Below are positions 1 to 64,000 of a DNA stretch of 64,000 nucleotides, piece after piece (within the stretch, counting starts at the first letter, position 1; every line of letters begins with the position of its first letter). Below the pieces are notes generated by a model. It saw only the letters and a list, made by a program, of their open reading frames with translations. It was not told the origin of the DNA and did not search any database. The translations under genes were made by a program, and so were the position numbers. The DNA is from Craspedostauros australis. Taxonomy: Eukaryota; Bacillariophyta; Bacillariophyceae; Mastogloiales; Achnanthaceae. Where the stretch lies: NCBI GenBank assembly GCA_026770025.1, contig JAMXDE010000064.1:62001-126000 (forward strand), given 5' to 3'.

Positions 1-2317
1 TGACTTCAAAGGAGCTGGGTTCATGCGACTGTCCGTGGCTTCGTTTTCTCTTCGTCATGTGCTGCTTCTCTTGATATTTGGTCAGGAATGCGTTGACATC
101 GTCGTTGGGTTGATGATAGGCTTCGGAATGGAAGTACGCCGGCAGCAGGGTGATCATGGTGCAGAGGTGGATCAAGTTGGAGGCATCATGGCTGTTGAAT
201 CGATCCTCCCGCATGAGAGATTGAAATAACTCCTTGGCATTCCTGCGAGCACGAGCAGGCGCCTCCTTACCGTCTGGAGGCACTTCCTTCTTTGAAAATT
301 GCTGCAGGATCGAATCGACTTGCTGGAGTATGTCGTCATTCCACTTCCATGAAACGCTGGTATGTAATGTTGCGACGTTGCATTTGAGGATACGCTTGGC
401 GTCCTCATCGAGCATGGGGTAGAACCGTGTCTCCTCCTTTTTAGTCTTCAGTCTCGCTTTCCAACGATACATCGAGTTCTTGTTCTCTGCAGGTTGACAG
501 CACAGCTCACCGAACACTTTCAGAATGTTGGGCCCCCCAATGGACGAATGTGCTCTCACCACAAAGATGACGCATTCCAGAATCTGCTGTCTTGTGCATC
601 GATAGCCGAATGCTCTCCTGAGGTAGAATACGAACCGAATTATCGTATCTGCGTAGATGCTGAGACCGAAGCAGTTAGACACTGCCGCCAGCCGCTTTGC
701 TATCCTGAGCTTGATGGAGACTTTCACCAGTTGATGATTCTTCAGCATGTTCCGGAAGAAGGACGGATCGGTCAGCAATTCTGTATCCTTCCAGCTATCA
801 TCCATGCAGTCTCCTCGAAACATTTGAAATGGAACACTCTTGCGTTCATTGTCCGTCTTCAGCTGTTTGCATCGCAACCCAACGATGTGTCTTGTGTACA
901 GTATGAGCATCATCGGGACGCAAGATGTGCACCACACAGCTTTCCTCGCTGCTTCCATCGATACCGGTGTGACGGCGGTCCGTCCGGATTTTGTGAAGTC
1001 CGCTAAGATCGATGTGCTGATGACCCAATCGTAACCCTCCCGAGCGTCGTTGTAGGTGTCGAGATGGACGTCAGTGGCTGCTGGTCCGACGATGACAGCA
1101 ATGCCCTCGACGCGAAAGTATTTGCTGTTGCTGTTGCTGTTGTTGTTGTGGCTGTTGCTCTCTCCACGTCCAAGACCCGCTGCAAAGAGATCCCAAAATA
1201 TTTGGCGTTCGGCGGTCGGTGGGAGGAAGAGACGAGACCCGGTGTCGTTCGTAGCAACTGTCGTCGGGCTGATGGAATCGCACCTTTGGCGCAAAGTCTC
1301 CAATTTCTGGATAGAAAAGCATTCTGATTCGATGCCTTTCACAAGAGCACAGGTGATATCAAAGAGGCAGCCGCCGAGCTCAGGGCTGAGCTTGGACGTC
1401 TTCGACATGAGGCCTGGCATCGTCATTCCGCGATGGGACCACCAGCTTGTCGCCTGGACATGCGTGATTCCCACATTGAAGCTGTGAAGGTTCCGTGAAT
1501 CGTCACGCTCTCCCAGTTGGAGTATTTCTACCACATGTTTCCTCAGCATATCCTCCATCATGGCGGATACTTCATCCACCAACTTTCCCTTGTTGCTTAC
1601 CATGGGCCTGAATGGGTTCTTGGAGCTGAGGCTGCAGTTTTGATCGGGGAGTATGGTTTTGATTTTGGGCATGTTTGTGTGGTTTCCTGGATTCCAACAC
1701 TTCTTCAGGTTCATCTGGCCTCTGTGTCCCAGCGCACCATGAAACGTGCTATGGAGAGCACGGAAGAGGCAGATCTGTGCCTTGCTCCTCCTGATAATGA
1801 AAACTCGGTTCCCAATTGGTGCATGATGGTGGTTGATCGAGATGAGTTGGGTTGTTGCGGCTTCCGCTGTGGAAAGATCTGCTTTCCGAGGTGGCAACAG
1901 CACCAATCCCCATTGCTCAGTGTCCTTCACATACATTGGAGCTGATTCACAGTCATGAAGCAAGTCCCAGAATTCGGCGTTTGATCTCGCCGCTTCTTCA
2001 CGTGGTGCGGTTGGCGGAGGCAAAGGTTTTGAATTTGCTACAGCACCTCCATTGCCGCCATTGTCGCCGCTCGTGACACGAAACAGCTGTAGCAAGGCTT
2101 TCTTTCTGAGTGCTCCTGCATCGAATATTGGGATCATCTTGGTTGTTTCATCGTACTGTGGCTGCCAGGAGGGTATCAACTTTTTCTTTGCCCTTGCCTT
2201 CGTCTTTGCCTTTGACTTTGGCGTTGTTGCAGTTGCTGGCTTGTGGTTGTACTTGGACTTGGACTTGGTCTTGAACTTGGTCTTGAACTTGGACTTATAC
2301 CTTGGAACGTACGTCAT
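1..2317 (-). CDS. Unrecognised long protein, C-terminus beyond window
   Basis: The minus strand is open without a stop from 2473 down to position 1. The first in-frame ATG is at 2315-2317, giving at least 772 residues with the C-terminus outside the window. The N-terminus (about residues 1-45) is very basic, made of repeated Lys-Ser-Lys / Lys-Phe-Lys-Thr units. A Gly/Asn-rich linker and a Pro-rich stretch follow. The central part looks globular, with a Cys/His patch HRGQMNLKKCWNPGNH near residue 220, a short Asn/Ser repeat (NNNSNSNS, about residue 398), and aliphatic helices beyond it. I do not recognise the family. The long open frame argues for a real gene, but the neighbourhood is transposon-rich, so an element-encoded protein is possible. 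A solo LTR lies about 660 bp upstream of the ATG in the same orientation, which could be coincidence or could supply a promoter. Confidence 0.6.
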   Translation of the reverse strand, partial: MTYVPRYKSKFKTKFKTKSKSKYNHKPATATTPKSKAKTKARAKKKLIPSWQPQYDETTKMIPIFDAGALRKKALLQLFRVTSGDNGGNGGAVANSKPLPPPTAPREEAARSNAEFWDLLHDCESAPMYVKDTEQWGLVLLPPRKADLSTAEAATTQLISINHHHAPIGNRVFIIRRSKAQICLFRALHSTFHGALGHRGQMNLKKCWNPGNHTNMPKIKTILPDQNCSLSSKNPFRPMVSNKGKLVDEVSAMMEDMLRKHVVEILQLGERDDSRNLHSFNVGITHVQATSWWSHRGMTMPGLMSKTSKLSPELGGCLFDITCALVKGIESECFSIQKLETLRQRCDSISPTTVATNDTGSRLFLPPTAERQIFWDLFAAGLGRGESNSHNNNSNSNSKYFRVEGIAVIVGPAATDVHLDTYNDAREGYDWVISTSILADFTKSGRTAVTPVSMEAARKAVWCTSCVPMMLILYTRHIVGLRCKQLKTDNERKSVPFQMFRGDCMDDSWKDTELLTDPSFFRNMLKNHQLVKVSIKLRIAKRLAAVSNCFGLSIYADTIIRFVFYLRRAFGYRCTRQQILECVIFVVRAHSSIGGPNILKVFGELCCQPAENKNSMYRWKARLKTKKEETRFYPMLDEDAKRILKCNVATLHTSVSWKWNDDILQQVDSILQQFSKKEVPPDGKEAPARARRNAKELFQSLMREDRFNSHDASNLIHLCTMITLLPAYFHSEAYHQPNDDVNAFLTKYQEKQHMTKRKRSHGQSHEPSSFEV

Positions 2318-2980
2318 GTTGAATGCCCTGTCTCGTCCCAGCAGCTTGTGTGGTTGGTGTGATACGACTACTTGTACTCGATGTATCCTCCTTCGTTTGG
2401 TGTTGTGGGGCGTTTCCGGTCGGTTGATGTCGTTTTTGTGGCCAGCTGGGCTTGTGAGGCTGCGAGACAGGTGTCACTCCAATCGGAACGGCAGCGTCTG
2501 TCCGCCAGTACGAGCATCCCCACGCACAAAACAGTGGGTTCCTCCAGATCCTCGTTCTCGAGCCATTCTGGAACTCCCTCTATGGAGTTTTGGGCACTTT
2601 TTGTTCCTTGTCTGCCTTGTCATTGGGAGAAGCGGTGATTGTGTGTTCAGATCTATTTCGTGTTTTCTCGTTCCGAGCCGTCTTCTACATCACACAGAAC
2701 GGATACTGTGTTGTGAAACACCAATCACAAAACATTGTGGAACTTCGTCACCTACTCTACGTTTCGTTCTGGTGGGATGGTTGTGTGCGTTTTGTCCTTG
2801 CAAAGTGCTTTGTGGAAAGGGCCTTGTGTACAACTACATTTGGTATCATTCCAGGTAATCTCCATGTCCCCCAACACCAAAGGCCTGCTGACAACACCAA
2901 ACTCAACACAACAAGACGACAATGGAGAACACAACAAGACTCCTCGAGGGCCACCAAACAGGAGCCCAATGCAACATCCA

Positions 2981-3780
2981 TGATTGGAAGCCTACGATCA
3001 TGGAAGACAGTGTTGGTTGATAGTCATTCTGTTTGCTATTTCAATACGTTGGCACTCCGATTCTCTCAGTGTCCGTTCTCTTGCCCAATGCTCTTGGCAC
3101 ATCTCTCTGTTTTGTAGATTGGTCTCCAACTATGAGTCAGTATGCAAGATGCTCTCTTGCTGCTATTGTATTCTCTCTCTCTCTCTCTCTCTCTCTCAAT
3201 ATTCCATGTTCATGTTCCATGACACTTCCATGTTCAATGTGTACTCTGCACTCAACACTCCGTTTGTTCACTACTGGTTCCTACTCCATGAGTACTTACC
3301 ACTTCAACTCCTCTTCCTGTATCCATGATCTCGATGTCCTTCGGTCATCAAATCTTCACCTTCTGCTTCTGACATGAAGACAGATGTCAATGTGGTGACA
3401 TGATGACATCCCATCAACGTCAGTAGGCATTCTTCTGCTCTCCAGATGTCACGTTCCATCAATGATGCGATGGTCTGTCAGATGATATCATCATCTGGGG
3501 TTTAGTTGGGAGGTACCTTGAGCTTTGCTTGATACCATACATTTCCATTGGTGGATGGACGGACGATATTCCTGATTCTCTCAGAAATCGTTGATTGCAA
3601 ATTTCCTCCAGAAATTCTGCTCATTTTTGTGTGGTCCATTTCCACTGTGATTCCGACAAATCACAGTATCCTATTGACAAGAATATAGTTGTACCGTCCA
3701 AACATGTATAAGAGAATAACGGGTGGACGATGCACATATACATGTCAAGATGTACATGTACACACATGTACATCTTGACA
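2981..3780 (-). mobile_element. Solo LTR of the copia family at 18.7-26.6 kb
   Basis: Read on the minus strand, this 800-bp segment aligns end to end with the 775-bp LTRs at 18697 and 25808, at about 80% by eye. Shared landmarks include TTTCTGGAGGAAATTTGCAA, the CGATTTCTGAGAGAATCAG block, a (GA)n tract and a late TCATAGT(C/T)GGAGACC block. It begins TG and ends CA and is flanked by a perfect 6-bp target duplication CATCCA (2975-2980 and 3781-3786). No internal coding region remains, so it is a solo LTR formed by LTR-LTR recombination. Its 5' terminal 38 nt (plus 3743-3780) form a near-perfect 17-bp-stem hairpin. Confidence 0.9.
3176..3198. repeat. (CT)n microsatellite inside the solo LTR
   Basis: A pure CT run. 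The corresponding (GA)n tract is present but shorter in the two intact LTRs (about 19239 and 26350), so it is an inherited part of the LTR that has changed length. Confidence 0.85.
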
Positions 3781-4082
3781 CATCCAAAGACACAAGCAGA
3801 ACCGACATGGAGATCTTGGTGAATGGGCAAAAGGGGGATGGATATCATAATGGTTGATTTGGGTCCATGACAGGGCAAGAAGCGAAGGATACAATTTGAA
3901 TGCAAATCTGCTCATTGGATATGGTCTCCACATGGAATACACAAGTCATTCCAACAACTATGGATGGGCAAGACGCATCCAAGAGGATACGGCGAAGGTA
4001 CCCACGAAGTCTGAAGCTTGGGGATGGTCTGGAAGGTGTCAACGGAAAGAAAGAAGTGGAGGGCAGGATTTTTTGGTGAGTC

Positions 4083-4619
4083 GTGGCACACACATCACAC
4101 CTGACTTCAGCGGTGATGGTAGGCATGGACAAGTCACCCAAGTTGCCAAGCCACTCATACGAGATGTGTTCAGAACGAACTCAATATGATCATGGCAAAG
4201 TCTTCTCCATGGATATTGTCTGGAAGTGGCTGCACCCAAGAATGCATACCAACCGGTTGTTTCTCGTCGTCGCAATAGCAGCACAGTGGCTTCATCGCAC
4301 AGAGGTGCACCTTCAGAGGCACGAATGCCCAACGAATTCTAGATGCATCAGTGTGTCACCGGGGAATGTGGGAATGCACGAGGGTCACATCGAGGGGCTG
4401 CAAGGGTCATACAAACGATGTACGGATCCAACTATGCACATCATCCGCATCAACATGATTTTTGAAATTTGTGGGTTTCCCTCCAAGGAGGCTTTGGGGT
4501 ATGCAATGTTGATATCCATGAAGAATCTCAACGGAGTGGGTATATCAGGAGTGTACAGAGCCAATGTGATGGACAGATTGAAGAAATGGCAGGACTATGA
4601 GGATGATCATGGGTGCTGA
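4083..4619 (+). pseudogene. Degenerate ORF within repeat unit A
   Basis: A 178-codon frame opens with GTG (no ATG at its start; the first ATG is about 11 codons in) and ends in Asp-Asp-His-Gly-Cys then TGA. The paralogous stretch in unit B (14110-14739, minus) preserves the same protein in two different frames. Matching blocks are SPKLPSHSYEMCSE / SPKSPSHSYEMCSE and ISVSPGNVGMHEGH / ISVSPENVGTHEGH. No known family is recognised. The split frames in B and lack of a good start in A suggest a remnant gene rather than a working one, although conservation of the termination codon hints that it was once translated. Confidence 0.35.
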
Positions 4620-4739
4620 AAGAGGGCAGCTCGGTGGCATCCAGAATAATTTTTATCCACCACACCACGGACAGCAAGCCAAAAGCGATGTTACAATAAA
4701 GTTCACATAAATTCACTTCGATATTCGGGATCACTGGTA

Positions 4740-7700
4740 GTAGTAGTCAGGGGGGTCTGGATGTCCTGCTTTGCTATAATGTTAAATGATGTGTTGTTGA
4801 CATATAGCATCATATACAGATATACAGATGTATGGATGGTTTTGAGTGTGCTCGAGACTAGTCTATTCCACGCAACTAACTGATCATGCACAAAACTCCC
4901 CGATTAGTGTTATCGTTCGGTAGTTTCTGTGATCTGCAGGATCGTATTCACAAGCTGTACTCCATGGTATCATATTTATTGCATGGTGACAAATAATAGA
5001 ATATAAGTACTTTGTTACAAAAATGTTATGACGTCATGGAATGGTCGGTCATACATACCCTCGTCCGAATCGAATGGTGTGGGTGCAACAGTCATACAAT
5101 TGAAGTACATTCTGTAGCGGAGTACTTGACATCATCAAATCAACAACAAGTCGTATCCACCTGACAAGCAATAATAGATCATACCAACATTCGTCTGCTC
5201 TCTCTATTGAGCCATTCACGCACTCGCACCGTGCATGCCCTCGAAAGAGGCGATGTCCAGATACTCGGATCCTCAGATGCTCATTTACAACGATTCAGAA
5301 TCATGACAAAGCACACACAATATTGAACCAAAGCATCAAACCACGACGAGTATTGGATGCAACAGCAGTGTCCAGTGCACTCTAAACAGACGAAAGGCAA
5401 TGAAGGAAATCTAACGCAGCATGTAGATATCGTCAATCCAGCCACAGAATTCGAACACCAGATTCAAATGCAACCACAACGCATGGGACAGAATGCCAAA
5501 CAAAACAACGACCCTGTCGCTTCGCTGTAAACAGAGGTGGTCTGCACCAACCGGCCACATCTCCAAATTCGTCTCCCTTCTCCACACGAAGCTAAACGTC
5601 CAGGAACACGTTCGATAGTATATCACCATGGAAAGGAAAATCCTTGCATTCACCCTCCCACCAACCATGCTGACTATGCCACATCGAACAAAGCCGAAAC
5701 AACAACTTTGTTTGAGTCCACCACTGACATTCGCTTTGCAACATCCAACAAACCATGCCATCAGTAAAACAAACGAAATAGAACCACGAAACAGTCATGG
5801 CGCGTGGAGAAACACTGACGAATCAACAAATCAACTCGTCACTGTGGATTGTTTCCATAGTAGTCCTTCGTTCGCAACTATTGTCATACGTGACATGAAA
5901 AGCAACAGCTGAAATAAAACGATGAAACAACTCATGACGCTGGAAGCACGAATACCCAGTTTTCGCTGAATCCAGGAGACCTACCCGAATGCTTGGAATA
6001 GATTCTCTCCTCCACAACTTTCAAACTGAATCATAAGTGGCAAGCGAGACAACCCACACCGAGTCTACGCCCCGTTCCACATCACCACTGATACTTAGTT
6101 TGCTTCGTTTGATCTGATTTCTTGTGCACAGAGTTATTGAAACCTCACAGCTTGTGAATTCACGTGACATCGAAAACACACAAGCAAAAATTGAGTGAGA
6201 TTCACTAAATGATCGAAAGCGAACGCATCGAAATAATGTACAATTGCCTTCAAACCAAGAGCTATGGATTGAAGAGTGCGCTTTAGGAAAATCGCCTGAC
6301 GGCAACAAATCAGAATATAAGATGTTGTTTCGCACGAACTTTCTTATTGTCTCGAAAATCTGTGTTCGATTCGTGAAATGATGGACACCAACAACGAATG
6401 CGTGGGGCAATTGTTGATCAGTGATAGATCGTGGTCTCGAGAATTCTTCCGGATGATACACGTTTTGGCCGGAACCAATTATATGATTGTTCACTCTCGA
6501 CGTCCGACAATCTTATTGTTTCTCTCAATAGGCCTCAACTGAAATCGTGATCCGAGGTTGTAGCTATCATATCTGTTCATGCAAAATTGTATTCTTGAAC
6601 CAACACTGCACATAGAATGTTGATGTCGTAACGTAGAGTGCTTGCCATTTTCACGAATTTGCTTCGTCGCCCAATGTCGGATGGCAAATCATATACAGCG
6701 CAAGCAATCGCATCTCACTATTCAACAAGAACGCAAGACCTTTCTCATTGGAAGAACACTTCACAAATTTTGTTTGCAATTGGATTCACACGGGCTTGAT
6801 GTGGACCATCTTTCCGCCCTGCGTATTGCAAGACCATGGCTTGCACACAGTTCATTTGAGAATTTCTTTTCTCCATTTCAAATCCAGCTCACACAATACC
6901 GATGTGGAAAATAGTGTAACTTCCACTTTATCTTGGACACGAAAACAGGTAGGCAGGACATGAATGCTCTCTACTTGTGAGACCACAAATCCGCTTTGCT
7001 GCATCTAAGTCAACCGCCACACGTGCTGGTTTGATTTTGAGAATGTCGACAAGCTGCCTGGAAATTTAACCGTGCATTGGCAACTTTCGGTTGAACCGAA
7101 TGGCATATCTGATTTCTTGGCTGCGTTCACAGGGCCTGGCCAAAGAAATTCGAAGTCTCCTTCGGGATGTAATAAATCCTCTTGGATGACAATAAGAATA
7201 AAGTAATGTTGGTTCAGTCCAATGAGCAAATTGCATTGCACAATTCTGTTCACAATCTCGGCGAGGTAGTTTCCAGGCAACCTCAAAACTTGATTCTCGT
7301 CATCCGATCCTATCCAATCACCTTGTCGATTGTCGATGGGTAGAGACTTCGAGTGTGGTAGGCGAACGAAGAAAGGGTACGCCATGATGCAACTGTAGTT
7401 CGATACTTGTGCGGGGATCACGCTTTCTTGAGGGTAAACTGAAATGATCAACGAACTCAATGAGAGCAATCGTTGGCGTACATGAGCGCGCTTTGGATGT
7501 ACATAGTTTCTTCATAGTGAGGAAGTCAGGGCTTGCGAAGCCTCATGGATGATTGACAAAGAAATTAATATGGCGGAAGGAGAGCTGTACTCATGACAAT
7601 CATCGAAACAATGGTTTCCGCGACACCGATGTGGAAAAAGAAACCCATTGTAATTGTGCAAGGCATCCATGCAACATGCAAAATGTTGGAAAAGTGATTG

Positions 7701-9600
7701 CTGTATGTGACTTGCGTATCTGCGTCAAGGGAACAGATGCATTGATTGTCGATCGACTTCAGTGAAGGGAAAAGAACATGTTGATTGAATGGGTACGGTT
7801 CCATGATTGGAGGCTTCATGATCATTATGTTCCACGATTCACGACATAAGCGAGCCCACGTGCAAGCAAATCAAATCAACAACAGGTACGTACCTGCAGC
7901 TGGAAAGACCGTAATCCGGTCGAGCGCACAATCGCCATATGAATGCGATAGCGTCTATGAACAAAATGGTGTAGGTGCAAAAATCTTACTTCGAAACTGT
8001 ACTGTCGTGGTACCTGACTGGCGGAATATTCTTGTGCTTAAATATGAAGTGGGAAGAACAAAGTGCTGTAACACCACTTCTTGACTTGCGTCAAGAAGAG
8101 TGAATGATCCCTCCCAAATGAAAAAGTGAGTATCTTGCATTGCGAAGGGCCACTCTAACCGGGAGAGGAGATCCCTCCGGCCAGGAATATTTGCTAAATC
8201 AGTAGCAAAGGCTGGCACGTGGATCGGTTTTCAGCCACTCTGTGAGAAATGAAAAAGAGCGAACCAATTGCGCGGAAGCAGATCACGTCCAATTCCGGAT
8301 ATTACTTCCTTTGGCAAAATAGCGAATGATGCCAGCGTTGTGCTGTCAACATTGTCGAGACGAACCGCCTTCTACGTGCACACAGGATTTTCTTTCGTTC
8401 CACATCTTGCATGGTCTTTCACTTCTCAAAACCATGGTTCCAAAGATCGTTGAGCATCTCCTTAAGTATGTCTTGTTTTGGAGCTAACACTTGAATGTGG
8501 AAATACCACCTTGGCAAAGTGGAAATGACAGAACGACTAATTCACGCGGAGATACGTTCGGAGTAGCTCTGAATACGTTACCGATCGAGTGATCGTGGCG
8601 TTGTAGAAAGTGTAATGATAGGATCCACAATATTGGAAGACGACGAGAATGTATGGACGCGATTTCTGCGTGACCTCACTTTCACTTTGCACGGTTCGAA
8701 GTTCCATGTGGCTTGTATCTCTGCTGGTGGACTAGAAAAACGGAATGACCTCGTTTTGCATCCAACAACACTGTGTCGGAGTTGTGGATTCTGATCCATG
8801 GAATGCTTCCAGCCTGTCAAGAAGACCTTGTTGCAACACCATGGAAACTGAATTGAGCTGGAGATTTGGTTGCTGCTGTCGAAACGCGCAGCTGTGATGA
8901 TGGCACAATTGTCTAAACTAAATGAAGGGAGGAAGGTGTCACCTACATGCACAAGAGCTGCTGCCATGTTTTGCTTGTGACTGAATACAGGTGGTTCCCC
9001 ATTTCGCCAATTCTAGCGCCTGCAAGAAGGAAAAATTGTTTTCTTGTAGGCAACACGTGTCCTCGACTGCTCGAAGTTGGTTGCTTCACGATTATTGTTC
9101 TTTGGTCAGAAGAATTTCGTGCATAAATGAAGCATTGTGTTATCGACTGAGATGATTCAGAATCTGTATTTTTTCGAGTTGTTCGGTTTCATGTTGAACT
9201 CAGGGAACTTTGTTTGTTCATCGACATCGAGAATTGAGGATCGAGTTGATAGTCGTTTGATGATGTCGTTTGGAAGAATTGCACCGTAAACACATGACCT
9301 TGTCACAGTCGACATACTTGCGTGAACGCCCCACACGTGTGGCTTTTGGAATGCGTATCGTGTCACGCACGTGTCGCGGTTTACACCTTGATGTTGCTTT
9401 TGTGTTCATGCAAAATGTGTTGTCATCAAACTGTGCTGGACAAGTCGCGTGCATAATGCCTTGTCTTCATTTCGATGATCACTGTGGCGGAGCGATGCTG
9501 TGTGCTCACAATATCCATAGCGGGGCACACAAGATTGGAACCACCAAAGTGACAAACGAGAGCTGACGGAAAGCAGGACTACCATACGCATGTGCTCTGT
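4740..9600. other. Gene-poor, AT-richer spacer with only short ORFs
   Basis: No recognisable gene. The longest frames are 157 codons (minus 6021-6494), 154 codons (minus 7005-7469) and 129 codons (minus 8578-8967). None has a recognisable domain, and frames of this length arise by chance at this base composition. Several minus-strand stretches (for example minus 7955-8218) look moderately protein-like, so a decayed minus-strand gene cannot be excluded. No convincing splice-joined model was found. Confidence 0.5.
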
Positions 9601-9665
9601 CACACCGACCGCGCGCAGGAGAGAACATAATGCTCGCAGAAACCAAAACTCCAGACCATTGCACG

Positions 9666-9921
9666 ATGAAGTTCGTTACCATTTCCATGGCACTCGCAGC
9701 GATGTATGGGTTCTGTGCACGGCCCATCTTTGGTTGGAGGCAAGGGCATCACCCACACGTGGACTGCCACCAAGCCCAAGACCATGTGCGGCACCGTGGG
9801 TCCAGTGACACTCTTTGATTTTGGCATGGCATCTTCGCAGATCGCTGGCATCTTTGGAGAGCGGTCTTCAAGCGGGAGCAACTATGGAGGATACGACCAC
9901 AATGGAAGTCAAAGAATATGA
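9666..9921 (+). pseudogene. Possible frameshifted secreted-protein fragment
   Basis: An ATG at 9666 begins Met-Lys-Phe-Val-Thr-Ile-Ser followed by an Ala-rich hydrophobic run ending in Gly-Phe-Cys-Ala, which resembles a signal peptide. The frame then becomes His/Gln-rich and stops at 9818. The neighbouring frame from about 9706 continues plausibly (GGKGITHTW, KTMCGTVGPVTLFDFG, IAGIFGERSS) to a stop at 9921. A one-base shift near 9715-9725 would join a signal peptide to this chain. It could equally be an unrecognised intron or chance. No family is recognised. Confidence 0.25.
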
Positions 9922-10329
9922 CGTCATGCCCTCGTCACGCGAAATCACGCAGTTTCGGCATTCAATACGGCGACCATACAAGTCGTGGCTTGTTCTCTCT
10001 CTCTCTGCTTGTCCATCCTATCTGCGCAGACTGTCAAACCGTACTGGTTTGTATTGTATTGAACCATGGCATGCCACAATCTTGAAACAATGATGCTTCG
10101 ATTGCTTCACACGCACCCATTCTTGAACTGCAATGGCAAATGTCGTCGCCATGTGACACTGTGGAATGCGTTATCATGCCCCCAATGCAATTCTTCTTGT
10201 TGGGCACGCCATCTTTCTCACTTTCCGCTCCTCCATTCAACCGTACCATACGAAAAATGGAATCCGCACATGGAAAATGTGGTGGCTCAACGGCTTGTGT
10301 TGACCAAGATGACCCCATCAACTGTCTGG

Positions 10330-10800
10330 CATTGAGTGCTTGCAGACTGGTTAGAGATGATGTGGAAAGACACCAAGGTGTTGGTGAAAGGACGGCCAGA
10401 TAGCTCAAGCACACAGTTCAAGGACCAACCTCCGTTGGGGCTGAGGCAGGCACCTGCCTAGAGGTAGAGCGTGCTGGGGTCGTGTGGAAGGTCGCTGCAA
10501 AGTTTGCAGGTGGTTGGGTCAATGGACCCAACTTCAAGTGTCTTGACAACCTTGTCACCATGTTGTGTGTCAAGAAGGAAAACGCTATTGTTTGTTGTAG
10601 TATCAACAGAAAGCAATCATAGCTGTGTTGTGACAAGCACCCCCTCGACCTGATTACGGTGGTGGTAGGGCTTTTGGCCTGCAAAGTAGGCATCTGCAGG
10701 GTTCCATACGTACATGATGAGAGAGGGGCAGCCACCCATACTCCAAGCGCACAAGGTGGGGTCAGCATTGGTGTTGCCAACACACTGGCTGATAGAACAA
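10330..10800 (-). pseudogene. Possible decayed coding stretch with in-frame stops
   Basis: Read on the minus strand from about 10800 to 10330, one frame gives a continuous, cysteine-rich, protein-like chain. Pieces include QCVGNTNADPTLCAW, PSLIMYVWNPADAYFAGQ, DTQHGDKVVKTLEVGSIDP and ACLSPNGGWSLNC, with FTNTLVSFHIISN near the end. It is broken only by stop codons: TGA after Thr-Thr-Gln-Leu and TAG after Ser-Thr-Leu-Tyr-Leu. No frameshift is needed to read across them. This suggests a pseudogene of a secreted or cysteine-rich protein. The family is not recognised, and selection on the frame has not been tested. Confidence 0.3.
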
Positions 10801-11039
10801 GGAAGAATACAAGGGGAACTTACTGAATGCCGAAGGGTGATCAATCCGTGGTAGTGCATTAGGTGTACGAGTTTGTGGTGTGATTGCAGGCCTTACTCTT
10901 GTAGAGCTGATATGAATCCCAACGAGACTGTTGACTTCATTGAGAGCAGTGTGATGAGCATCATCCATTATAGTTGGATCTGCATCATCTCTATTAGTAG
11001 TAGTATAGTGGAGCGTTGGGTCTCCTACGTGCAATAATC

Positions 11040-11954
11040 ACGGTGCCGATGTAACCATTCGAGAGAGGAGACATCAATTTCGTGATGATCGGAGAGAGTG
11101 TTTTGTTGTTCACTCTCTTCCGATCGCTTTTGGGGAATGATGTTCATTCAACGGTCTTTTACGAGTATGACAGTAGTGGATGGAGGCGTGAAACAAGATC
11201 GGAGCTTGGACTTTCGTTTCAAACAGAGCGACAGGTTCCACCAGAACCAATGGAAAACGTTGAAACATGATTGGGAGTCACATCGACTACTTTGACTCCA
11301 CTGACTGTGGAATTTGTCGGAGAATAACGCTTACAACGCCAAAACGTTTGAAAAGCGAACTCCAAATACAGCTGCTCGATCGTCTTCGATGGAAGCGGCG
11401 AAAGCAGCGAAAGAATTGACCTCTCGCGCTTGTTGTGCTTTGACAGACGTCCAAACAGGCATTGATCTTCTTCGATGGTCTTCCTCGTAGTCGTATCAGT
11501 CGAAGAATCTCGTTTTCAACGATGTCACAGAAGAGAACTCTGTTGTGGTGCTTCTTTCTTGCTGTCCGTTTGCATCTTCGTGATGGATGAGAACGGAAGG
11601 ATCCGAACTCCACGAACCAGAGAGAGGTGCGATCAACAGAAGGTTCCGCCCACGTGAACCAGGGGGGTGCGATCAAGAGAAGTATCCAAACTCCACGAAC
11701 CAGAGAGGAAGACCATGCGAACAAGACAACAACACACACCACTCAACCCCATACTCGAGCACATTAACGGCAGACATCGAATTGCCACTCATACTCATCA
11801 CACAGCGTATGGTACTCATACTCATACTCATACAAGCTGTTGCATACACAAACATCGATATCTCTGCCAAGGGTAACTCGAGCTACACTCTTCCTCGACA
11901 GCCAATCCAACGCCAATCGTCCAACGTCCAACGTCCAGCAACCATCCTCCCGAA
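11040..11954. other. Upstream region of the ankyrin gene; short imperfect tandem duplication
   Basis: No gene is supported. Around 11600-11710 there is an imperfect duplication of a block containing CTCCACGAACCAGAGAG and GGGTGCGATCAA. Between 11785 and 11835 several ACTCATACTCATAC units form a short microsatellite. The ankyrin-protein ATG follows at 11955. Confidence 0.45.
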
Positions 11955-13400
11955 ATGCCAAATGTTACAGGCAAACACCTCCTTATTGCTGCTGTGAAAG
12001 GTGACTTGTCGGTGTTGAAGGAATGGAAGAAGCAGAACAAGACGCAGAATGAAGAAGTTGATGTCAACACGGTTAAAGATGGCTCTGGTTTCTCTCCCCT
12101 TCGTATGGCATGCATGGCCGGCCACCTGGAGTGTGTGAAGTACCTCATCGAATCATGTGGGGCGAACATCACCTGCAAAGGCGACTGTGGTTTCACTCCC
12201 CTTCATGACGCATGCTGCGCCGGCCAGCTGGAGTGTGTGAAGTACCTCATCGAATCATGTAGGGCGAACATCAACTGCAAAGGCGACTGTGGTTGGACTC
12301 CCCTTCATATGGCATGCATGACCGGCAATCTGGAGTGTGTGAAGTACCTCATCGAATCATGCAGAGCTGACATCAACCGCAAAGACAGCAATGGTCCCAC
12401 TCCCCTTCATGTGGCATGCATTTATGGTCAGCTGGAGTGTGTGAAGTACCTCATCGAATCATGCAGGGCTGACATCAACTGCAAAGACAACGATGGTGAC
12501 ACTCCCCTTCATCACGCATGCTGCAATGGCAGGCTGGAGTGTGTGAAGTACCTCATCGATTCATGCAAGGCTGACATCAACTGCAAAAACAACTCTGGTT
12601 CCACTCCCCTTCATGAGGCACGCTCCAACGGCTACCTGGAGTGTGTGGAGTACGTTGTTGCATCAGCCAATGCCAATAATGACATCCGACGCAACAACAA
12701 CAAAATCGACATCCAAAGCAACAACAACAAAGTCGACATCCAAAGTAACAACAACAACAACAACATCCAAAGTAACAACAACAAAATCGACATCCAAAGC
12801 AACAACAACAACACCAACATCCAAAGCAACAACAACAAAGTCGACATCCAAAGAAACAACAACAACACCAACATCCAAAGTAACAACAACAAAATCGACA
12901 TCCAAAGTAACAACAACAACACCAAAATCCAAAGTAACAACAACGAAATCAACATCCAAAGTAACAACAGCAACACCAACATCCAACGCAACAACAACAA
13001 AATTGACATCCAAAGCAACAACAACAAAGTCGACATCCAAAGCAACAACAACAAAATCAACATCCAAAGCAACAACAACAACAACAACAACATCCAAAGC
13101 AACAACAACAAAATTGACATCCAACACAACAACAACAAAATTGACTTCCAAAGCAACAACAACGAAATCAACATCCAACACAACAACAACAACAACAACA
13201 ACATCCAAAGCAACAACAACAATACCAACATCCAACACAACAACAACAACACCAACATCCAAAGCAACAACAACAAAGTTGACATCCAACACAACAACAA
13301 CAACACCAACATCCAAAGCAACAATAACAACAACAACATCCAACGCAATTGGTTCTGTTGTTGGCGCTGTTGGAAGGCTCCACGCACAGAGAATCAGTAG
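11955..13400 (+). CDS. Ankyrin-repeat protein with long Asn-rich tail
   Basis: 481 codons from ATG 11955. After a short acidic/basic N-terminus (about residues 1-40) there are six ankyrin repeats of 34 residues (about 41-240). Their consensus is ...G.TPLH.AC..G.LECVKYLIESC.A.INC, and they are very alike at DNA level, implying recent tandem duplication. From about residue 246 the protein is a minisatellite: a 9-codon unit NNNKIDIQS and variants with longer Asn runs, repeated to about residue 465. The last dozen residues and the stop come from an LTR-like repeat that begins at about 13366. Ankyrin domains mediate protein binding and the poly-Asn tail is presumably disordered. The partner is unknown. 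The ORF has no intron, so it could be a real fast-evolving gene or a fragment whose original 3' end was replaced. Confidence 0.7.
   Translation: MPNVTGKHLLIAAVKGDLSVLKEWKKQNKTQNEEVDVNTVKDGSGFSPLRMACMAGHLECVKYLIESCGANITCKGDCGFTPLHDACCAGQLECVKYLIESCRANINCKGDCGWTPLHMACMTGNLECVKYLIESCRADINRKDSNGPTPLHVACIYGQLECVKYLIESCRADINCKDNDGDTPLHHACCNGRLECVKYLIDSCKADINCKNNSGSTPLHEARSNGYLECVEYVVASANANNDIRRNNNKIDIQSNNNKVDIQSNNNNNNIQSNNNKIDIQSNNNNTNIQSNNNKVDIQRNNNNTNIQSNNNKIDIQSNNNNTKIQSNNNEINIQSNNSNTNIQRNNNKIDIQSNNNKVDIQSNNNKINIQSNNNNNNNIQSNNNKIDIQHNNNKIDFQSNNNEINIQHNNNNNNNIQSNNNNTNIQHNNNNTNIQSNNNKVDIQHNNNNTNIQSNNNNNNIQRNWFCCWRCWKAPRTENQ
12690..13352 (+). repeat. Coding minisatellite, AAC-rich 27-bp-type unit
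   Basis: About 660 bp of tandem units built from (AAC)n, AAA, (A/G)TC, GAC and ATCCAAAGC, mostly 24-30 bp long. All three plus frames and two minus frames stay open because the unit contains no stop in any register. This explains the antisense Leu-rich and Val-rich ORFs, which are artefacts. Confidence 0.9.
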
Positions 13401-13790
13401 TTGTAACACTCTTTGGCTGTATGTGTTTCTGTTACTTGTTACTGTAGTTGTTACTGATTGTTGATGAGCGTGCATGTGGAATGAGATGATCAAGATGCTC
13501 CTTGATCCATCTCTTCCTTGCTCTCATTGCTGGTGCAATACTCTTGCACCTCCATGCACATTGCTCTTCTTGTTGCTTGTTGATGTTGCCTTTGTTGTCG
13601 TTGATCTGGTTGTTGTCTTGTTGTCTCATTGTTGTTCCATTCTTGGGTTTTGTTGAATCTGATGATTGATGGAATCTAATGGATTATTTATAGCATATTT
13701 CATTCTCTGTAGACCTGGTAGGTAAGGCCTTGAGATGACATCACATGTGGTGGATACTGTGGTATCTGCTGGTATTGCGGTATCCTTGTG
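13366..13790 (+). repeat. Diverged LTR-like direct repeat, left copy
   Basis: Starts TGTTGGAAGGCTCC, a typical copia-type LTR beginning, inside the last codons of the ankyrin ORF. It matches 15183-15600 (TGTTGGAAGGCTCCGCGC...) for about 420 bp in the same orientation. Shared blocks include ATGAGATGATCAAGATGCTC, TTGATCCATCTCTTCC and TGTAGACCTGGTAG. Homology ends near GCGGTATCC. No coding domain of a retroelement lies between the copies. They may be LTR relics with the interior replaced, or a segmental duplication. Confidence 0.55.
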
Positions 13791-13989
13791 GTACGAGCTG
13801 CAAGTCGCAGTTGATGCACTCACGATAACACTAGTTGTGGAGTGTTTTTTTAGTTTTGCGGGCAATGACTCGTGCTAAAGTAGACTAAAATAGAGCACAC
13901 CCAACACCATCCAAACAACTGCTTATGATGCTATGTCTCAACAACACATCGCTTACAATAAAAAAACAGTGTATCCGGACGCGTGGCTA

Positions 13990-15110
13990 TCAGTGATTCT
14001 GAATATCGAAGTTAAATTTGTATGAACTTTATTTTTAATGTCCTTTTGGCTTGCTGTCTGTCATGTGGTGGATTCCAAAAATTCTCGATGGCACCATGCT
14101 GCCCTACCTTCAGCACCCATGATCATCATTATCATCCCTGGCATTTTCACAATCCGCGCACCACACTGGCTCCAGATACCCCCCATCTATCCACTCCATG
14201 AAGATCCTGCGCAGATAGCCGCATCTCATACTCCAAACTGTCCCTGCACTGAAACGCAGAATTTTCGAACACCGGATTCCGACACGGATGCCGTTCGGAT
14301 TTGGATCCGTATCTCGTCGATATGATCCTTGCAGCTCCTCCACATGCCCCTCATGCGTTCCCACATTCTCTGGCGACACACTGATGTGTTCAGAATGGGT
14401 GGGGCGCTCATACCTCCAAAGGTACACCTCCATGTGATGATGTCATCATGCTGTTTTTCCGACACCCAAAGAAATCCCTTTCATGTGCATCCCAGGCTGA
14501 AGCCTCTTCCAGACCGTATCCGCGCAGGATACTTCGCCATGGTCATCTTGAGTTGATTCCGAACACATCTCATATGAGTGGCTTGGTGATTTGGGTGACT
14601 TGTGAATGGCACCCATCACCACCAAAGTCACGTGATGTGTCCGCCGCCACCCACCAAAAAACGCTTGCCCTCCACTTGTTTCTTGCGGAGGGCACCTTCC
14701 AGGCCACCTCCGACCCTCAAACTTCGTGGGAGCCTTCATACCATCCTCTTGGATGCGTCTTGCCCATCAATAGTCGTTGGTATGGCCTGTGCATTCCAGG
14801 CAGAGGCCATGTCCAACGAGCAGATTTTCCTCCGAATCGTGTCGTGTGCGCGTGGGCCTGCTACGGTCCCAAATCGACCACGATGGCATCCCCCTCTCGC
14901 TCATCCACCAAGCTTTACATGGCGGCTCCGCCTATGCGCTCAGATCTTGCACTGGACCGCTGGTTGTTGCAGTGTTGATGATGCCGTTCGACGGCGCTTG
15001 AGGAGTTTTGTTGTGTTTCTCCATTGTCGTGTTGTTGTGTTGTGTTGTGTTTGGTGTTCTCAACCAGTTTTTGCTGCTGGGGGCCATGGAGATTAACCAC
15101 AATTCTACCG
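13990..15110 (-). repeat. Repeat unit B, inverted paralogue of unit A
   Basis: The reverse complement of this segment follows unit A (2840-2980 plus 3787-4735) in order, without the solo LTR. Two degenerate minus-strand frames (14446-14739 and 14110-14433) carry the halves of the A-type protein. The second half ends with the same Asp-Asp-His-Gly-Cys stop as A. The 3' end again carries AATAAAGTTCA (minus strand, about 14031). Lying between the LTR-like repeats at 13366 and 15183, it may have been captured by, or inserted into, an older element. Confidence 0.6.
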
Positions 15111-15182
15111 AATGTGCCAACCAATGAGAACACTTTTCGAGTCCCGGATTGCGCCTCCATTCCACAACAACAAAACTATCGT

Positions 15183-15600
15183 CTGTTGGAAGGCTCCGCG
15201 CACGGAGAATCGGTAGTAGTCACACTCTTTGTCGAAAGTGTTTCTGTTACTGTTACTGTTGTTGCTATTGATTGTTGGTGAGCGAGCGTGGGGTATGAGA
15301 TGATCAAGATGCTCTCTTGATCCATCTCTTCCTTGCTCTCATTGCTTGGTGCAATCCTCTTGCACCTTCATGCACATTGCTCTCATGTTGCTCGTTGATG
15401 TTGACTTGATCGTCAACGTTGTCGTTTCTCTCTCGTTGTCTCGTCGTTGTTCCGTTCTCAGGTTTTGTTGAACCTGATGATTGATCGAATCTGATGGAAT
15501 ATTCACAACATATTTCATTCCTGTAGACCTGGTAGTTAAGGTCTCGATGTGACGTCACGTGTGATGGATACTGTGGTATCCGCTGGTATCGCGGTATCCT
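15183..15600 (+). repeat. Diverged LTR-like direct repeat, right copy
   Basis: Counterpart of 13366-13790, same orientation. It begins TGTTGGAAGGCTCC and shares the interior blocks listed for the left copy. After GCGGTATCC the two diverge. Here the sequence continues with several GGTATC/GGTATT units and two TGACGTCA-like sites to about 15660. Confidence 0.55.
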
Positions 15601-15609
15601 GGCGTCGTA

Positions 15610-16094
15610 GTATCGCGGTGTATTCGTGGTACAGCGATGGTATCCCTGTGACGTCATAGTTTTGTGTCGTGATTCCGCCACTGAATAGTCTAGATGGCGG
15701 CAAGCAAGTGTGACTGATGCATACACATCCGAGTACACACATTCCGACAATCGTCACAAAGTGGACAACGGAAACATTGCGCATCTGGGACGAGCTGCTG
15801 TTGATTCTCTGCTGCTTGTAGCCATTGGTTGTACAACAATGTACAATGACTGTGACCCTCCACATCGGAGAGAGTGGACGATACGATGCACCTTGTGACC
15901 ATCCAATGTTGCCCATGCCCCTTGTGATGCGCTGCGCTGTGCTGTGCTGTGCGTTGATGGCTGGTGATGCGATGCGCTGTGTCGCTGTCCTCGTGTTTCT
16001 GATGTGCGTCGCGATGCCCCTTTGAAGTACACTGCAGCCTCCATTAACAAAATTCACATCATCCTGCAATCACTGTGATCTTCAGCTTGCAAGC
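15610..16094. other. Spacer upstream of the mariner transposase
   Basis: No gene recognised. It holds a GCTGTGCTGTGCTG pentanucleotide-type run around 15935-15955. The overlapping minus-strand frames (15536-16069 and others) share no motif with known proteins. It presumably contains the 5' end of the mariner-like element, but I could not identify terminal inverted repeats by eye. Confidence 0.4.
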
Positions 16095-18635
16095 ATGATG
16101 CTCGCTGGTGACTGTGTGAACGTGTCATCCCACACGGACTCACGTGGCAGGGTTCATGACCTCGGTGTGTGCCATGTCCAGTCGCTGATGAAGCTGACTG
16201 TTGAAGGTGCTACAGTCAAACGCGATGAGCCTCTTGCACCAGGAGAGGTGGCGATGGTCATGGTGACCCCAGTGATGAGGCAACGCCAAATGTACATCGT
16301 TCGTGAGGATCTGTGCGCACCACACAGCCTTGCTACCTTCGCACAGACTCCAAACGCTGGTGGCCTTGCTAAGCCTTCCCTCCTTTCTCCCCAGCATCGC
16401 TCCGTCGCTGCTACACGTGTCAACAACAAGGCTAAGCCCCCCACACCATCCCCAACTACCATGGAATCGCAAGAAGCCAAAATCGCTGCTTTTCTCGAGC
16501 TGGCACGAGAGCACAGGACAGCAGCCATCGCCCGTCTCACGAAGCAGATGGAGAAAGGCGCAACAACGAAAGGATGGATGCGAAAGGATAGAGGGCGTAG
16601 CAACACTAAGACCACCAATAGAAAGAAACAACTTGGCAGAGATGAACAGCAAACCTACATCGTTCTCTACTTCAATTTGGGTGCGATCCCAGCCAACATG
16701 AAATTGATCGCGCACGCTTGGGATGTTGACCGCACCACTGTTGCCCGGAATATCAAGAATTTCCAATAGAACAAGCTGGGACGGAAGAAGCGCAGCGACG
16801 CGGGCAACACCATCTTCACCTGCCCCAAGAAGCAACAGCAATACTTCACGGCGCGTGCCATCTTTGCAAAGCAAATGCGGCTTAAACATCCAAGACAACG
16901 GTTGACAACTGATGACATCTCTGATGCCTTTGACCATGCTTCTCCTGAAGACCTGGCATCCGCAAAAGCTCTGTCTGATTTGTGGTTGGAGCGCGGTCCG
17001 TTCCAGCAATTTGAGCTCCAGGATGTGTTGCAACGATGCAATGGCGCATTCTCGTGGGACGATGTTGCACGCGAACTAGCAGGAAGGGGCAACGTCCAAT
17101 GCGTCTGCAAAGACACCATCCGAACGTACGTGATGGGATTGAAGGGCAGCGAATACCGTTCTACAACAATGCTCCCCAAGATCAAGGGCATCATCAAGAC
17201 AAAGCGCGAGATCTGGGCCAAGGACTTCTGTGTGTTCTGGGAATCAGCTGAGCGGTTCCCAAATACGCAAGTTGTTGTTGTCCACATGGACGAGAAGTGG
17301 TTCTACTCTATTGTCGCTTGGCGCAACCTCAAACATGTGCCCCAGATGGGAGTTAAGCCTGTTGACCATGCTGTGCACCACAAGTGCCACATCGAAAAGA
17401 CCATGGCGATTGCATCAACAGCGTTCGCCCCAACAAATAACTGTTTTGCAAAAGGAGGAAAGGCGTATCGGGTCAGCTTTGAACGTGTTGGGCGCATGGT
17501 CCCAGCGCAGAAGAATACGTACAAGCGAACTTGGATCTCGCCAACCGAGTACAAGCTCCTTCCAGATCCCAACAAAATCTCTCGTGTGAAGGGTGAACTG
17601 TACTTCCAAGCACTGGAGATCACAGGCAGCAAGGAAACAGGTGGTCCTCCTGATAAGCCCAAGCCGAAGTATAGCCTCAAGAAATTCTTCCGCGAAAAAG
17701 AAATTCCTGCACTGGATTCGCTCGCCAACAAGATCAGGACCAAAACGGGCAAGAATGTGGTGATTCGGTACCAGATGGATGGCGCAGGGCCACACAGAGA
17801 CACAGAACTACTCAGATTCATCAACGAGGAGTTCGACAGTCGCGGATGGCACTTACGACTGCAACCACCAAATTCTCCCATCACGAATGTGAAAGACGAT
17901 GCGATATTCCCAGCGATGTCGAAACACGTGTCAGCATATCAAGGTGAGCACCATGGAAGCCGATTGCTTACCACTGAGGCATTGTGGAATGCTTGCAAAA
18001 CCTGTTGGGAGCAATTTGGGTTGGACAAGGTGGCGCGTGCGTATGTTCGCCACCATCAGATCGCCTACGCAATTTGTGCTGCGAAAGGAGGTGACGAATT
18101 TGTGACGGAGCGCAAGGGACTGAGCATGAACGTGCGGAAACAAACGTTCACTGAAACTGACGAGGATGGCAACAAGATCGGCGTTACCGTGTCTCACACG
18201 GACTTCGCGTTGGAGGGGGAGGTAACCAACGCAACCACCAAGAAACCAGCTGCAACAGGCAACAAAGGCAAATCAGCTGGCTTCAAATATGCCAAACCCA
18301 ACATCGAAGGTATGTACAATGATGCACTGAAGGTGATGGCTATCAGTGGTCTGCAGTGCCTGAAAACAAACCTGCCAACAAACAGCAGCCTCATTCCATT
18401 GCTGGACAAGCAAATCATTGATACTACCAGAGCCAATGAGGAGGCTGAACAACAAAAGGAAGGCAAGAAGAAGAAGACGCCCAGCAAGAGCAAAGCCGAG
18501 ATCATTGAGCCTCACAACAACAACAGCAACACCAAGGCAGCACCCACCATGAACACAATTGAAGTGGCCTGTCTGGCTGGCAAGACCGAGCATCACAGCA
18601 AAGCAGAGCAGGATACCAACACAGCAGAGATGTAA
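16095..18635 (+). pseudogene. Tc1/mariner-type (plant-like DDxD) transposase with one nonsense codon
   Basis: A single reading frame spans 16095-18635 (846 codons) and is interrupted only by TAG at 16767-16769. Both halves are in the same frame. The first half ends in a helix-turn-helix-like segment (MKLIAHAWDVDRTTVARNI). The second continues with Asn-Lys-Leu-Gly-Arg-Lys-Lys and the catalytic core. Catalytic aspartates are visible at about 399 (HMDEKWFY), 562 (RYQMDGAGPHRD) and 601 (PPNSPITNVKDD), with 38 residues between the last two. This matches the plant/protist mariner branch (QPPNSPD.NVLD). The usual Asp of SPD is Ile here. The C-terminal 200 residues are Lys/Asn-rich. The product would be a cut-and-paste transposase acting in the nucleus. 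The stop probably inactivates it unless read through. An alternative start is ACCATGG at about 16461. A copia element sits 55 bp downstream. Confidence 0.85.
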
Positions 18636-18690
18636 CTTCAAATCATAGTAGTAGTGATGATATGTGTGAGGTACACCTGTGATTCGAATG

Positions 18691-18696
18691 GTTGTG
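18691..18696. repeat. Target site duplication GTTGTG of copia element, left
   Basis: Immediately precedes the TG of the 5' LTR and is repeated exactly at 26583-26588 after the CA of the 3' LTR. Confidence 0.85.
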
Positions 18697-19471
18697 TGTC
18701 GAGATGTACATGTGAGTACATGTCAAGATGTACGTGTATATGTGCATCGTTCACCCGCTATTCTCTCATACGCACTTGGACGGTATAACTATACTCGTGT
18801 CGATAGTATACTGTGATTCGTCAGAATTACAGGGGAAATGGAACACATGAAAAGGGGCAAGATTTCTGGAGGAAATTTGCAAATAACGATTTCTGAGAGA
18901 ATCAGAAGATCGTCCGTCCATGCATCAATGGTACCAAGAGAATCTCGAGGTACTTCCCAACTAAACCTCAGATGACGATATCATCTGACAGACTACTGCA
19001 TCACCAATGGAACGTGACATCTGGAGAACAGAAGGACGCCTACTGACGTCGATAGGATGTCAACATGTCACCACGTCGACAGCCGTCTCCAAGTCAGAGC
19101 AGGAGGCGAAGATACGATGACCCATGAAGATCATGGATACTGAAGGTGAACTTCAAATGGTAAGTACTCATGGAGTAGAAGCCAGTACTGAATGAACGGA
19201 GTGTCGAACACGGAGTATCGTGTAGCACGAGCACACGATGGTGAGAGAGAGAGAGAGAGAATACAGAGAGGAGCGAGAGAGGATCTCGCGTACCGACTCA
19301 TAGTCGGAGACCGAATCTACAAAACAGATTGAAGCGCCGAGAGCATCGGGCAAGAGAACGAACGGACACCGAGAGTATCGGAGTGCCAACGTAATGAAAT
19401 AGCAAACAGACGACTATCAACCAACACCATCTTCCACGATCGTAGGTTACCGTGAGCGGAACTTGCCAACA
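18697..19471 (+). repeat. 5' LTR of copia element
   Basis: 775 bp, TG...CA, with a (GA)n tract near 19239. It starts with a region of GATGTAC/GTACATG repeats able to fold into a hairpin, a feature shared with the solo LTR at 2981-3780. Confidence 0.95.
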
Positions 19472-19553
19472 CGTTTATAAACGATAGATCAGGGCGAGCC
19501 CGCGAATCGTATCGTGCGAGGAAGACGAACATCATTCAAGAGCAGCAGGCTGA

Positions 19554-22500
19554 ATGAGCGAGGAAGAGGAATTGAAAGACATCCCTCTGTCCAATCCGAC
19601 TATCAAGAGAGAAGAAGGTGCGAGTGAGACTCCATCACGACAAGAGAAGGAAGCAGCCGCGGCTACTGTCCTATCAAGCGCAGACGCAAGCGCGATCGAC
19701 GAGACCGAAGAAGAACGGTCTGCAAGACTACATCGTAAGGAGAAGAGTATTCTCAAGGCGATCAAGCAAGAGGAGACTGGTGTGACGAAGAGCATTCGCA
19801 CAGCCAAACAGGGTGGGAAAAGTGAGACACCACCAGGAGGAGAATTTGTGACGAAAACAATCTCCGCGCAACAACAGGCGAAAATCGAAGAATCGGTAAC
19901 ACAGAAACCGACGGAAATCAAGGGCGCGAGCGCACCAATGACGAAACAACGAACCAACATGGCGACATCAGCCAACATGAACAAGCGACGCATCAAGGCG
20001 CCGATGTTCAGCGGTGAACAGGAAGACTACAGCGCATGGGAGTCCCAAGCAAAGGCATACGCTCGTGCACAGAAGACGAGAGACGTGATGTTGGGCAAGA
20101 CCAAGGTGCCAACAGTGAGCAAGATCGCGGCAGCCACCGATGAAGACAAGGAAGCGATGGAGGAGATCTACGAGCTGGGATGCGACTGCTTCAGCGATCT
20201 GATCCTCATGATGGATGCAGAGAAGGGAAAAGGCAAGCAGGCCATCCAGTACATCAACCAATGCATCTCCGACGACTACCCTGAAGGAGACGCACACGGA
20301 GCGTGGAACGTTCTCGCGGAGAAGTTCCGACCATCCGATGCGGTGACGAAGATCAAACTCAAGCGCCAATTCAACAACGAAAAGATGAAGAGAGACACGG
20401 ACCCCGACATCTACATCACGCAACTCGAGAGTCTACGATCGCGTCTCCACGATGTCAAGTATGAGATCTCGGACGAGGAAATGATCATGCAGATTCTCAG
20501 CACGGTGAGCGTGGAATACAAAACCCACATCGTGAACTTCCAACACCAACTCACGTTCAATCCGGAACTGGTCACCATCAACACGATCAGAGGAGTACTC
20601 CGCACTGCATACGCCACGCACAGAGGAGGCAAAGCATACGTCGACGACTTCCAAGACAGTAACACGAAGAGCAACGACACCGGCTTCACAAGCACCGGTA
20701 ACTTCAAGGGTACTTGTCACAACTGTGGCGTGTATGGCCATAGATCCGCCGATTGCCCAGAACGCAAGAAATCGAACAACAAGAAAAACAACAACAACAA
20801 CAACAAGATGAACGGAAAGCGCAACAAGGGAAGCGGCTTCAAGGGCAAGTGCAACTACTGTGGCATCTTCGGACACCGCGAGGCGGAGTGCCGAAAGAAG
20901 AAGTTCAACGAGAAGAAGAAGGCCGACGAGCAGGCCAACACAGCAACACAAGGACACGACAAGAGCGGACACGAGATGGTACTCTCAGCAAAGGACATGC
21001 CACTCTACATGTTGGTGTCCGACGACTACATCGAAGACTCCTTCTTCGATAACTTCGCATGCGTCGGGAGTGACGACGAAGTACAGGATGATGAGATCAT
21101 CCCGGAGTGGCTCAGCGAGGAGCCCATCATCCACGAGGTGGATCCAAGACGCGAAGTGAGCTACGAATGCTGCTTCAACGCGCACGACCTGATCGGTTCA
21201 TACGGCGACGAAGCTGAGATGGACGAGGCCAACGATAGCGACATCGAAGAGGCCATGAGCGATGACGACGACGCCGACGAGGACGGCGCAGATGAAGACG
21301 ACGAGGCGAACCACGACGAATTGCCTCCTCCTCAAGCTGGGAGATACGAGAGAACGGGAACCTTCATCAATCAAGGCGAAACGCGCCGCGCCGCGGCGCC
21401 ACCTCCTCCAGCGGCGGGGAACAACAGATCGGGCATCTTCGACGAAGATGACAGCGACGAAACCGAGGATCATCCAGACGACAACTTTAATCCAAACGAG
21501 CGTGTCGTCTATCCAGCGAATATCGACTTCCCAGATATTGAGGATCCCAACAGCGTCGACTACCTCCTCCGTCACAGCACCATCCCGAATGCAACAGCAA
21601 CAGCATTGATAATCCAAAAGCAGCTCATCTTTGACGCCGTGATGGAAGCGGGGATGCGAGTGTTCCCAGGAACCACACGAGGAGCACTCATGCCAATATG
21701 GGTGAACATGATGGGATCCATCCTATCCGAGCACTTCGAATCAATCGAAGAGATCCTCGCCAACGCGATCATCATCAACCGCATACTGGAAGGAAACGAC
21801 TCGGAAACGATCCCAGAGACGGATCTGCATTACATCCTTGGAGGATGCATGCGCGTGCTCTTACGAGAGCGATCACGCGTCCACCCATACGATCCTGCCA
21901 CAGGATCTCATCGGAACAGTACAATTCCATTGGACTACACGCAACTACCCGATGACATGGATGACGGAGATCATCATCCTCCATACAACGAAGATGGAGT
22001 CCACGAAGACGACGACGACGGCAGCTTCAACGACGAGATAGCTGCGGCAGCCGTGGAACAACTCCACGAGCTGAGCACCAAGTACAAGGACAAAGTCAAC
22101 AAGGACACTTGGCTCGCCGACAGCGGAGCTTCGTGTCACATCGTAAATTCGGACGCCGCTCTCTTCAACGTGCGGCACATCAAGTCCTTCGTCCAAGTGG
22201 GAGACAGCACGAAACTGGACTCTCCCAAGATGGGATCCATTCGCTTGAAGGTCAAGCAACGAAACAACACTGGCCACGTCATCCGGCTCGATGATGTGAA
22301 GTACACACCCAAGATGGCGGTGAACCTTTTCTCCACGAACAAGGCTCTGTACAACGGTTACCAGCTTGGTAACAACGGCATTCTGATGGACATCATCAAC
22401 GGATCCGGAACGAAGATCGTGTTCGATCGAGTCTTCCCCACATCCAACGGATTCATCACGGGAGTGCAGATGCATCCCATCATGCCAACAGACGACGACA

Positions 22501-25500
22501 AGGCTTCAACAGCCATCGTCAAGAATCCATCTAAGGAGATCAGCGCGGTGAACCTGCACCGAATGCTCGGCCACGCGCCACTCGAGACCATGAAGCGAAC
22601 GGCCGCTCAATATGGATGGAAGATTATCGGCGAGATGCCGGTATGTCGCGACTGCGCGGTCGCGAACGCAAGAGTGAAGAATATTCCGAAGGCAACCATT
22701 CCGAGAGCAACTCGCCGTGGCGAACGGCTCTTCATTGACATTAGTTACACTAAACACATAAGCTTCGGAGATAAACGCTACTGGACCCTGATCGTGGACG
22801 ACTGCACGGATCACTGCTGGAGTTTCTTTCTCAAGAACAAAAGTGATCAACCAGGATACATCAAACGATTCGTCCAGACGATCAAGTCACAGACTGGTGA
22901 CCAACAGATCATCTTCCGAGGTGACAACAGCGGAGAGAACAAATCCACGGAGGATATTCTCATCGATGCAGGACTCAACGTGAAATTCGAATACACGGCA
23001 TCGAATACGCCGCAACAGAATGGCAGAGTAGAACGCAAGTTCGCGTACCTCTACACCAAAGTCCGCTCCATGCTCAACGGAGCACAGCTTGACGAAGAGT
23101 ATAGGCATGGCCTGTGGGCAGCGGCTGCTAGCACTGCTACCGCCATCGCCAACATCACCGTAGCGAAGAACCAGAAGGAGTCACCACATCGACAATTCTT
23201 TGGCAACGATCCACCATATGCGGATGCACTGCGCACGTTTGGAGAGGTGGGTGTTGTGAAGACTACCTACGGCGGGATTACCGCCAAGCTCAAGAATAGA
23301 GGAGAAGAGATGGTGTTCATCGGATATGCACACCAACATGCATCAGGGGTCTACAACATGTACAGACTATCGACCAAGTCACTCATCTGTTCACGAGACA
23401 TCAAATGGCTCAACCAATCATACGGACAGTTCCGTGGCTGGGCACCAGCACCAATCATATCCAATGAAACAGGAACAACGGACGCAGACGGCTTCACAAC
23501 CATCGGACGGAAGGGAGCAACGCCAAGGACGGCAACGCGTCAAACATCGGAAGCAAAGAGAGTATCTTTCGCTGATAGCAACAGATACTACATCCTATCA
23601 GACAGCGATGATGAGGATAATGAGGACGACGGAGTAGTGACTCAAGTAATCCGAAATAACGAGGAAGATCGGAGCGAATCCAATCATGAGGATGATGAGA
23701 TCCTACCATCCGGCGACGAAGTCGACGATGACACAGGCGTCACCCCTCCGAACACACCAGCGAGGTCTACACATGACACACCATCCAGATCTCCACCAAG
23801 CAAACCAAGCAAGCGTGACATAGCTAGAAAGGAGAGGATCCGACGTCACGAAGCACGAGGCAGGAAGGGAGAAGCTAATCCCAAGTCAACTGCAGGGAAG
23901 AGTATTCCCAGAGCTCTGCGCGAGCTCGCAGACTTCAACGAACGAGGTCGAAAGGAAGAAGGCTATGAGAGCGATTCATCATCCAATGAGGCGAGTGACG
24001 AACTCAGCGACGAGATGATCGACGACTCTAACAACGAAACTACAGATGATGAGGAAATCGAAGACGAAGATGAAGAGATTGAGATCACTCATCATAGCAC
24101 AACTGGATTATACGGAATGAATGCAATCATTACCGAATCACCAGCGATCGACATCGGACTGTCGATGCAGGACGAGAACAAGGAACCAGAGAAGCACATC
24201 GAACCTACAACGTTCGACGGAGCCTTCAATCACCCAGATCCTATCCATCAAAAGGGATATCGAGCAGCCATCAAGAAGGAGTTCGACTCCATGGATACAC
24301 GCAAGGTGTATAGCAAGATCAAACGAGACGCCATCCCACGCGGCCGCAGATGCTGCAAGTGCAAATGGGTCTTCAAGCTGAAGCGTGACGGCACACATCG
24401 AGCACGGCTCGTTGCATGTGGCTATTCGCAAGTCGCAGGAGTAGACTTCCAAGAGCATTACTCACCCGTCATCCATGACGTGACCTATCGGGTCATGATG
24501 GTGATCATGCTAATCAAGAAGATGGACTGCGCACTCGTCGATGTCGTAACGGCATTCCTACATGGAGACCTCGACGAGGAGATCTACATGAACTGTCCCA
24601 ACGGGATGGATCATCAACCAGACGAAGCCCTGACCCTACACAAGCCAATCTACGGGCTTGTGCAGAGCGCCAGGCAGTGGTTCAAGATGTTGGTATCGAC
24701 CCTCAAGAACATCAACTTCGAACAGAGCGCAGCAGACCCGTGCCTGTTCTACAGGAAGACGAACGAAGGAAGCATGATCGTGGCCATCTACGTGGACGAT
24801 TGCTTCTGTTGCGGAGATTCCAAGGCACTGGAAACCTTCCTGAAGGATATCCAAGGCAGCAAGTTCAAGGTGACAATCGAGCGTGGACTCGGAGACTACC
24901 TCAGCTGCAACATTGAACTGAACCATGACAAGACTAGAGCGACATTGCGTCAACCACATCTCATCCGACACCTCATCGAAGAGTTCGGAACCAAGGTTGA
25001 GAAGATGCAACGCTATGGGACACCGGGAACCCCGGGTCAAATCATCGTACGACCATCCGAAGATAACGGACTGCAGAAGGTCGGACCGGAAGAACATGCC
25101 GAATACCGCCGAGGCGTCGGTATGCTACTCTTCCTCATCAAGCACTCGCGACCAGATATCGCGAACCCTGTGAGGGAACTCTCCAAGGTATTGATCGGGC
25201 CCACCAAGGCCGCAATGAAGGAGATGTATCGGATCATCAAGTATGTGATAGATACAAAGGACTATGGATTGAAGATCCATCCAGCGCGTCCAGACGACGA
25301 CGGCTGGGACATGGAGCTCTTCTGCGATAGCGAATATGCAGGAGACAAGAACACAAGAATCAGCGTAGGGGGATTCATCCTATACCTGTGCAAGGTGCCA
25401 ATCCTTTGGCGATCCAAGGCACAGAAGGCCGTCACACTCAGCTCATCCGAAGCAGAATACGTTGCCCTTTCCGAAGCGGCAAAGGAAATCTTCTTCGTCG

Positions 25501-25787
25501 TACAGCTACTCGAAAGTGTGGGCGTCCCAGTGAAGACACCGATCAAGGTCCGTGTGGACAACATCGGAGCGATCTTCATCGCCAAGAACCCATCAACATC
25601 CCAACGATCGCGGCACATCGACGTGCGTCATCACTACGTGAGGAACATGGTAATCAACAAAACCATCGAAATCATTTTTGTCAAATCCGAGCAGAACACA
25701 AGCGACGGATTCACCAAGAACATCAAGGCCGACTTACAACGTGAACACGAGAAGTCGTACCTTGACACATCGAGAACATTCGAATGA
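19554..25787 (+). CDS. Ty1/copia Gag-Pol polyprotein, full length
   Basis: 2077 aa from ATG 19554. The Gag region (about 1-460) has two CCHC zinc knuckles: CHNCGVYGHRSADC near 388-401 and CNYCGIFGHREAEC near 432-445. An unusually long acidic spacer rich in Asp/Glu runs from about 470 to 840. Protease is at about 850, with the active-site triad in LADSGASCHI (Asp about 856). Integrase has the HHCC zinc site from about 1002 (HRMLGHAP ... CRDC). Its catalytic D1062 (DISY), D1124 (FRGDNSGE) and E1160 (NGRVERKF) give a DD35E pattern. An acidic linker (1290-1530) precedes reverse transcriptase, with YVDD at about 1746. RNase H (SSSEAEYVALSEA, SRHIDVRHHYVR) lies near 1960-2030. The absence of any stop or frameshift, and gag-pol in one frame, fit the diatom CoDi group. 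It acts in cytoplasmic virus-like particles, with nuclear integration. Confidence 0.95.
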   Translation: MSEEEELKDIPLSNPTIKREEGASETPSRQEKEAAAATVLSSADASAIDETEEERSARLHRKEKSILKAIKQEETGVTKSIRTAKQGGKSETPPGGEFVTKTISAQQQAKIEESVTQKPTEIKGASAPMTKQRTNMATSANMNKRRIKAPMFSGEQEDYSAWESQAKAYARAQKTRDVMLGKTKVPTVSKIAAATDEDKEAMEEIYELGCDCFSDLILMMDAEKGKGKQAIQYINQCISDDYPEGDAHGAWNVLAEKFRPSDAVTKIKLKRQFNNEKMKRDTDPDIYITQLESLRSRLHDVKYEISDEEMIMQILSTVSVEYKTHIVNFQHQLTFNPELVTINTIRGVLRTAYATHRGGKAYVDDFQDSNTKSNDTGFTSTGNFKGTCHNCGVYGHRSADCPERKKSNNKKNNNNNNKMNGKRNKGSGFKGKCNYCGIFGHREAECRKKKFNEKKKADEQANTATQGHDKSGHEMVLSAKDMPLYMLVSDDYIEDSFFDNFACVGSDDEVQDDEIIPEWLSEEPIIHEVDPRREVSYECCFNAHDLIGSYGDEAEMDEANDSDIEEAMSDDDDADEDGADEDDEANHDELPPPQAGRYERTGTFINQGETRRAAAPPPPAAGNNRSGIFDEDDSDETEDHPDDNFNPNERVVYPANIDFPDIEDPNSVDYLLRHSTIPNATATALIIQKQLIFDAVMEAGMRVFPGTTRGALMPIWVNMMGSILSEHFESIEEILANAIIINRILEGNDSETIPETDLHYILGGCMRVLLRERSRVHPYDPATGSHRNSTIPLDYTQLPDDMDDGDHHPPYNEDGVHEDDDDGSFNDEIAAAAVEQLHELSTKYKDKVNKDTWLADSGASCHIVNSDAALFNVRHIKSFVQVGDSTKLDSPKMGSIRLKVKQRNNTGHVIRLDDVKYTPKMAVNLFSTNKALYNGYQLGNNGILMDIINGSGTKIVFDRVFPTSNGFITGVQMHPIMPTDDDKASTAIVKNPSKEISAVNLHRMLGHAPLETMKRTAAQYGWKIIGEMPVCRDCAVANARVKNIPKATIPRATRRGERLFIDISYTKHISFGDKRYWTLIVDDCTDHCWSFFLKNKSDQPGYIKRFVQTIKSQTGDQQIIFRGDNSGENKSTEDILIDAGLNVKFEYTASNTPQQNGRVERKFAYLYTKVRSMLNGAQLDEEYRHGLWAAAASTATAIANITVAKNQKESPHRQFFGNDPPYADALRTFGEVGVVKTTYGGITAKLKNRGEEMVFIGYAHQHASGVYNMYRLSTKSLICSRDIKWLNQSYGQFRGWAPAPIISNETGTTDADGFTTIGRKGATPRTATRQTSEAKRVSFADSNRYYILSDSDDEDNEDDGVVTQVIRNNEEDRSESNHEDDEILPSGDEVDDDTGVTPPNTPARSTHDTPSRSPPSKPSKRDIARKERIRRHEARGRKGEANPKSTAGKSIPRALRELADFNERGRKEEGYESDSSSNEASDELSDEMIDDSNNETTDDEEIEDEDEEIEITHHSTTGLYGMNAIITESPAIDIGLSMQDENKEPEKHIEPTTFDGAFNHPDPIHQKGYRAAIKKEFDSMDTRKVYSKIKRDAIPRGRRCCKCKWVFKLKRDGTHRARLVACGYSQVAGVDFQEHYSPVIHDVTYRVMMVIMLIKKMDCALVDVVTAFLHGDLDEEIYMNCPNGMDHQPDEALTLHKPIYGLVQSARQWFKMLVSTLKNINFEQSAADPCLFYRKTNEGSMIVAIYVDDCFCCGDSKALETFLKDIQGSKFKVTIERGLGDYLSCNIELNHDKTRATLRQPHLIRHLIEEFGTKVEKMQRYGTPGTPGQIIVRPSEDNGLQKVGPEEHAEYRRGVGMLLFLIKHSRPDIANPVRELSKVLIGPTKAAMKEMYRIIKYVIDTKDYGLKIHPARPDDDGWDMELFCDSEYAGDKNTRISVGGFILYLCKVPILWRSKAQKAVTLSSSEAEYVALSEAAKEIFFVVQLLESVGVPVKTPIKVRVDNIGAIFIAKNPSTSQRSRHIDVRHHYVRNMVINKTIEIIFVKSEQNTSDGFTKNIKADLQREHEKSYLDTSRTFE

Positions 25788-25799
25788 CCGAATGCACAC

Positions 25800-25807
25800 A
25801 GGAAGGG
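25800..25807 (+). other. Polypurine tract of copia element
   Basis: AGGAAGGG immediately upstream of the 3' LTR, the expected plus-strand primer for reverse transcription. Confidence 0.8.
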
Positions 25808-26582
25808 TGTCGAGATGTACATGTGAGTACATGTCAAGATGTACGTGTATATGTGCATCGTTCACCCGCTATTCTCTCATACGCACTTGGACGGTATAAC
25901 TATACTCGTGTCGATAGTATACTGTGATTCGTCAGAATTACAGGGGAAATGGAACACATGAAAAGGGGCAAGATTTCTGGAGGAAATTTGCAAATAACGA
26001 TTTCTGAGAGAATCAGAAGATCGTCCGTCCATGCATCAATGGTACCAAGAGAATCTCGAGGTACTTCCCAACTAAACCTCAGATGACGATATCATCTGAC
26101 AGACTACTGCATCACCAATGGAACGTGACATCTGGAGAACAGAAGGACGCCTACTGACGTCGATAGGATGTCAACATGTCACCACGTCGACAGCCGTCTC
26201 CAAGTCAGAGCAGGAGGCGAAGATACGATGACCCATGAAGATCATGGATACTGAAGGTGAACTTCAAATGGTAAGTACTCATGGAGTAGAAGCCAGTACT
26301 GAATGAACGGAGTGTCGAACACGGAGTATCGTGTAGCACGAGCACACGATGGTGAGAGAGAGAGAGAGAGAATACAGAGAGGAGCGAGAGAGGATCTCGC
26401 GTACCGACTCATAGTCGGAGACCGAATCTACAAAACAGATTGAAGCGCCGAGAGCATCGGGCAAGAGAACGAACGGACACCGAGAGTATCGGAGTGCCAA
26501 CGTAATGAAATAGCAAACAGACGACTATCAACCAACACCATCTTCCACGATCGTAGGTTACCGTGAGCGGAACTTGCCAACA
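25808..26582 (+). repeat. 3' LTR of copia element
   Basis: 775 bp; appears identical to the 5' LTR. Followed by GTTGTG (26583-26588). Confidence 0.95.
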
Positions 26583-27027
26583 GTTGTGCTCATCGTCTGC
26601 TTGATGGCATGGAGGATTGTGGTGTGATGTGTGGTGTGTGATGTTTTTTGTGATGTGGAGGGTTTTTGTTGTGTCGCGACTGGTGTGTACAGTGTAGCCA
26701 TCGCGTTGTGTTGCGGAGGAAGAGTCACACGGCGCTGGACAATTTCAATTGCTGTGTTGTGAGCGGTTTTGCATGACGTGGAATCTGTCCCCTGTGACGT
26801 AGAAGACGGATCAGCTAGAGTAAACACAAAATAGCTCTAAATATCCAATCGCCGCTTCTCCCAAAAGCAAGCAAACCAGTGGCAACAAGGGGCCAAAACT
26901 CTACAACTAGCGTTATCGCGCGACGCATTTTCCGGTATCCGCAGGTCGTAGCGAAGTACATGTACATCATGAAAGAGCAATCGGTTCAGGCGTAGGTAGC
27001 GCAACTCCATTGATCTGGAGAGTGAGA
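26583..27027. other. Continuation of the sequence interrupted by copia
   Basis: After the right target duplication the sequence resumes what lay 3' of the mariner transposase. It is GT-rich at first (26583-26680) and has no recognisable gene. The far end of the mariner element should lie here, but no terminal repeat was recognised. The 105-codon minus frame 26837-27154 crosses the left border of element E1 and is probably spurious. Confidence 0.4.
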
Positions 27028-27031
27028 ATAT

Positions 27032-27618
27032 CCCTAATGAGAAATTTGTCACTTCTTTTGGGTTCGCATCAACAGCTCTATTTGGCCTCCACGTGTAGGT
27101 GGTGAGATCGCATGCCAGACCAACATGGTCCTCCAGTGTGGTGGCTTCTCTCATTGTTTAACTGGAACCTTCTGGCGCAGGCAATTTCCGCCCCAAACAA
27201 GGCCACATAAGGAATTCAGAACCCTAAGGACATACCCCATAAATGAATTATTTATCGGCACGCCGGAACGCTTCGTGTATAGACACTGTTGAAAGACAAT
27301 GATTGGATGAAAATCGCAGACTTCGCTTGGAAATAGCACTGAAACAAGTTCTGCGAAGCATTGATTAGTCTCACCGCCGTCGGAAACCAACAGAAGCACA
27401 ACGCCAATCCTGGAGAAACAACAATCAAGAGTTTTGAGGACACAAAAGCGCCTCTCCGCGATAACGCTGTGTGGAAGTCGAAAAAACATTATCAGTACCA
27501 CCTCAGCTGGCCGACGCGAACACACGGGATGTGACAAATGTGGCACATCGATCCAAATTTGTCACATCGATGCGAAGTGCCAAATTTGTCACATCGGGGG
27601 CCCAAAATCTCATTAGGG
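27032..27618. mobile_element. Element E1: short non-autonomous DNA transposon (MITE-like)
   Basis: 587 bp with terminal inverted repeats CCCTAATGAGA (27032 onward) and its complement ending at 27618. ATAT (or TA, if the terminal T/A is counted in the element) lies on both sides. The inner ends carry degenerate copies of GTGACAAATTTGG. It encodes nothing convincing; the 131-codon minus frame 27151-27546 matches no family. The termini are of the same type as E2 and E3. A 19-bp block GTGGTGGCTTCTCTCATTG (about 27139) recurs in E3 (about 35910), so E1 may be a deletion derivative of an E3-like element. Confidence 0.65.
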
Positions 27619-27622
27619 ATAT

Positions 27623-27674
27623 CCATAATGATTTTGGCCTGGTACTGGCCTACGTAGCTTGCGTCCGGACGCAA
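27623..27674. repeat. E2 left terminal inverted repeat
   Basis: CCATAATGA at the tip, then CTACGTAGCTTGCG and the TTGCGTCC/GGACGCAA palindrome. It matches the reverse complement of 35112-35175 with a spacer of different length. Confidence 0.75.
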
Positions 27675-28199
27675 GCGGCGACTCAACGGACTCGCCCAAA
27701 TACGCTTTATGAGAAGCCGTTTTTTCAAATCCTCTTGCACTGGCCAGCTCGACTCACGACATGCCTCATGTCTTAAATTTATAATAATCGTTGCAGTTGT
27801 GGGAATTGAACAAACAATGATCATGCGTCGTGCGTCACCCTCCTTGTCGTGTCGCACCGTTGCTGTGATTTTGCATTTGCTGTCATCGTGGGTTGATGTT
27901 TTGCATGCACTCACGCACACCTGTTCCGCCAATTCCGTTGCTTTCACTGTTGCTCGTGGATACTCGCCAACGAAATCCACAACCTCGTCGTTTCTCCATC
28001 GCCACTCCACTGATCTTCCCATCACACACATCACTTCCCCATCTTCCTCCACATCAACACATGTTCAACATGCACTTGCAATCTGCCCATCCCACACTTC
28101 GACATGCCAACATTGCAATGACACTGGCTTCTTCTGCTGTTGCAAAACACAATTGAAGCATGCCTTCTTTCCAGTTCTCACAAAAAACAGCAGCAGCAC

Positions 28200-29190
28200 A
28201 CTCGAGCAACTTCCACCCCAGCGACGGACAGCATCATCAATGCGAGCAACTCACCAAACCAACAGCACCGTACTCGATCAACTTCCACCCCAGCAACGGA
28301 CAGCATTATCAATACAAACAACTCACCAAACCAACAGCAGCAGCACCGTGCTCGATCAACTTCCACTCCAGCGACGGACAGCATCATCAATGCTAACAAG
28401 TCACCAAACCAACGGCACCGTGTTCAATCAACTTCCACCCCAGTGATGGACAGCATCAATGCGAACAACTCACCAAACCAACAGCAGCATGCTCGATCAA
28501 CTTCCACCCCAGCGACGGACAGCATCATCAATGCTAACAACTCATCAAACCAACAGCATCATGCTCGATCAACTTCCACCCCAGTGACAGACAGCATCAT
28601 CAATGCGAACAACTCACCAAACCAACGGCACCGTGCTCGATCAACTTCCACTCCGGTGACAGACAGCATCATCAATGCGCACAACTTACCAAACCAACAG
28701 CAGCATGCTCGATCAACTTCCACCCCAGCAACGGACAGCATCATCAATGCGAGCAACTTACCAAACCAACGGCACCGTACTCGATCAACTTCCACTCCAG
28801 TGACAGACAGCATCAATGCGAACAAGTCACCAAACCAACGGCAGCAGCACCGTGCTCGATCAACTTCCACTCCAGCGACGGACAGCATCATCAATGTGAA
28901 CAAGTCACCAAACCAACAGCACCGTGCTCGATCAACTTCCACCCCAGTGACAGACAGCATCATCAATGCACGCAACTCACCAAACCAACGGCAGCATGCT
29001 CGATCAACTTCCACTCCGGTGACAGACAGCATCATCAATGCGCGCAACTTACCAAACCAACGGCAGCATGCTCGATCAACTTCCACTCCGGTGACAGACA
29101 GCATCATCAATGCAAACAACTCACCAAACCAACAGCAGCAGCACTGTGCTCGATCAACTTCCACTCCAGCGACGGACAGCATCATCAATG
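28200..29190 (+). repeat. Coding tandem repeat in E2 exon 1, about 66-78 bp unit
   Basis: About 13-14 copies of a 22-26 codon unit (ARSTSTPVTDSIINANNSP + NQQ/NQR-type linker). All plus frames and the opposite strand stay partly open because of the periodic sequence, giving spurious Leu/Val-rich antisense ORFs (for example minus 28559-29197). Confidence 0.9.
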
Positions 29191-32100
29191 CGAGCACCTA
29201 CGGGCAGGGTGTCAGCACTGGCGCATTCAGCATGCATAATGCAACACAGGACCCAAATCCACAGCCAGCCACAGAACCTGTGGATGGTGACATCCATCAA
29301 GTGTCCCAGAGTCCACCTCGACATATTTCAGTTGCGCCAAACCAATCCTTGATTGGTGTTGCCACTGGCCTCGGTGTATGCCTCAACAGTGGCGACGACA
29401 ACACCAGCAACAACAATGTTGACCACAACAATGCCAACACCAACTCCGACAATGATGACAATGGCAATGTTGGCTTCAATATTGACAGCATAAGCAATGG
29501 AGATGACAACGGTAATGGAGATGAAAATGGCAATGATGGCTACCTTGTCACTTTTCCTTCGCAGACTCTCCATGACAACAACGCCTCTGGAATCAAAACT
29601 ATGCCGATGAAGTGGGACCTTCTGCCTTGGCGTACAGCCAAATTCTCTGTCTCCGTCAGCACTGCACAGCGGCTTTGCCACAAGCTCATGGTGGCTGAGG
29701 TTCTTCAGATTCGTGCTCGTGCAGTACTCAACACCAAGAAACACAACCCAACCACAGATGACTTCACAAAGTTTGTCTTTGGAGACCACTCCATCATCTT
29801 CTCTTCAGCCTTTGGTCCAGCAGGGTTGGGCATGGGGTTCAAGAACTTTGTGCAGTTCATGGTTGGCTTCACAACTCAGGCATGCTTCAATCTGTCGGTG
29901 AAGGAGATGTACTCCACCAAAATTCTGCAAACTGGCAGTGGATTTCCAACCAGGGAGGAGTACATGCAGGCATGGGACCTCATTTCAGATGATGGTGAAG
30001 TACCAGAAAGTGACCGACCAACTTACCTATGGTTCACTCTGGAGAAGTGCTGCAATGAAGTCCTCGATCACATGGTGCTACAAAACATGACATCCGAGAG
30101 GTACATCACCCTTGACGATGACAAAGTCCAATGCGGAAGTCGTGGCAGCAAGAGCAACCTTCGCAGAGTACGACACATCCAAAAAAATCGGTTTGGGTAC
30201 GTGTGCGATGATCATCACAATGGTTGAGTTGGCCGTGTGTTTCGTTTCTCTGTGAAGGTCCAGTCAGTTGTATCCATACTCTCAACCTATTTTCTTTTCT
30301 TGCATTCCACTCTCCTTCTATTCTTTCTCAGCCTTGTTGCCAACACAATGGCATTCACCTGTTCGGGTATGCCATGTGGTCTGTTCTGGCTCAGGAAATC
30401 TCAAGGTGGAGACACAAAGTTGACACTGGATGCCATCAAGCAGCAGCTTGGGAAGGGAATGATGTGGCTGGAGGATGTCACTGTCTTATTCGATCGAGGC
30501 TACAGCTGCAAAGAGATAGTCAAGAACCTCATCGAAGTTGGAGCTGATATCCTCAGCACCCACAAGCATGACGGATACCTCCCATTTGATTTTGGTCAAC
30601 GTGAACGGAGACCGAAAGGTCAAATGGATCTTTGGATGAAAGGGATACCGTACGTTTGGATTGCTTCCACTGACAAGATAACAAACAAGGTATTGACATG
30701 CCATGCCATGAGGGACAACGGAAAGATGGTGGTTGGGGTTGAAACCAAGAGGGGTGGCTTTGAGTGGGACCTGACTCTTGTGAACTTTGCGGACGAGAAG
30801 CTGTACAACAACCTTGTCGACGCTCCTCCTGATGCAGACCTGAGGACGTCTTCCTTTCCCCAATACTTCGTGCCATTTGCCTACAACTATGGTACATCCC
30901 ATGCAGTGCAAGAAGGAGAGAGGAATTTGGCGCATGCTGATCATCTCTTCCTTGCAGCTGAAGGTGGAGACGAAAGACGAGATGCCATGACCCAGGTCCA
31001 CGTTGCCACAGAGGAATTAAGGCGCCGACGGGAAGCGGCCAAGGCAAGATGGTCGTCACACATCCACGACCTTCAGGTTGAGGGACTGACATGTGCCCAA
31101 CGTGACCCACTCTGGTTCATGCTACGGAAGTTCGCACTCACAAGCTCATCAACATACAAGCTCATTTCGACTATTCTTCAATCAGAGGAGTGGGTTGACA
31201 GAGCCAACATGAGCACCTTCGATATTGCAGCATGGAAGACAGTTGCAGAGTATCTTGGGATCGACCATGGCGCAAAATTGGGAGACCTTGATCGAACTAA
31301 GAAAATGCGGAAGATCAACGACAGGGCCCATTCGGTGTACAAGGCGCTGACAGAGAACAGCATCGACTCGGCTGCTTTGGAAGAGAAGATGCTCGACGCG
31401 TTGAGCAAACGTGCAGAATCGGTTCCTGACTCGGACAGTGCCACCAGTGCCTCTCATGAGGATGATTCAGCTCCAGGCAACACACTGTCGGATGAGCAGA
31501 TACTGCTACATGCATTACTCTGTGACCACAGTGTGTTGTCTCAAGCAGCAGCTGAGGAAGAAATCCGAGCATTGGTCGGGCTCTTCTATGGTGACAACAA
31601 CTCTCGTGGACTGGGCACGTTGCTATCAAAACTGAAGAAGATCCTACAAATGAAGTGCAAGTTTCATCGACGATACTGCCTCATGACTACAACAATGCTG
31701 AAATCAATCCACACCAAAAGATATCCAGCATCCAGGAGGGAAAAGATCGCTGCTGCGGACCTCCGGAGAATGCTGGTCAAACAAGACCAAGCACAGCCGT
31801 CCGCACCTGCGAACACTTCTCAGCCATGCAACAACAGGACGGAGTCGGAGGATGCAGGTACCAACAAATACCTGCAGGAGCTGCAGATGCGCCTCATGCA
31901 ACAGGTGCTGTCCTCCTGGTATATGAAGCCCCGCAAGGGTGAAGAGGGAGAACCAATCCAGCTCGGGTTAGACAACGAAGACCCTTTGATGGAAGAGGTG
32001 ATGACACATGCCAACATTTGTGGGCCCAACACTCGACTGAAAGCTGCATTCAGTGCTGGGCTGGTGAGGCATCCTGACCAGCCTTATGCTCGAGCATCAG

Positions 32101-34612
32101 TGGACTTTCTTGCAGTTGTGGGAGAATCTGCCAGTGAACTACAAGAAAAGGTGTTCGTGGTCGAAATGAAAACTCGAGCATCACCAAAGACAGAACTGGA
32201 CGAAAAGGAGTGGCATTCAAAGGCAAAACAACGACCTGGTCACCCAATCAACAACAATGCGTTCTTCCCACTGCAGGATGATGAGTTCAGAGCGGCTTTT
32301 TCAAGACCAGAGGAAATGATACAGTTGTTGCATCATTCATTTGTCTTTGGTGTTCCGAACGCCCTCCTTTGCATTGGTACGTATCTGAAGTGATATCATC
32401 ATTTCCCGTCCTTGCATGACAATCCACATCACTAACCTCCATCCTCTATCTTCACTTGTCATGAAAATCACCTCACAACATTGGATTGCAACGGGACGAA
32501 CTGTGTCACCACATCACAGGCGACACGGCAGCAAAACCAATTTGCACCATTGCAACCAGCTTCAGACCATCACTTCTTGCAGCCTACAGCAGGGTGCTGA
32601 AGGACCTCCACAAAATGGTTCTGGAATTCGCATACTCGGAAACTCCTGTAATGGGGGCGACGGCATCACCATCCTATGCATTGTTGACAAGATTTCTTGC
32701 TTCCATGTCGACACAAGCACCATTTCGAGGGTGTAACGAGGTCCTCGCATCGCTCACAGAGGACGACCTCATGCAGGAGGTACGGAAATGGCAAGCCTGT
32801 CACAAGCACCTGAAGTTTCCAGTACCCAAGGTGAAAACCTTCCTGCCCAAGATCTACTCCGTATGGAATTTGTTGAAGGGAGGCTCAGACATAATGACGA
32901 GGATGATGGAATCACATTCTCCGGACCTGCCCATCCCAACCATGGGCTGCACTGCCGTCTCACGACAGCTGCAAGTCATGTTCATGGCCATTCACAAGGT
33001 CAGCCAGCATGTGGATCCGAATCGGCCAGCAGACAACACTGACGTTATCGAAAGTGACATGCTCGGCCACTACAGGAACAGGGTGAATCAGCGTCGCAGT
33101 TTCCAGCAGACCATGGTGGAAATCAACACGTGCTTCCGGCACATGTTGCAGCGCCTATGCGATGATGACGAGATCCAAAAGGCTGAGGCTGATGGCAACC
33201 ATTCTGGCACTATATTGGTCCATTGCAAAAGGATCCCACACGGTATACCAAGGCTCTTCGAAGGTAATCCTCCAACAAATTCGAGTTCGGTACAACCAGC
33301 GGAACTACGAGACATCCTTCGCCTGAAGGCCACTCCAGATACCCCAAGACAAGGCAGGATACGTGCCAACATGAAGAAGAGAGAGCACATCCCAAGGAAG
33401 TGCGTCGCCAAACGAGGAACCTGCGTCGTTTGCAACATCGTGACTCCCTGGGTGTGCGCGGGATGCCATATGTTTGTGTGTGCACAGTCAAATGAGGAAA
33501 AGAGGGCGTGGATGGAGACACAAGGGATACCACCTACCCTGGCACTGTGCAATTTCCCTGTGAAGAATGTGGCAGCGGTGGTCGAGAACACATGCCATCA
33601 TCTTCTCCACCGCAACCCAACATTATGGTGTGCTGAAACCAACCTGGACTACACCAAGCACAGCACAAATGAGGAGGTCCAACAGAAGAAGGCAGATGCC
33701 CGGGCAAAGCGTGCTACCGCAAGGATCGCCCAAGAAAGAGCAAGGCTTGCCACGGCAATTGCTGCAACTGCAGAAGCTGATGCCGAAGATGCATTGCTTG
33801 CCCAGGCCTCTGCTGTTCCTGTCCATGGACTGAACAATACTGGTGCGAACATCTCAGATTCTACCGATGGACCAGATGAAAGCAGTGGTGTCATGGCGCC
33901 AGATGCAACCATGCAGATCATGGGGAGGAGAGATCAGGACGTCTACGAGGCAGGGTCAAGGAGAGAGGGCCCCTTTGTGGCCACTGCGGACGCTGTGGAA
34001 GAACTGGGCACTGACCTCCGCAGAAGCGAAACAACCATGGCACAGCAAACAAACAATGTGCCACCATCAATGGTAGACACATCGCTTCGACACGCGTCGG
34101 GCAGAGATGGAAACAAACGGAATGCACTGGAAGGAGACTTTGATTGCCAGTCAGTATCGACCAATTCAGCAGCCGGAGATGTACATGTTGGAGCAACTGT
34201 GGTGCAACGATCTGGTTCAAGACTTCGGAAGAGACGAAGAGGAGAAAGAAGGGGCGTCCCAGCAAGTTTGGGTCAGACGACGTGCGATGCCTCTTCTTCG
34301 ACATTGTCTGTTGGCACCGATGGTGACTTTAGAAATGGCAACAACCATCCTGCCACATCGAAAGGAACTTCGGGAGGAAGACGAACCGAGTATGGACCAT
34401 GTGACGAAGATGTGATTTTGGTGGATACGAGAAGAGAAGCCTCTGCCTCCGTCCATGTTGCTGCCAAGAATTCGACACCAAAGCCAAGCAGAGGTGCCAA
34501 TGCAAGAGATGGAAGTCCGAACAGACTATCACACACAATGAAGAGGGAACTCGCGGCAGCCAGGCAGCGTACGAGGAAACGAATGCGATCAAGAAATGAT
34601 AACTTGATGTAA
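28446..34612 (+). CDS. E2 transposase: piggyBac-like DDD core + YqaJ-like nuclease + Cys-rich zinc finger
   Basis: Model: exons 28446-30196, 30332-32376 and 32520-34612 (about 1,962 aa). The frame is open upstream to 28122, but 28446 is the first ATG. Introns of 135 and 143 nt (G|GTACGT...CAG) restore frame exactly; the second intron is at the same place in the E3 relative. Residues 1-250 are tandem repeats, followed by an Asn/Asp-rich linker. The transposase core has Asp at about 556 (YITLDDDKV), about 637 (VLFDRGYSC) and about 697 (WIASTDKIT). Its layout resembles piggyBac, whose first two Asp are 78 apart. A PD-(D/E)XK nuclease of YqaJ/lambda-exonuclease type follows near 1125-1225: LDNED, then SVDFLAVVG, then VVEMKTRAS. 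A Cys-rich finger at about 1560-1590 (RGTCVVC...WVCAGCHMFVC) recalls the piggyBac C-terminal CRD. The tail is Ala/Arg-rich and basic. It probably excises and inserts E-type elements in the nucleus. The nuclease's role is unknown. Family assignment rests on motif layout only. Confidence 0.75.
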
Positions 34613-35111
34613 GGATCCAGGAATAATGGAACTGTCATAAGATTAGATTTGCAAGGAACTCATGTGCCATGAGGAGGAGGAGAGAGGATGCACTGTTGTC
34701 GCCAAGTATTTGTGAAAAGCTGCACCAAAAGCACCAGAATCCGGTGCCGGGATTGTGAAGGAGACAGTGCCGAAAAACTGATGCATGATGAGAAGCACGA
34801 CAAGCATGTTGGTGGACGCAGGTACCAGACATCGAAATAGCAAGGTAGAATATGATTACCCCAGATCCCATGACGTCGAGAAAGCAAGACAGGCGCACGG
34901 AAAGGAACCCCTGAGACATGACCAATGACGCCGTGTTGCATCGCGAGGTTTTTTTTTGAATTCGCCAAATAAATGCGTTACTCGAAGGAGTCAGAAAAAA
35001 AACAACCCACTTTCGGGTTTCGGACCGAAATCGGGTTTTTTTTCTGCAACACGGGACATCGTGGAGGAACATGGGACTTAAGTAGTACAAGTGGTATTTT
35101 CGGCGAGCTTG
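34613..35111. other. E2 3' flank between gene and right TIR
   Basis: No gene. Contains A/T homopolymer runs (TTTTTTTT near 34950 and 35038) and presumably the 3' untranslated region of the transposase. Confidence 0.5.
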
Positions 35112-35175
35112 CATTTGCGTCCGGACGCAAGCTACGTAGAGAATGCGTCCGGACGCAAGAAAAACGTCATTATGG
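35112..35175. repeat. E2 right terminal inverted repeat
   Basis: Carries two copies of the GCGTCCGGACGC palindrome, GCTACGTAG and the tip TCATTATGG. Inverted counterpart of 27623-27674. Confidence 0.75.
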
Positions 35176-35179
35176 ATAT

Positions 35180-35385
35180 CCGTAAGGAATTTTTCGGGAC
35201 TGAGGAGTCCACTTACGGCTAAGTGGATTCCTCAGTCCACTTACCATTTTTGTTGTTTCGTAAGTGGACTCCTCAGTCCAGTTACCGTAAGTGGACTGAG
35301 GAGTCCACTTACGACCACAAAAAAAGTAGTCGAATTTCGCTCATCTGAGAAAAGACTACTTCGACCACCCCACCCTGTCACATTT
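35180..35385. repeat. E3 left terminal inverted repeat (about 200 bp)
   Basis: Near-identical to the reverse complement of 39650-39851. Contains at least three copies of the imperfect palindrome with arms GTAAGTGGACT/AGTCCACTTAC (best at 35287-35312). Confidence 0.9.
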
Positions 35386-35615
35386 TTTGGATTCTTCGTG
35401 TTGTTGCGTGTAAACTTGTGCACACAGCGATTTTGCATTGAGACGCACCTCCTCCGTTCTTTTTTACACAATAACAGCAATCAACACTGACTCTACTCTG
35501 CATTATATTGTCTTTTTCTACTGTTATGATACTGTTGTGCTACTGTTATGCTACAGTCATCCTTGCGAGCCTCTTGTGCGTGGAATACGTTGGTGTACAT
35601 AATTCGTATTGCATA

Positions 35616-38600
35616 TCATCGTTTCTGCTTCTTTCCATGCAGACCGTGAGTTATGACCTCTATATCTCTGCTCTGGATCCTGGCTTCGGCGGCTGCCTTG
35701 TGCGCAGCTTGTATTGCTGCTTCCAGATTCAGGACAGGCACCCTTGAGCTAATTCTTGTGGCCGTGTTTGTTTGATGTGCCTTGGCAGTGGTGGCTTCAC
35801 CGTCGGCGTTGTCATTGCTTTCGTTGCTCATCTCTCTTGCTATCTCTGTTACTGCATTTGTAGCTGTGGTGGTTGTCTCATCTGTGTTTGCGCTGATAAA
35901 GACGTTCATTGTGGTGGCTTCTCTCATTGATGCTGGGCCTTCACCTTCTCTACCCATTCGACAGGCTCCTTGTGCACAATTCAATGACATAAGTTGTGAA
36001 CAATGATTGCGTCCGCTCCTTTTGCGATGTTTCTTAATGCCATGGTTAGGGCAATGCCACATGTCATGAGCCACTCCTGTTTGTCAGCTTCGATGTATCA
36101 GCAAGCATACAAGTTGCATCCTGGACAGATCCAGTGTCTACACACTGAACAGGCAACACAGGTTCCCCTCACGTCTGGACAGTACCTTGCTGCATGCTCA
36201 CCCTGCCTCAATCATTTGGTCGTTTTGATCTCCTCCTTGGGATCCATCGTGGATAGGCTGGCAAGCATTCCTTTTTTGTTTTGACGGTTCTCGGGGCATC
36301 CCCGTGGCTGCATCTCGCCATCTTCGACGGCTGACCCGCCTGCTGGAATGATATCAGTGTTGTGGGTCGCTGTCTCCGTGCCTCCCTTTTGTTTCTTGCC
36401 CTTTCTTTCGTCTGCAGCCATGACTGCGAGCAACTTGCGCAACCGAGCAATGATTCATCCCATCAACTTGTTCAGGCTTCACTCATGATTTACTCTGCTG
36501 GGATACTGTTCGATGGTGCCAGTGTGGCCTGCTTCAATTTCACGCTCGGAGTGTGCCTCTGTTGCGTAGTGAATCAATCAATGCAGTGCCACAAACATGG
36601 TTTGTAGCTGTCAACCGACTGCTATGCAATGGATTGTTGCAATGAGTGGGGACGCTTTGTGCTGCTGGATGAGCTTTGTTGTTATGTCAGACCCACCATT
36701 CAGGCAGTTCCATACAGCACAGTTCAGGGGAGGAACATCTTCACTGGAGGTACTGGGAAAGCAAGAATGTTGTGGTGGGTTTGTCAAATCTTCTTGTGAT
36801 GGAATACACCATCCCCTGTGATGTTCCGCAGGTTCTTGCTTGCCCTGCAGAACTTGTTCGTCTTTGAGTTCAGCTTGAGAAACTCTGTATGGAGCGTCTT
36901 GGATGATTGCTGATCTGCCTCTGGAATTTCGGGGAAGGCAAACGCCAAGAGCAAATGGGATGCATCTTCAGGAACGTTCTCAGAATGATGCAAGAGGCCA
37001 AGGGAAAACCTTGTTCCTACAAGGCACAGGATGTTTCCCTTTTTGTCTCCTGTCACCCAATCGAGCGTTCATGTAAGTCAGTGGTTGTGGAAAAGGGATC
37101 CACAGTTGTGTGAGAAGACAGATGAGGTTGGTACGGAACAAGGTGAAGCCATTCGGATATGGAGAACCTGTGTTGCATTTGCCACAAGGCGCACTTACCA
37201 ATCGCAATCAGAGCTCCTCTCACACCATAGACACATATGCATGGTGAAGCACCTGAATCATTTCTTCATCTGCCCGGAAGAGTGAGCAATACGTTTCATC
37301 TTGTGCATTCAGATATAGACGGGTGCTAGTTGGGAAATTGTGCACATGCTCCACATTTCCGATGCGACTCCCCTTTCAGTTTTGTGTTCTGAGTTGTTCT
37401 CGTCTTCATCTCTACAATGAATACCTCATTGTGTGCATCATTGGTTGGATCCCCCACAATGCTCAGGAAATTGATGGAGGCACGTACATAGGTTTTGCTC
37501 TGTTTCCGGACGAGGCCAGCATGAAATGCGGCCTTGATGGTCGTGTTGATTCCACCCACATGTTTGCAGTTCATGGCTGCTCTCATCAGTAGTTCCTCGT
37601 TTGCATGTCCCAGACGTGTGTAGGCATAGGATTTACCATGCCAGGCCTTCATGAACCATGCCTGCAAAGCCGTCTTTACAAGCTGTTGCTGCAGTTCCAG
37701 CAACTGGGGTGATGCGGTACCATCACTTCCATTGCTGAGCACATCATTTTTGTTGTGTTCTCCTTGTGTATCAGTCTGGAGACTGGAGTTACTGTTCCTT
37801 GTTGCTGCTGTGGCTTAGTCTGCATTATTGGATGGGGATGAAGGATTGCTGTGCTCTGAGCTACCTCTATTTTTGCGTGCAGCTGTGCTATCATCTGGTA
37901 GGCATGCATCAGTGAATGCTGGTGTGTCTGCAGCCTCTGCTCTACTGGAAGCACCTGCATTCGACGCGGATGTGGCAGTAGTGGGTGGACCAGAGGCAGA
38001 TGTGCTCGATGCTGCAGTGTTGGAAGCTGGCGTGCCTGATGTGCAAGGGATTGGTGTGTTGAATGTGGACGATGTGGATTGTGAGGCAGGTGAGCCTGAA
38101 GTCTTGGGCACAGATGCTGCAGCTGTGGCTTCTTCAGTGGGGTGTGTGTTGCATGCCGAAGTTTGAAGATATGGAGGATTGAGCTGGAGATGAAGGGAGA
38201 GCGAAAGTGCTGGCAACTGAGGTTGGAGATGTTCAAGTCTGCCGAGCAGACAAAGATTGTCCTTGATGGCAGTGGACGGACTTTGTGCGCCTTGATGCTG
38301 GTGTGAGTCGAGATGGCCTCGTCCATCTAGAAGCAGATGATCTCGTGCTGTGCGTTGTAGATGTAGATGGAGGAGGAGCTGATGTGGCAGACATCAATGC
38401 GGATGATGTGAATGAAGGGGAGGCACAACAGCTGCATGTACTAGGTGCAATTGCATACCTGCCAGAGTTGCGGTTGATGCTGGCTGCAGCATCACTTGAC
38501 TGCTGGGTTGCAGCAGCCTGGACAACACTGACTCCCTTCTCATGGGCGATGCCATGCGGGTCCTGCAGTTGTTTGTTGTCTGGCTAGGAGATGGGATGGA

Positions 38601-39395
38601 ATGGTTTGCATTGGTCGAGGCAGCCATCATTGCAGTCTTGTAGAGGATGTCCAAGTCCTTTGAAAGCTGCTTCATGCACAGCCCTTGAAAACGGTTTGGC
38701 GGCATTGTGCAGTGCTTGCAATTTGCCTTCCCATGGGTGCTCAGGGTGAGGCTGAGCTTGTTTTGCAACGTCTTGGCTGGACGCTTGTTTCCGTTGCACG
38801 AGCGCAGACAGGTGCAGACTTTCTGCTGAGCAGTCATCCTCTGACCATTGCGCAACAGAGGCTCGTAGGTTGGCCTCCAATTTCAATGAGTTGTCTTGTT
38901 CATTTGTGAGCTGCTTGTAGTGCACCTTTGCATCAAGCAAGACCTTTCCCACAGCAACACAAACTCTACCGTGTTGGGATCCAGCATCTTCCATTGCAAG
39001 CCCATAGAAGCCACTCGTTCTGGTTCTGTCAGAGCTGGTTGTTCAACAGTTCCGGATGTGCCGGTTGCAGATGTGCTGGTTGTAGTTGTGTTAGTGTGAG
39101 CATCATTGGGGATGATGATGTTGGTGGCAGCAACAATGGCAGCAATCAGCATGGCTGCTGGTGCATTGTTGGCCACATGAGCATTGCCAACAGAGTAGAC
39201 TCCAGTATCGATGTTGTTGGCGTCAACATTGCTTTCGTTGTGGACACCAAGGATGTCATCATTGTTGTCACTGTCAAGATCAATTGGGGTATCAATAACC
39301 CAGTCTTCATATGAACTGTTGGTGTCATTGTCGCTGTGGTTGATGGTGTCTGCTATGTGCTCGATGAGGGATGCGATGTCAGGCAAAGTACTCAC
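35616..39395 (-). pseudogene. Decayed relative of the E2 transposase (nuclease and zinc-finger parts) in E3
   Basis: Read minus, the pieces in order are as follows. 39395-38883 is an acidic, Asn/Asp-rich N-terminus. About 38980-38600 is a helical stretch in shifting frames. 37742-37326 is the nuclease domain (HANEELLM...INTTIKAAFHAGLVRK...ASINFLSIVG...FIVEMKTRTT), aligned with E2 NEDPLMEEV...LKAAFSAGLVRH...ASVDFLAVVG...FVVEMKTRAS. The catalytic Asp is Asn here. At 37280-37195, EEMIQVLHHAYV matches E2 EEMIQLLHHSFV, but a base shift precedes GVRGALIAIG. An intron with GTAAGT occurs where E2 has GTACGT. 37056-36784 is TGDKKGNILC... . Near 36150 is the finger RGTCVACSVCRHWICPGC, followed by an in-frame TGA. 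These lesions make it a pseudogene. No DDD motifs were found, and the N-terminal part differs from E2. Confidence 0.7.
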
Positions 39396-39649
39396 GATGA
39401 AACAAGCTTCTTGAAGCTGGTGGGAACCTAAACAGTGTTATATTAGAGGAACATTTGATGATGAAAGACGTTGATGGTACTGAAGGGGACGAAAATTACG
39501 ATAAAAAGCTTGTGATTACACACAAAGTTGTTGTGTTACCGTCTACAAGTCTATTGAAGTCCAAGGATGCGGTTGACAACACGTAAATCAACGCGACAAA
39601 ATACGAAGCCAGCATCACAACCAGAACGCAACCGAGAGAAACAGGGAAT

Positions 39650-39851
39650 TTGGAGGAGGTGGAGTGGTCAAAGTAGTCTTTTCTCAGATGAGCGAAATTC
39701 GACTACTTTTTTGTGGTCGTAAGTGGACTGAGGAGTCCACTTACGGTAACTGGATTGAGGAGTCCACTTACGAAGCCCAAAAATGCAAGGGGGTCGTAAG
39801 TGGACTGGTGAGTCCGCTTACGAAAACGCCCACACAAAAAATTCCTTACGG
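39650..39851. repeat. E3 right terminal inverted repeat
   Basis: Inverted counterpart of 35180-35385, ending AAATTCCTTACGG and followed by ATAT. Confidence 0.9.
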
Positions 39852-40344
39852 ATATCTGGAGCTTCGTCCAAACTGGGATGGAGCACAGTCTCCACTAGAG
39901 GTCGTCGCACGCATTGGTAGATCGTACGAGCACAGCAGAGCACTCTAAAGTAGATGAAAGTAGAGCGTCCGTAAACTGTGGTTTCAAACCAACGCTTCGG
40001 TCACGCTCAGTTGAATCACGAATATTTTCCTGTCGCTCCGACCACTCCCAGAAAAGCAACCACCGATCGTACGTTGATCACGCTCTCGCATCTGCACAAG
40101 ACGCTGGCGTTATCGTAGACTTCATTCATCGATGGGTGCATGCTCGTGGTCCTACCATACTCGTACGTGCCCTGTCACTCCCTGCATCATCACAACGAAA
40201 ACGCTCTCTTTGTAGAGAGACAGAGGACAGCAGAGTGGAGTACTCAACTCGAAGCATTTGTTACTCTTCGGACAGGATTCGACGAGTGTCCTCGTATTAC
40301 AGCACGTATTGGTAGAGCCATCCACCACACATGCTCTTGGACTG

Positions 40345-41817
40345 ATGACCAAGGGAATCAAAGCATTGGTGGCTGTGAAGTGTTTCTATCTCGCTTTGGC
40401 TCATGCTCCATCAGGGTCATCCGCAGCCTTCCAATGCGACGCGAATAGCTGCGTCCCAAATGGACGATCGTCGCACCATCGACATGACACAGGCCATTTG
40501 TTCCTCGCGATGAGGACCCGGCGTCGTTCCAACTGCGACGCGCGTCACTGGGATGTTGATTGTGAGAGCAGCAATCATCACAACGACTGCGGAAACGACC
40601 GTGACAACGACCATGATTATGGTGATGGCATCGACATCAAGATTGGTAGTACAACGGGCTGTGCAACTTCCATTGGCACCAACATCAACATCAGCACCAG
40701 CGCCAACACTGGAAGTGGCAGTGGCAATGATTCCCTCTCACACCACCTGTCTTCGCCAACACGATACGCCGCCTCGCTGGGATTATCATCTGTTGAGGAA
40801 ATGGAGCGCTTGCAAAGACAGCACCAGCAAGCATCAGAGCGACTTAGTGAACGAATGCTGTCAAAGGATCTGACAGGAAAACAAAAGCACCAGATCCTCT
40901 GCGCCCATCGCATTCGTTTTGGCAAGTCACCCTTCGTGTGCAAGTCCTGCTGGTCCTACGCGCCCATTTGCATCTGCGGACAAATAGACGACAGAGACGA
41001 CGCGTCAGTCGGCTTCAAGAGCAAGGTTCCTTTCGATGGAAAGGTCGTGCTGTGGACGCACCATGATGAATGGGGGTCGGCAAGCAATACAGGATCTGTG
41101 GTGGCAACGGCAGTTGACGGTGTGGAAATGCTCATGAAGGGACACGCACCGCATGATGAGCGCATGGAGGAGCTCCTGCGAGATGTCGCGGTCCAGCCAT
41201 TTGTACTTTGGGCAGGCAATGGTGACAATGGTGACAGTGGTGACAGTGGCGGTGGAAACAGCATCCCGCGCGATGAGAAGATCAATCCGTTGCATGAGAG
41301 CGATTTGCAGCGGCGCTCCACATATTCCCAACAATCGGACCCATTGCCCGCGGCTGCGGTATCATCCACAGAAGCATGGTCGCGCCAAAGCGAAGGCGAC
41401 AACGAAGTTCCATCCCTTCGTCAGACCTGCGAAACTGTGCAGGATATCAGCCGCCTCTTGCATCACCCGTCAACCAATTCCAAGCGTATCGTCATTATCG
41501 CTATCGAAGGAACCTGGCGCAATGCGCGGCGGATGGTATCCAAACTGGAGCCCCACATCCCGAGGATTGCGATCCACGATGGCGATATCTTCTGGCGGTC
41601 AGGGAATGAGGCGACCTTGACAAAATCGATCCTGTCACCGTTGCGACGGCAACGTGGTGGTCCAGACGGAAATCTGTGCACCGCGGAAGCCGTCATTGCG
41701 GCATTGGTCGGGCTTGGGATGTCGCAAGAGGATGGCACGCAGTTGCTCCGACTGGTCGAAACTAAAATCGATCTAACTCGACGGTATCAAGGCAAGCCAA
41801 CTATCAGTGGTGCTTGA
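40345..41817 (+). CDS. DTW-domain protein, probable tRNA-uridine aminocarboxypropyltransferase
   Basis: About 490 aa from ATG 40345; ATG 40510 is an alternative. The first 150 residues are low-complexity (His/Asn/Asp- and Ser/Thr-rich) and look disordered. The DTW domain follows. It has a Cys cluster CKSCWSYAPICICG and VVLWTHHDEWGSASNTG (family: H..E....NTG). Later come the segment IIAIEGTWRNARRM, where the usual DTW reads EGTW, and LCTAEAVIAALVGLG (family S/CTxEA). Proteins of this family (TapT, DTWD1/2) transfer the 3-amino-3-carboxypropyl group of S-adenosylmethionine to uridine in tRNA (acp3U). A charged insert of about 100 residues separates the two halves, longer than in bacterial members. 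No intron is needed. It is transcribed tail-to-tail with the receptor gene at 42.3-44.5 kb. Which tRNA position it modifies cannot be told. Confidence 0.8.
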   Translation: MTKGIKALVAVKCFYLALAHAPSGSSAAFQCDANSCVPNGRSSHHRHDTGHLFLAMRTRRRSNCDARHWDVDCESSNHHNDCGNDRDNDHDYGDGIDIKIGSTTGCATSIGTNINISTSANTGSGSGNDSLSHHLSSPTRYAASLGLSSVEEMERLQRQHQQASERLSERMLSKDLTGKQKHQILCAHRIRFGKSPFVCKSCWSYAPICICGQIDDRDDASVGFKSKVPFDGKVVLWTHHDEWGSASNTGSVVATAVDGVEMLMKGHAPHDERMEELLRDVAVQPFVLWAGNGDNGDSGDSGGGNSIPRDEKINPLHESDLQRRSTYSQQSDPLPAAAVSSTEAWSRQSEGDNEVPSLRQTCETVQDISRLLHHPSTNSKRIVIIAIEGTWRNARRMVSKLEPHIPRIAIHDGDIFWRSGNEATLTKSILSPLRRQRGGPDGNLCTAEAVIAALVGLGMSQEDGTQLLRLVETKIDLTRRYQGKPTISGA

Positions 41818-42313
41818 GTTGGAGTGTCCCCGGTGCAGATGAGCCCCTTTGCGAGCTGCAAGATGCTGGTTGCACATGATTTGAGTATCATCCGGGTCTG
41901 TTGGTGCGCTGGTGTGCTTGCATGAATCTGTGTGTCAACGCCATGTACGAATACTTCGATGTCCTCTAATGCCATTCTTTACTCTACTCGTACACTATTA
42001 TGCACGTACATAGCTTTATTTTCGGGAGCAGAATGCTTTGCTATGACAGCAGTATCTGACCATATCATACCATGCGTGCTCAAAACCACCCGCACTCTTG
42101 ACGTCACCCCTCCCCCCAGGAAAGTGATATGCGCAGTTGCTGTGTGTCCGCGGAAGATGCGACGGAGAAAAATGACCAAACTGACTCAGAGGGTTGTGCT
42201 CACGACAGTTCCGGGTCTCTCTGTGCGAGTACCAATGCCAACACAAGCAGAGCCCACGGTTTCTCCTCACACTTCACTTCACAAGAAGCTGCCCATTGCC
42301 TGCCTGATGCACC

Positions 42314-44482
42314 CTATTTCACGGCGCCTGTGTGATCAACAGCCTTGTGCTTGATGTCGGACAATGTTGCTGCCGCTTCCGTTTTGGGAGACAGTTGCCT
42401 GAGAGTTTGGCCAGCTTGCATTCCTTCGGTCAATCCGGACCGTATTATTTCGCCATCGTCGTTGCCACCGTCGTTGCTACCGTCGTCATCATTCGCTCTC
42501 GTCAGATTCGATTGGGATGGCATGCCATCTGTCTCACCTCCTCCGTCGTGCGATTCCTGGATACTGGTTGCATTCATGAGGGATGATCTGTTTGCAATTG
42601 CCACCCCGCGATTGCCAATGCGCATCATTCTTCGAGTGGATCGGGGGCGCTGTGCACTTGAACCGTTGTCCGACAGGAGGCTGGGGAACGACTGCTGCGA
42701 GAAGGTCATCCTTGATGGATCGACCTCATGGATTGCCCAATACAAGATCTGAAGCGGGTTGATGTTCGAAGTGTCTGGGTCAATGGTGCTGCTCCCATTG
42801 CTGGAAACATGTGTGTTGGGAGATACCGAAGAGCTTGGTTCGTCTGGACTAGAGCTCGCTACGCCCTTTCCAGCCGCGGCGACGTTTCTATCGCTTTGCA
42901 TCTGCGCATCTGTTGGTGAGGTCATCGTGTTGCCTTGACCATTGCCGCTGGATGCGGACTTGAATTGCGATGACCGTTGCTCAGCAATGAGCTGCCGCAG
43001 CTTTCGCTCCGCGGTCTTCCTCGTCTTGCGATACTTGGGCCAAATGAACACGCCAAAGTTGAAGAAGCCCTGCGCTGGGTAGAATAGGGAGCAGACCATG
43101 ACCAAGGTAAAGATGCCTGGATGTCCGAGCCTGTCCTGCATATCCATGGTCCAATCCACGACCCCAAATGCAAAAGGCCAAACGAATGTGTTGCAATAAA
43201 CACTGCATGCAGGTATGCATGTTGCAAGCACGAGTGAGCCGGTGGGTTGTTGCCAAAAGGACACAACCAGCGAGGGGTGAGAAAGTAACAACCGAGAAGG
43301 ATTGTTGAAAGGACAACATTGTGTGAGTTGACGGTACAAGCGTATGATATGTATTGAACGATGCGCTCCGTGCACACATGCGTGCGTGTGTGCGAATGTG
43401 CGTTTATGCGTGGCTGTCTGCCGACATACTTCATACTTTCAACAACAAACAGGAAGAGTACCATACAACAATAATGATGCGAATAGAGCAGAGCAGAGCA
43501 TTCGACTCGACTCGACTCGACTCGACGATGCGCTGCTCTGCTTTGTGAGACGGATTACTCACATGCCGTACATGATGCACTGCCACGTGACCTGCTTCAG
43601 ACGATCCTCCTGTTGCGGAGAAAGGGCTGACCTGCGCTTGGGTTGACGACGGCGACCTTCCTCGTTATTGCTCGCTGTTGACGGTTGCGAAGCCGTGGCG
43701 TGCTTTTCGTTCGCGGCATACGTTGAGTAGACCGCTCGGTACAGCCCCACTGTGCTCGCAACGCCGATGGATCCGAGAAAGCCCACGGTGCAAGCAACGG
43801 TGAGAGCCAAAGCACCAAAACCGAGAGGCGCCGGTTTACACTCCAGCACCGTCATTGTGGTTGCGGAAGGGTCACCGCTGTTCATCGTCGTGTTGAAGGA
43901 CGACGCCAGCATGTTGACGTCGTTGGCGGAATCAACCCCATCGATCGGTTCGATCGGTACGATCACCTCCTCGCATTCTTCGGAGTAGGTCCCCATCAGG
44001 CAGTATCCTGTCATGTAGTTCAAGGCGTACTTGTTCTGGAATATCGCAATGACGGGGATCGTCATGACCGCCACAAAGGCAAAGACATGCACGAAAGGTT
44101 CGATCTTCTCGGCGATCTGCTTGTTGGTCCACTTGTGGCGGATCTGAAGGAAGAAGTTGGTGGCCAGGAAGGCGTTGTAGGCCGAGACGTAGATGGGTCC
44201 AGCGTTGAGAGAGAAGCCAAAGGCAGCGCAGGTGGCGCTGTTCCCGTGCGCGATGGGGCTGTCCGTGCGATCGGCGGGGACGAAGAAGGGGTGCATTCCA
44301 TTGAACAGGCTGATGACGATGTCCCCCACCGACAGCATGACGAGGATGCGATGGTAGACCAACGAAAGATCCCGTCTGACCATGAAGATGATGAGCGATG
44401 AGCCGATGATGGAGAACGTGGAAGAGATTGCCATCACGATGCCCTGCGCCAGGAATTGGTCATCCGTGCGATCCTGTCCCAT
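42314..44482 (-). CDS. Seven-transmembrane GPCR-like receptor (class E/cAMP-receptor-like)
   Basis: Two exons on the minus strand: 44482-43563 and 43202-42314, joined across a 360-nt intron (GTGAGT...GCATGCAG), 602 aa in frame. The junction rebuilds TM6: Cys-Ile-Met-Tyr-Gly | Ile-Val-Tyr-Cys-Asn. Hydrophobic segments are TM1 about 14-35, TM2 44-63 (LSVGDIVISL), TM3 about 84-110, TM4 131-149, TM5 222-247, TM6 300-318 and TM7 331-352 (YPAQGFFNFGVFIWPKYRK). The second extracellular loop is long, acidic and Cys-containing. The C-terminal 250 residues are a Ser/Asn/Asp-rich cytoplasmic tail. The topology and the end of TM7 resemble Dictyostelium-type cAMP-receptor-like proteins found in stramenopiles. 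The ligand and any G-protein coupling are unknown. The intron contains a GACTC pentanucleotide repeat. Confidence 0.8.
43500..43527. repeat. (GACTC)n pentanucleotide repeat in receptor intron
   Basis: Five tandem CTCGA/GACTC units inside the intron of the receptor gene. Confidence 0.85.
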
Positions 44483-46692
44483 CTTGATCGATGGTGATTG
44501 TGGTTGCTCTTGTCGCTATGACTATGTTGCTGCAATTGATGCGCTGTTGGTCGTGTATCATACGATAGTGGACTAATACTGTTGTACTCTACTCTTTGGA
44601 GAGAGTATCCTGGTGTGTTGCGTTGTATTGCGTTGTGTTGTATTGCGTTGCGTTGTGTGGTGCTCTATTCTGTGTGGGGGCTGAGCGGCTGACGACCTGA
44701 GAAAGATGTCCTCTTCTCCACTCGAGTGGTCGTATGGCACCATGTGCAACAGCTCGTACGGCCATGTGCTCGTCCTCGATCCTCGAGATGGAGTTCGTGG
44801 ATTCGACTATGGGACCCATGCTGCTATCTCGTGTTGACTGGTCTCGCTGCGCAGTGATGTTCCGTTTGATCCGCTGGCCGTGCGGAAGGGCACAGGCACG
44901 TGGGTGTTCGCGCCAACATTGCCCGCGGAAGGGCTCGCCCACGCATTCCCTCTTGTTCTCATCGTGTGCGCACCTTGTACGCAGAGAGGCTCCATCCCGT
45001 CGCGCGACAAGAACAGGGGGGAATGTCTTCCTTCCAAAACCGCTGGCGCGCGTCATGTGGTACAACTGTGCCCATGAAGATCAGAAACAATTCTTCCACC
45101 ACAACCGAGAAATGGCCAAAACAGCACAAGAGGAACAGAAAACCGGAGGTGTTCTTCCTGTAGCGCCAAGCACTCTACCACGCTCGGACGTGCGCATCCC
45201 GCATCCTGATCCTGTCGCGGCCACCTCGACCTTGACATTTGTGCCTGTTCGCTAGGCCCTGCGGGCACCATAATCGTACACAAAGACCCATCGGTGTCTC
45301 TTTGGAGCGACAACGCCGAATGGTGGTCGACCTACTTTGCCCCAACAGCACTTAACCTCTGTGAGTCGCTTGAGAGTCCAATAGTCATCGTCCGAGAACT
45401 CACAATGTCCGTTTCTGCCTCTTTTTGTTGGACTGTCTGGTAGCTCGCAGCCGCGCAAGTTGAACTGCCAAGAGTTCCATTCTCGTTGTGGTACTTTGGC
45501 AGATTGGTGCTGAGCGACTCAACAAGAGCGTTTCGGTCAGTTCTGCATGTGCTGATTGGCGCCATTTCCCTGGTGTGCGACAATGGCGACTCTCCAGCGC
45601 CTGTGGCTCTGTCTCTCGCTCTCTCAAGAGAAAGAGGATGGTTGGATGAGGTCAACGACACGGAGACCCACGAAGGATGACAGCGTATCTGCGAGAATCT
45701 TGGAGGGCGACTCGTGCAAGAATCGCAACGAAAGCAGAACAAGGGAACACGAGAAACCATCCGATCTCTCCGCAAGATCAATCAAGGCAATAATTTTCCG
45801 TTGGAGGAACGCGAAGTGAGATTGCTTGCGAAAAGCGGCTCTCATGTTGACGACCACGAACGCGAGGCACCATGGCCCCAACCAGAATAGTATCAAAATT
45901 GTATCGCGCGAAGAGGTGAGTCATCCATCGGGAAGGCGCCGTTCGTGTCAATCCCTGCTTTCTGGTTCCGCGAGCGGAAGGACCACGGACAACAGGTCAC
46001 CACCATTCGTGGTTGGCGGGCGTTGTGGCGTTGGCATGGTTACTCATACGATGGACGTTTTCTTCGTCCTGTTCTTGGCTGTGTCCCACAAAATGCGATC
46101 GCATGACAACTATTGTATTCGATTACATTATGTTATTTTATAATATTCTATTATGTTACATTGTATTCTACAACACCAAACATACCACCCGATTGCCCGA
46201 GGGTGGCGACTTTCATGTTCTGCTGCCATACCGTGCACTCGCCTGATCTCCCCCCGCAGATGAAGCCGCCACGAAACGGACTTTCATCATAGCACAAATA
46301 TTGCCAACAAAAGTGCTTCTGTCAGAGTGGGCTGGGATGGCTCATTAAAGTGATGTTCTATCCACACTTGCACGAGCTGCCGGCGTACTGGTCTGCCACG
46401 ATGAACATTTCATCGAGACGCGAGGAAACAGGCACCTTGGAGCCGCTACAGCTCGAAGTTCCATCTCCAACAGACAGCGTGCACCCTCACAGTCGGTGTC
46501 TGCGTGGCGAAACGATTGCGTTGCATGCTCGGCGAATTGGAGTCAAATATTGGTCGCATAGGTGCCATGCGGGTGCCGGCGATAGGCGGGTCGAGAGAGC
46601 GACCTATCATGGACTCCAGCGATGTTGTGCTGAATCAAGGTCAACAGATACGATATGTGTATAGCTTCCAATTGCCACCAACAATGGAACGA
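44483..46692. other. Spacer without a supportable gene
   Basis: Starts with a degenerate GTTGT/GTATT/GCGTT pentamer array (about 44610-44670) upstream of the receptor ATG. A plus frame from ATG 44706 is protein-like for 43 codons (GHVLVLDPRDG, GFDYGTHAAIS), then meets TGA and continues in the same frame (DPLAVRKGTGTWVF). A 173-codon plus frame (44734-45255) and a 158-codon minus frame (44589-45065) overlap it. A small plus-strand gene with an error or intron may be present, but no family fits well enough to call. 45.3-46.6 kb has only short frames. Confidence 0.4.
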
Positions 46693-46765
46693 GGGCGCTT
46701 AGCTCAGTTGGCAGAGCGTCCGCTTTGCATGCGGAAGGTCGCCGGTTCGATTCCGGCAGTGTCCA
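46693..46765 (+). tRNA. tRNA-Ala (anticodon TGC)
   Basis: 73 nt, no intron. The acceptor stem GGGCGCT pairs with AGTGTCC and includes the G3-U70 wobble that identifies alanine tRNAs. The D-arm is AGCTCAGTTGGCAGAGC and the anticodon stem-loop TCCGC-TTTGCAT-GCGGA. The T-arm GCCGGTTCGATTCCGGC carries the B-box GGTTCGATTCC, the D-arm holds the A-box, and A is the discriminator. A TTTT terminator follows at 46767-46770. The 3' CCA is not encoded, as expected for a nuclear gene. Confidence 0.97.
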
Positions 46766-46770
46766 CTTTT

Positions 46771-49532
46771 GGTTCGCGGTTTTGTCGGACGAGAAGAACT
46801 TGCGCTGGAGGAATCGCCTCTCCATTGTGGCGCAATGAGATGCTTCTGCGCACCAACGAAACCGCGCAATTGCTCCAAGGCAGTTCATCCCGCTGCCCGG
46901 AGACGACACCAACAGTCACACGCGCGCAAGGGAGGAAGACTTGGCCTGTAGCAGCAACCATGGTACAGGACAAGTCGCTGTTGCTTTTGCATCCGCCAGT
47001 TTCCGGTTGCGGAAAGGAGTGTCCCACTCGCGCGCTGCATTCACAACACATATAGTGTGTCCCTTTTTCATGAATCGTCAACCTCCTCGAAATCTTCCAC
47101 TATTGTGGTGTGGAACTCCGTTTGGAAGTAATGTTGGTATATGTTGCATTTCCGGTGACCCGTTGTGCGACATACCAACACAGAACAGCTGACGACTGCG
47201 TTCCAGTCCGAATACCGAAACAACCGTTCTCCCGATTCCGCGAATGTCGCACCAACCTTACGTCATTTGAGATGAGAACAGTCAGATTCTTTTCGTGTTC
47301 CACGGAGAACAGTTGCGCACCAAGTCCATTTTTCGCATCATGATGGCATGTGATGCCAACAACTCGTGCTCACTTTTCATCAGCGGAACCTATTCTTCAC
47401 GAGGGCATCGCCCACCTTGATCCACTCTTTGTGTGCGTCTGCTTGCGTCCATGGAGATCCAAGGCGCAGAACGGCTGTGTGATGCAGTGCACTGTTGTTT
47501 GGAGAGGACTTGTGTGTGTGCCTGCGAGCTGCGACGATCCGAACAAATCGGCGTCGGAACGAACGAAGGAACAAAAACAAGCGGCAGGATCTTGGCATTC
47601 ATTCACATCGACCATGCGAACGATGCCCACTTTGCCAAACTCTTTGTTCCCATCTGCTGCTGCTGGTCTTCCCAGCATCAGGTGTGGCGTGTCGTCTCAC
47701 ATCACATCACATCACATCACATCACGCCGTGCCATCCCAACACTCAAGTCAATTCTCCAAGTCCAACAAAAACAAATGGACCATCACAAGGCAAGATGAA
47801 CAAGGAAATGGCTTCGACGAATGATAAGATAAGAGCCTGCGGTGACCACCAAGTGGATCGACCGCGTTGGCGAAGCAAACGGCATCAACAATTGTGAGAC
47901 TCCGCCATGGCATCGACAAGGCTACTTCGCATGTCATCCACAGACGCTGACGTCCTCCCCAATACCACAAGAATGCTCTTTGCCACAACACACACGAAGA
48001 ACACCAACGCAGATTACAGCTGCAGTTGCAGTTGCAACTTCAGCTACATCTGTAAGAAGTGTTTCGTGGGAGATGCGGCCACATCCGACATGCACGATGC
48101 GCAATTCGTGATGCAGCACGAGGCATGCTGAAACAGCGATGATGTGACGTTGGAAATTCGGATGCTCGATGTGCACAAAAAATGCGAATCCAAGGCATGA
48201 TACTTCTGCACAACGAGGAAGAGAAGCCTGACACGATTATCCGAGATGATGCACGCATGGCGCGAAGGCAAAGCAGCAATTCAGCAACAATACAGCAAGC
48301 ACCCCAGAAGCAATTCTGCAGGCAATGCCATAGTCTTACGGCACCTCGTGGCATGCTGGGTGCTGCCAGAAGAAAATGCTTAGATTGATGCTGTCAAAGC
48401 GACTGGGAGTTTGGCACGATGGCATCAAATGAGACGGAGAGGTTTCATCGATCACATTTGCCAAATTGACAAATGTGGTGCTTCTCGTACAAGTCCGATC
48501 AAAGTACTCTCCACAGTTGACGGACTGGTGAATCGTCACAACCAGCAACCCATCATCGATCGATCAATCAATCAATCAACCGACCAAACCAACAACGGGC
48601 GAATCGTGCATGCATTCATTCTACAACCACATCGATGTGCAACGGCACAGATGTGCACCGCCAACAGCGCGCGCCCACAGCCGTCAGCTCTGCGCAGCTG
48701 CAGCAAATCCAGCCTCAACCACGACAACAAAGAACACTCGACGCCGCAAACTCGAGACGCGGCCGAGTACGTCGAAATTGTGTGAGAGAATACGGGCGGA
48801 TCCTGTGCGAATGGGTCTCAGGAAGCCAAGGAGTACCGGACAGTATTGGTATGGCACAAGCGCCAAAACGCCGAAACACCAAAACACCAAAACAAATACC
48901 AAACTGGGCGACATCACCAGGATTAGCACCGGAAACATCATCGGCAGTATCCCCACTATTGTCAGCAGCAGCAGCACCAGCGTCCGCGGCATGATCAACA
49001 GCAGCCGCGACTTCAACTTCGCGGAGAGCCAAAGTGCAACAGATTACAGTAATGTAGAATACAGTACAGTACAGTACAACCATAATGGCCATACCCCGCC
49101 GCGAAGCGATACAGGCATGGATGAACGAGCCGATGGGTGTGCGAAGGCTGAAACGCACGCATCCCGGAATACGATGCCAGCCAGATCGCACATGATCCAT
49201 CATCGCGCGTCGCGCACGAGGCGTTGGTTGGAAATTCGTCGGGCACCAAATGGGCCACAGCAACGTACGTGCTCTACACTCCACTTGCAGGGTGTGCCAT
49301 ACGAACTCATGGAGCATTCGCAGGGCAGCGCGATCGCGCACACCAAGAACCCATGCATACAGTCCCTGGCAACCAATTTCAAGCGCATAAATCCAAGCAA
49401 GTAATCCCAGTCCTATCAACATTACTCCACTTTCCAAAGTGTGGCACACTATCAGCTTCACTATCAGCTTCAGCATCCATAGGCTCGCAAAGTGAAGATA
49501 GAGGCAGAACAAATCCTGTCAGTACTCTCCAT
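46771..49532. other. Spacer without a supportable gene
   Basis: Contains a (CACAT)n pentamer run (about 47698-47724), a CCAAAACA repeat (about 48865-48895) and an AGTACAGTAC run (about 49055-49078). Overlapping antisense frames of 264 codons (plus 48610-49404) and 265 codons (minus 48715-49512) are mutually exclusive. Neither has a recognisable domain or an obvious start context. Confidence 0.45.
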
Positions 49533-50246
49533 CTACCAGGTGCACGCCGATCTGCTGTCCACCAATCTCCCCAGCTGATTCCAAGCCTCTTCGTCGTCGC
49601 TGTCGTAGCTCTCAAAGCTGCAGTCGCTATCTTCGTCGATCTGCGATTGCAGCGTCGCCAGCATCTGATTAATAATGGCCAACACCGCATCGCCCTTTTT
49701 CTCCCACGGTTTCAGTGGCGGTGATTGCGCAGCAACCGCCACGGCAGCGGCAACTGCATAGCAGTGATGTTGAGGCTGGCGATAGCGAGCTTGACCGACG
49801 TGGATACCGGTCATGTTGCCATGCGGCACGGTGTCGGCACTGTGCTGAGACGAATCGGCGAAGGAGGTGTCGTAACAGGGAGCCGCGGATGGGGGATACT
49901 GCTGTATCCAATACTGCATCCCTGCAACTTGGTGCAGGGCTGACATGGAACGAGTCGACGGAGCGTGAGTGAGGGGCTGGGATCTGTGTGGATGTTGCGT
50001 CGATGGACACTGCCGGCTTTCGAGATGATGATTTGAGATGGGGCAATGGGGTGTGGCTGGCGGCGACAGAGATTCCTCGCTGGACAGGGTTGACACAGGC
50101 GACGACGACGATGGTCCACGCTCATCCCTCGAGCTGTAGGCCTTGAGGTTGCTGTGTATTGTGATGTTGGAAAGCACTCGGTGCTGGTGCGAGTCGTCTC
50201 GAGCCGATCCAGCCTGATGGGGTTCTGTGTTGGGGGTGTCAAACAT
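49533..50246 (-). CDS. Hypothetical low-complexity protein
   Basis: About 237 aa from ATG at 50246 (MFDTPNTEPHQ...). Ser/Pro/His-rich and probably disordered for the first 150 residues, with Gln/Tyr/Pro-rich pieces (QYWIQQYPPS). Then a short Ala run, a conserved-looking helix (PWEKKGDAVLAIINQMLATL) and a very acidic C-terminus (DEDSDCSFESYDSDDEE). No family is recognised. The ordered composition change and acidic tail recall small diatom regulatory or hypothetical proteins. It has no intron, and the upstream region (50270-50370) holds TACTG/CTACT-rich sequence. It could be a real gene or a chance frame. Confidence 0.45.
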   Translation of the reverse strand: MFDTPNTEPHQAGSARDDSHQHRVLSNITIHSNLKAYSSRDERGPSSSSPVSTLSSEESLSPPATPHCPISNHHLESRQCPSTQHPHRSQPLTHAPSTRSMSALHQVAGMQYWIQQYPPSAAPCYDTSFADSSQHSADTVPHGNMTGIHVGQARYRQPQHHCYAVAAAVAVAAQSPPLKPWEKKGDAVLAIINQMLATLQSQIDEDSDCSFESYDSDDEEAWNQLGRLVDSRSACTW

Positions 50247-50269
50247 GTCGGATCTCAAATACTCGATAA

Positions 50270-52389
50270 TACTTCGAATACTTCACGAACGTGCTGCCTC
50301 GCTCTATTTATCGGTATGGTACGGTGTGTGGTACGCCACTCTACTGTACTCTACTCTACAGTACTGTACAGAACAGCAGGATATTGGAGCTGCGAGGTGT
50401 CTGCTGGGATCAACCTCGCTGAATGTAGTCGTATGCAAGCAAGCAGGCACGAATACGAACCCAATTGCTGATTGCTGATTGCCGCGAGTGTTGAGAGCTG
50501 GTTGTTGGTTGTTGGTTGCTGATCGGGATGTCTCACCCCTCACGAAGCCTGAGGATTGGTGGATCGACGTCCGGTGGCATCGAAGCATGCAGAATAGAGG
50601 ATGCAGTGAGATCCGATGCAACACAATACAATGCAATGAGACGCAAAGGGATCCAAGAAGGTTGAGACTGTGAGTATGATTATGGTGTGCAGATCGAAGC
50701 GTCGCAAACATCAGATGCATCATTTCGCAGAACACCTGACTTGTGCCCCACCCTCAGTGTTCTGGTACGCGAAGGACGAGCACAGAGGCAACCACAAAGC
50801 ACGGAGAAGCCGAGCAAGGTTCGTACCATATGTACTATAATAGTACGAGTAGGGAAGTAGGGAAGTGGCGAGATGCGGAGGCCTCTGATGCTGGATGCGA
50901 TAGGTGGTATGGAGTACAGCAGAGTACCACTTCTCCATATGATATGATATACTCCAGTGAATGTTGCTGCGTTTGAAGTAATCGTAGGGGCGACGTCGAT
51001 GGTTGACTGGTCCGTTGCGGTTGCTGGCACGGTAGCTGCGGTCGGTACTGGCTGGCCTCGCTGATGCTGTTCCTACGCGAATGCTGGCGTCGGTGCTCTG
51101 GTTGCTGTCGTGTTGTTTGATGGTGTTCGTGGTTGGCACCGCATCCTCAATCTTGGCGGTAGTACCGCAGTACGCCAACTTCAGGTATCGTTGGGCTGTA
51201 GGGACGCTTCCGTGCAAATCTGCCACGATGACGCAGATGCGCGGCGCAGATGGGCAACACAGATGGGTGCTCGTCATGGTGTGACACACAAAGGACCGAT
51301 TCGAGGCCAGCACGCCGATACGCATAGTCACAGATCTGACATCACTTCATGTCGTTGACAAAAATACAGCTGAAGAATTGTCCGTTTGCCCCCTTTCTGG
51401 AATTGTTCTGAACCGAATCCGCGGAACGGCAAACGGCCGATCTGCGAGGCAGGAGGTATGGTGCGATACTCTACATCGATCTGTATGTAGATCGAGTGGC
51501 ACTTGCACGTGTGCATTAGTATGGTGCCATACATGCCATGCATGCCATGCATACAATACGTACAGATACGTCCACGCACATGACAACAGCACCAACATAG
51601 GCGCAATCACCGCAGCACCATGGTCATCAACTTCGCGTGTGGTCTTGGTGCTGTTGATGCTCTCGTGTCTGTGCTTACTTTGTTTCTGTACTTTTAGAGT
51701 AGTTTTGGGGCGAGACATTCAAACGGTCAATTGCCACCAAGCAGTGTCAGCGGTCAAACAAACAAACTGCAGACTTGTATTCACGGTCAGAACAACAATG
51801 CACGGTCTCATATACATCAAACGTGGTATATTGAAGACACATTCAACAGAATCAATGGGAGATTTTGTTCGCTTCGACTTGACCTGCTCGATTTCAGTCG
51901 TAGCCTTGTCTTGCTCTAGAGATAGAGAGAGAATACTGTGGAGAGCATCTCTCTATGTATTGTACACATTGAATGTACTCCACTCCACATGCATGCTGCA
52001 CACTATCCAGGGGCGAACTTCACTAGCACAGTTGGTGGAGAGCACTTCAGTGAACATTAGGGGTTCACACAAGTATACTGCGAGCCACACCATCGTGAGG
52101 CGATTCCGGGGCCCGAGAACGTTGTCGGGGAAACAGGACATGCGCATTGCGTGGCCAGTTCCTCTGCCGATCGAGGTGGGATGCAACCTCGTGTGGATAC
52201 TGCGAGCAGGAGCATCTGCTACATTTCGACATCGCAATACCAATACACCACACAAGTGCCTATTCTATCATGCTCTTCAACCGCAAATGAGTACTCCATC
52301 CGGAATGCGAACGCACATGCGATGTGTCTGCGGAGAATACAGTCTGGTAGATGTTGTGTCTATGGTACAGTTGCATTACTCCTCTATGT
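50270..52389. other. Spacer without a supportable gene
   Basis: Simple sequence at 50335-50370 (TACTCTAC/TACAGTAC), GTTGGTTGTTGG near 50500 and CATGCCATGCATGC near 51535-51553. The longest frame (plus 51378-52421) starts with TTG, lacks any recognisable domain and overlaps the 3' end of the next gene on the other strand. Confidence 0.4.
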
Positions 52390-53688
52390 TCATTGCATCG
52401 CAGCATGTTTTGTTTCCATGAAGAATGACTTGGACAGGTGGCGCTGCTGCTTTTTGCGGTTCCAGGTCTGGCACACCCTGTTTTGCTTGCGACACTGCCG
52501 GCGCAATTCGTTTGCGGTCATGGTGTCGTTGTTGGCGGAGATGATGGCGTAGCGTTGCTCGTAGCTGAATCTGAGGCTGTTGGAGGTCGTGACCGTGGCG
52601 GAGCACGTGGAAGACGAGCGATGGCAATCGAGCGGCCCCGTCTCGCAGCTCTCGAAGTTGTCGACGGTGGTGGACTGTTCGGCCGTGTGATTCCAATCCA
52701 GCGTGATGGGGCAACCGGATGTGCAGTACGGGTGGTCACCGAGGATCTGCGGGAAGGTGCGCACGGAGACGGTGCCGAAGGACACGGACTTGGCGGAGGA
52801 CGCGACGGAGTGGGAGTCGTCGCCCGCATCACCCTGGAAGTCTTCCAGGAGCAGGCTGTCCTCATGTTCGAAGTGCTTGCTGTCGTTGGTGCTGTCGAGG
52901 CAGTCGGCCATGATGTTGTCATTGTTGCTGAAGGTACCAGCGTAGACGTCGTCGTGGTCGCCATCGTGGCTGATGGAGTCCTGGTCGTCGTGGGTTTCCA
53001 GACTGTCATCGATCGATTGGATGCTCCCAGCAGACGAGAAGTTGGTGGCACTGGTGCAGGAGCGTCTGAGGAAACGGTCGCGGCGCTGGCGATCGGATGG
53101 CGAACCCACAACCAGGGTCATGAATGACCGCTGCATCCTCTTTGGAAGCGTCTTCTGTTGGTGTTGGTGTTGCGCGTCCTTGGTGTCGATCAGCTTGGTT
53201 TCGCTGCTGCTGCTGCTCTTCCTCCAGCTCCTGCTCCTGGTCATGAAGTTGGTCTGCCTCTGCCTCTGCGTTTGCATCGGGTCGCTGGTGGTTGCGATTG
53301 GTGACTGCGGGAAGTCCGAGTCAGGATGAGAGTGGCTGCGACGGTGCTTGGTGTCGGACTGCGACGCATGCGCCACGAGGATGACCGCCTGGTCCAGACC
53401 ACCATCGTCGTCATGGTCGAGACTGCCGGTCGCGTGGCGCACGGTGGTGGCGCTTTTGTGCCTGTGGATGCGCCGAATCGTGGTAGCGATGGAACGGCGG
53501 TTCATCCAGTGGTGCGGCTGGTCGTGATTTGCGGTTGATTTGGAGCCGATGGCGCTTTCGCTTGCGCGATGTTGGGGTCTGTCGGAAGCGCAGCTGTCGT
53601 CTGCGTGTGGACTGTCCTTGTTCTTGAGGTGCATGCTGTTCATGGCCAGGACGATGCGTGGCCATCTTGAGGCTGGTTTGCGTCCCAT
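52390..53688 (-). CDS. Conserved diatom-type hypothetical protein with LGD-P motif
   Basis: 432 aa from ATG at 53688 (MGRKPASRW). The first 260 residues are disordered, rich in His, Ser, Asp and Gln, with basic patches. An acidic segment follows (about 255-310). The recognisable part is SVSFGTVSVRTFPQILGDHP followed by CTSGCPITLDW (about 330-360). This is a diatom version of a motif V.F..V.VR.Y...LGDNP....G.P..L.W that occurs in many stramenopile hypothetical proteins. A basic C-terminal helix region (NELRRQCRKQNR, WNRKKQQRH) follows. The function of the motif is not known. Length and motif position near the C-terminus are typical of those proteins. No intron. Confidence 0.7.
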   Translation of the reverse strand: MGRKPASRWPRIVLAMNSMHLKNKDSPHADDSCASDRPQHRASESAIGSKSTANHDQPHHWMNRRSIATTIRRIHRHKSATTVRHATGSLDHDDDGGLDQAVILVAHASQSDTKHRRSHSHPDSDFPQSPIATTSDPMQTQRQRQTNFMTRSRSWRKSSSSSETKLIDTKDAQHQHQQKTLPKRMQRSFMTLVVGSPSDRQRRDRFLRRSCTSATNFSSAGSIQSIDDSLETHDDQDSISHDGDHDDVYAGTFSNNDNIMADCLDSTNDSKHFEHEDSLLLEDFQGDAGDDSHSVASSAKSVSFGTVSVRTFPQILGDHPYCTSGCPITLDWNHTAEQSTTVDNFESCETGPLDCHRSSSTCSATVTTSNSLRFSYEQRYAIISANNDTMTANELRRQCRKQNRVCQTWNRKKQQRHLSKSFFMETKHAAMQ

Positions 53689-55621
53689 CTTGTTGCTTTT
53701 GCTGTTGCTTTCACCGTTGTTGTGAGCTTGTGACTTTGTTCGTTGGTTGGGATAATTGTGAGTTTGTGGTATGCGTACCAGTTTGCGATGGTACAATATG
53801 ACTTATGGTTCGTACGTGGAGTAGCGCGCACGGCTGTATGTAATGACGGTATGTGGCAGGTTGGTGGTAGCTGGTGTGGCAAGTGTGTCCGAAAATGTTT
53901 GCACAGAGCAAAGCGTGGACAGTGGTCTCCGCCGATTCCGCTCCCGCAAATTGAAAACGCTCCAACGGCAGTGCTCCTTGTTGCGCTCAGTGACAATGTT
54001 GTTGCGATGGTGCAATGTGATGTGATGGTCGTCTCTAAGAGTCCGTGCTCTGTTGGTGCTCTGTGCTGTACTGTGCTGGGTCGTCTGTACTCGTACACTT
54101 AGTGTGGATTGAGCAAGCAAGCAAGCACGCAATCGAGCAAACAAAGGAGGCCGACGCTATCTGTCCGGTTGTTGTGATGGCATTCCAGGCAGACGTTGTC
54201 GAACGATTGTGGTGTCAATCGGTGGTTCAGCTCGCTGAGCAGGGTTTGTGTCCTTGTTTGGCGAAGGATGTGGGGTTGCAGTGATCTCTCTGTCTCTCTC
54301 TCGATCTGCCTCGATGTCGTGAGTGTTGGTTTGTTGCTTGGTTGGTTTGCTTGTGCGAGGGCCTGATTCAATCAGTTGCGCCCAATCCAACTCTGCGTTC
54401 AGTCGAATTCAGCCGAATTCAATCCACTTCGCTTCCACTCGGAGGTCCAGTTGCGTCGATGCGTCCGTTCACTGATGTGCGCTCTTGGAGAGACAGTCAG
54501 AGACAGTGTGTGGAGAGGTCACAATGGAGTGAGTGGGTGATGGATTTGGTGTGGTGTGGTGTGACAATACTCGTGAGGCAAGTCGCAGCTGTTGCCTTCC
54601 AGACAGAGCAACGGCGGTCTGCGAACAAAGCCTGTCTGTTCGTCTTGTCTGTGTCTGTGTGGGTGTGGGTGTGCGCGTGTGTGTGCGCGTGTGGCGAGGC
54701 CGCTGTTGCTTTCCGTTGTGTCGTGGTCGTGTTCGTGTTCGTGCGCCAGCTCGCAGATCGTGCTCCACCCCACTCCACTCTACTCGTATTTGTATCACTG
54801 CAAACGTGGAGCAACCTGTTTTTCACCGTTGTTGTCTCGCACAACCACTCGTATCATGATGCAGAGCTTCCGACGCACACCGACTGCTGACGAAACCTCT
54901 TTGTTGTTCTGACCGCGCCAATTTGTCTGGACAGCAAGGCATGCGAATAGTACTGAATCAGTACCCTTTTTCACATGTTGCACTTGCATCGCCAACAGAA
55001 CTCAAGAACCAAACAACGCCGATGGGCTCTGGGAATTTGTTCAACCGCAATGCCAGAAGTATGGCGCGCGGGGTTCAAGTGAAGAAACAGAGAGGGAGCG
55101 GTACTCAAACGCTTCACGCCTTCTCATCCCCACCACCAAACTTCTCCGAACGAACCAGACCAATCAGAATCAGGTGAGGCAAAGGGGAATGACCTCATTT
55201 TCTCCACGAATGGAAACTGCATGGGAATGATAGCGAACACATTTCTGCTTTGATCGATTGGAATGCATGGAACAGCTTCTTCTCAAGGCCAGAACAGTTC
55301 GCTTTCTCCACAAGTCACGTACATCCTTTGAATCACGTATCAAATCGCGAACACTGACTAGTCAGAGGTGTCGACGACTTGTTGGTTCTCATCTTCTTGT
55401 CGTGTCAAACCGCCCACGAGCTGCTGTCCTCCTCTGTTTTGGTCTTCGCGTTCTTCCTCAACATGGGGCATGGATAGGTTGTAGTAGTATCGTACGACTA
55501 CGACTATCCCACATGGCGCTGCATGACATCACATCACATTACATCACATCTGCACGGACGTGACTGGTCAATTGCATTCTTCTGTTTCGCTTCGAAACGT
55601 TGAACCCCACAACATCGTCCA
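53689..55621. other. Spacer between divergent genes
   Basis: No gene recognised. An imperfect (TG)n tract lies at about 54640-54705 and spawns several overlapping Cys/Val- and Thr/His-rich frames on both strands that I regard as spurious. A short CATCACATTACATCACATC run lies at 55526-55545, just upstream of the ETHE1 gene. Confidence 0.45.
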
Positions 55622-56701
55622 ATGCGATCCACTTTCAGGTTCTTGCCAGCACTGCGCTCAACTTTCTCCTCTGAATTCGCACCCTCGACTCGGGCTGCAT
55701 TGGTACTGTCGGCACAATCGCGAGCGCATTCCAACCTCATTCAGTTCCAACAGGGCTGTACTTCTGGATCCATCTTCTCCAAGCGCACCTCACCGACCAC
55801 CAGCATCAGCAGGAGCCGTGCAAGCCACCTCTGCAGCATCACATCAACAGCCTCGCTGCTTTCCACCTTGGTCTCCGCTCAAGTCCAGGCCGACACATCC
55901 AAACAACAACAACGACAGCAGCAGCAGCAGCAAGCACAACGAAGAACAATGTCAGCATCTGGCGACCCACAGGAAATCGATGCGACGCTGGAACCGCTCG
56001 GTTTCCAGCAGCTCTTCGATGACGATTCCAGCACCTACACCTACCTCATTTGGGACCCATCCACGAAGGATGCCATCCTCATCGATCCCGTCGACATCCA
56101 GGCCGATCGTGATGTGCAGGCCATCCAGGCCATCCCCAGTCTCAACCTCAAGTACGGCATCAACACCCACGCGCATGCCGATCACATCACGGGCACGGGA
56201 ATCCTCAAAACCAAACTGCCTGGCTTGCAAAGCATCATCTCCAAGGCTTCCGGCGCCAAGGCCGACGTCCATGTCGAGCACGGCGACACCATCCAGTTCG
56301 GCACGCGCCACATAGCGGTGCGCGCCACGCCTGGCCACACCGGCGGCTGCGTCAGCTTCGTCACCGACGACCGGCGCATGGTATTCACGGGCGATGCCTT
56401 GCTCATCCAAGGCTGCGGCCGCACCGACTTCCAAGGTGGTTCCGCCTCGACGCTGTACGACTCCGTCCATACCCAACTGCTCAACGCGCTGCCCTTGCAG
56501 ACGCTCGTCTACCCGGCGCACGATTACAAGGCGCGCACATCGAGCACCATCGAAGCCGAGCGCACCACGAATCCCAGGCTCACCAAGACCAAGGACGAAT
56601 TCGTGGAGATCATGGCGAATTTGAAATTGTCCTATCCCAAAAAGATTGACGTCGCCGTGCCGGCCAACATGCGATGCGGGGTGCCCGATGTGGAGGAATG
56701 A
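55622..56701 (+). CDS. ETHE1: Persulfide dioxygenase ETHE1 (mitochondrial)
   Basis: 359 aa. Residues 1 to about 95 are Arg/Ser-rich with almost no acids, a mitochondrial targeting sequence, then a Gln-run. The catalytic metallo-beta-lactamase domain (about 115-355) has THAHADHITG, TPGHTGGCVSF, FTGDALLIQGCGRTDFQGG and YPAHDYKA. These supply the His/Asp/His iron ligands and the ETHE1-type GCGRTDF signature. The enzyme oxidises glutathione persulfide to sulfite and glutathione in mitochondrial sulfide detoxification, using non-haem Fe(II) and O2. Met-110 (MSASGDPQ, at 55949) directly precedes the domain and could start a cytosolic form. The domain is full length with all motif residues. No intron. 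Confidence 0.95.
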   Translation: MRSTFRFLPALRSTFSSEFAPSTRAALVLSAQSRAHSNLIQFQQGCTSGSIFSKRTSPTTSISRSRASHLCSITSTASLLSTLVSAQVQADTSKQQQRQQQQQQAQRRTMSASGDPQEIDATLEPLGFQQLFDDDSSTYTYLIWDPSTKDAILIDPVDIQADRDVQAIQAIPSLNLKYGINTHAHADHITGTGILKTKLPGLQSIISKASGAKADVHVEHGDTIQFGTRHIAVRATPGHTGGCVSFVTDDRRMVFTGDALLIQGCGRTDFQGGSASTLYDSVHTQLLNALPLQTLVYPAHDYKARTSSTIEAERTTNPRLTKTKDEFVEIMANLKLSYPKKIDVAVPANMRCGVPDVEE

Positions 56702-57242
56702 AGGGATCAATGATTGGACTGACGGTCCTCGCAGTGGCCGCTCTTCGCGTGCCAACAGCCAGATGGGTCGTAGTGTACGAGTACGCACAGGTATTTGAAA
56801 TTTCATCGCTTGCAGATATGGCGTTTCGTTGCGGGGAATGGCAGAGCACGATGCAGCATTACATGTCGAGAAGGCACCATATTAGTGCTGTTACAACTGC
56901 ATCCGACTTGTACCAGCATGTATAATATTCTATTAGACAAGGACTCGTAGTAGAGTGCAGTGGAATACCCGTGCAGTAGAACATTCCATCATGGTACTTC
57001 GACTCCTATTCTATCATATTATACTCAATAACAACTTCTTCCTCTTGTCAACAATCGAGAAAAGCACCAGTGCAAGTGCAAGCACAAGTGTTGGTACCGA
57101 TGATGACGCGTTGCGCCGATGGCGTTCGATGCGATCAAGCGAGTGCAGAGTACTCTAGAGAGAGAGAGAGAATAGAGTACGCTGCTTTACCAATACTACT
57201 CGTATATAATACATCAGACATGGACGAGTACATTGTATTCGA
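56702..57242. other. Short convergent spacer
   Basis: Contains ATATTCTATTA/ATTATACTC AT-rich patches (56920-57020) and an (AG)n run (57158-57172). No gene. Confidence 0.5.
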
Positions 57243-58791
57243 TTAATTCAAGACGGAAATAATGCTCTTGCTCGCCTTCTGCACTCGCGAAACGACATCC
57301 GAGCTGGTCTTGTCCTTAATGTCGGCCGGGACGGACCCAGATGCTGCCGCCAAGGCAGCACCGAGGAGTATCGCACGGCTGCAGGTGTCACCGGCGGCAA
57401 GGATGTTCTGCCGGATAGCATCGGTGTATTGCGCGTCTGTCGTCTCCTCCGCATCGGCGACGGCCTTGTACAGAAGGTAGAGCGGGACGGTGAACGCGGA
57501 TGGGAGCTTGCTGGAACGTCCACCCAGCCCCTCCTCGCCCAAGGCCTGCACGACTTCTTCCACCGATTTGGACTTGGCATCGCCGAGCGCGCGTAGGCAG
57601 GCATCCATCACTTCGTCGTGCCCGCCCGTGATGGCGAATTCCACGACCTTCTCCAGAGCAGTTTTGAGGTTGGAACCCAACAGCAGATTCTCCAGCAAGG
57701 TGGCAACGGCCTGTCCGAAGTGGATGGCCTTTGGGTTGGTCTGGTTGACCATGATGGCCTCCTTGACGCGGTCCAGCATATCCAGCTCTCCAGCGTAGAG
57801 GGAAACGACTGGGATGACCTTCATGTAGCAGTGAGCTGAGGGCACAGAGACGAAAATGTGTGCATGCGAGTTTGCGGTGGTCATCGATGACGTGTGGATC
57901 GTCACGATAAAGTCAGGCGTTGTGACAACGGTTTGTTTGTAATCAGTGTTGCGGCCGTCGTTGTTGTCATGTTTGGAGAATGAGGATTGGTATGGTGAGG
58001 AATATAAGCTACAGCATCCCACAGCATGAATAGACAAGCACACTGGAACGCGCTAGAGCAGAGAGTACCTAATCTGGAATGCAGAACAACATTGCAGATA
58101 CACATGGTACAGCGCTGCCGATGCAAGCAAGCTCCATACCTCCACATCTCACGGCTCCAACTCAAACACTGAGATATATACAAGTGGACCATGTATCAAG
58201 ATGATCTCCAATACCACTCAAAACATCATGGCGTGACGAAACGCAACACTGCATAGCACAGCGCTCCACAGCACTCCACAGCACACAAACACCGCAGAAC
58301 ATTCGCACACCGTTCAGCACCACTCAAACTGCCTTACCATGCTCGTCATCGGCTCCGCAAAGCTCGACGGATCTATCTCCCGCGATCATGCACTTGAGGA
58401 ACTCTTTGATCGACTCATCCTTGTATCCGCCGAAGGTCTCGGCCCACTTCTTCATGCGCACGGACATGTGCCCTGCTGTGACGCACTGGTGCTCTCCGGA
58501 GTACTCCGTGACGAAGAGAAGCTCCTCGCCCCAAGGCGACAGCATGCCGTTCTCGTAGTGTCCTGGGAAATCCGCTGATGAGAAACCCTTGGGAGCTGGT
58601 GGGTCCTTGAATTCCGGTGCCTCCGCGCTTGCGACAGTGGTCTTCATTTCCTCCGGATCCTCGATGCCGCTGGTGCCCATGGTGGCAGCATCCGCGCAGA
58701 CCGCACCCAGCAGCATGGCCTCCACGCGGCTCACATCGATCTTCGGCTTGCTCAGCACGAGCGATTGCCTGCTTTCGTACAAAGTCGTCAT
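57243..58791 (-). CDS. ADP-ribosylglycohydrolase / J1-crystallin-like protein
   Basis: Two exons on the minus strand: 58791-58338 and 57835-57243, joined across a 502-nt intron (G|GTAAGG...CCCTCAG) in phase, 348 aa. Exon 1 starts MTTLYESRQS and has RVEAMLLGAVCADAATMG (about 25-42), the start of the ADP-ribosylglycohydrolase fold. Exon 2 has KAIHFGQAVATLLENLLLG (about 175) and AAGDTCSRAILLGAALAA (about 310). Active hydrolases have GD[AS], TDDT and GDTDS metal sites. Here GDTCS replaces GDTDS and no TDDT is visible, as in J1-crystallin-type members. ADP-ribose hydrolysis is therefore doubtful and the substrate is unknown. It is convergent with ETHE1. The exon-intron join is inferred from splice consensus and domain continuity. 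Confidence 0.8.
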
Positions 58792-61064
58792 TTTGGTGGT
58801 GTTGCTGTTGGTGTGGTTGTTTTTGCTGTTGGGATTGTTCTCGCTGAGAGGTTTGGTGACGTTGTTGCCACTTCTGCAGGATGGATGGAATGGATGAATG
58901 GGTGGATGGGCAGAATGGGTTTTACGAGTTTGGTAAGCTGGATGTGGAGTTTGGCCGACTTTGCGGTGATGCGGAAGCGGAGACACTTGATGATCGTTGT
59001 GACTTCTGTAATCGCTGTCCGGAGGCACGTCTTTCTGTTTGGTGATGATGGAAGAAAGGAACCGGAGTCTGCTCTTTGGTGGGCGCCTCTCTGGGTCAGG
59101 GGGATCTTCCACGGGCGGATCGCGGTTCTCGCTCTCTTCTGCGTTTCACTCTCTCCTCTCTCTTCGCCTTCTTCTCTTCCTCCAGGTCCTTCCTGCCGTT
59201 GTCGTTTGTCCACACGCGATTATCACGACCACGGGCCTCCGCTTGTGTGGGCAAGGAGGCAGCGACGCGCGGAGGAACAAAACGCACAACCTTTTTGGAT
59301 ACTCCTTCACGCAAAGGAGTGCGAAAAGAATCTATTTCGTGAAATGACCACCGGAAGTGAGAAAGAAGCTTGTGAAGTACTATTCGGTCATTCTGAAGGT
59401 CATTTCCCATGTCATCAGGATGCATCTTGATTGGTCAGACACACCAGGAGTTCCATTCGTGTATACTTCGTCTCTCCACCAACCGTTCGCGGTTGATCGA
59501 GGATCCGCACCAGTGTTGTACTCTTCTTGCAGAGATTGTGTTGCATCTCTCTCTGCTCCCACCCGAAGACTATGTTGTGCCTTCATGCGTGCCTTTTGAT
59601 GATCCCTGAGGAGCTTTGCCTCTACCGACGTTGCTGACACGTGTGTGGACTTTGCTGGCACAACGCAGTTTCCACCAGTCGCCATCACTTGTCAGTTCAT
59701 CCAAGCAACAGATTGGATGAAAGTTGTTCGTTGCATTGTGGCCTGGTAAGCATCCTCCAAGCATCCGAACAAGCTCGCCACACCCTCGAGAGAGCTCGTG
59801 CAAGATGGATATGCTCTTGGTGGCACCGCTCGAAGGGATGCAAAAGGATGCATGGGGAGGATGATAGTGAGTTGTCAATCATTGTGAAAGCTGCATTAGG
59901 TAGAAGGTAGAGACAGCGTCCCTCTGTTGTCTGATACGAAGGCATGCGCAAGAGATATTAGCACGGGTGGGGAGACAGAGATGGGGGATCAGAGAGAGAG
60001 AGAGAGAAGCTCCTGAGACTCCAACCACGATACTTCCTGATTGAAGCTCTCTGTGGCAAAACTAATCAGCCCAGAGGCGTTGTTGCCCAAACGCAAACTA
60101 GAGCAGTATGAACTTACCACCCACCAATCATTTCACCCACAGCTCGACGGACGCGGTGCCAACTGTTGCCTGCCGTCTCGCTTTGACAGATACTGGATGC
60201 TCTGCACTGTGTCCACAAGGACCCCCTCCAGCTCGTTGGTTGTGCAGGTGTGTATCCGCCTTCGCTTTCGAATGCGGCAAAGAGCGTCATTGATTACTCT
60301 GAGTGCGAGAAAACTAGAGTTGGCACGAGTATAGACAATTCCGACAAAGTTGATGAAACTGTGGCCAATCGTATCCGGCTGATAGACACGGCTTGTGGTA
60401 CTCGCGCAAGCCAGATCCAGAAGATCAGAACCGGATTTCTCGTTGTGCGCCAGGCCCGTCGTTGCTCCGCAACAAAACTGCGTTCAGTGCTAATTCTGTC
60501 ACAGGTACTCTTCAATCCATGATTGTGAGTTAAACGTTTATGTCTTGTCCGCCAAAACAGAACGTGCCAATCAATGGAATGCGGGCATTGGGCGTATTCA
60601 TGTTCTTGAGAATATCTATCATGACAAACAAGAAACCTTCCAACAACGTCAATGCCAAAAAACCACAGAAAGAACAGCCGCAGAACAGCAAAAACTGCGA
60701 ACAACACGAACACGTACGATCAAAACCCTTTGCTGTGTGGGTGGTCCTTTTTGTGCCGCCACGACAGCTGCCGCAACAATGTGGAGGCGCAGCAGACACT
60801 CTCCATCGCAGCGGCAACCGCGAACCAATGTGCGGTGAACGGAAGCAGCAACAGCGACATGCGCGGCAACGATCACAGCAGAAAGGTCACCACCTCCAGA
60901 ACTCGAAGTGGATGGCCGCGATCAGCAAGGACAACAGCACCAGCACCAACACCAGCACCAGCCAGAGGAACAACCACAACAATCAGGAGCTGGGCAAAGC
61001 GGAAGAGAGCAACAGAGTGGAGTCAAGCGTCCTTGCATGTCGTAACTCTGCGAGGAGTACCGCG
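58792..61064. other. Spacer upstream of the kinase and ADP-ribosylglycohydrolase-like genes
   Basis: No gene recognised. Has CT-rich sequence (59125-59180) and a pure (GA)n run (59991-60007). Plus-strand frames 60540-61250 and 60652-61326 run into the CATAC array and are probably not coding. Confidence 0.45.
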
Positions 61065-61205
61065 CCATACCATACCATACCATACCATACCATACCATAC
61101 CATACCATACCATACCATACCATACCATACCATACCATACCATACCATACCATACCATACCATACCATACCATACCATACCATACCATACCATACCATAC
61201 CATAC
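61065..61205. repeat. (CCATA)28 pentanucleotide microsatellite
   Basis: 141 bp of perfect CCATA repeats, about 28 units, ending 165 bp before the kinase ATG. Because 5 is not a multiple of 3, all frames on both strands stay open and produce HTIPY- and VWYGM-type repeat ORFs, which are artefacts. Confidence 0.98.
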
Positions 61206-61370
61206 TATATCATACTTCTTCACACTCCTCCACGCTCCTGTCAGAAATAGCAGCGGGGGTTCGAACGCGAATCGACTCGTGGTTGTACATACTCGTACAT
61301 ATCCCCATACACGACACGAGTACTAGAGTATTCAAGAGAGTAAGATCGAAGGAGGAAGGCCAGTCTCACC

Positions 61371-64000
61371 ATGCATACTCGCAAAGACAGCACCAACCCT
61401 GACAACGGGGCCGCTGGCAACGGCAATGATCTGGAGATGGGCAAAGCGCAGCCAGCTGCCAACCTCACCCTCAGCAACTTTCACGATGGCGACGAAATGA
61501 GCGACATCAACGACATCCAAAGCGACGGGGGCGCTTCGTGGGTCGGCAGAGTCTTTGATAGGGGGCAGAGGCAGGACCACAATCATGGCGGCAGGCGACA
61601 CAACCCTGTTCGTGGCCTGGGGCGGCAGAACAGCAGCAGAAGGAACCGCAAGAAGGGCAACGGGATGTTCGGACGCCAACCAAGGCACAATGCGGAGGGC
61701 CAGCAAGCCGACCTCGTCGACATGGTGGAGTCTGTGGATGCCTACGGTCAAATCCAGCCCGAGATCAACAGCCACACGCGACGCCAGACTCTGATCTCCC
61801 ACGTTTCCTTGATGGACTTCTTCAGCTACAACAGGAACAACAACCGCCAGGTCAGGAGCGGCGGCTTCGAAAGACAGGCATCGAGCTTGTCAAGCCATCT
61901 CCGGGACCAGCAACCGAGCTGCCGTCGCAAGTCGGATCGGTTTCGCAGATCGTTCGAATTGCAAGGAGATCACTTCTCGCAAACCACGGCTCATGCCACG
62001 AAGATGCAACAGCATATCCTCGACGCGGCTGGCATCTCACGCAACTCGTTCGAAGCCAGGTCCGTGGCCATCCTGAGATGGACAGTCATCATCGTCTGGC
62101 TGACGGCAGCCTGCATCATCAGCCTGCTTCTTGTCAAGGAGTACGCGGAAGGCAAGGAGGAAGATGAGTTTCGATTCCAGTTCAAGGCCAACGCTGACAA
62201 GCTGGTCAGCAGCTTCCGTGCTTCGACGGACACCAAGCTCAATGCCATCAATGCTCTGTCCACCTACATCACTGTCTTTGCTCAGGAAACGAACTCGGAG
62301 TTCCCGTTTGTCACGTTGCCTGGCTTTGTCATGGGTGCTGCCAATACCCGCATCTCCACAGAATCACCGCTGATCGACTGGCTACCATTGGTGAAGGAGG
62401 AGCAGCGGGAACGATGGGAAGAGTACGCATACAAAAACAGATTCCAGGCTAATCGAGACTACAAGTTGGATGCCTTCTTTCGCACGAAGCAGGACATCGA
62501 GCTCGGATACCTGGATGCGAAAGAAGGAGCTAAAGAACTGGCAAAGTACGAAGGCTACAATGACGATGTCTACGTCAACCCCCCGCTCGAGAACGTGACC
62601 GTTGTCAACAACACTGTCATAGACGGAACGTTTTACCATCCGAAGATTTGGGCGTATCGAAATGGTGGGGCTGCCAAAGAAACCGGAACAGGCCCATCTC
62701 TCCCTCTATGGCAACGGGCCCCCGTCAGTAGTAGGCGGCAGGCTGTATTGAATGTCGATGCTGCGACAGCACCTACTCGAGTTGGTATCCTCCCTTACCT
62801 CTTCAATCAGAAGAAACGAGGCGTTCTGCTACATCGTTCGGTGATTCCAATCCTACAAGGTGCTAATCTTCCGAACCAAACTGCACCCATATCGCAGTTT
62901 CGTCACGACGATGACGTCTATACCGGAGATCCAGTTGCCACGATGTCGTATCCTGTCTTTGACGACTACGGTACTGGCAACTTGATCGGGGTCTTGTCAA
63001 TCGTCTTATATTGGAGGCTGTTGTTCATTGATATTCTACCATCTAACGCCAAAGGGTACATCTGCGTCCTGGAAAACAACTTCAACCAAACGCTTGCCTA
63101 CAGAGTCGATGGTGATCAGGCGCGATTCATCGGCGAGTTTGATCCCGGGGCCATCGATAGGCTCGACTACATATTCCACGATATGGTCGTCACATCACAG
63201 CTCGGTAAGGACGACAGACCTAACGCACGACCAAAGGCCGAAACGCAAGCATACACCACTCTCCCCATCGACGAAGACTTCAACACGTACACCATCCGAA
63301 TCTACCCCACCAAAGACACGCTCGATGTCTACAAAACGGATGAGCCCATCTTCTACACATGTCTCGTTGCCAGCATCTTTGCAGTGGCAGCGATGGTATT
63401 CTTGGCATACGACTTCTGCGTGCAGAAGCGACAGCAGCTGATCGCCTCCAAAGCCATCGAGAATGCGCAGAAGGCAGCAGCGGCCGAACGTGACCTCAAC
63501 GAGTACATCGCACACGAGGTCCGTAATCCCTTATCGGCAGCCTTGAGCGCCTGTAGCTTCGTGGATTCGGCTGTGAACGAGAGCCGACCGTTGTCGGATG
63601 ATGAGTCGAAGCAGCTCGTGCGAGAGGATGTGCAGATCATCAATTCATCGTTGACGTTTGTGAACGAGCTGCTGAGGAATCTGCTGGATCTGCATCGCGC
63701 GACGGATCGACAGATTCGCATACGCAAACGGCAGACGGCTGTGTTCGATGAAGTGCTGAAGCCGGTGGCATCGATCTTGTATCGTCGTGATGCGGGCTTC
63801 GAACTGATTGTGGAATGTTGCCCTCGACACTTGCGAGTGAGTACGGACGGCTTGCGTTTGAAGCAGGTGCTATTGAATCTCGGACGGAATGCATCGAAAT
63901 TTGTGAAGAGCGGGTTTCTGCGTCTAAGGGCGGAGGTCGAAGGGGTTGATGGTGCGGATGGTGTGGATGGTGTGGATGGTGGTAGTGGTCATGGTGGTGG
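61371..64000 (+). CDS. Transmembrane receptor histidine kinase, C-terminus beyond window
   Basis: The frame is open from ATG 61371 (CACCATGC) to the window end: 876 codons, incomplete. Residues 1-230 are a hydrophilic cytoplasmic region rich in Arg/Asn/Gly. TM1 is at about 231-252 (WTVIIVWLTAACIISLLLV). A large extracellular sensor region follows (about 255-655), starting FKANADKLVSSFRASTDTKL and containing FPFVTLPGF and a P-V-K-E-E-x-R-E-R-W segment, a CHASE-like pattern seen in diatom receptor cyclases. TM2 is at about 659-680. The HisKA domain has His-715 as phosphoacceptor (YIAHEVRNPLSAAL). The start of the ATPase domain carries the N-box LKQVLLNLGRNASKF (Asn about 840). Near residue 858 a DGVDGVDGVDGGSG run interrupts the ATPase domain. 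It presumably autophosphorylates on ligand binding; a receiver domain may follow outside the window. No intron so far. Confidence 0.85.
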   Translation, partial: MHTRKDSTNPDNGAAGNGNDLEMGKAQPAANLTLSNFHDGDEMSDINDIQSDGGASWVGRVFDRGQRQDHNHGGRRHNPVRGLGRQNSSRRNRKKGNGMFGRQPRHNAEGQQADLVDMVESVDAYGQIQPEINSHTRRQTLISHVSLMDFFSYNRNNNRQVRSGGFERQASSLSSHLRDQQPSCRRKSDRFRRSFELQGDHFSQTTAHATKMQQHILDAAGISRNSFEARSVAILRWTVIIVWLTAACIISLLLVKEYAEGKEEDEFRFQFKANADKLVSSFRASTDTKLNAINALSTYITVFAQETNSEFPFVTLPGFVMGAANTRISTESPLIDWLPLVKEEQRERWEEYAYKNRFQANRDYKLDAFFRTKQDIELGYLDAKEGAKELAKYEGYNDDVYVNPPLENVTVVNNTVIDGTFYHPKIWAYRNGGAAKETGTGPSLPLWQRAPVSSRRQAVLNVDAATAPTRVGILPYLFNQKKRGVLLHRSVIPILQGANLPNQTAPISQFRHDDDVYTGDPVATMSYPVFDDYGTGNLIGVLSIVLYWRLLFIDILPSNAKGYICVLENNFNQTLAYRVDGDQARFIGEFDPGAIDRLDYIFHDMVVTSQLGKDDRPNARPKAETQAYTTLPIDEDFNTYTIRIYPTKDTLDVYKTDEPIFYTCLVASIFAVAAMVFLAYDFCVQKRQQLIASKAIENAQKAAAAERDLNEYIAHEVRNPLSAALSACSFVDSAVNESRPLSDDESKQLVREDVQIINSSLTFVNELLRNLLDLHRATDRQIRIRKRQTAVFDEVLKPVASILYRRDAGFELIVECCPRHLRVSTDGLRLKQVLLNLGRNASKFVKSGFLRLRAEVEGVDGADGVDGVDGGSGHGG

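Follow-up and report, generated by a model that had tools for sequence, protein, structure and literature searches.

We found that a single gene, E2, in the window (the whole 64,000-nucleotide stretch of Craspedostauros australis DNA that was analysed) is predicted to encode one chain in which a DDD transposase is combined with a nuclease of the YqaJ/lambda-exonuclease type and a Cys finger at the C terminus, an architecture proposed from the letters alone and now supported by profile comparisons and by relatives in the same genome with the same domain order. In our preferred reading, to which we give a probability of about 0.7, E2 serves as transposase for a cut-and-paste element that was active recently, targets ATAT and belongs to a piggyBac-related lineage. 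The main new claim concerns the position of the nuclease, which appears to occupy the slot of the piggyBac insertion domain.

The predicted E2 protein is read from three exons (Table 1), which join into 1,962 amino acids without a stop. The sequence-only reading had called two frame-restoring introns and a lesion-free frame of this length, and cross-family comparison supports both introns. Codon and phase of donor 1 are identical in 9/9 loci read (the window and L019-L026), the Gly codon of NRxG being split after its second base; donor 2 is equally constant in 8/8 loci (L019 was unreadable there) and splits the Gly codon of xIG after its first base. The donors of both introns start with GTAAG, GTACG or GTGAG in every locus read, and each intron has an in-phase AG acceptor in all seven loci, of the nine, whose acceptors were read. 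The motifs YITLDDDKV, VLFDRGY, IASTDK, NED, SVDFLAVVG and VVEMKTRAS and the Cys finger all lie where they had been placed, and the first-to-second Asp spacing, given as near 80, is 81 residues from D557 to D638. Exon-1 open frames ranged from 385 to 1,213 amino acids in the eight copies read. Because the frame is also open 5' of the ATG at 28446, across a 72-bp minisatellite, the true start of the protein may lie further upstream.

Table 1. Features of E2 and its surroundings in window positions; exons, introns and protein domains are predicted.
Feature	Positions	Strand	Remark
ATAT, left target-site copy	27619..27622	.	common to the short element 27032-27618; from flank reading and empty sites
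Left terminal inverted repeat	27623..27637	+	CCATAATGA is the 9-bp perfect part
Left subterminal palindrome TTGCGTCCGGACGCAA	27659..27674	.	probable CRD site (palindrome from sequence, CRD reading inferred)
In-frame 72-bp minisatellite near the N terminus	28188..29209	+	24-aa units; length differs between copies
Exon 1	28446..30196	+	first in-frame ATG at 28446; exon end carries D1 (D557)
D1 codon, D557 in ITLDDDK	30114-30116	+
Intron 1	30197-30331	+	phase 2, GT..AG, 135 nt
Exon 2	30332..32376	+	D2, THK block, WDL block and whole nuclease in one open frame
D2 codon, D638 in FDRGY	30492-30494	+
YqaJ/lambda-exonuclease-type nuclease	31086..32376	+	aa 836 to about 1258 (~420 aa)
Intron 2	32377-32519	+	phase 1, GT..AG, 143 nt
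Exon 3	32520..34612	+	predicted D3, CRD, basic tail
Predicted D3 codon, D1389 in WNLLKGGSD	32888-32890	+
C-terminal Cys/His finger, piggyBac-CRD-like	33416..33610	+	CxxC-x7-CxxC-x4-C...CHxxxH
Right subterminal palindrome TTGCGTCCGGACGCAA	35115..35130	.
Second right-end palindrome ATGCGTCCGGACGCAA	35143..35158	.
Right terminal inverted repeat	35161..35175	-	...TCATTATGG, ending at 35175
ATAT, right target-site copy	35176..35179	.	common to the next element, E3
E3, decayed relative of the same superfamily	35180..39851	-	TIR CCGTAAGG; ATAT at 39852-39855

The mobile unit is larger than the 28446-34612 first assigned to it: comparison of copies places its ends at 27623, from which the left end reads CCATAATGATTTTGG, and 35175, giving an element of 7,553 bp. 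A genome scan with the left end, allowing up to two mismatches, returned 69 matches, 30 of which made loci; seven of these had no second end within reach and gave no row, and from the other 23 came 27 rows, each spanning a copy of 629-748 bp from end to end, which reduce to 24 distinct places once overlaps are merged. These non-autonomous copies have the same ends as E2 and are flanked by ATAT on both sides in 27/27 rows (24 distinct places), the left ATAT being part of the scan pattern and the right one not. In one repeat, a full and a short copy sit side by side, their target sites separated by just GGTCT. Without its insertions, this repeat gave 40 matches, all crossing both junctions, and CACAACCATATGGTCTATATTGTG stands in both of those that were read base by base, with a single ATAT per site where the filled locus has two. 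The target duplication of E2 is therefore the 4-bp ATAT. These empty sites, together with the short element, E2 and E3, which abut in the window and share single ATATs, rule out ATAT as part of the terminal inverted repeat (TIR). E2 thus has TIRs, a target duplication of fixed length and non-autonomous derivatives, the hallmarks of a cut-and-paste DNA transposon. A second family (the L023 kind; C11, C6), whose protein is 30-34% identical to that of the window, has ATAT-CCACAAGG at both ends in 2/2 copies. E3 matches family L021 at 52-78% in seven separate pieces, and these broken matches rule it out as a working gene.

To find relatives of E2, we searched its own genome (74.8 Mb, 90 contigs) with 635 amino acids of the protein. 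Nine places, the window included, matched the full query at 94-100%, the eight other copies being 94-99% alike over the part searched, and many further relatives matched at about 28-45%. None of the eight other copies has a stop in the coding sequence aligned to the window's frame, although exon 1 is missing from L013 and has a one-base gap in both L012 and L015. Against the most diverged of the close copies (L014-L016), dN/dS was 0.17-0.25 where exons 1 and 2 encode the transposase, 0.22-0.33 in the nuclease, 0.31-0.40 in the D3 region and 0.67-0.86 in the finger and tail. Between very close pairs dN/dS is noisy and at times exceeds 1; for the nuclease, values above 0.5 (L011, 0.58; L012, 1.16) rest on very few changes. 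Two scans of IMG/VR gave no confirmed relatives.

We then compared the catalytic residues across eight families, the window and seven relatives that were read, whose proteins share no more than 27-39% identity with that of the window. D557 (LDDDK), D638 (DRGY) and D1389 (KGGSD) are invariant in 8/8 families. The Asp of IASTDK, D698, had been named as the third catalytic residue; it is unlikely to be so, because K, T or N replaces it in 7/7 relatives. D1389 in WNLLKGGSD, which resembles YNQTKGGVD of piggyBac, is the best candidate for the third Asp, a provisional assignment, since D730 in FEWDL is likewise invariant in 8/8 families. For profile comparison, the core profile was built from the eight families after removal of the nuclease and of the first 85 columns of exon 3, and the piggyBac profile from six of nine own-genome proteins found by PF13843, leaving out three near-duplicates. 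The two gave one alignment (score 42.4, P 2.9e-4, prob 40.5) that was matched by 0/150 column shuffles (best 31.5) and that covers D1, D2, the GT-R block, ST and GGVD in order, pairing LDDDK with IDE/INE, DRGY with DNLF, the THK block with GTARR and WNLLKGGSD with YNHWMLGVD. In control comparisons, 38/150 shuffles were as good for the nuclease against piggyBac and 108/150 for the core against YqaJ, and in an earlier test of the N-terminal half alone against piggyBac 1/200 was as good. The exon-3 profile on its own found the GGVD patch at P 0.28-0.42, which is not significant; the weight of the KGGSD-GGVD match would thus lie in its position and spacing, and profile support for a piggyBac relation is modest. 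Among the own-genome piggyBac proteins, L057 matched piggyBat (3e-7) and T. ni piggyBac (0.0068) in the PDB, and its GVD aligned weakly to the T. ni GGVD, whose Asp is D447. For E2 itself, PF13843 (DDE_Tnp_1_7) found no match in the window exon pieces and six core members up to E 10, PDB sequence searches matched no transposase, and searching Pfam and the PDB with single exon sequences yielded nothing useful. PDB profile matches to ankyrin and others were dismissed as chance. The left ends of three own-genome PF13843 copies were seen to lack TTAA.

Nucleases of the YqaJ/lambda type are the kind of exonuclease used by phages. In E2, the motifs W..R...TS, G/N-E, SVDF, VVEMK and IQLLHH follow in order, and R849, S855, E1133, D1175, E1195, K1197 and Q1248, whose roles we take to be those of the lambda residues, are unchanged in 8/8 families, in which this part of the relatives is 31-38% identical to that of the window. 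Against an exonuclease profile of 11 members (lambda exonuclease, one own-genome gene and nine phage genes, with the own-genome L070 left out), the nuclease with its insert of about 185 columns gave three separate patches in order (best P 2.8e-4, prob 40.8). Without the insert, the first two patches joined (prob 93.4, P 2.4e-7, 0/150 shuffles as good), so that profile comparison points more strongly to YqaJ here than to piggyBac in the core. The domain lies below Pfam detection, PF09588 matching 0/8 nuclease members; in the own genome, PF09588 found only two places, both other than the nucleases of these elements. Pfam matches to HindIII, T1RH-like and Endonuc_Holl, and to zf-HIT, B-box and similar families, fell below cut-off, mostly in single members, and were set aside. 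On residue conservation, the nuclease domain is probably catalytic.

DDE/D transposases carry insertion domains at one point of the fold, where these help to hold flank and target DNA. In T. ni piggyBac, an insertion domain (372-433) splits the catalytic domain (263-457) ahead of D447, at the point used by other DDE/D transposases with insertion domains (PMC7351741). A single open frame encodes D2 and the nuclease in 8/8 families, with D1 in the preceding exon, and in E2 751 residues separate D2 from D1389. The nuclease had been thought to follow a complete core. If D1389 is the third Asp, on which the placement rests, the evidence instead favours a position inside the catalytic domain, before exon 3 supplies D1389, in the slot of the piggyBac insertion domain.

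Other readings of the protein have to be weighed against this one. It is possible, though we consider it unlikely, that the core belongs to the wider IS4-like DDD/E group, with D730 as its third acid and the nuclease fused C-terminally to a complete domain. The invariance of D730 would agree with such a core, as would the sole transposase-family match, Pfam DDE_Tnp_1, which was found around DRGY in two of six members at 8.8e-5 and 8e-4, both below the Pfam cut-off. However, WDL pairs with no catalytic residue of piggyBac, the whole-core alignment runs in order through GGVD, and the N-x3-GG-x-D spacing and the finger fit piggyBac. That E2 would consist of three independent genes, or of frames lined up by chance, as in-frame stops within both introns might suggest, is highly improbable given the shared frame of D2 and nuclease one exon after D1, donors that hold their codon and phase across families, and the stop-free coding sequence of the other copies, the two one-base gaps and the missing exon 1 notwithstanding. 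Somewhat less remote than an IS4-like core, but still improbable, is a YqaJ-type domain that has ceased to cut and acts as an insertion domain gripping flank or target DNA. Residues of the piggyBac insertion domain do touch target DNA (PMC7351741), and the nuclease seems to lie in that slot, but E1133, D1175, E1195 and K1197 would hardly be expected to stay unchanged in 8/8 families at so low an overall identity. Our working model is the piggyBac-related reading, with a probable nuclease inside the core.

In this model, D557, D638 and D1389 would, by homology, come together in a single RNase H-like active site. This site would cut where ATAT meets CC and join the element to another ATAT, much as piggyBac cuts and joins at TTAA; piggyBac excises seamlessly, with hairpins on the target tetranucleotide. 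The YqaJ-type domain between D2 and D3 would be an active nuclease on DNA held beside the core. Tentatively, and with the odds somewhat against it, it may trim or resect the flanking donor ends so that repair copies the lost element back from the sister; other candidate roles are a non-cutting DNA grip, processing of a second strand or hairpin, and target cutting. The full proposal, in which one chain has two DNA-cutting centres and built-in resection couples excision to copy gain, is more doubtful still. If both parts work, E2 would be an unusual transposase with two DNA-cutting enzymes, and if the insertion domain is a nuclease, it would naturally couple excision to end processing. Because several families and nearly identical copies exist in one genome, activity may be testable now.

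Compared with the piggyBac superfamily (T. ni piggyBac, piggyBat; PF13843), E2 has the same order of D1, D2, GT-R block and N-x3-GG-x-D with the predicted D3, a C-terminal Cys/His finger, a 4-bp palindromic target, palindromic repeats near the ends with TGCGT/ACGCA and a TIR that, as in piggyBac, is short and starts with CC. It differs in its target (ATAT in flanks and empty sites, as opposed to TTAA), in the nuclease of about 420 amino acids before the predicted D3, in having LDDDK and DRGY where piggyBac has IDE and DNxF, and in its two introns and up to four palindromes at one end. Because neither TTAA nor a PF13843 match was found when both were looked for, E2 is not filed as piggyBac; we call it a piggyBac-related lineage, and an ATAT-targeting relative broadens the target choice known near piggyBac. 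The nuclease shares W..R...TS, G..E, D...ExK and Q motifs in order with YqaJ/lambda exonuclease (PF09588), but differs in the long insert after TS and in being embedded in a transposase. As the sequence-only reading had noted, some eukaryotic DNA transposons carry YqaJ as a separate protein: ISL2EU (PHIS) has it as a second ORF, of a role that its authors describe as unknown, beside a DDE/HTH/THAP transposase (PMC4482050). E2 differs in its single chain, DDD core and ATAT target and, if its model is true, would make the function of the separate ISL2EU protein testable. KolobokP and KolobokD, also eukaryotic transposons with acquired nucleases, belong to another superfamily and have other nuclease folds (His-Me finger and DEDDh), and the abstract names a transposase and a small nuclease side by side (PMC9587614). 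Among the matches listed in an open-access literature search, no title or abstract described a transposase-YqaJ fusion.

The C-terminal finger resembles the piggyBac CRD and has the Cys/His pattern of a cross-brace finger; its first five Cys are kept in 6/6 families readable there and CHxxxH in 4/4. Alone against the piggyBac profile it scored 32.5, with 0/150 shuffles as good (best 28.9), and within the whole-core comparison it was a separate second match that was not significant (P 0.71). Pfam gave only weak, general zinc-finger matches. Right ends were read in 9/9 copies, and these split into two kinds by subterminal palindrome: TTTGCGTCCGGACGCAAA-like in the window, L009, L010, L012, L015 and L016, and TTTGTCTCCACAGRCAAA-like in L011, L013 and L014. 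The kind was the same at left and right in all six copies whose left end was read (the window, L009, L010, L011, L012 and L014). Copies of different kinds diverge by 1-2% in exons 1 and 2 but strongly in amino acids 1516-1963, the finger and tail, with 90 of the 98 exon-3 amino-acid changes of L011 in that block; in L015 and L016, exon 3 departs from that of the window in other places and in the tail, yet finger and palindrome are unchanged. Since dS in L011 is 0.18 in the finger-and-tail block as against 0.007 in the nuclease, this block appears from sequence to have been swapped in. The covariation may thus be simple linkage within an exchanged block, but divergence is low in the 3' UTR (34620-34919), and the left end, more than 5 kb away, changed as well. 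The piggyBac CRD recognises TGCGT/ACGCA (PMC8086355), binding a palindromic repeat of 19 bp in dimeric form (PMC7351741). Because the finger of E2 covaries with the palindromes and resembles this CRD, it probably reads TTTGCGTCCGGACGCAAA as the CRD reads its palindromic internal repeat, with exchange of entire blocks as a caveat, and the covariation offers a direct handle on end recognition. The distant C11/C6 family has TTGCGT..ACGCAA palindromes too, with a different middle.

The E2 element, whose gene would encode a piggyBac-related transposase joined to a YqaJ-type nuclease and a C-terminal Cys finger, carries a coding minisatellite that differs widely in length among copies that are otherwise near-identical (the window copy and eight others in the same genome, L009-L016). 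By eye, the finger of E2 looks closest to those of L083-L085, which are piggyBac (PF13843) elements of this genome of the same kind as L090, L091 and L092. TTAA was absent before the left ends (GTGCCTCAAAG...) of the latter three, which are preceded by CCTA, ACTA and GCGA, respectively.

Elsewhere in the genome, YqaJ matches were found at two loci, L069 (C25) and L070 (C37); in L070, a long insert seems to separate the first motif from the second. In L019, an E2 relative is followed by a long stretch of hidden sequence (5500-8001), so that a 2,220-aa open frame there was given no weight as evidence.

The short element next to E2 shares one ATAT with it, and the neighbouring E3 bears palindromes of its own (CGTAAGTGGACTGAGGAGTCCACTTACG). 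The frame at 19554-25787 resembles, by eye, a Ty1/copia polyprotein, with apparent CCHC knuckles, integrase and reverse transcriptase.

Features of the window
Feature	Position	Details
Ankyrin-repeat protein	11955-13400	481 aa; Pfam Ank_4, E 1.4e-71
Ty1/copia-like polyprotein frame	19554-25787	2,077 aa, uninterrupted; by-eye reading
Short element	27028-27622, with flanking ATATs	587 bp; ends ATAT-CCCTAATG; directly beside E2
Coding minisatellite	28188-29209	72-bp unit; also in L009-L016
E3	35176-39855, with flanking ATATs	minus strand; decayed E2 relative
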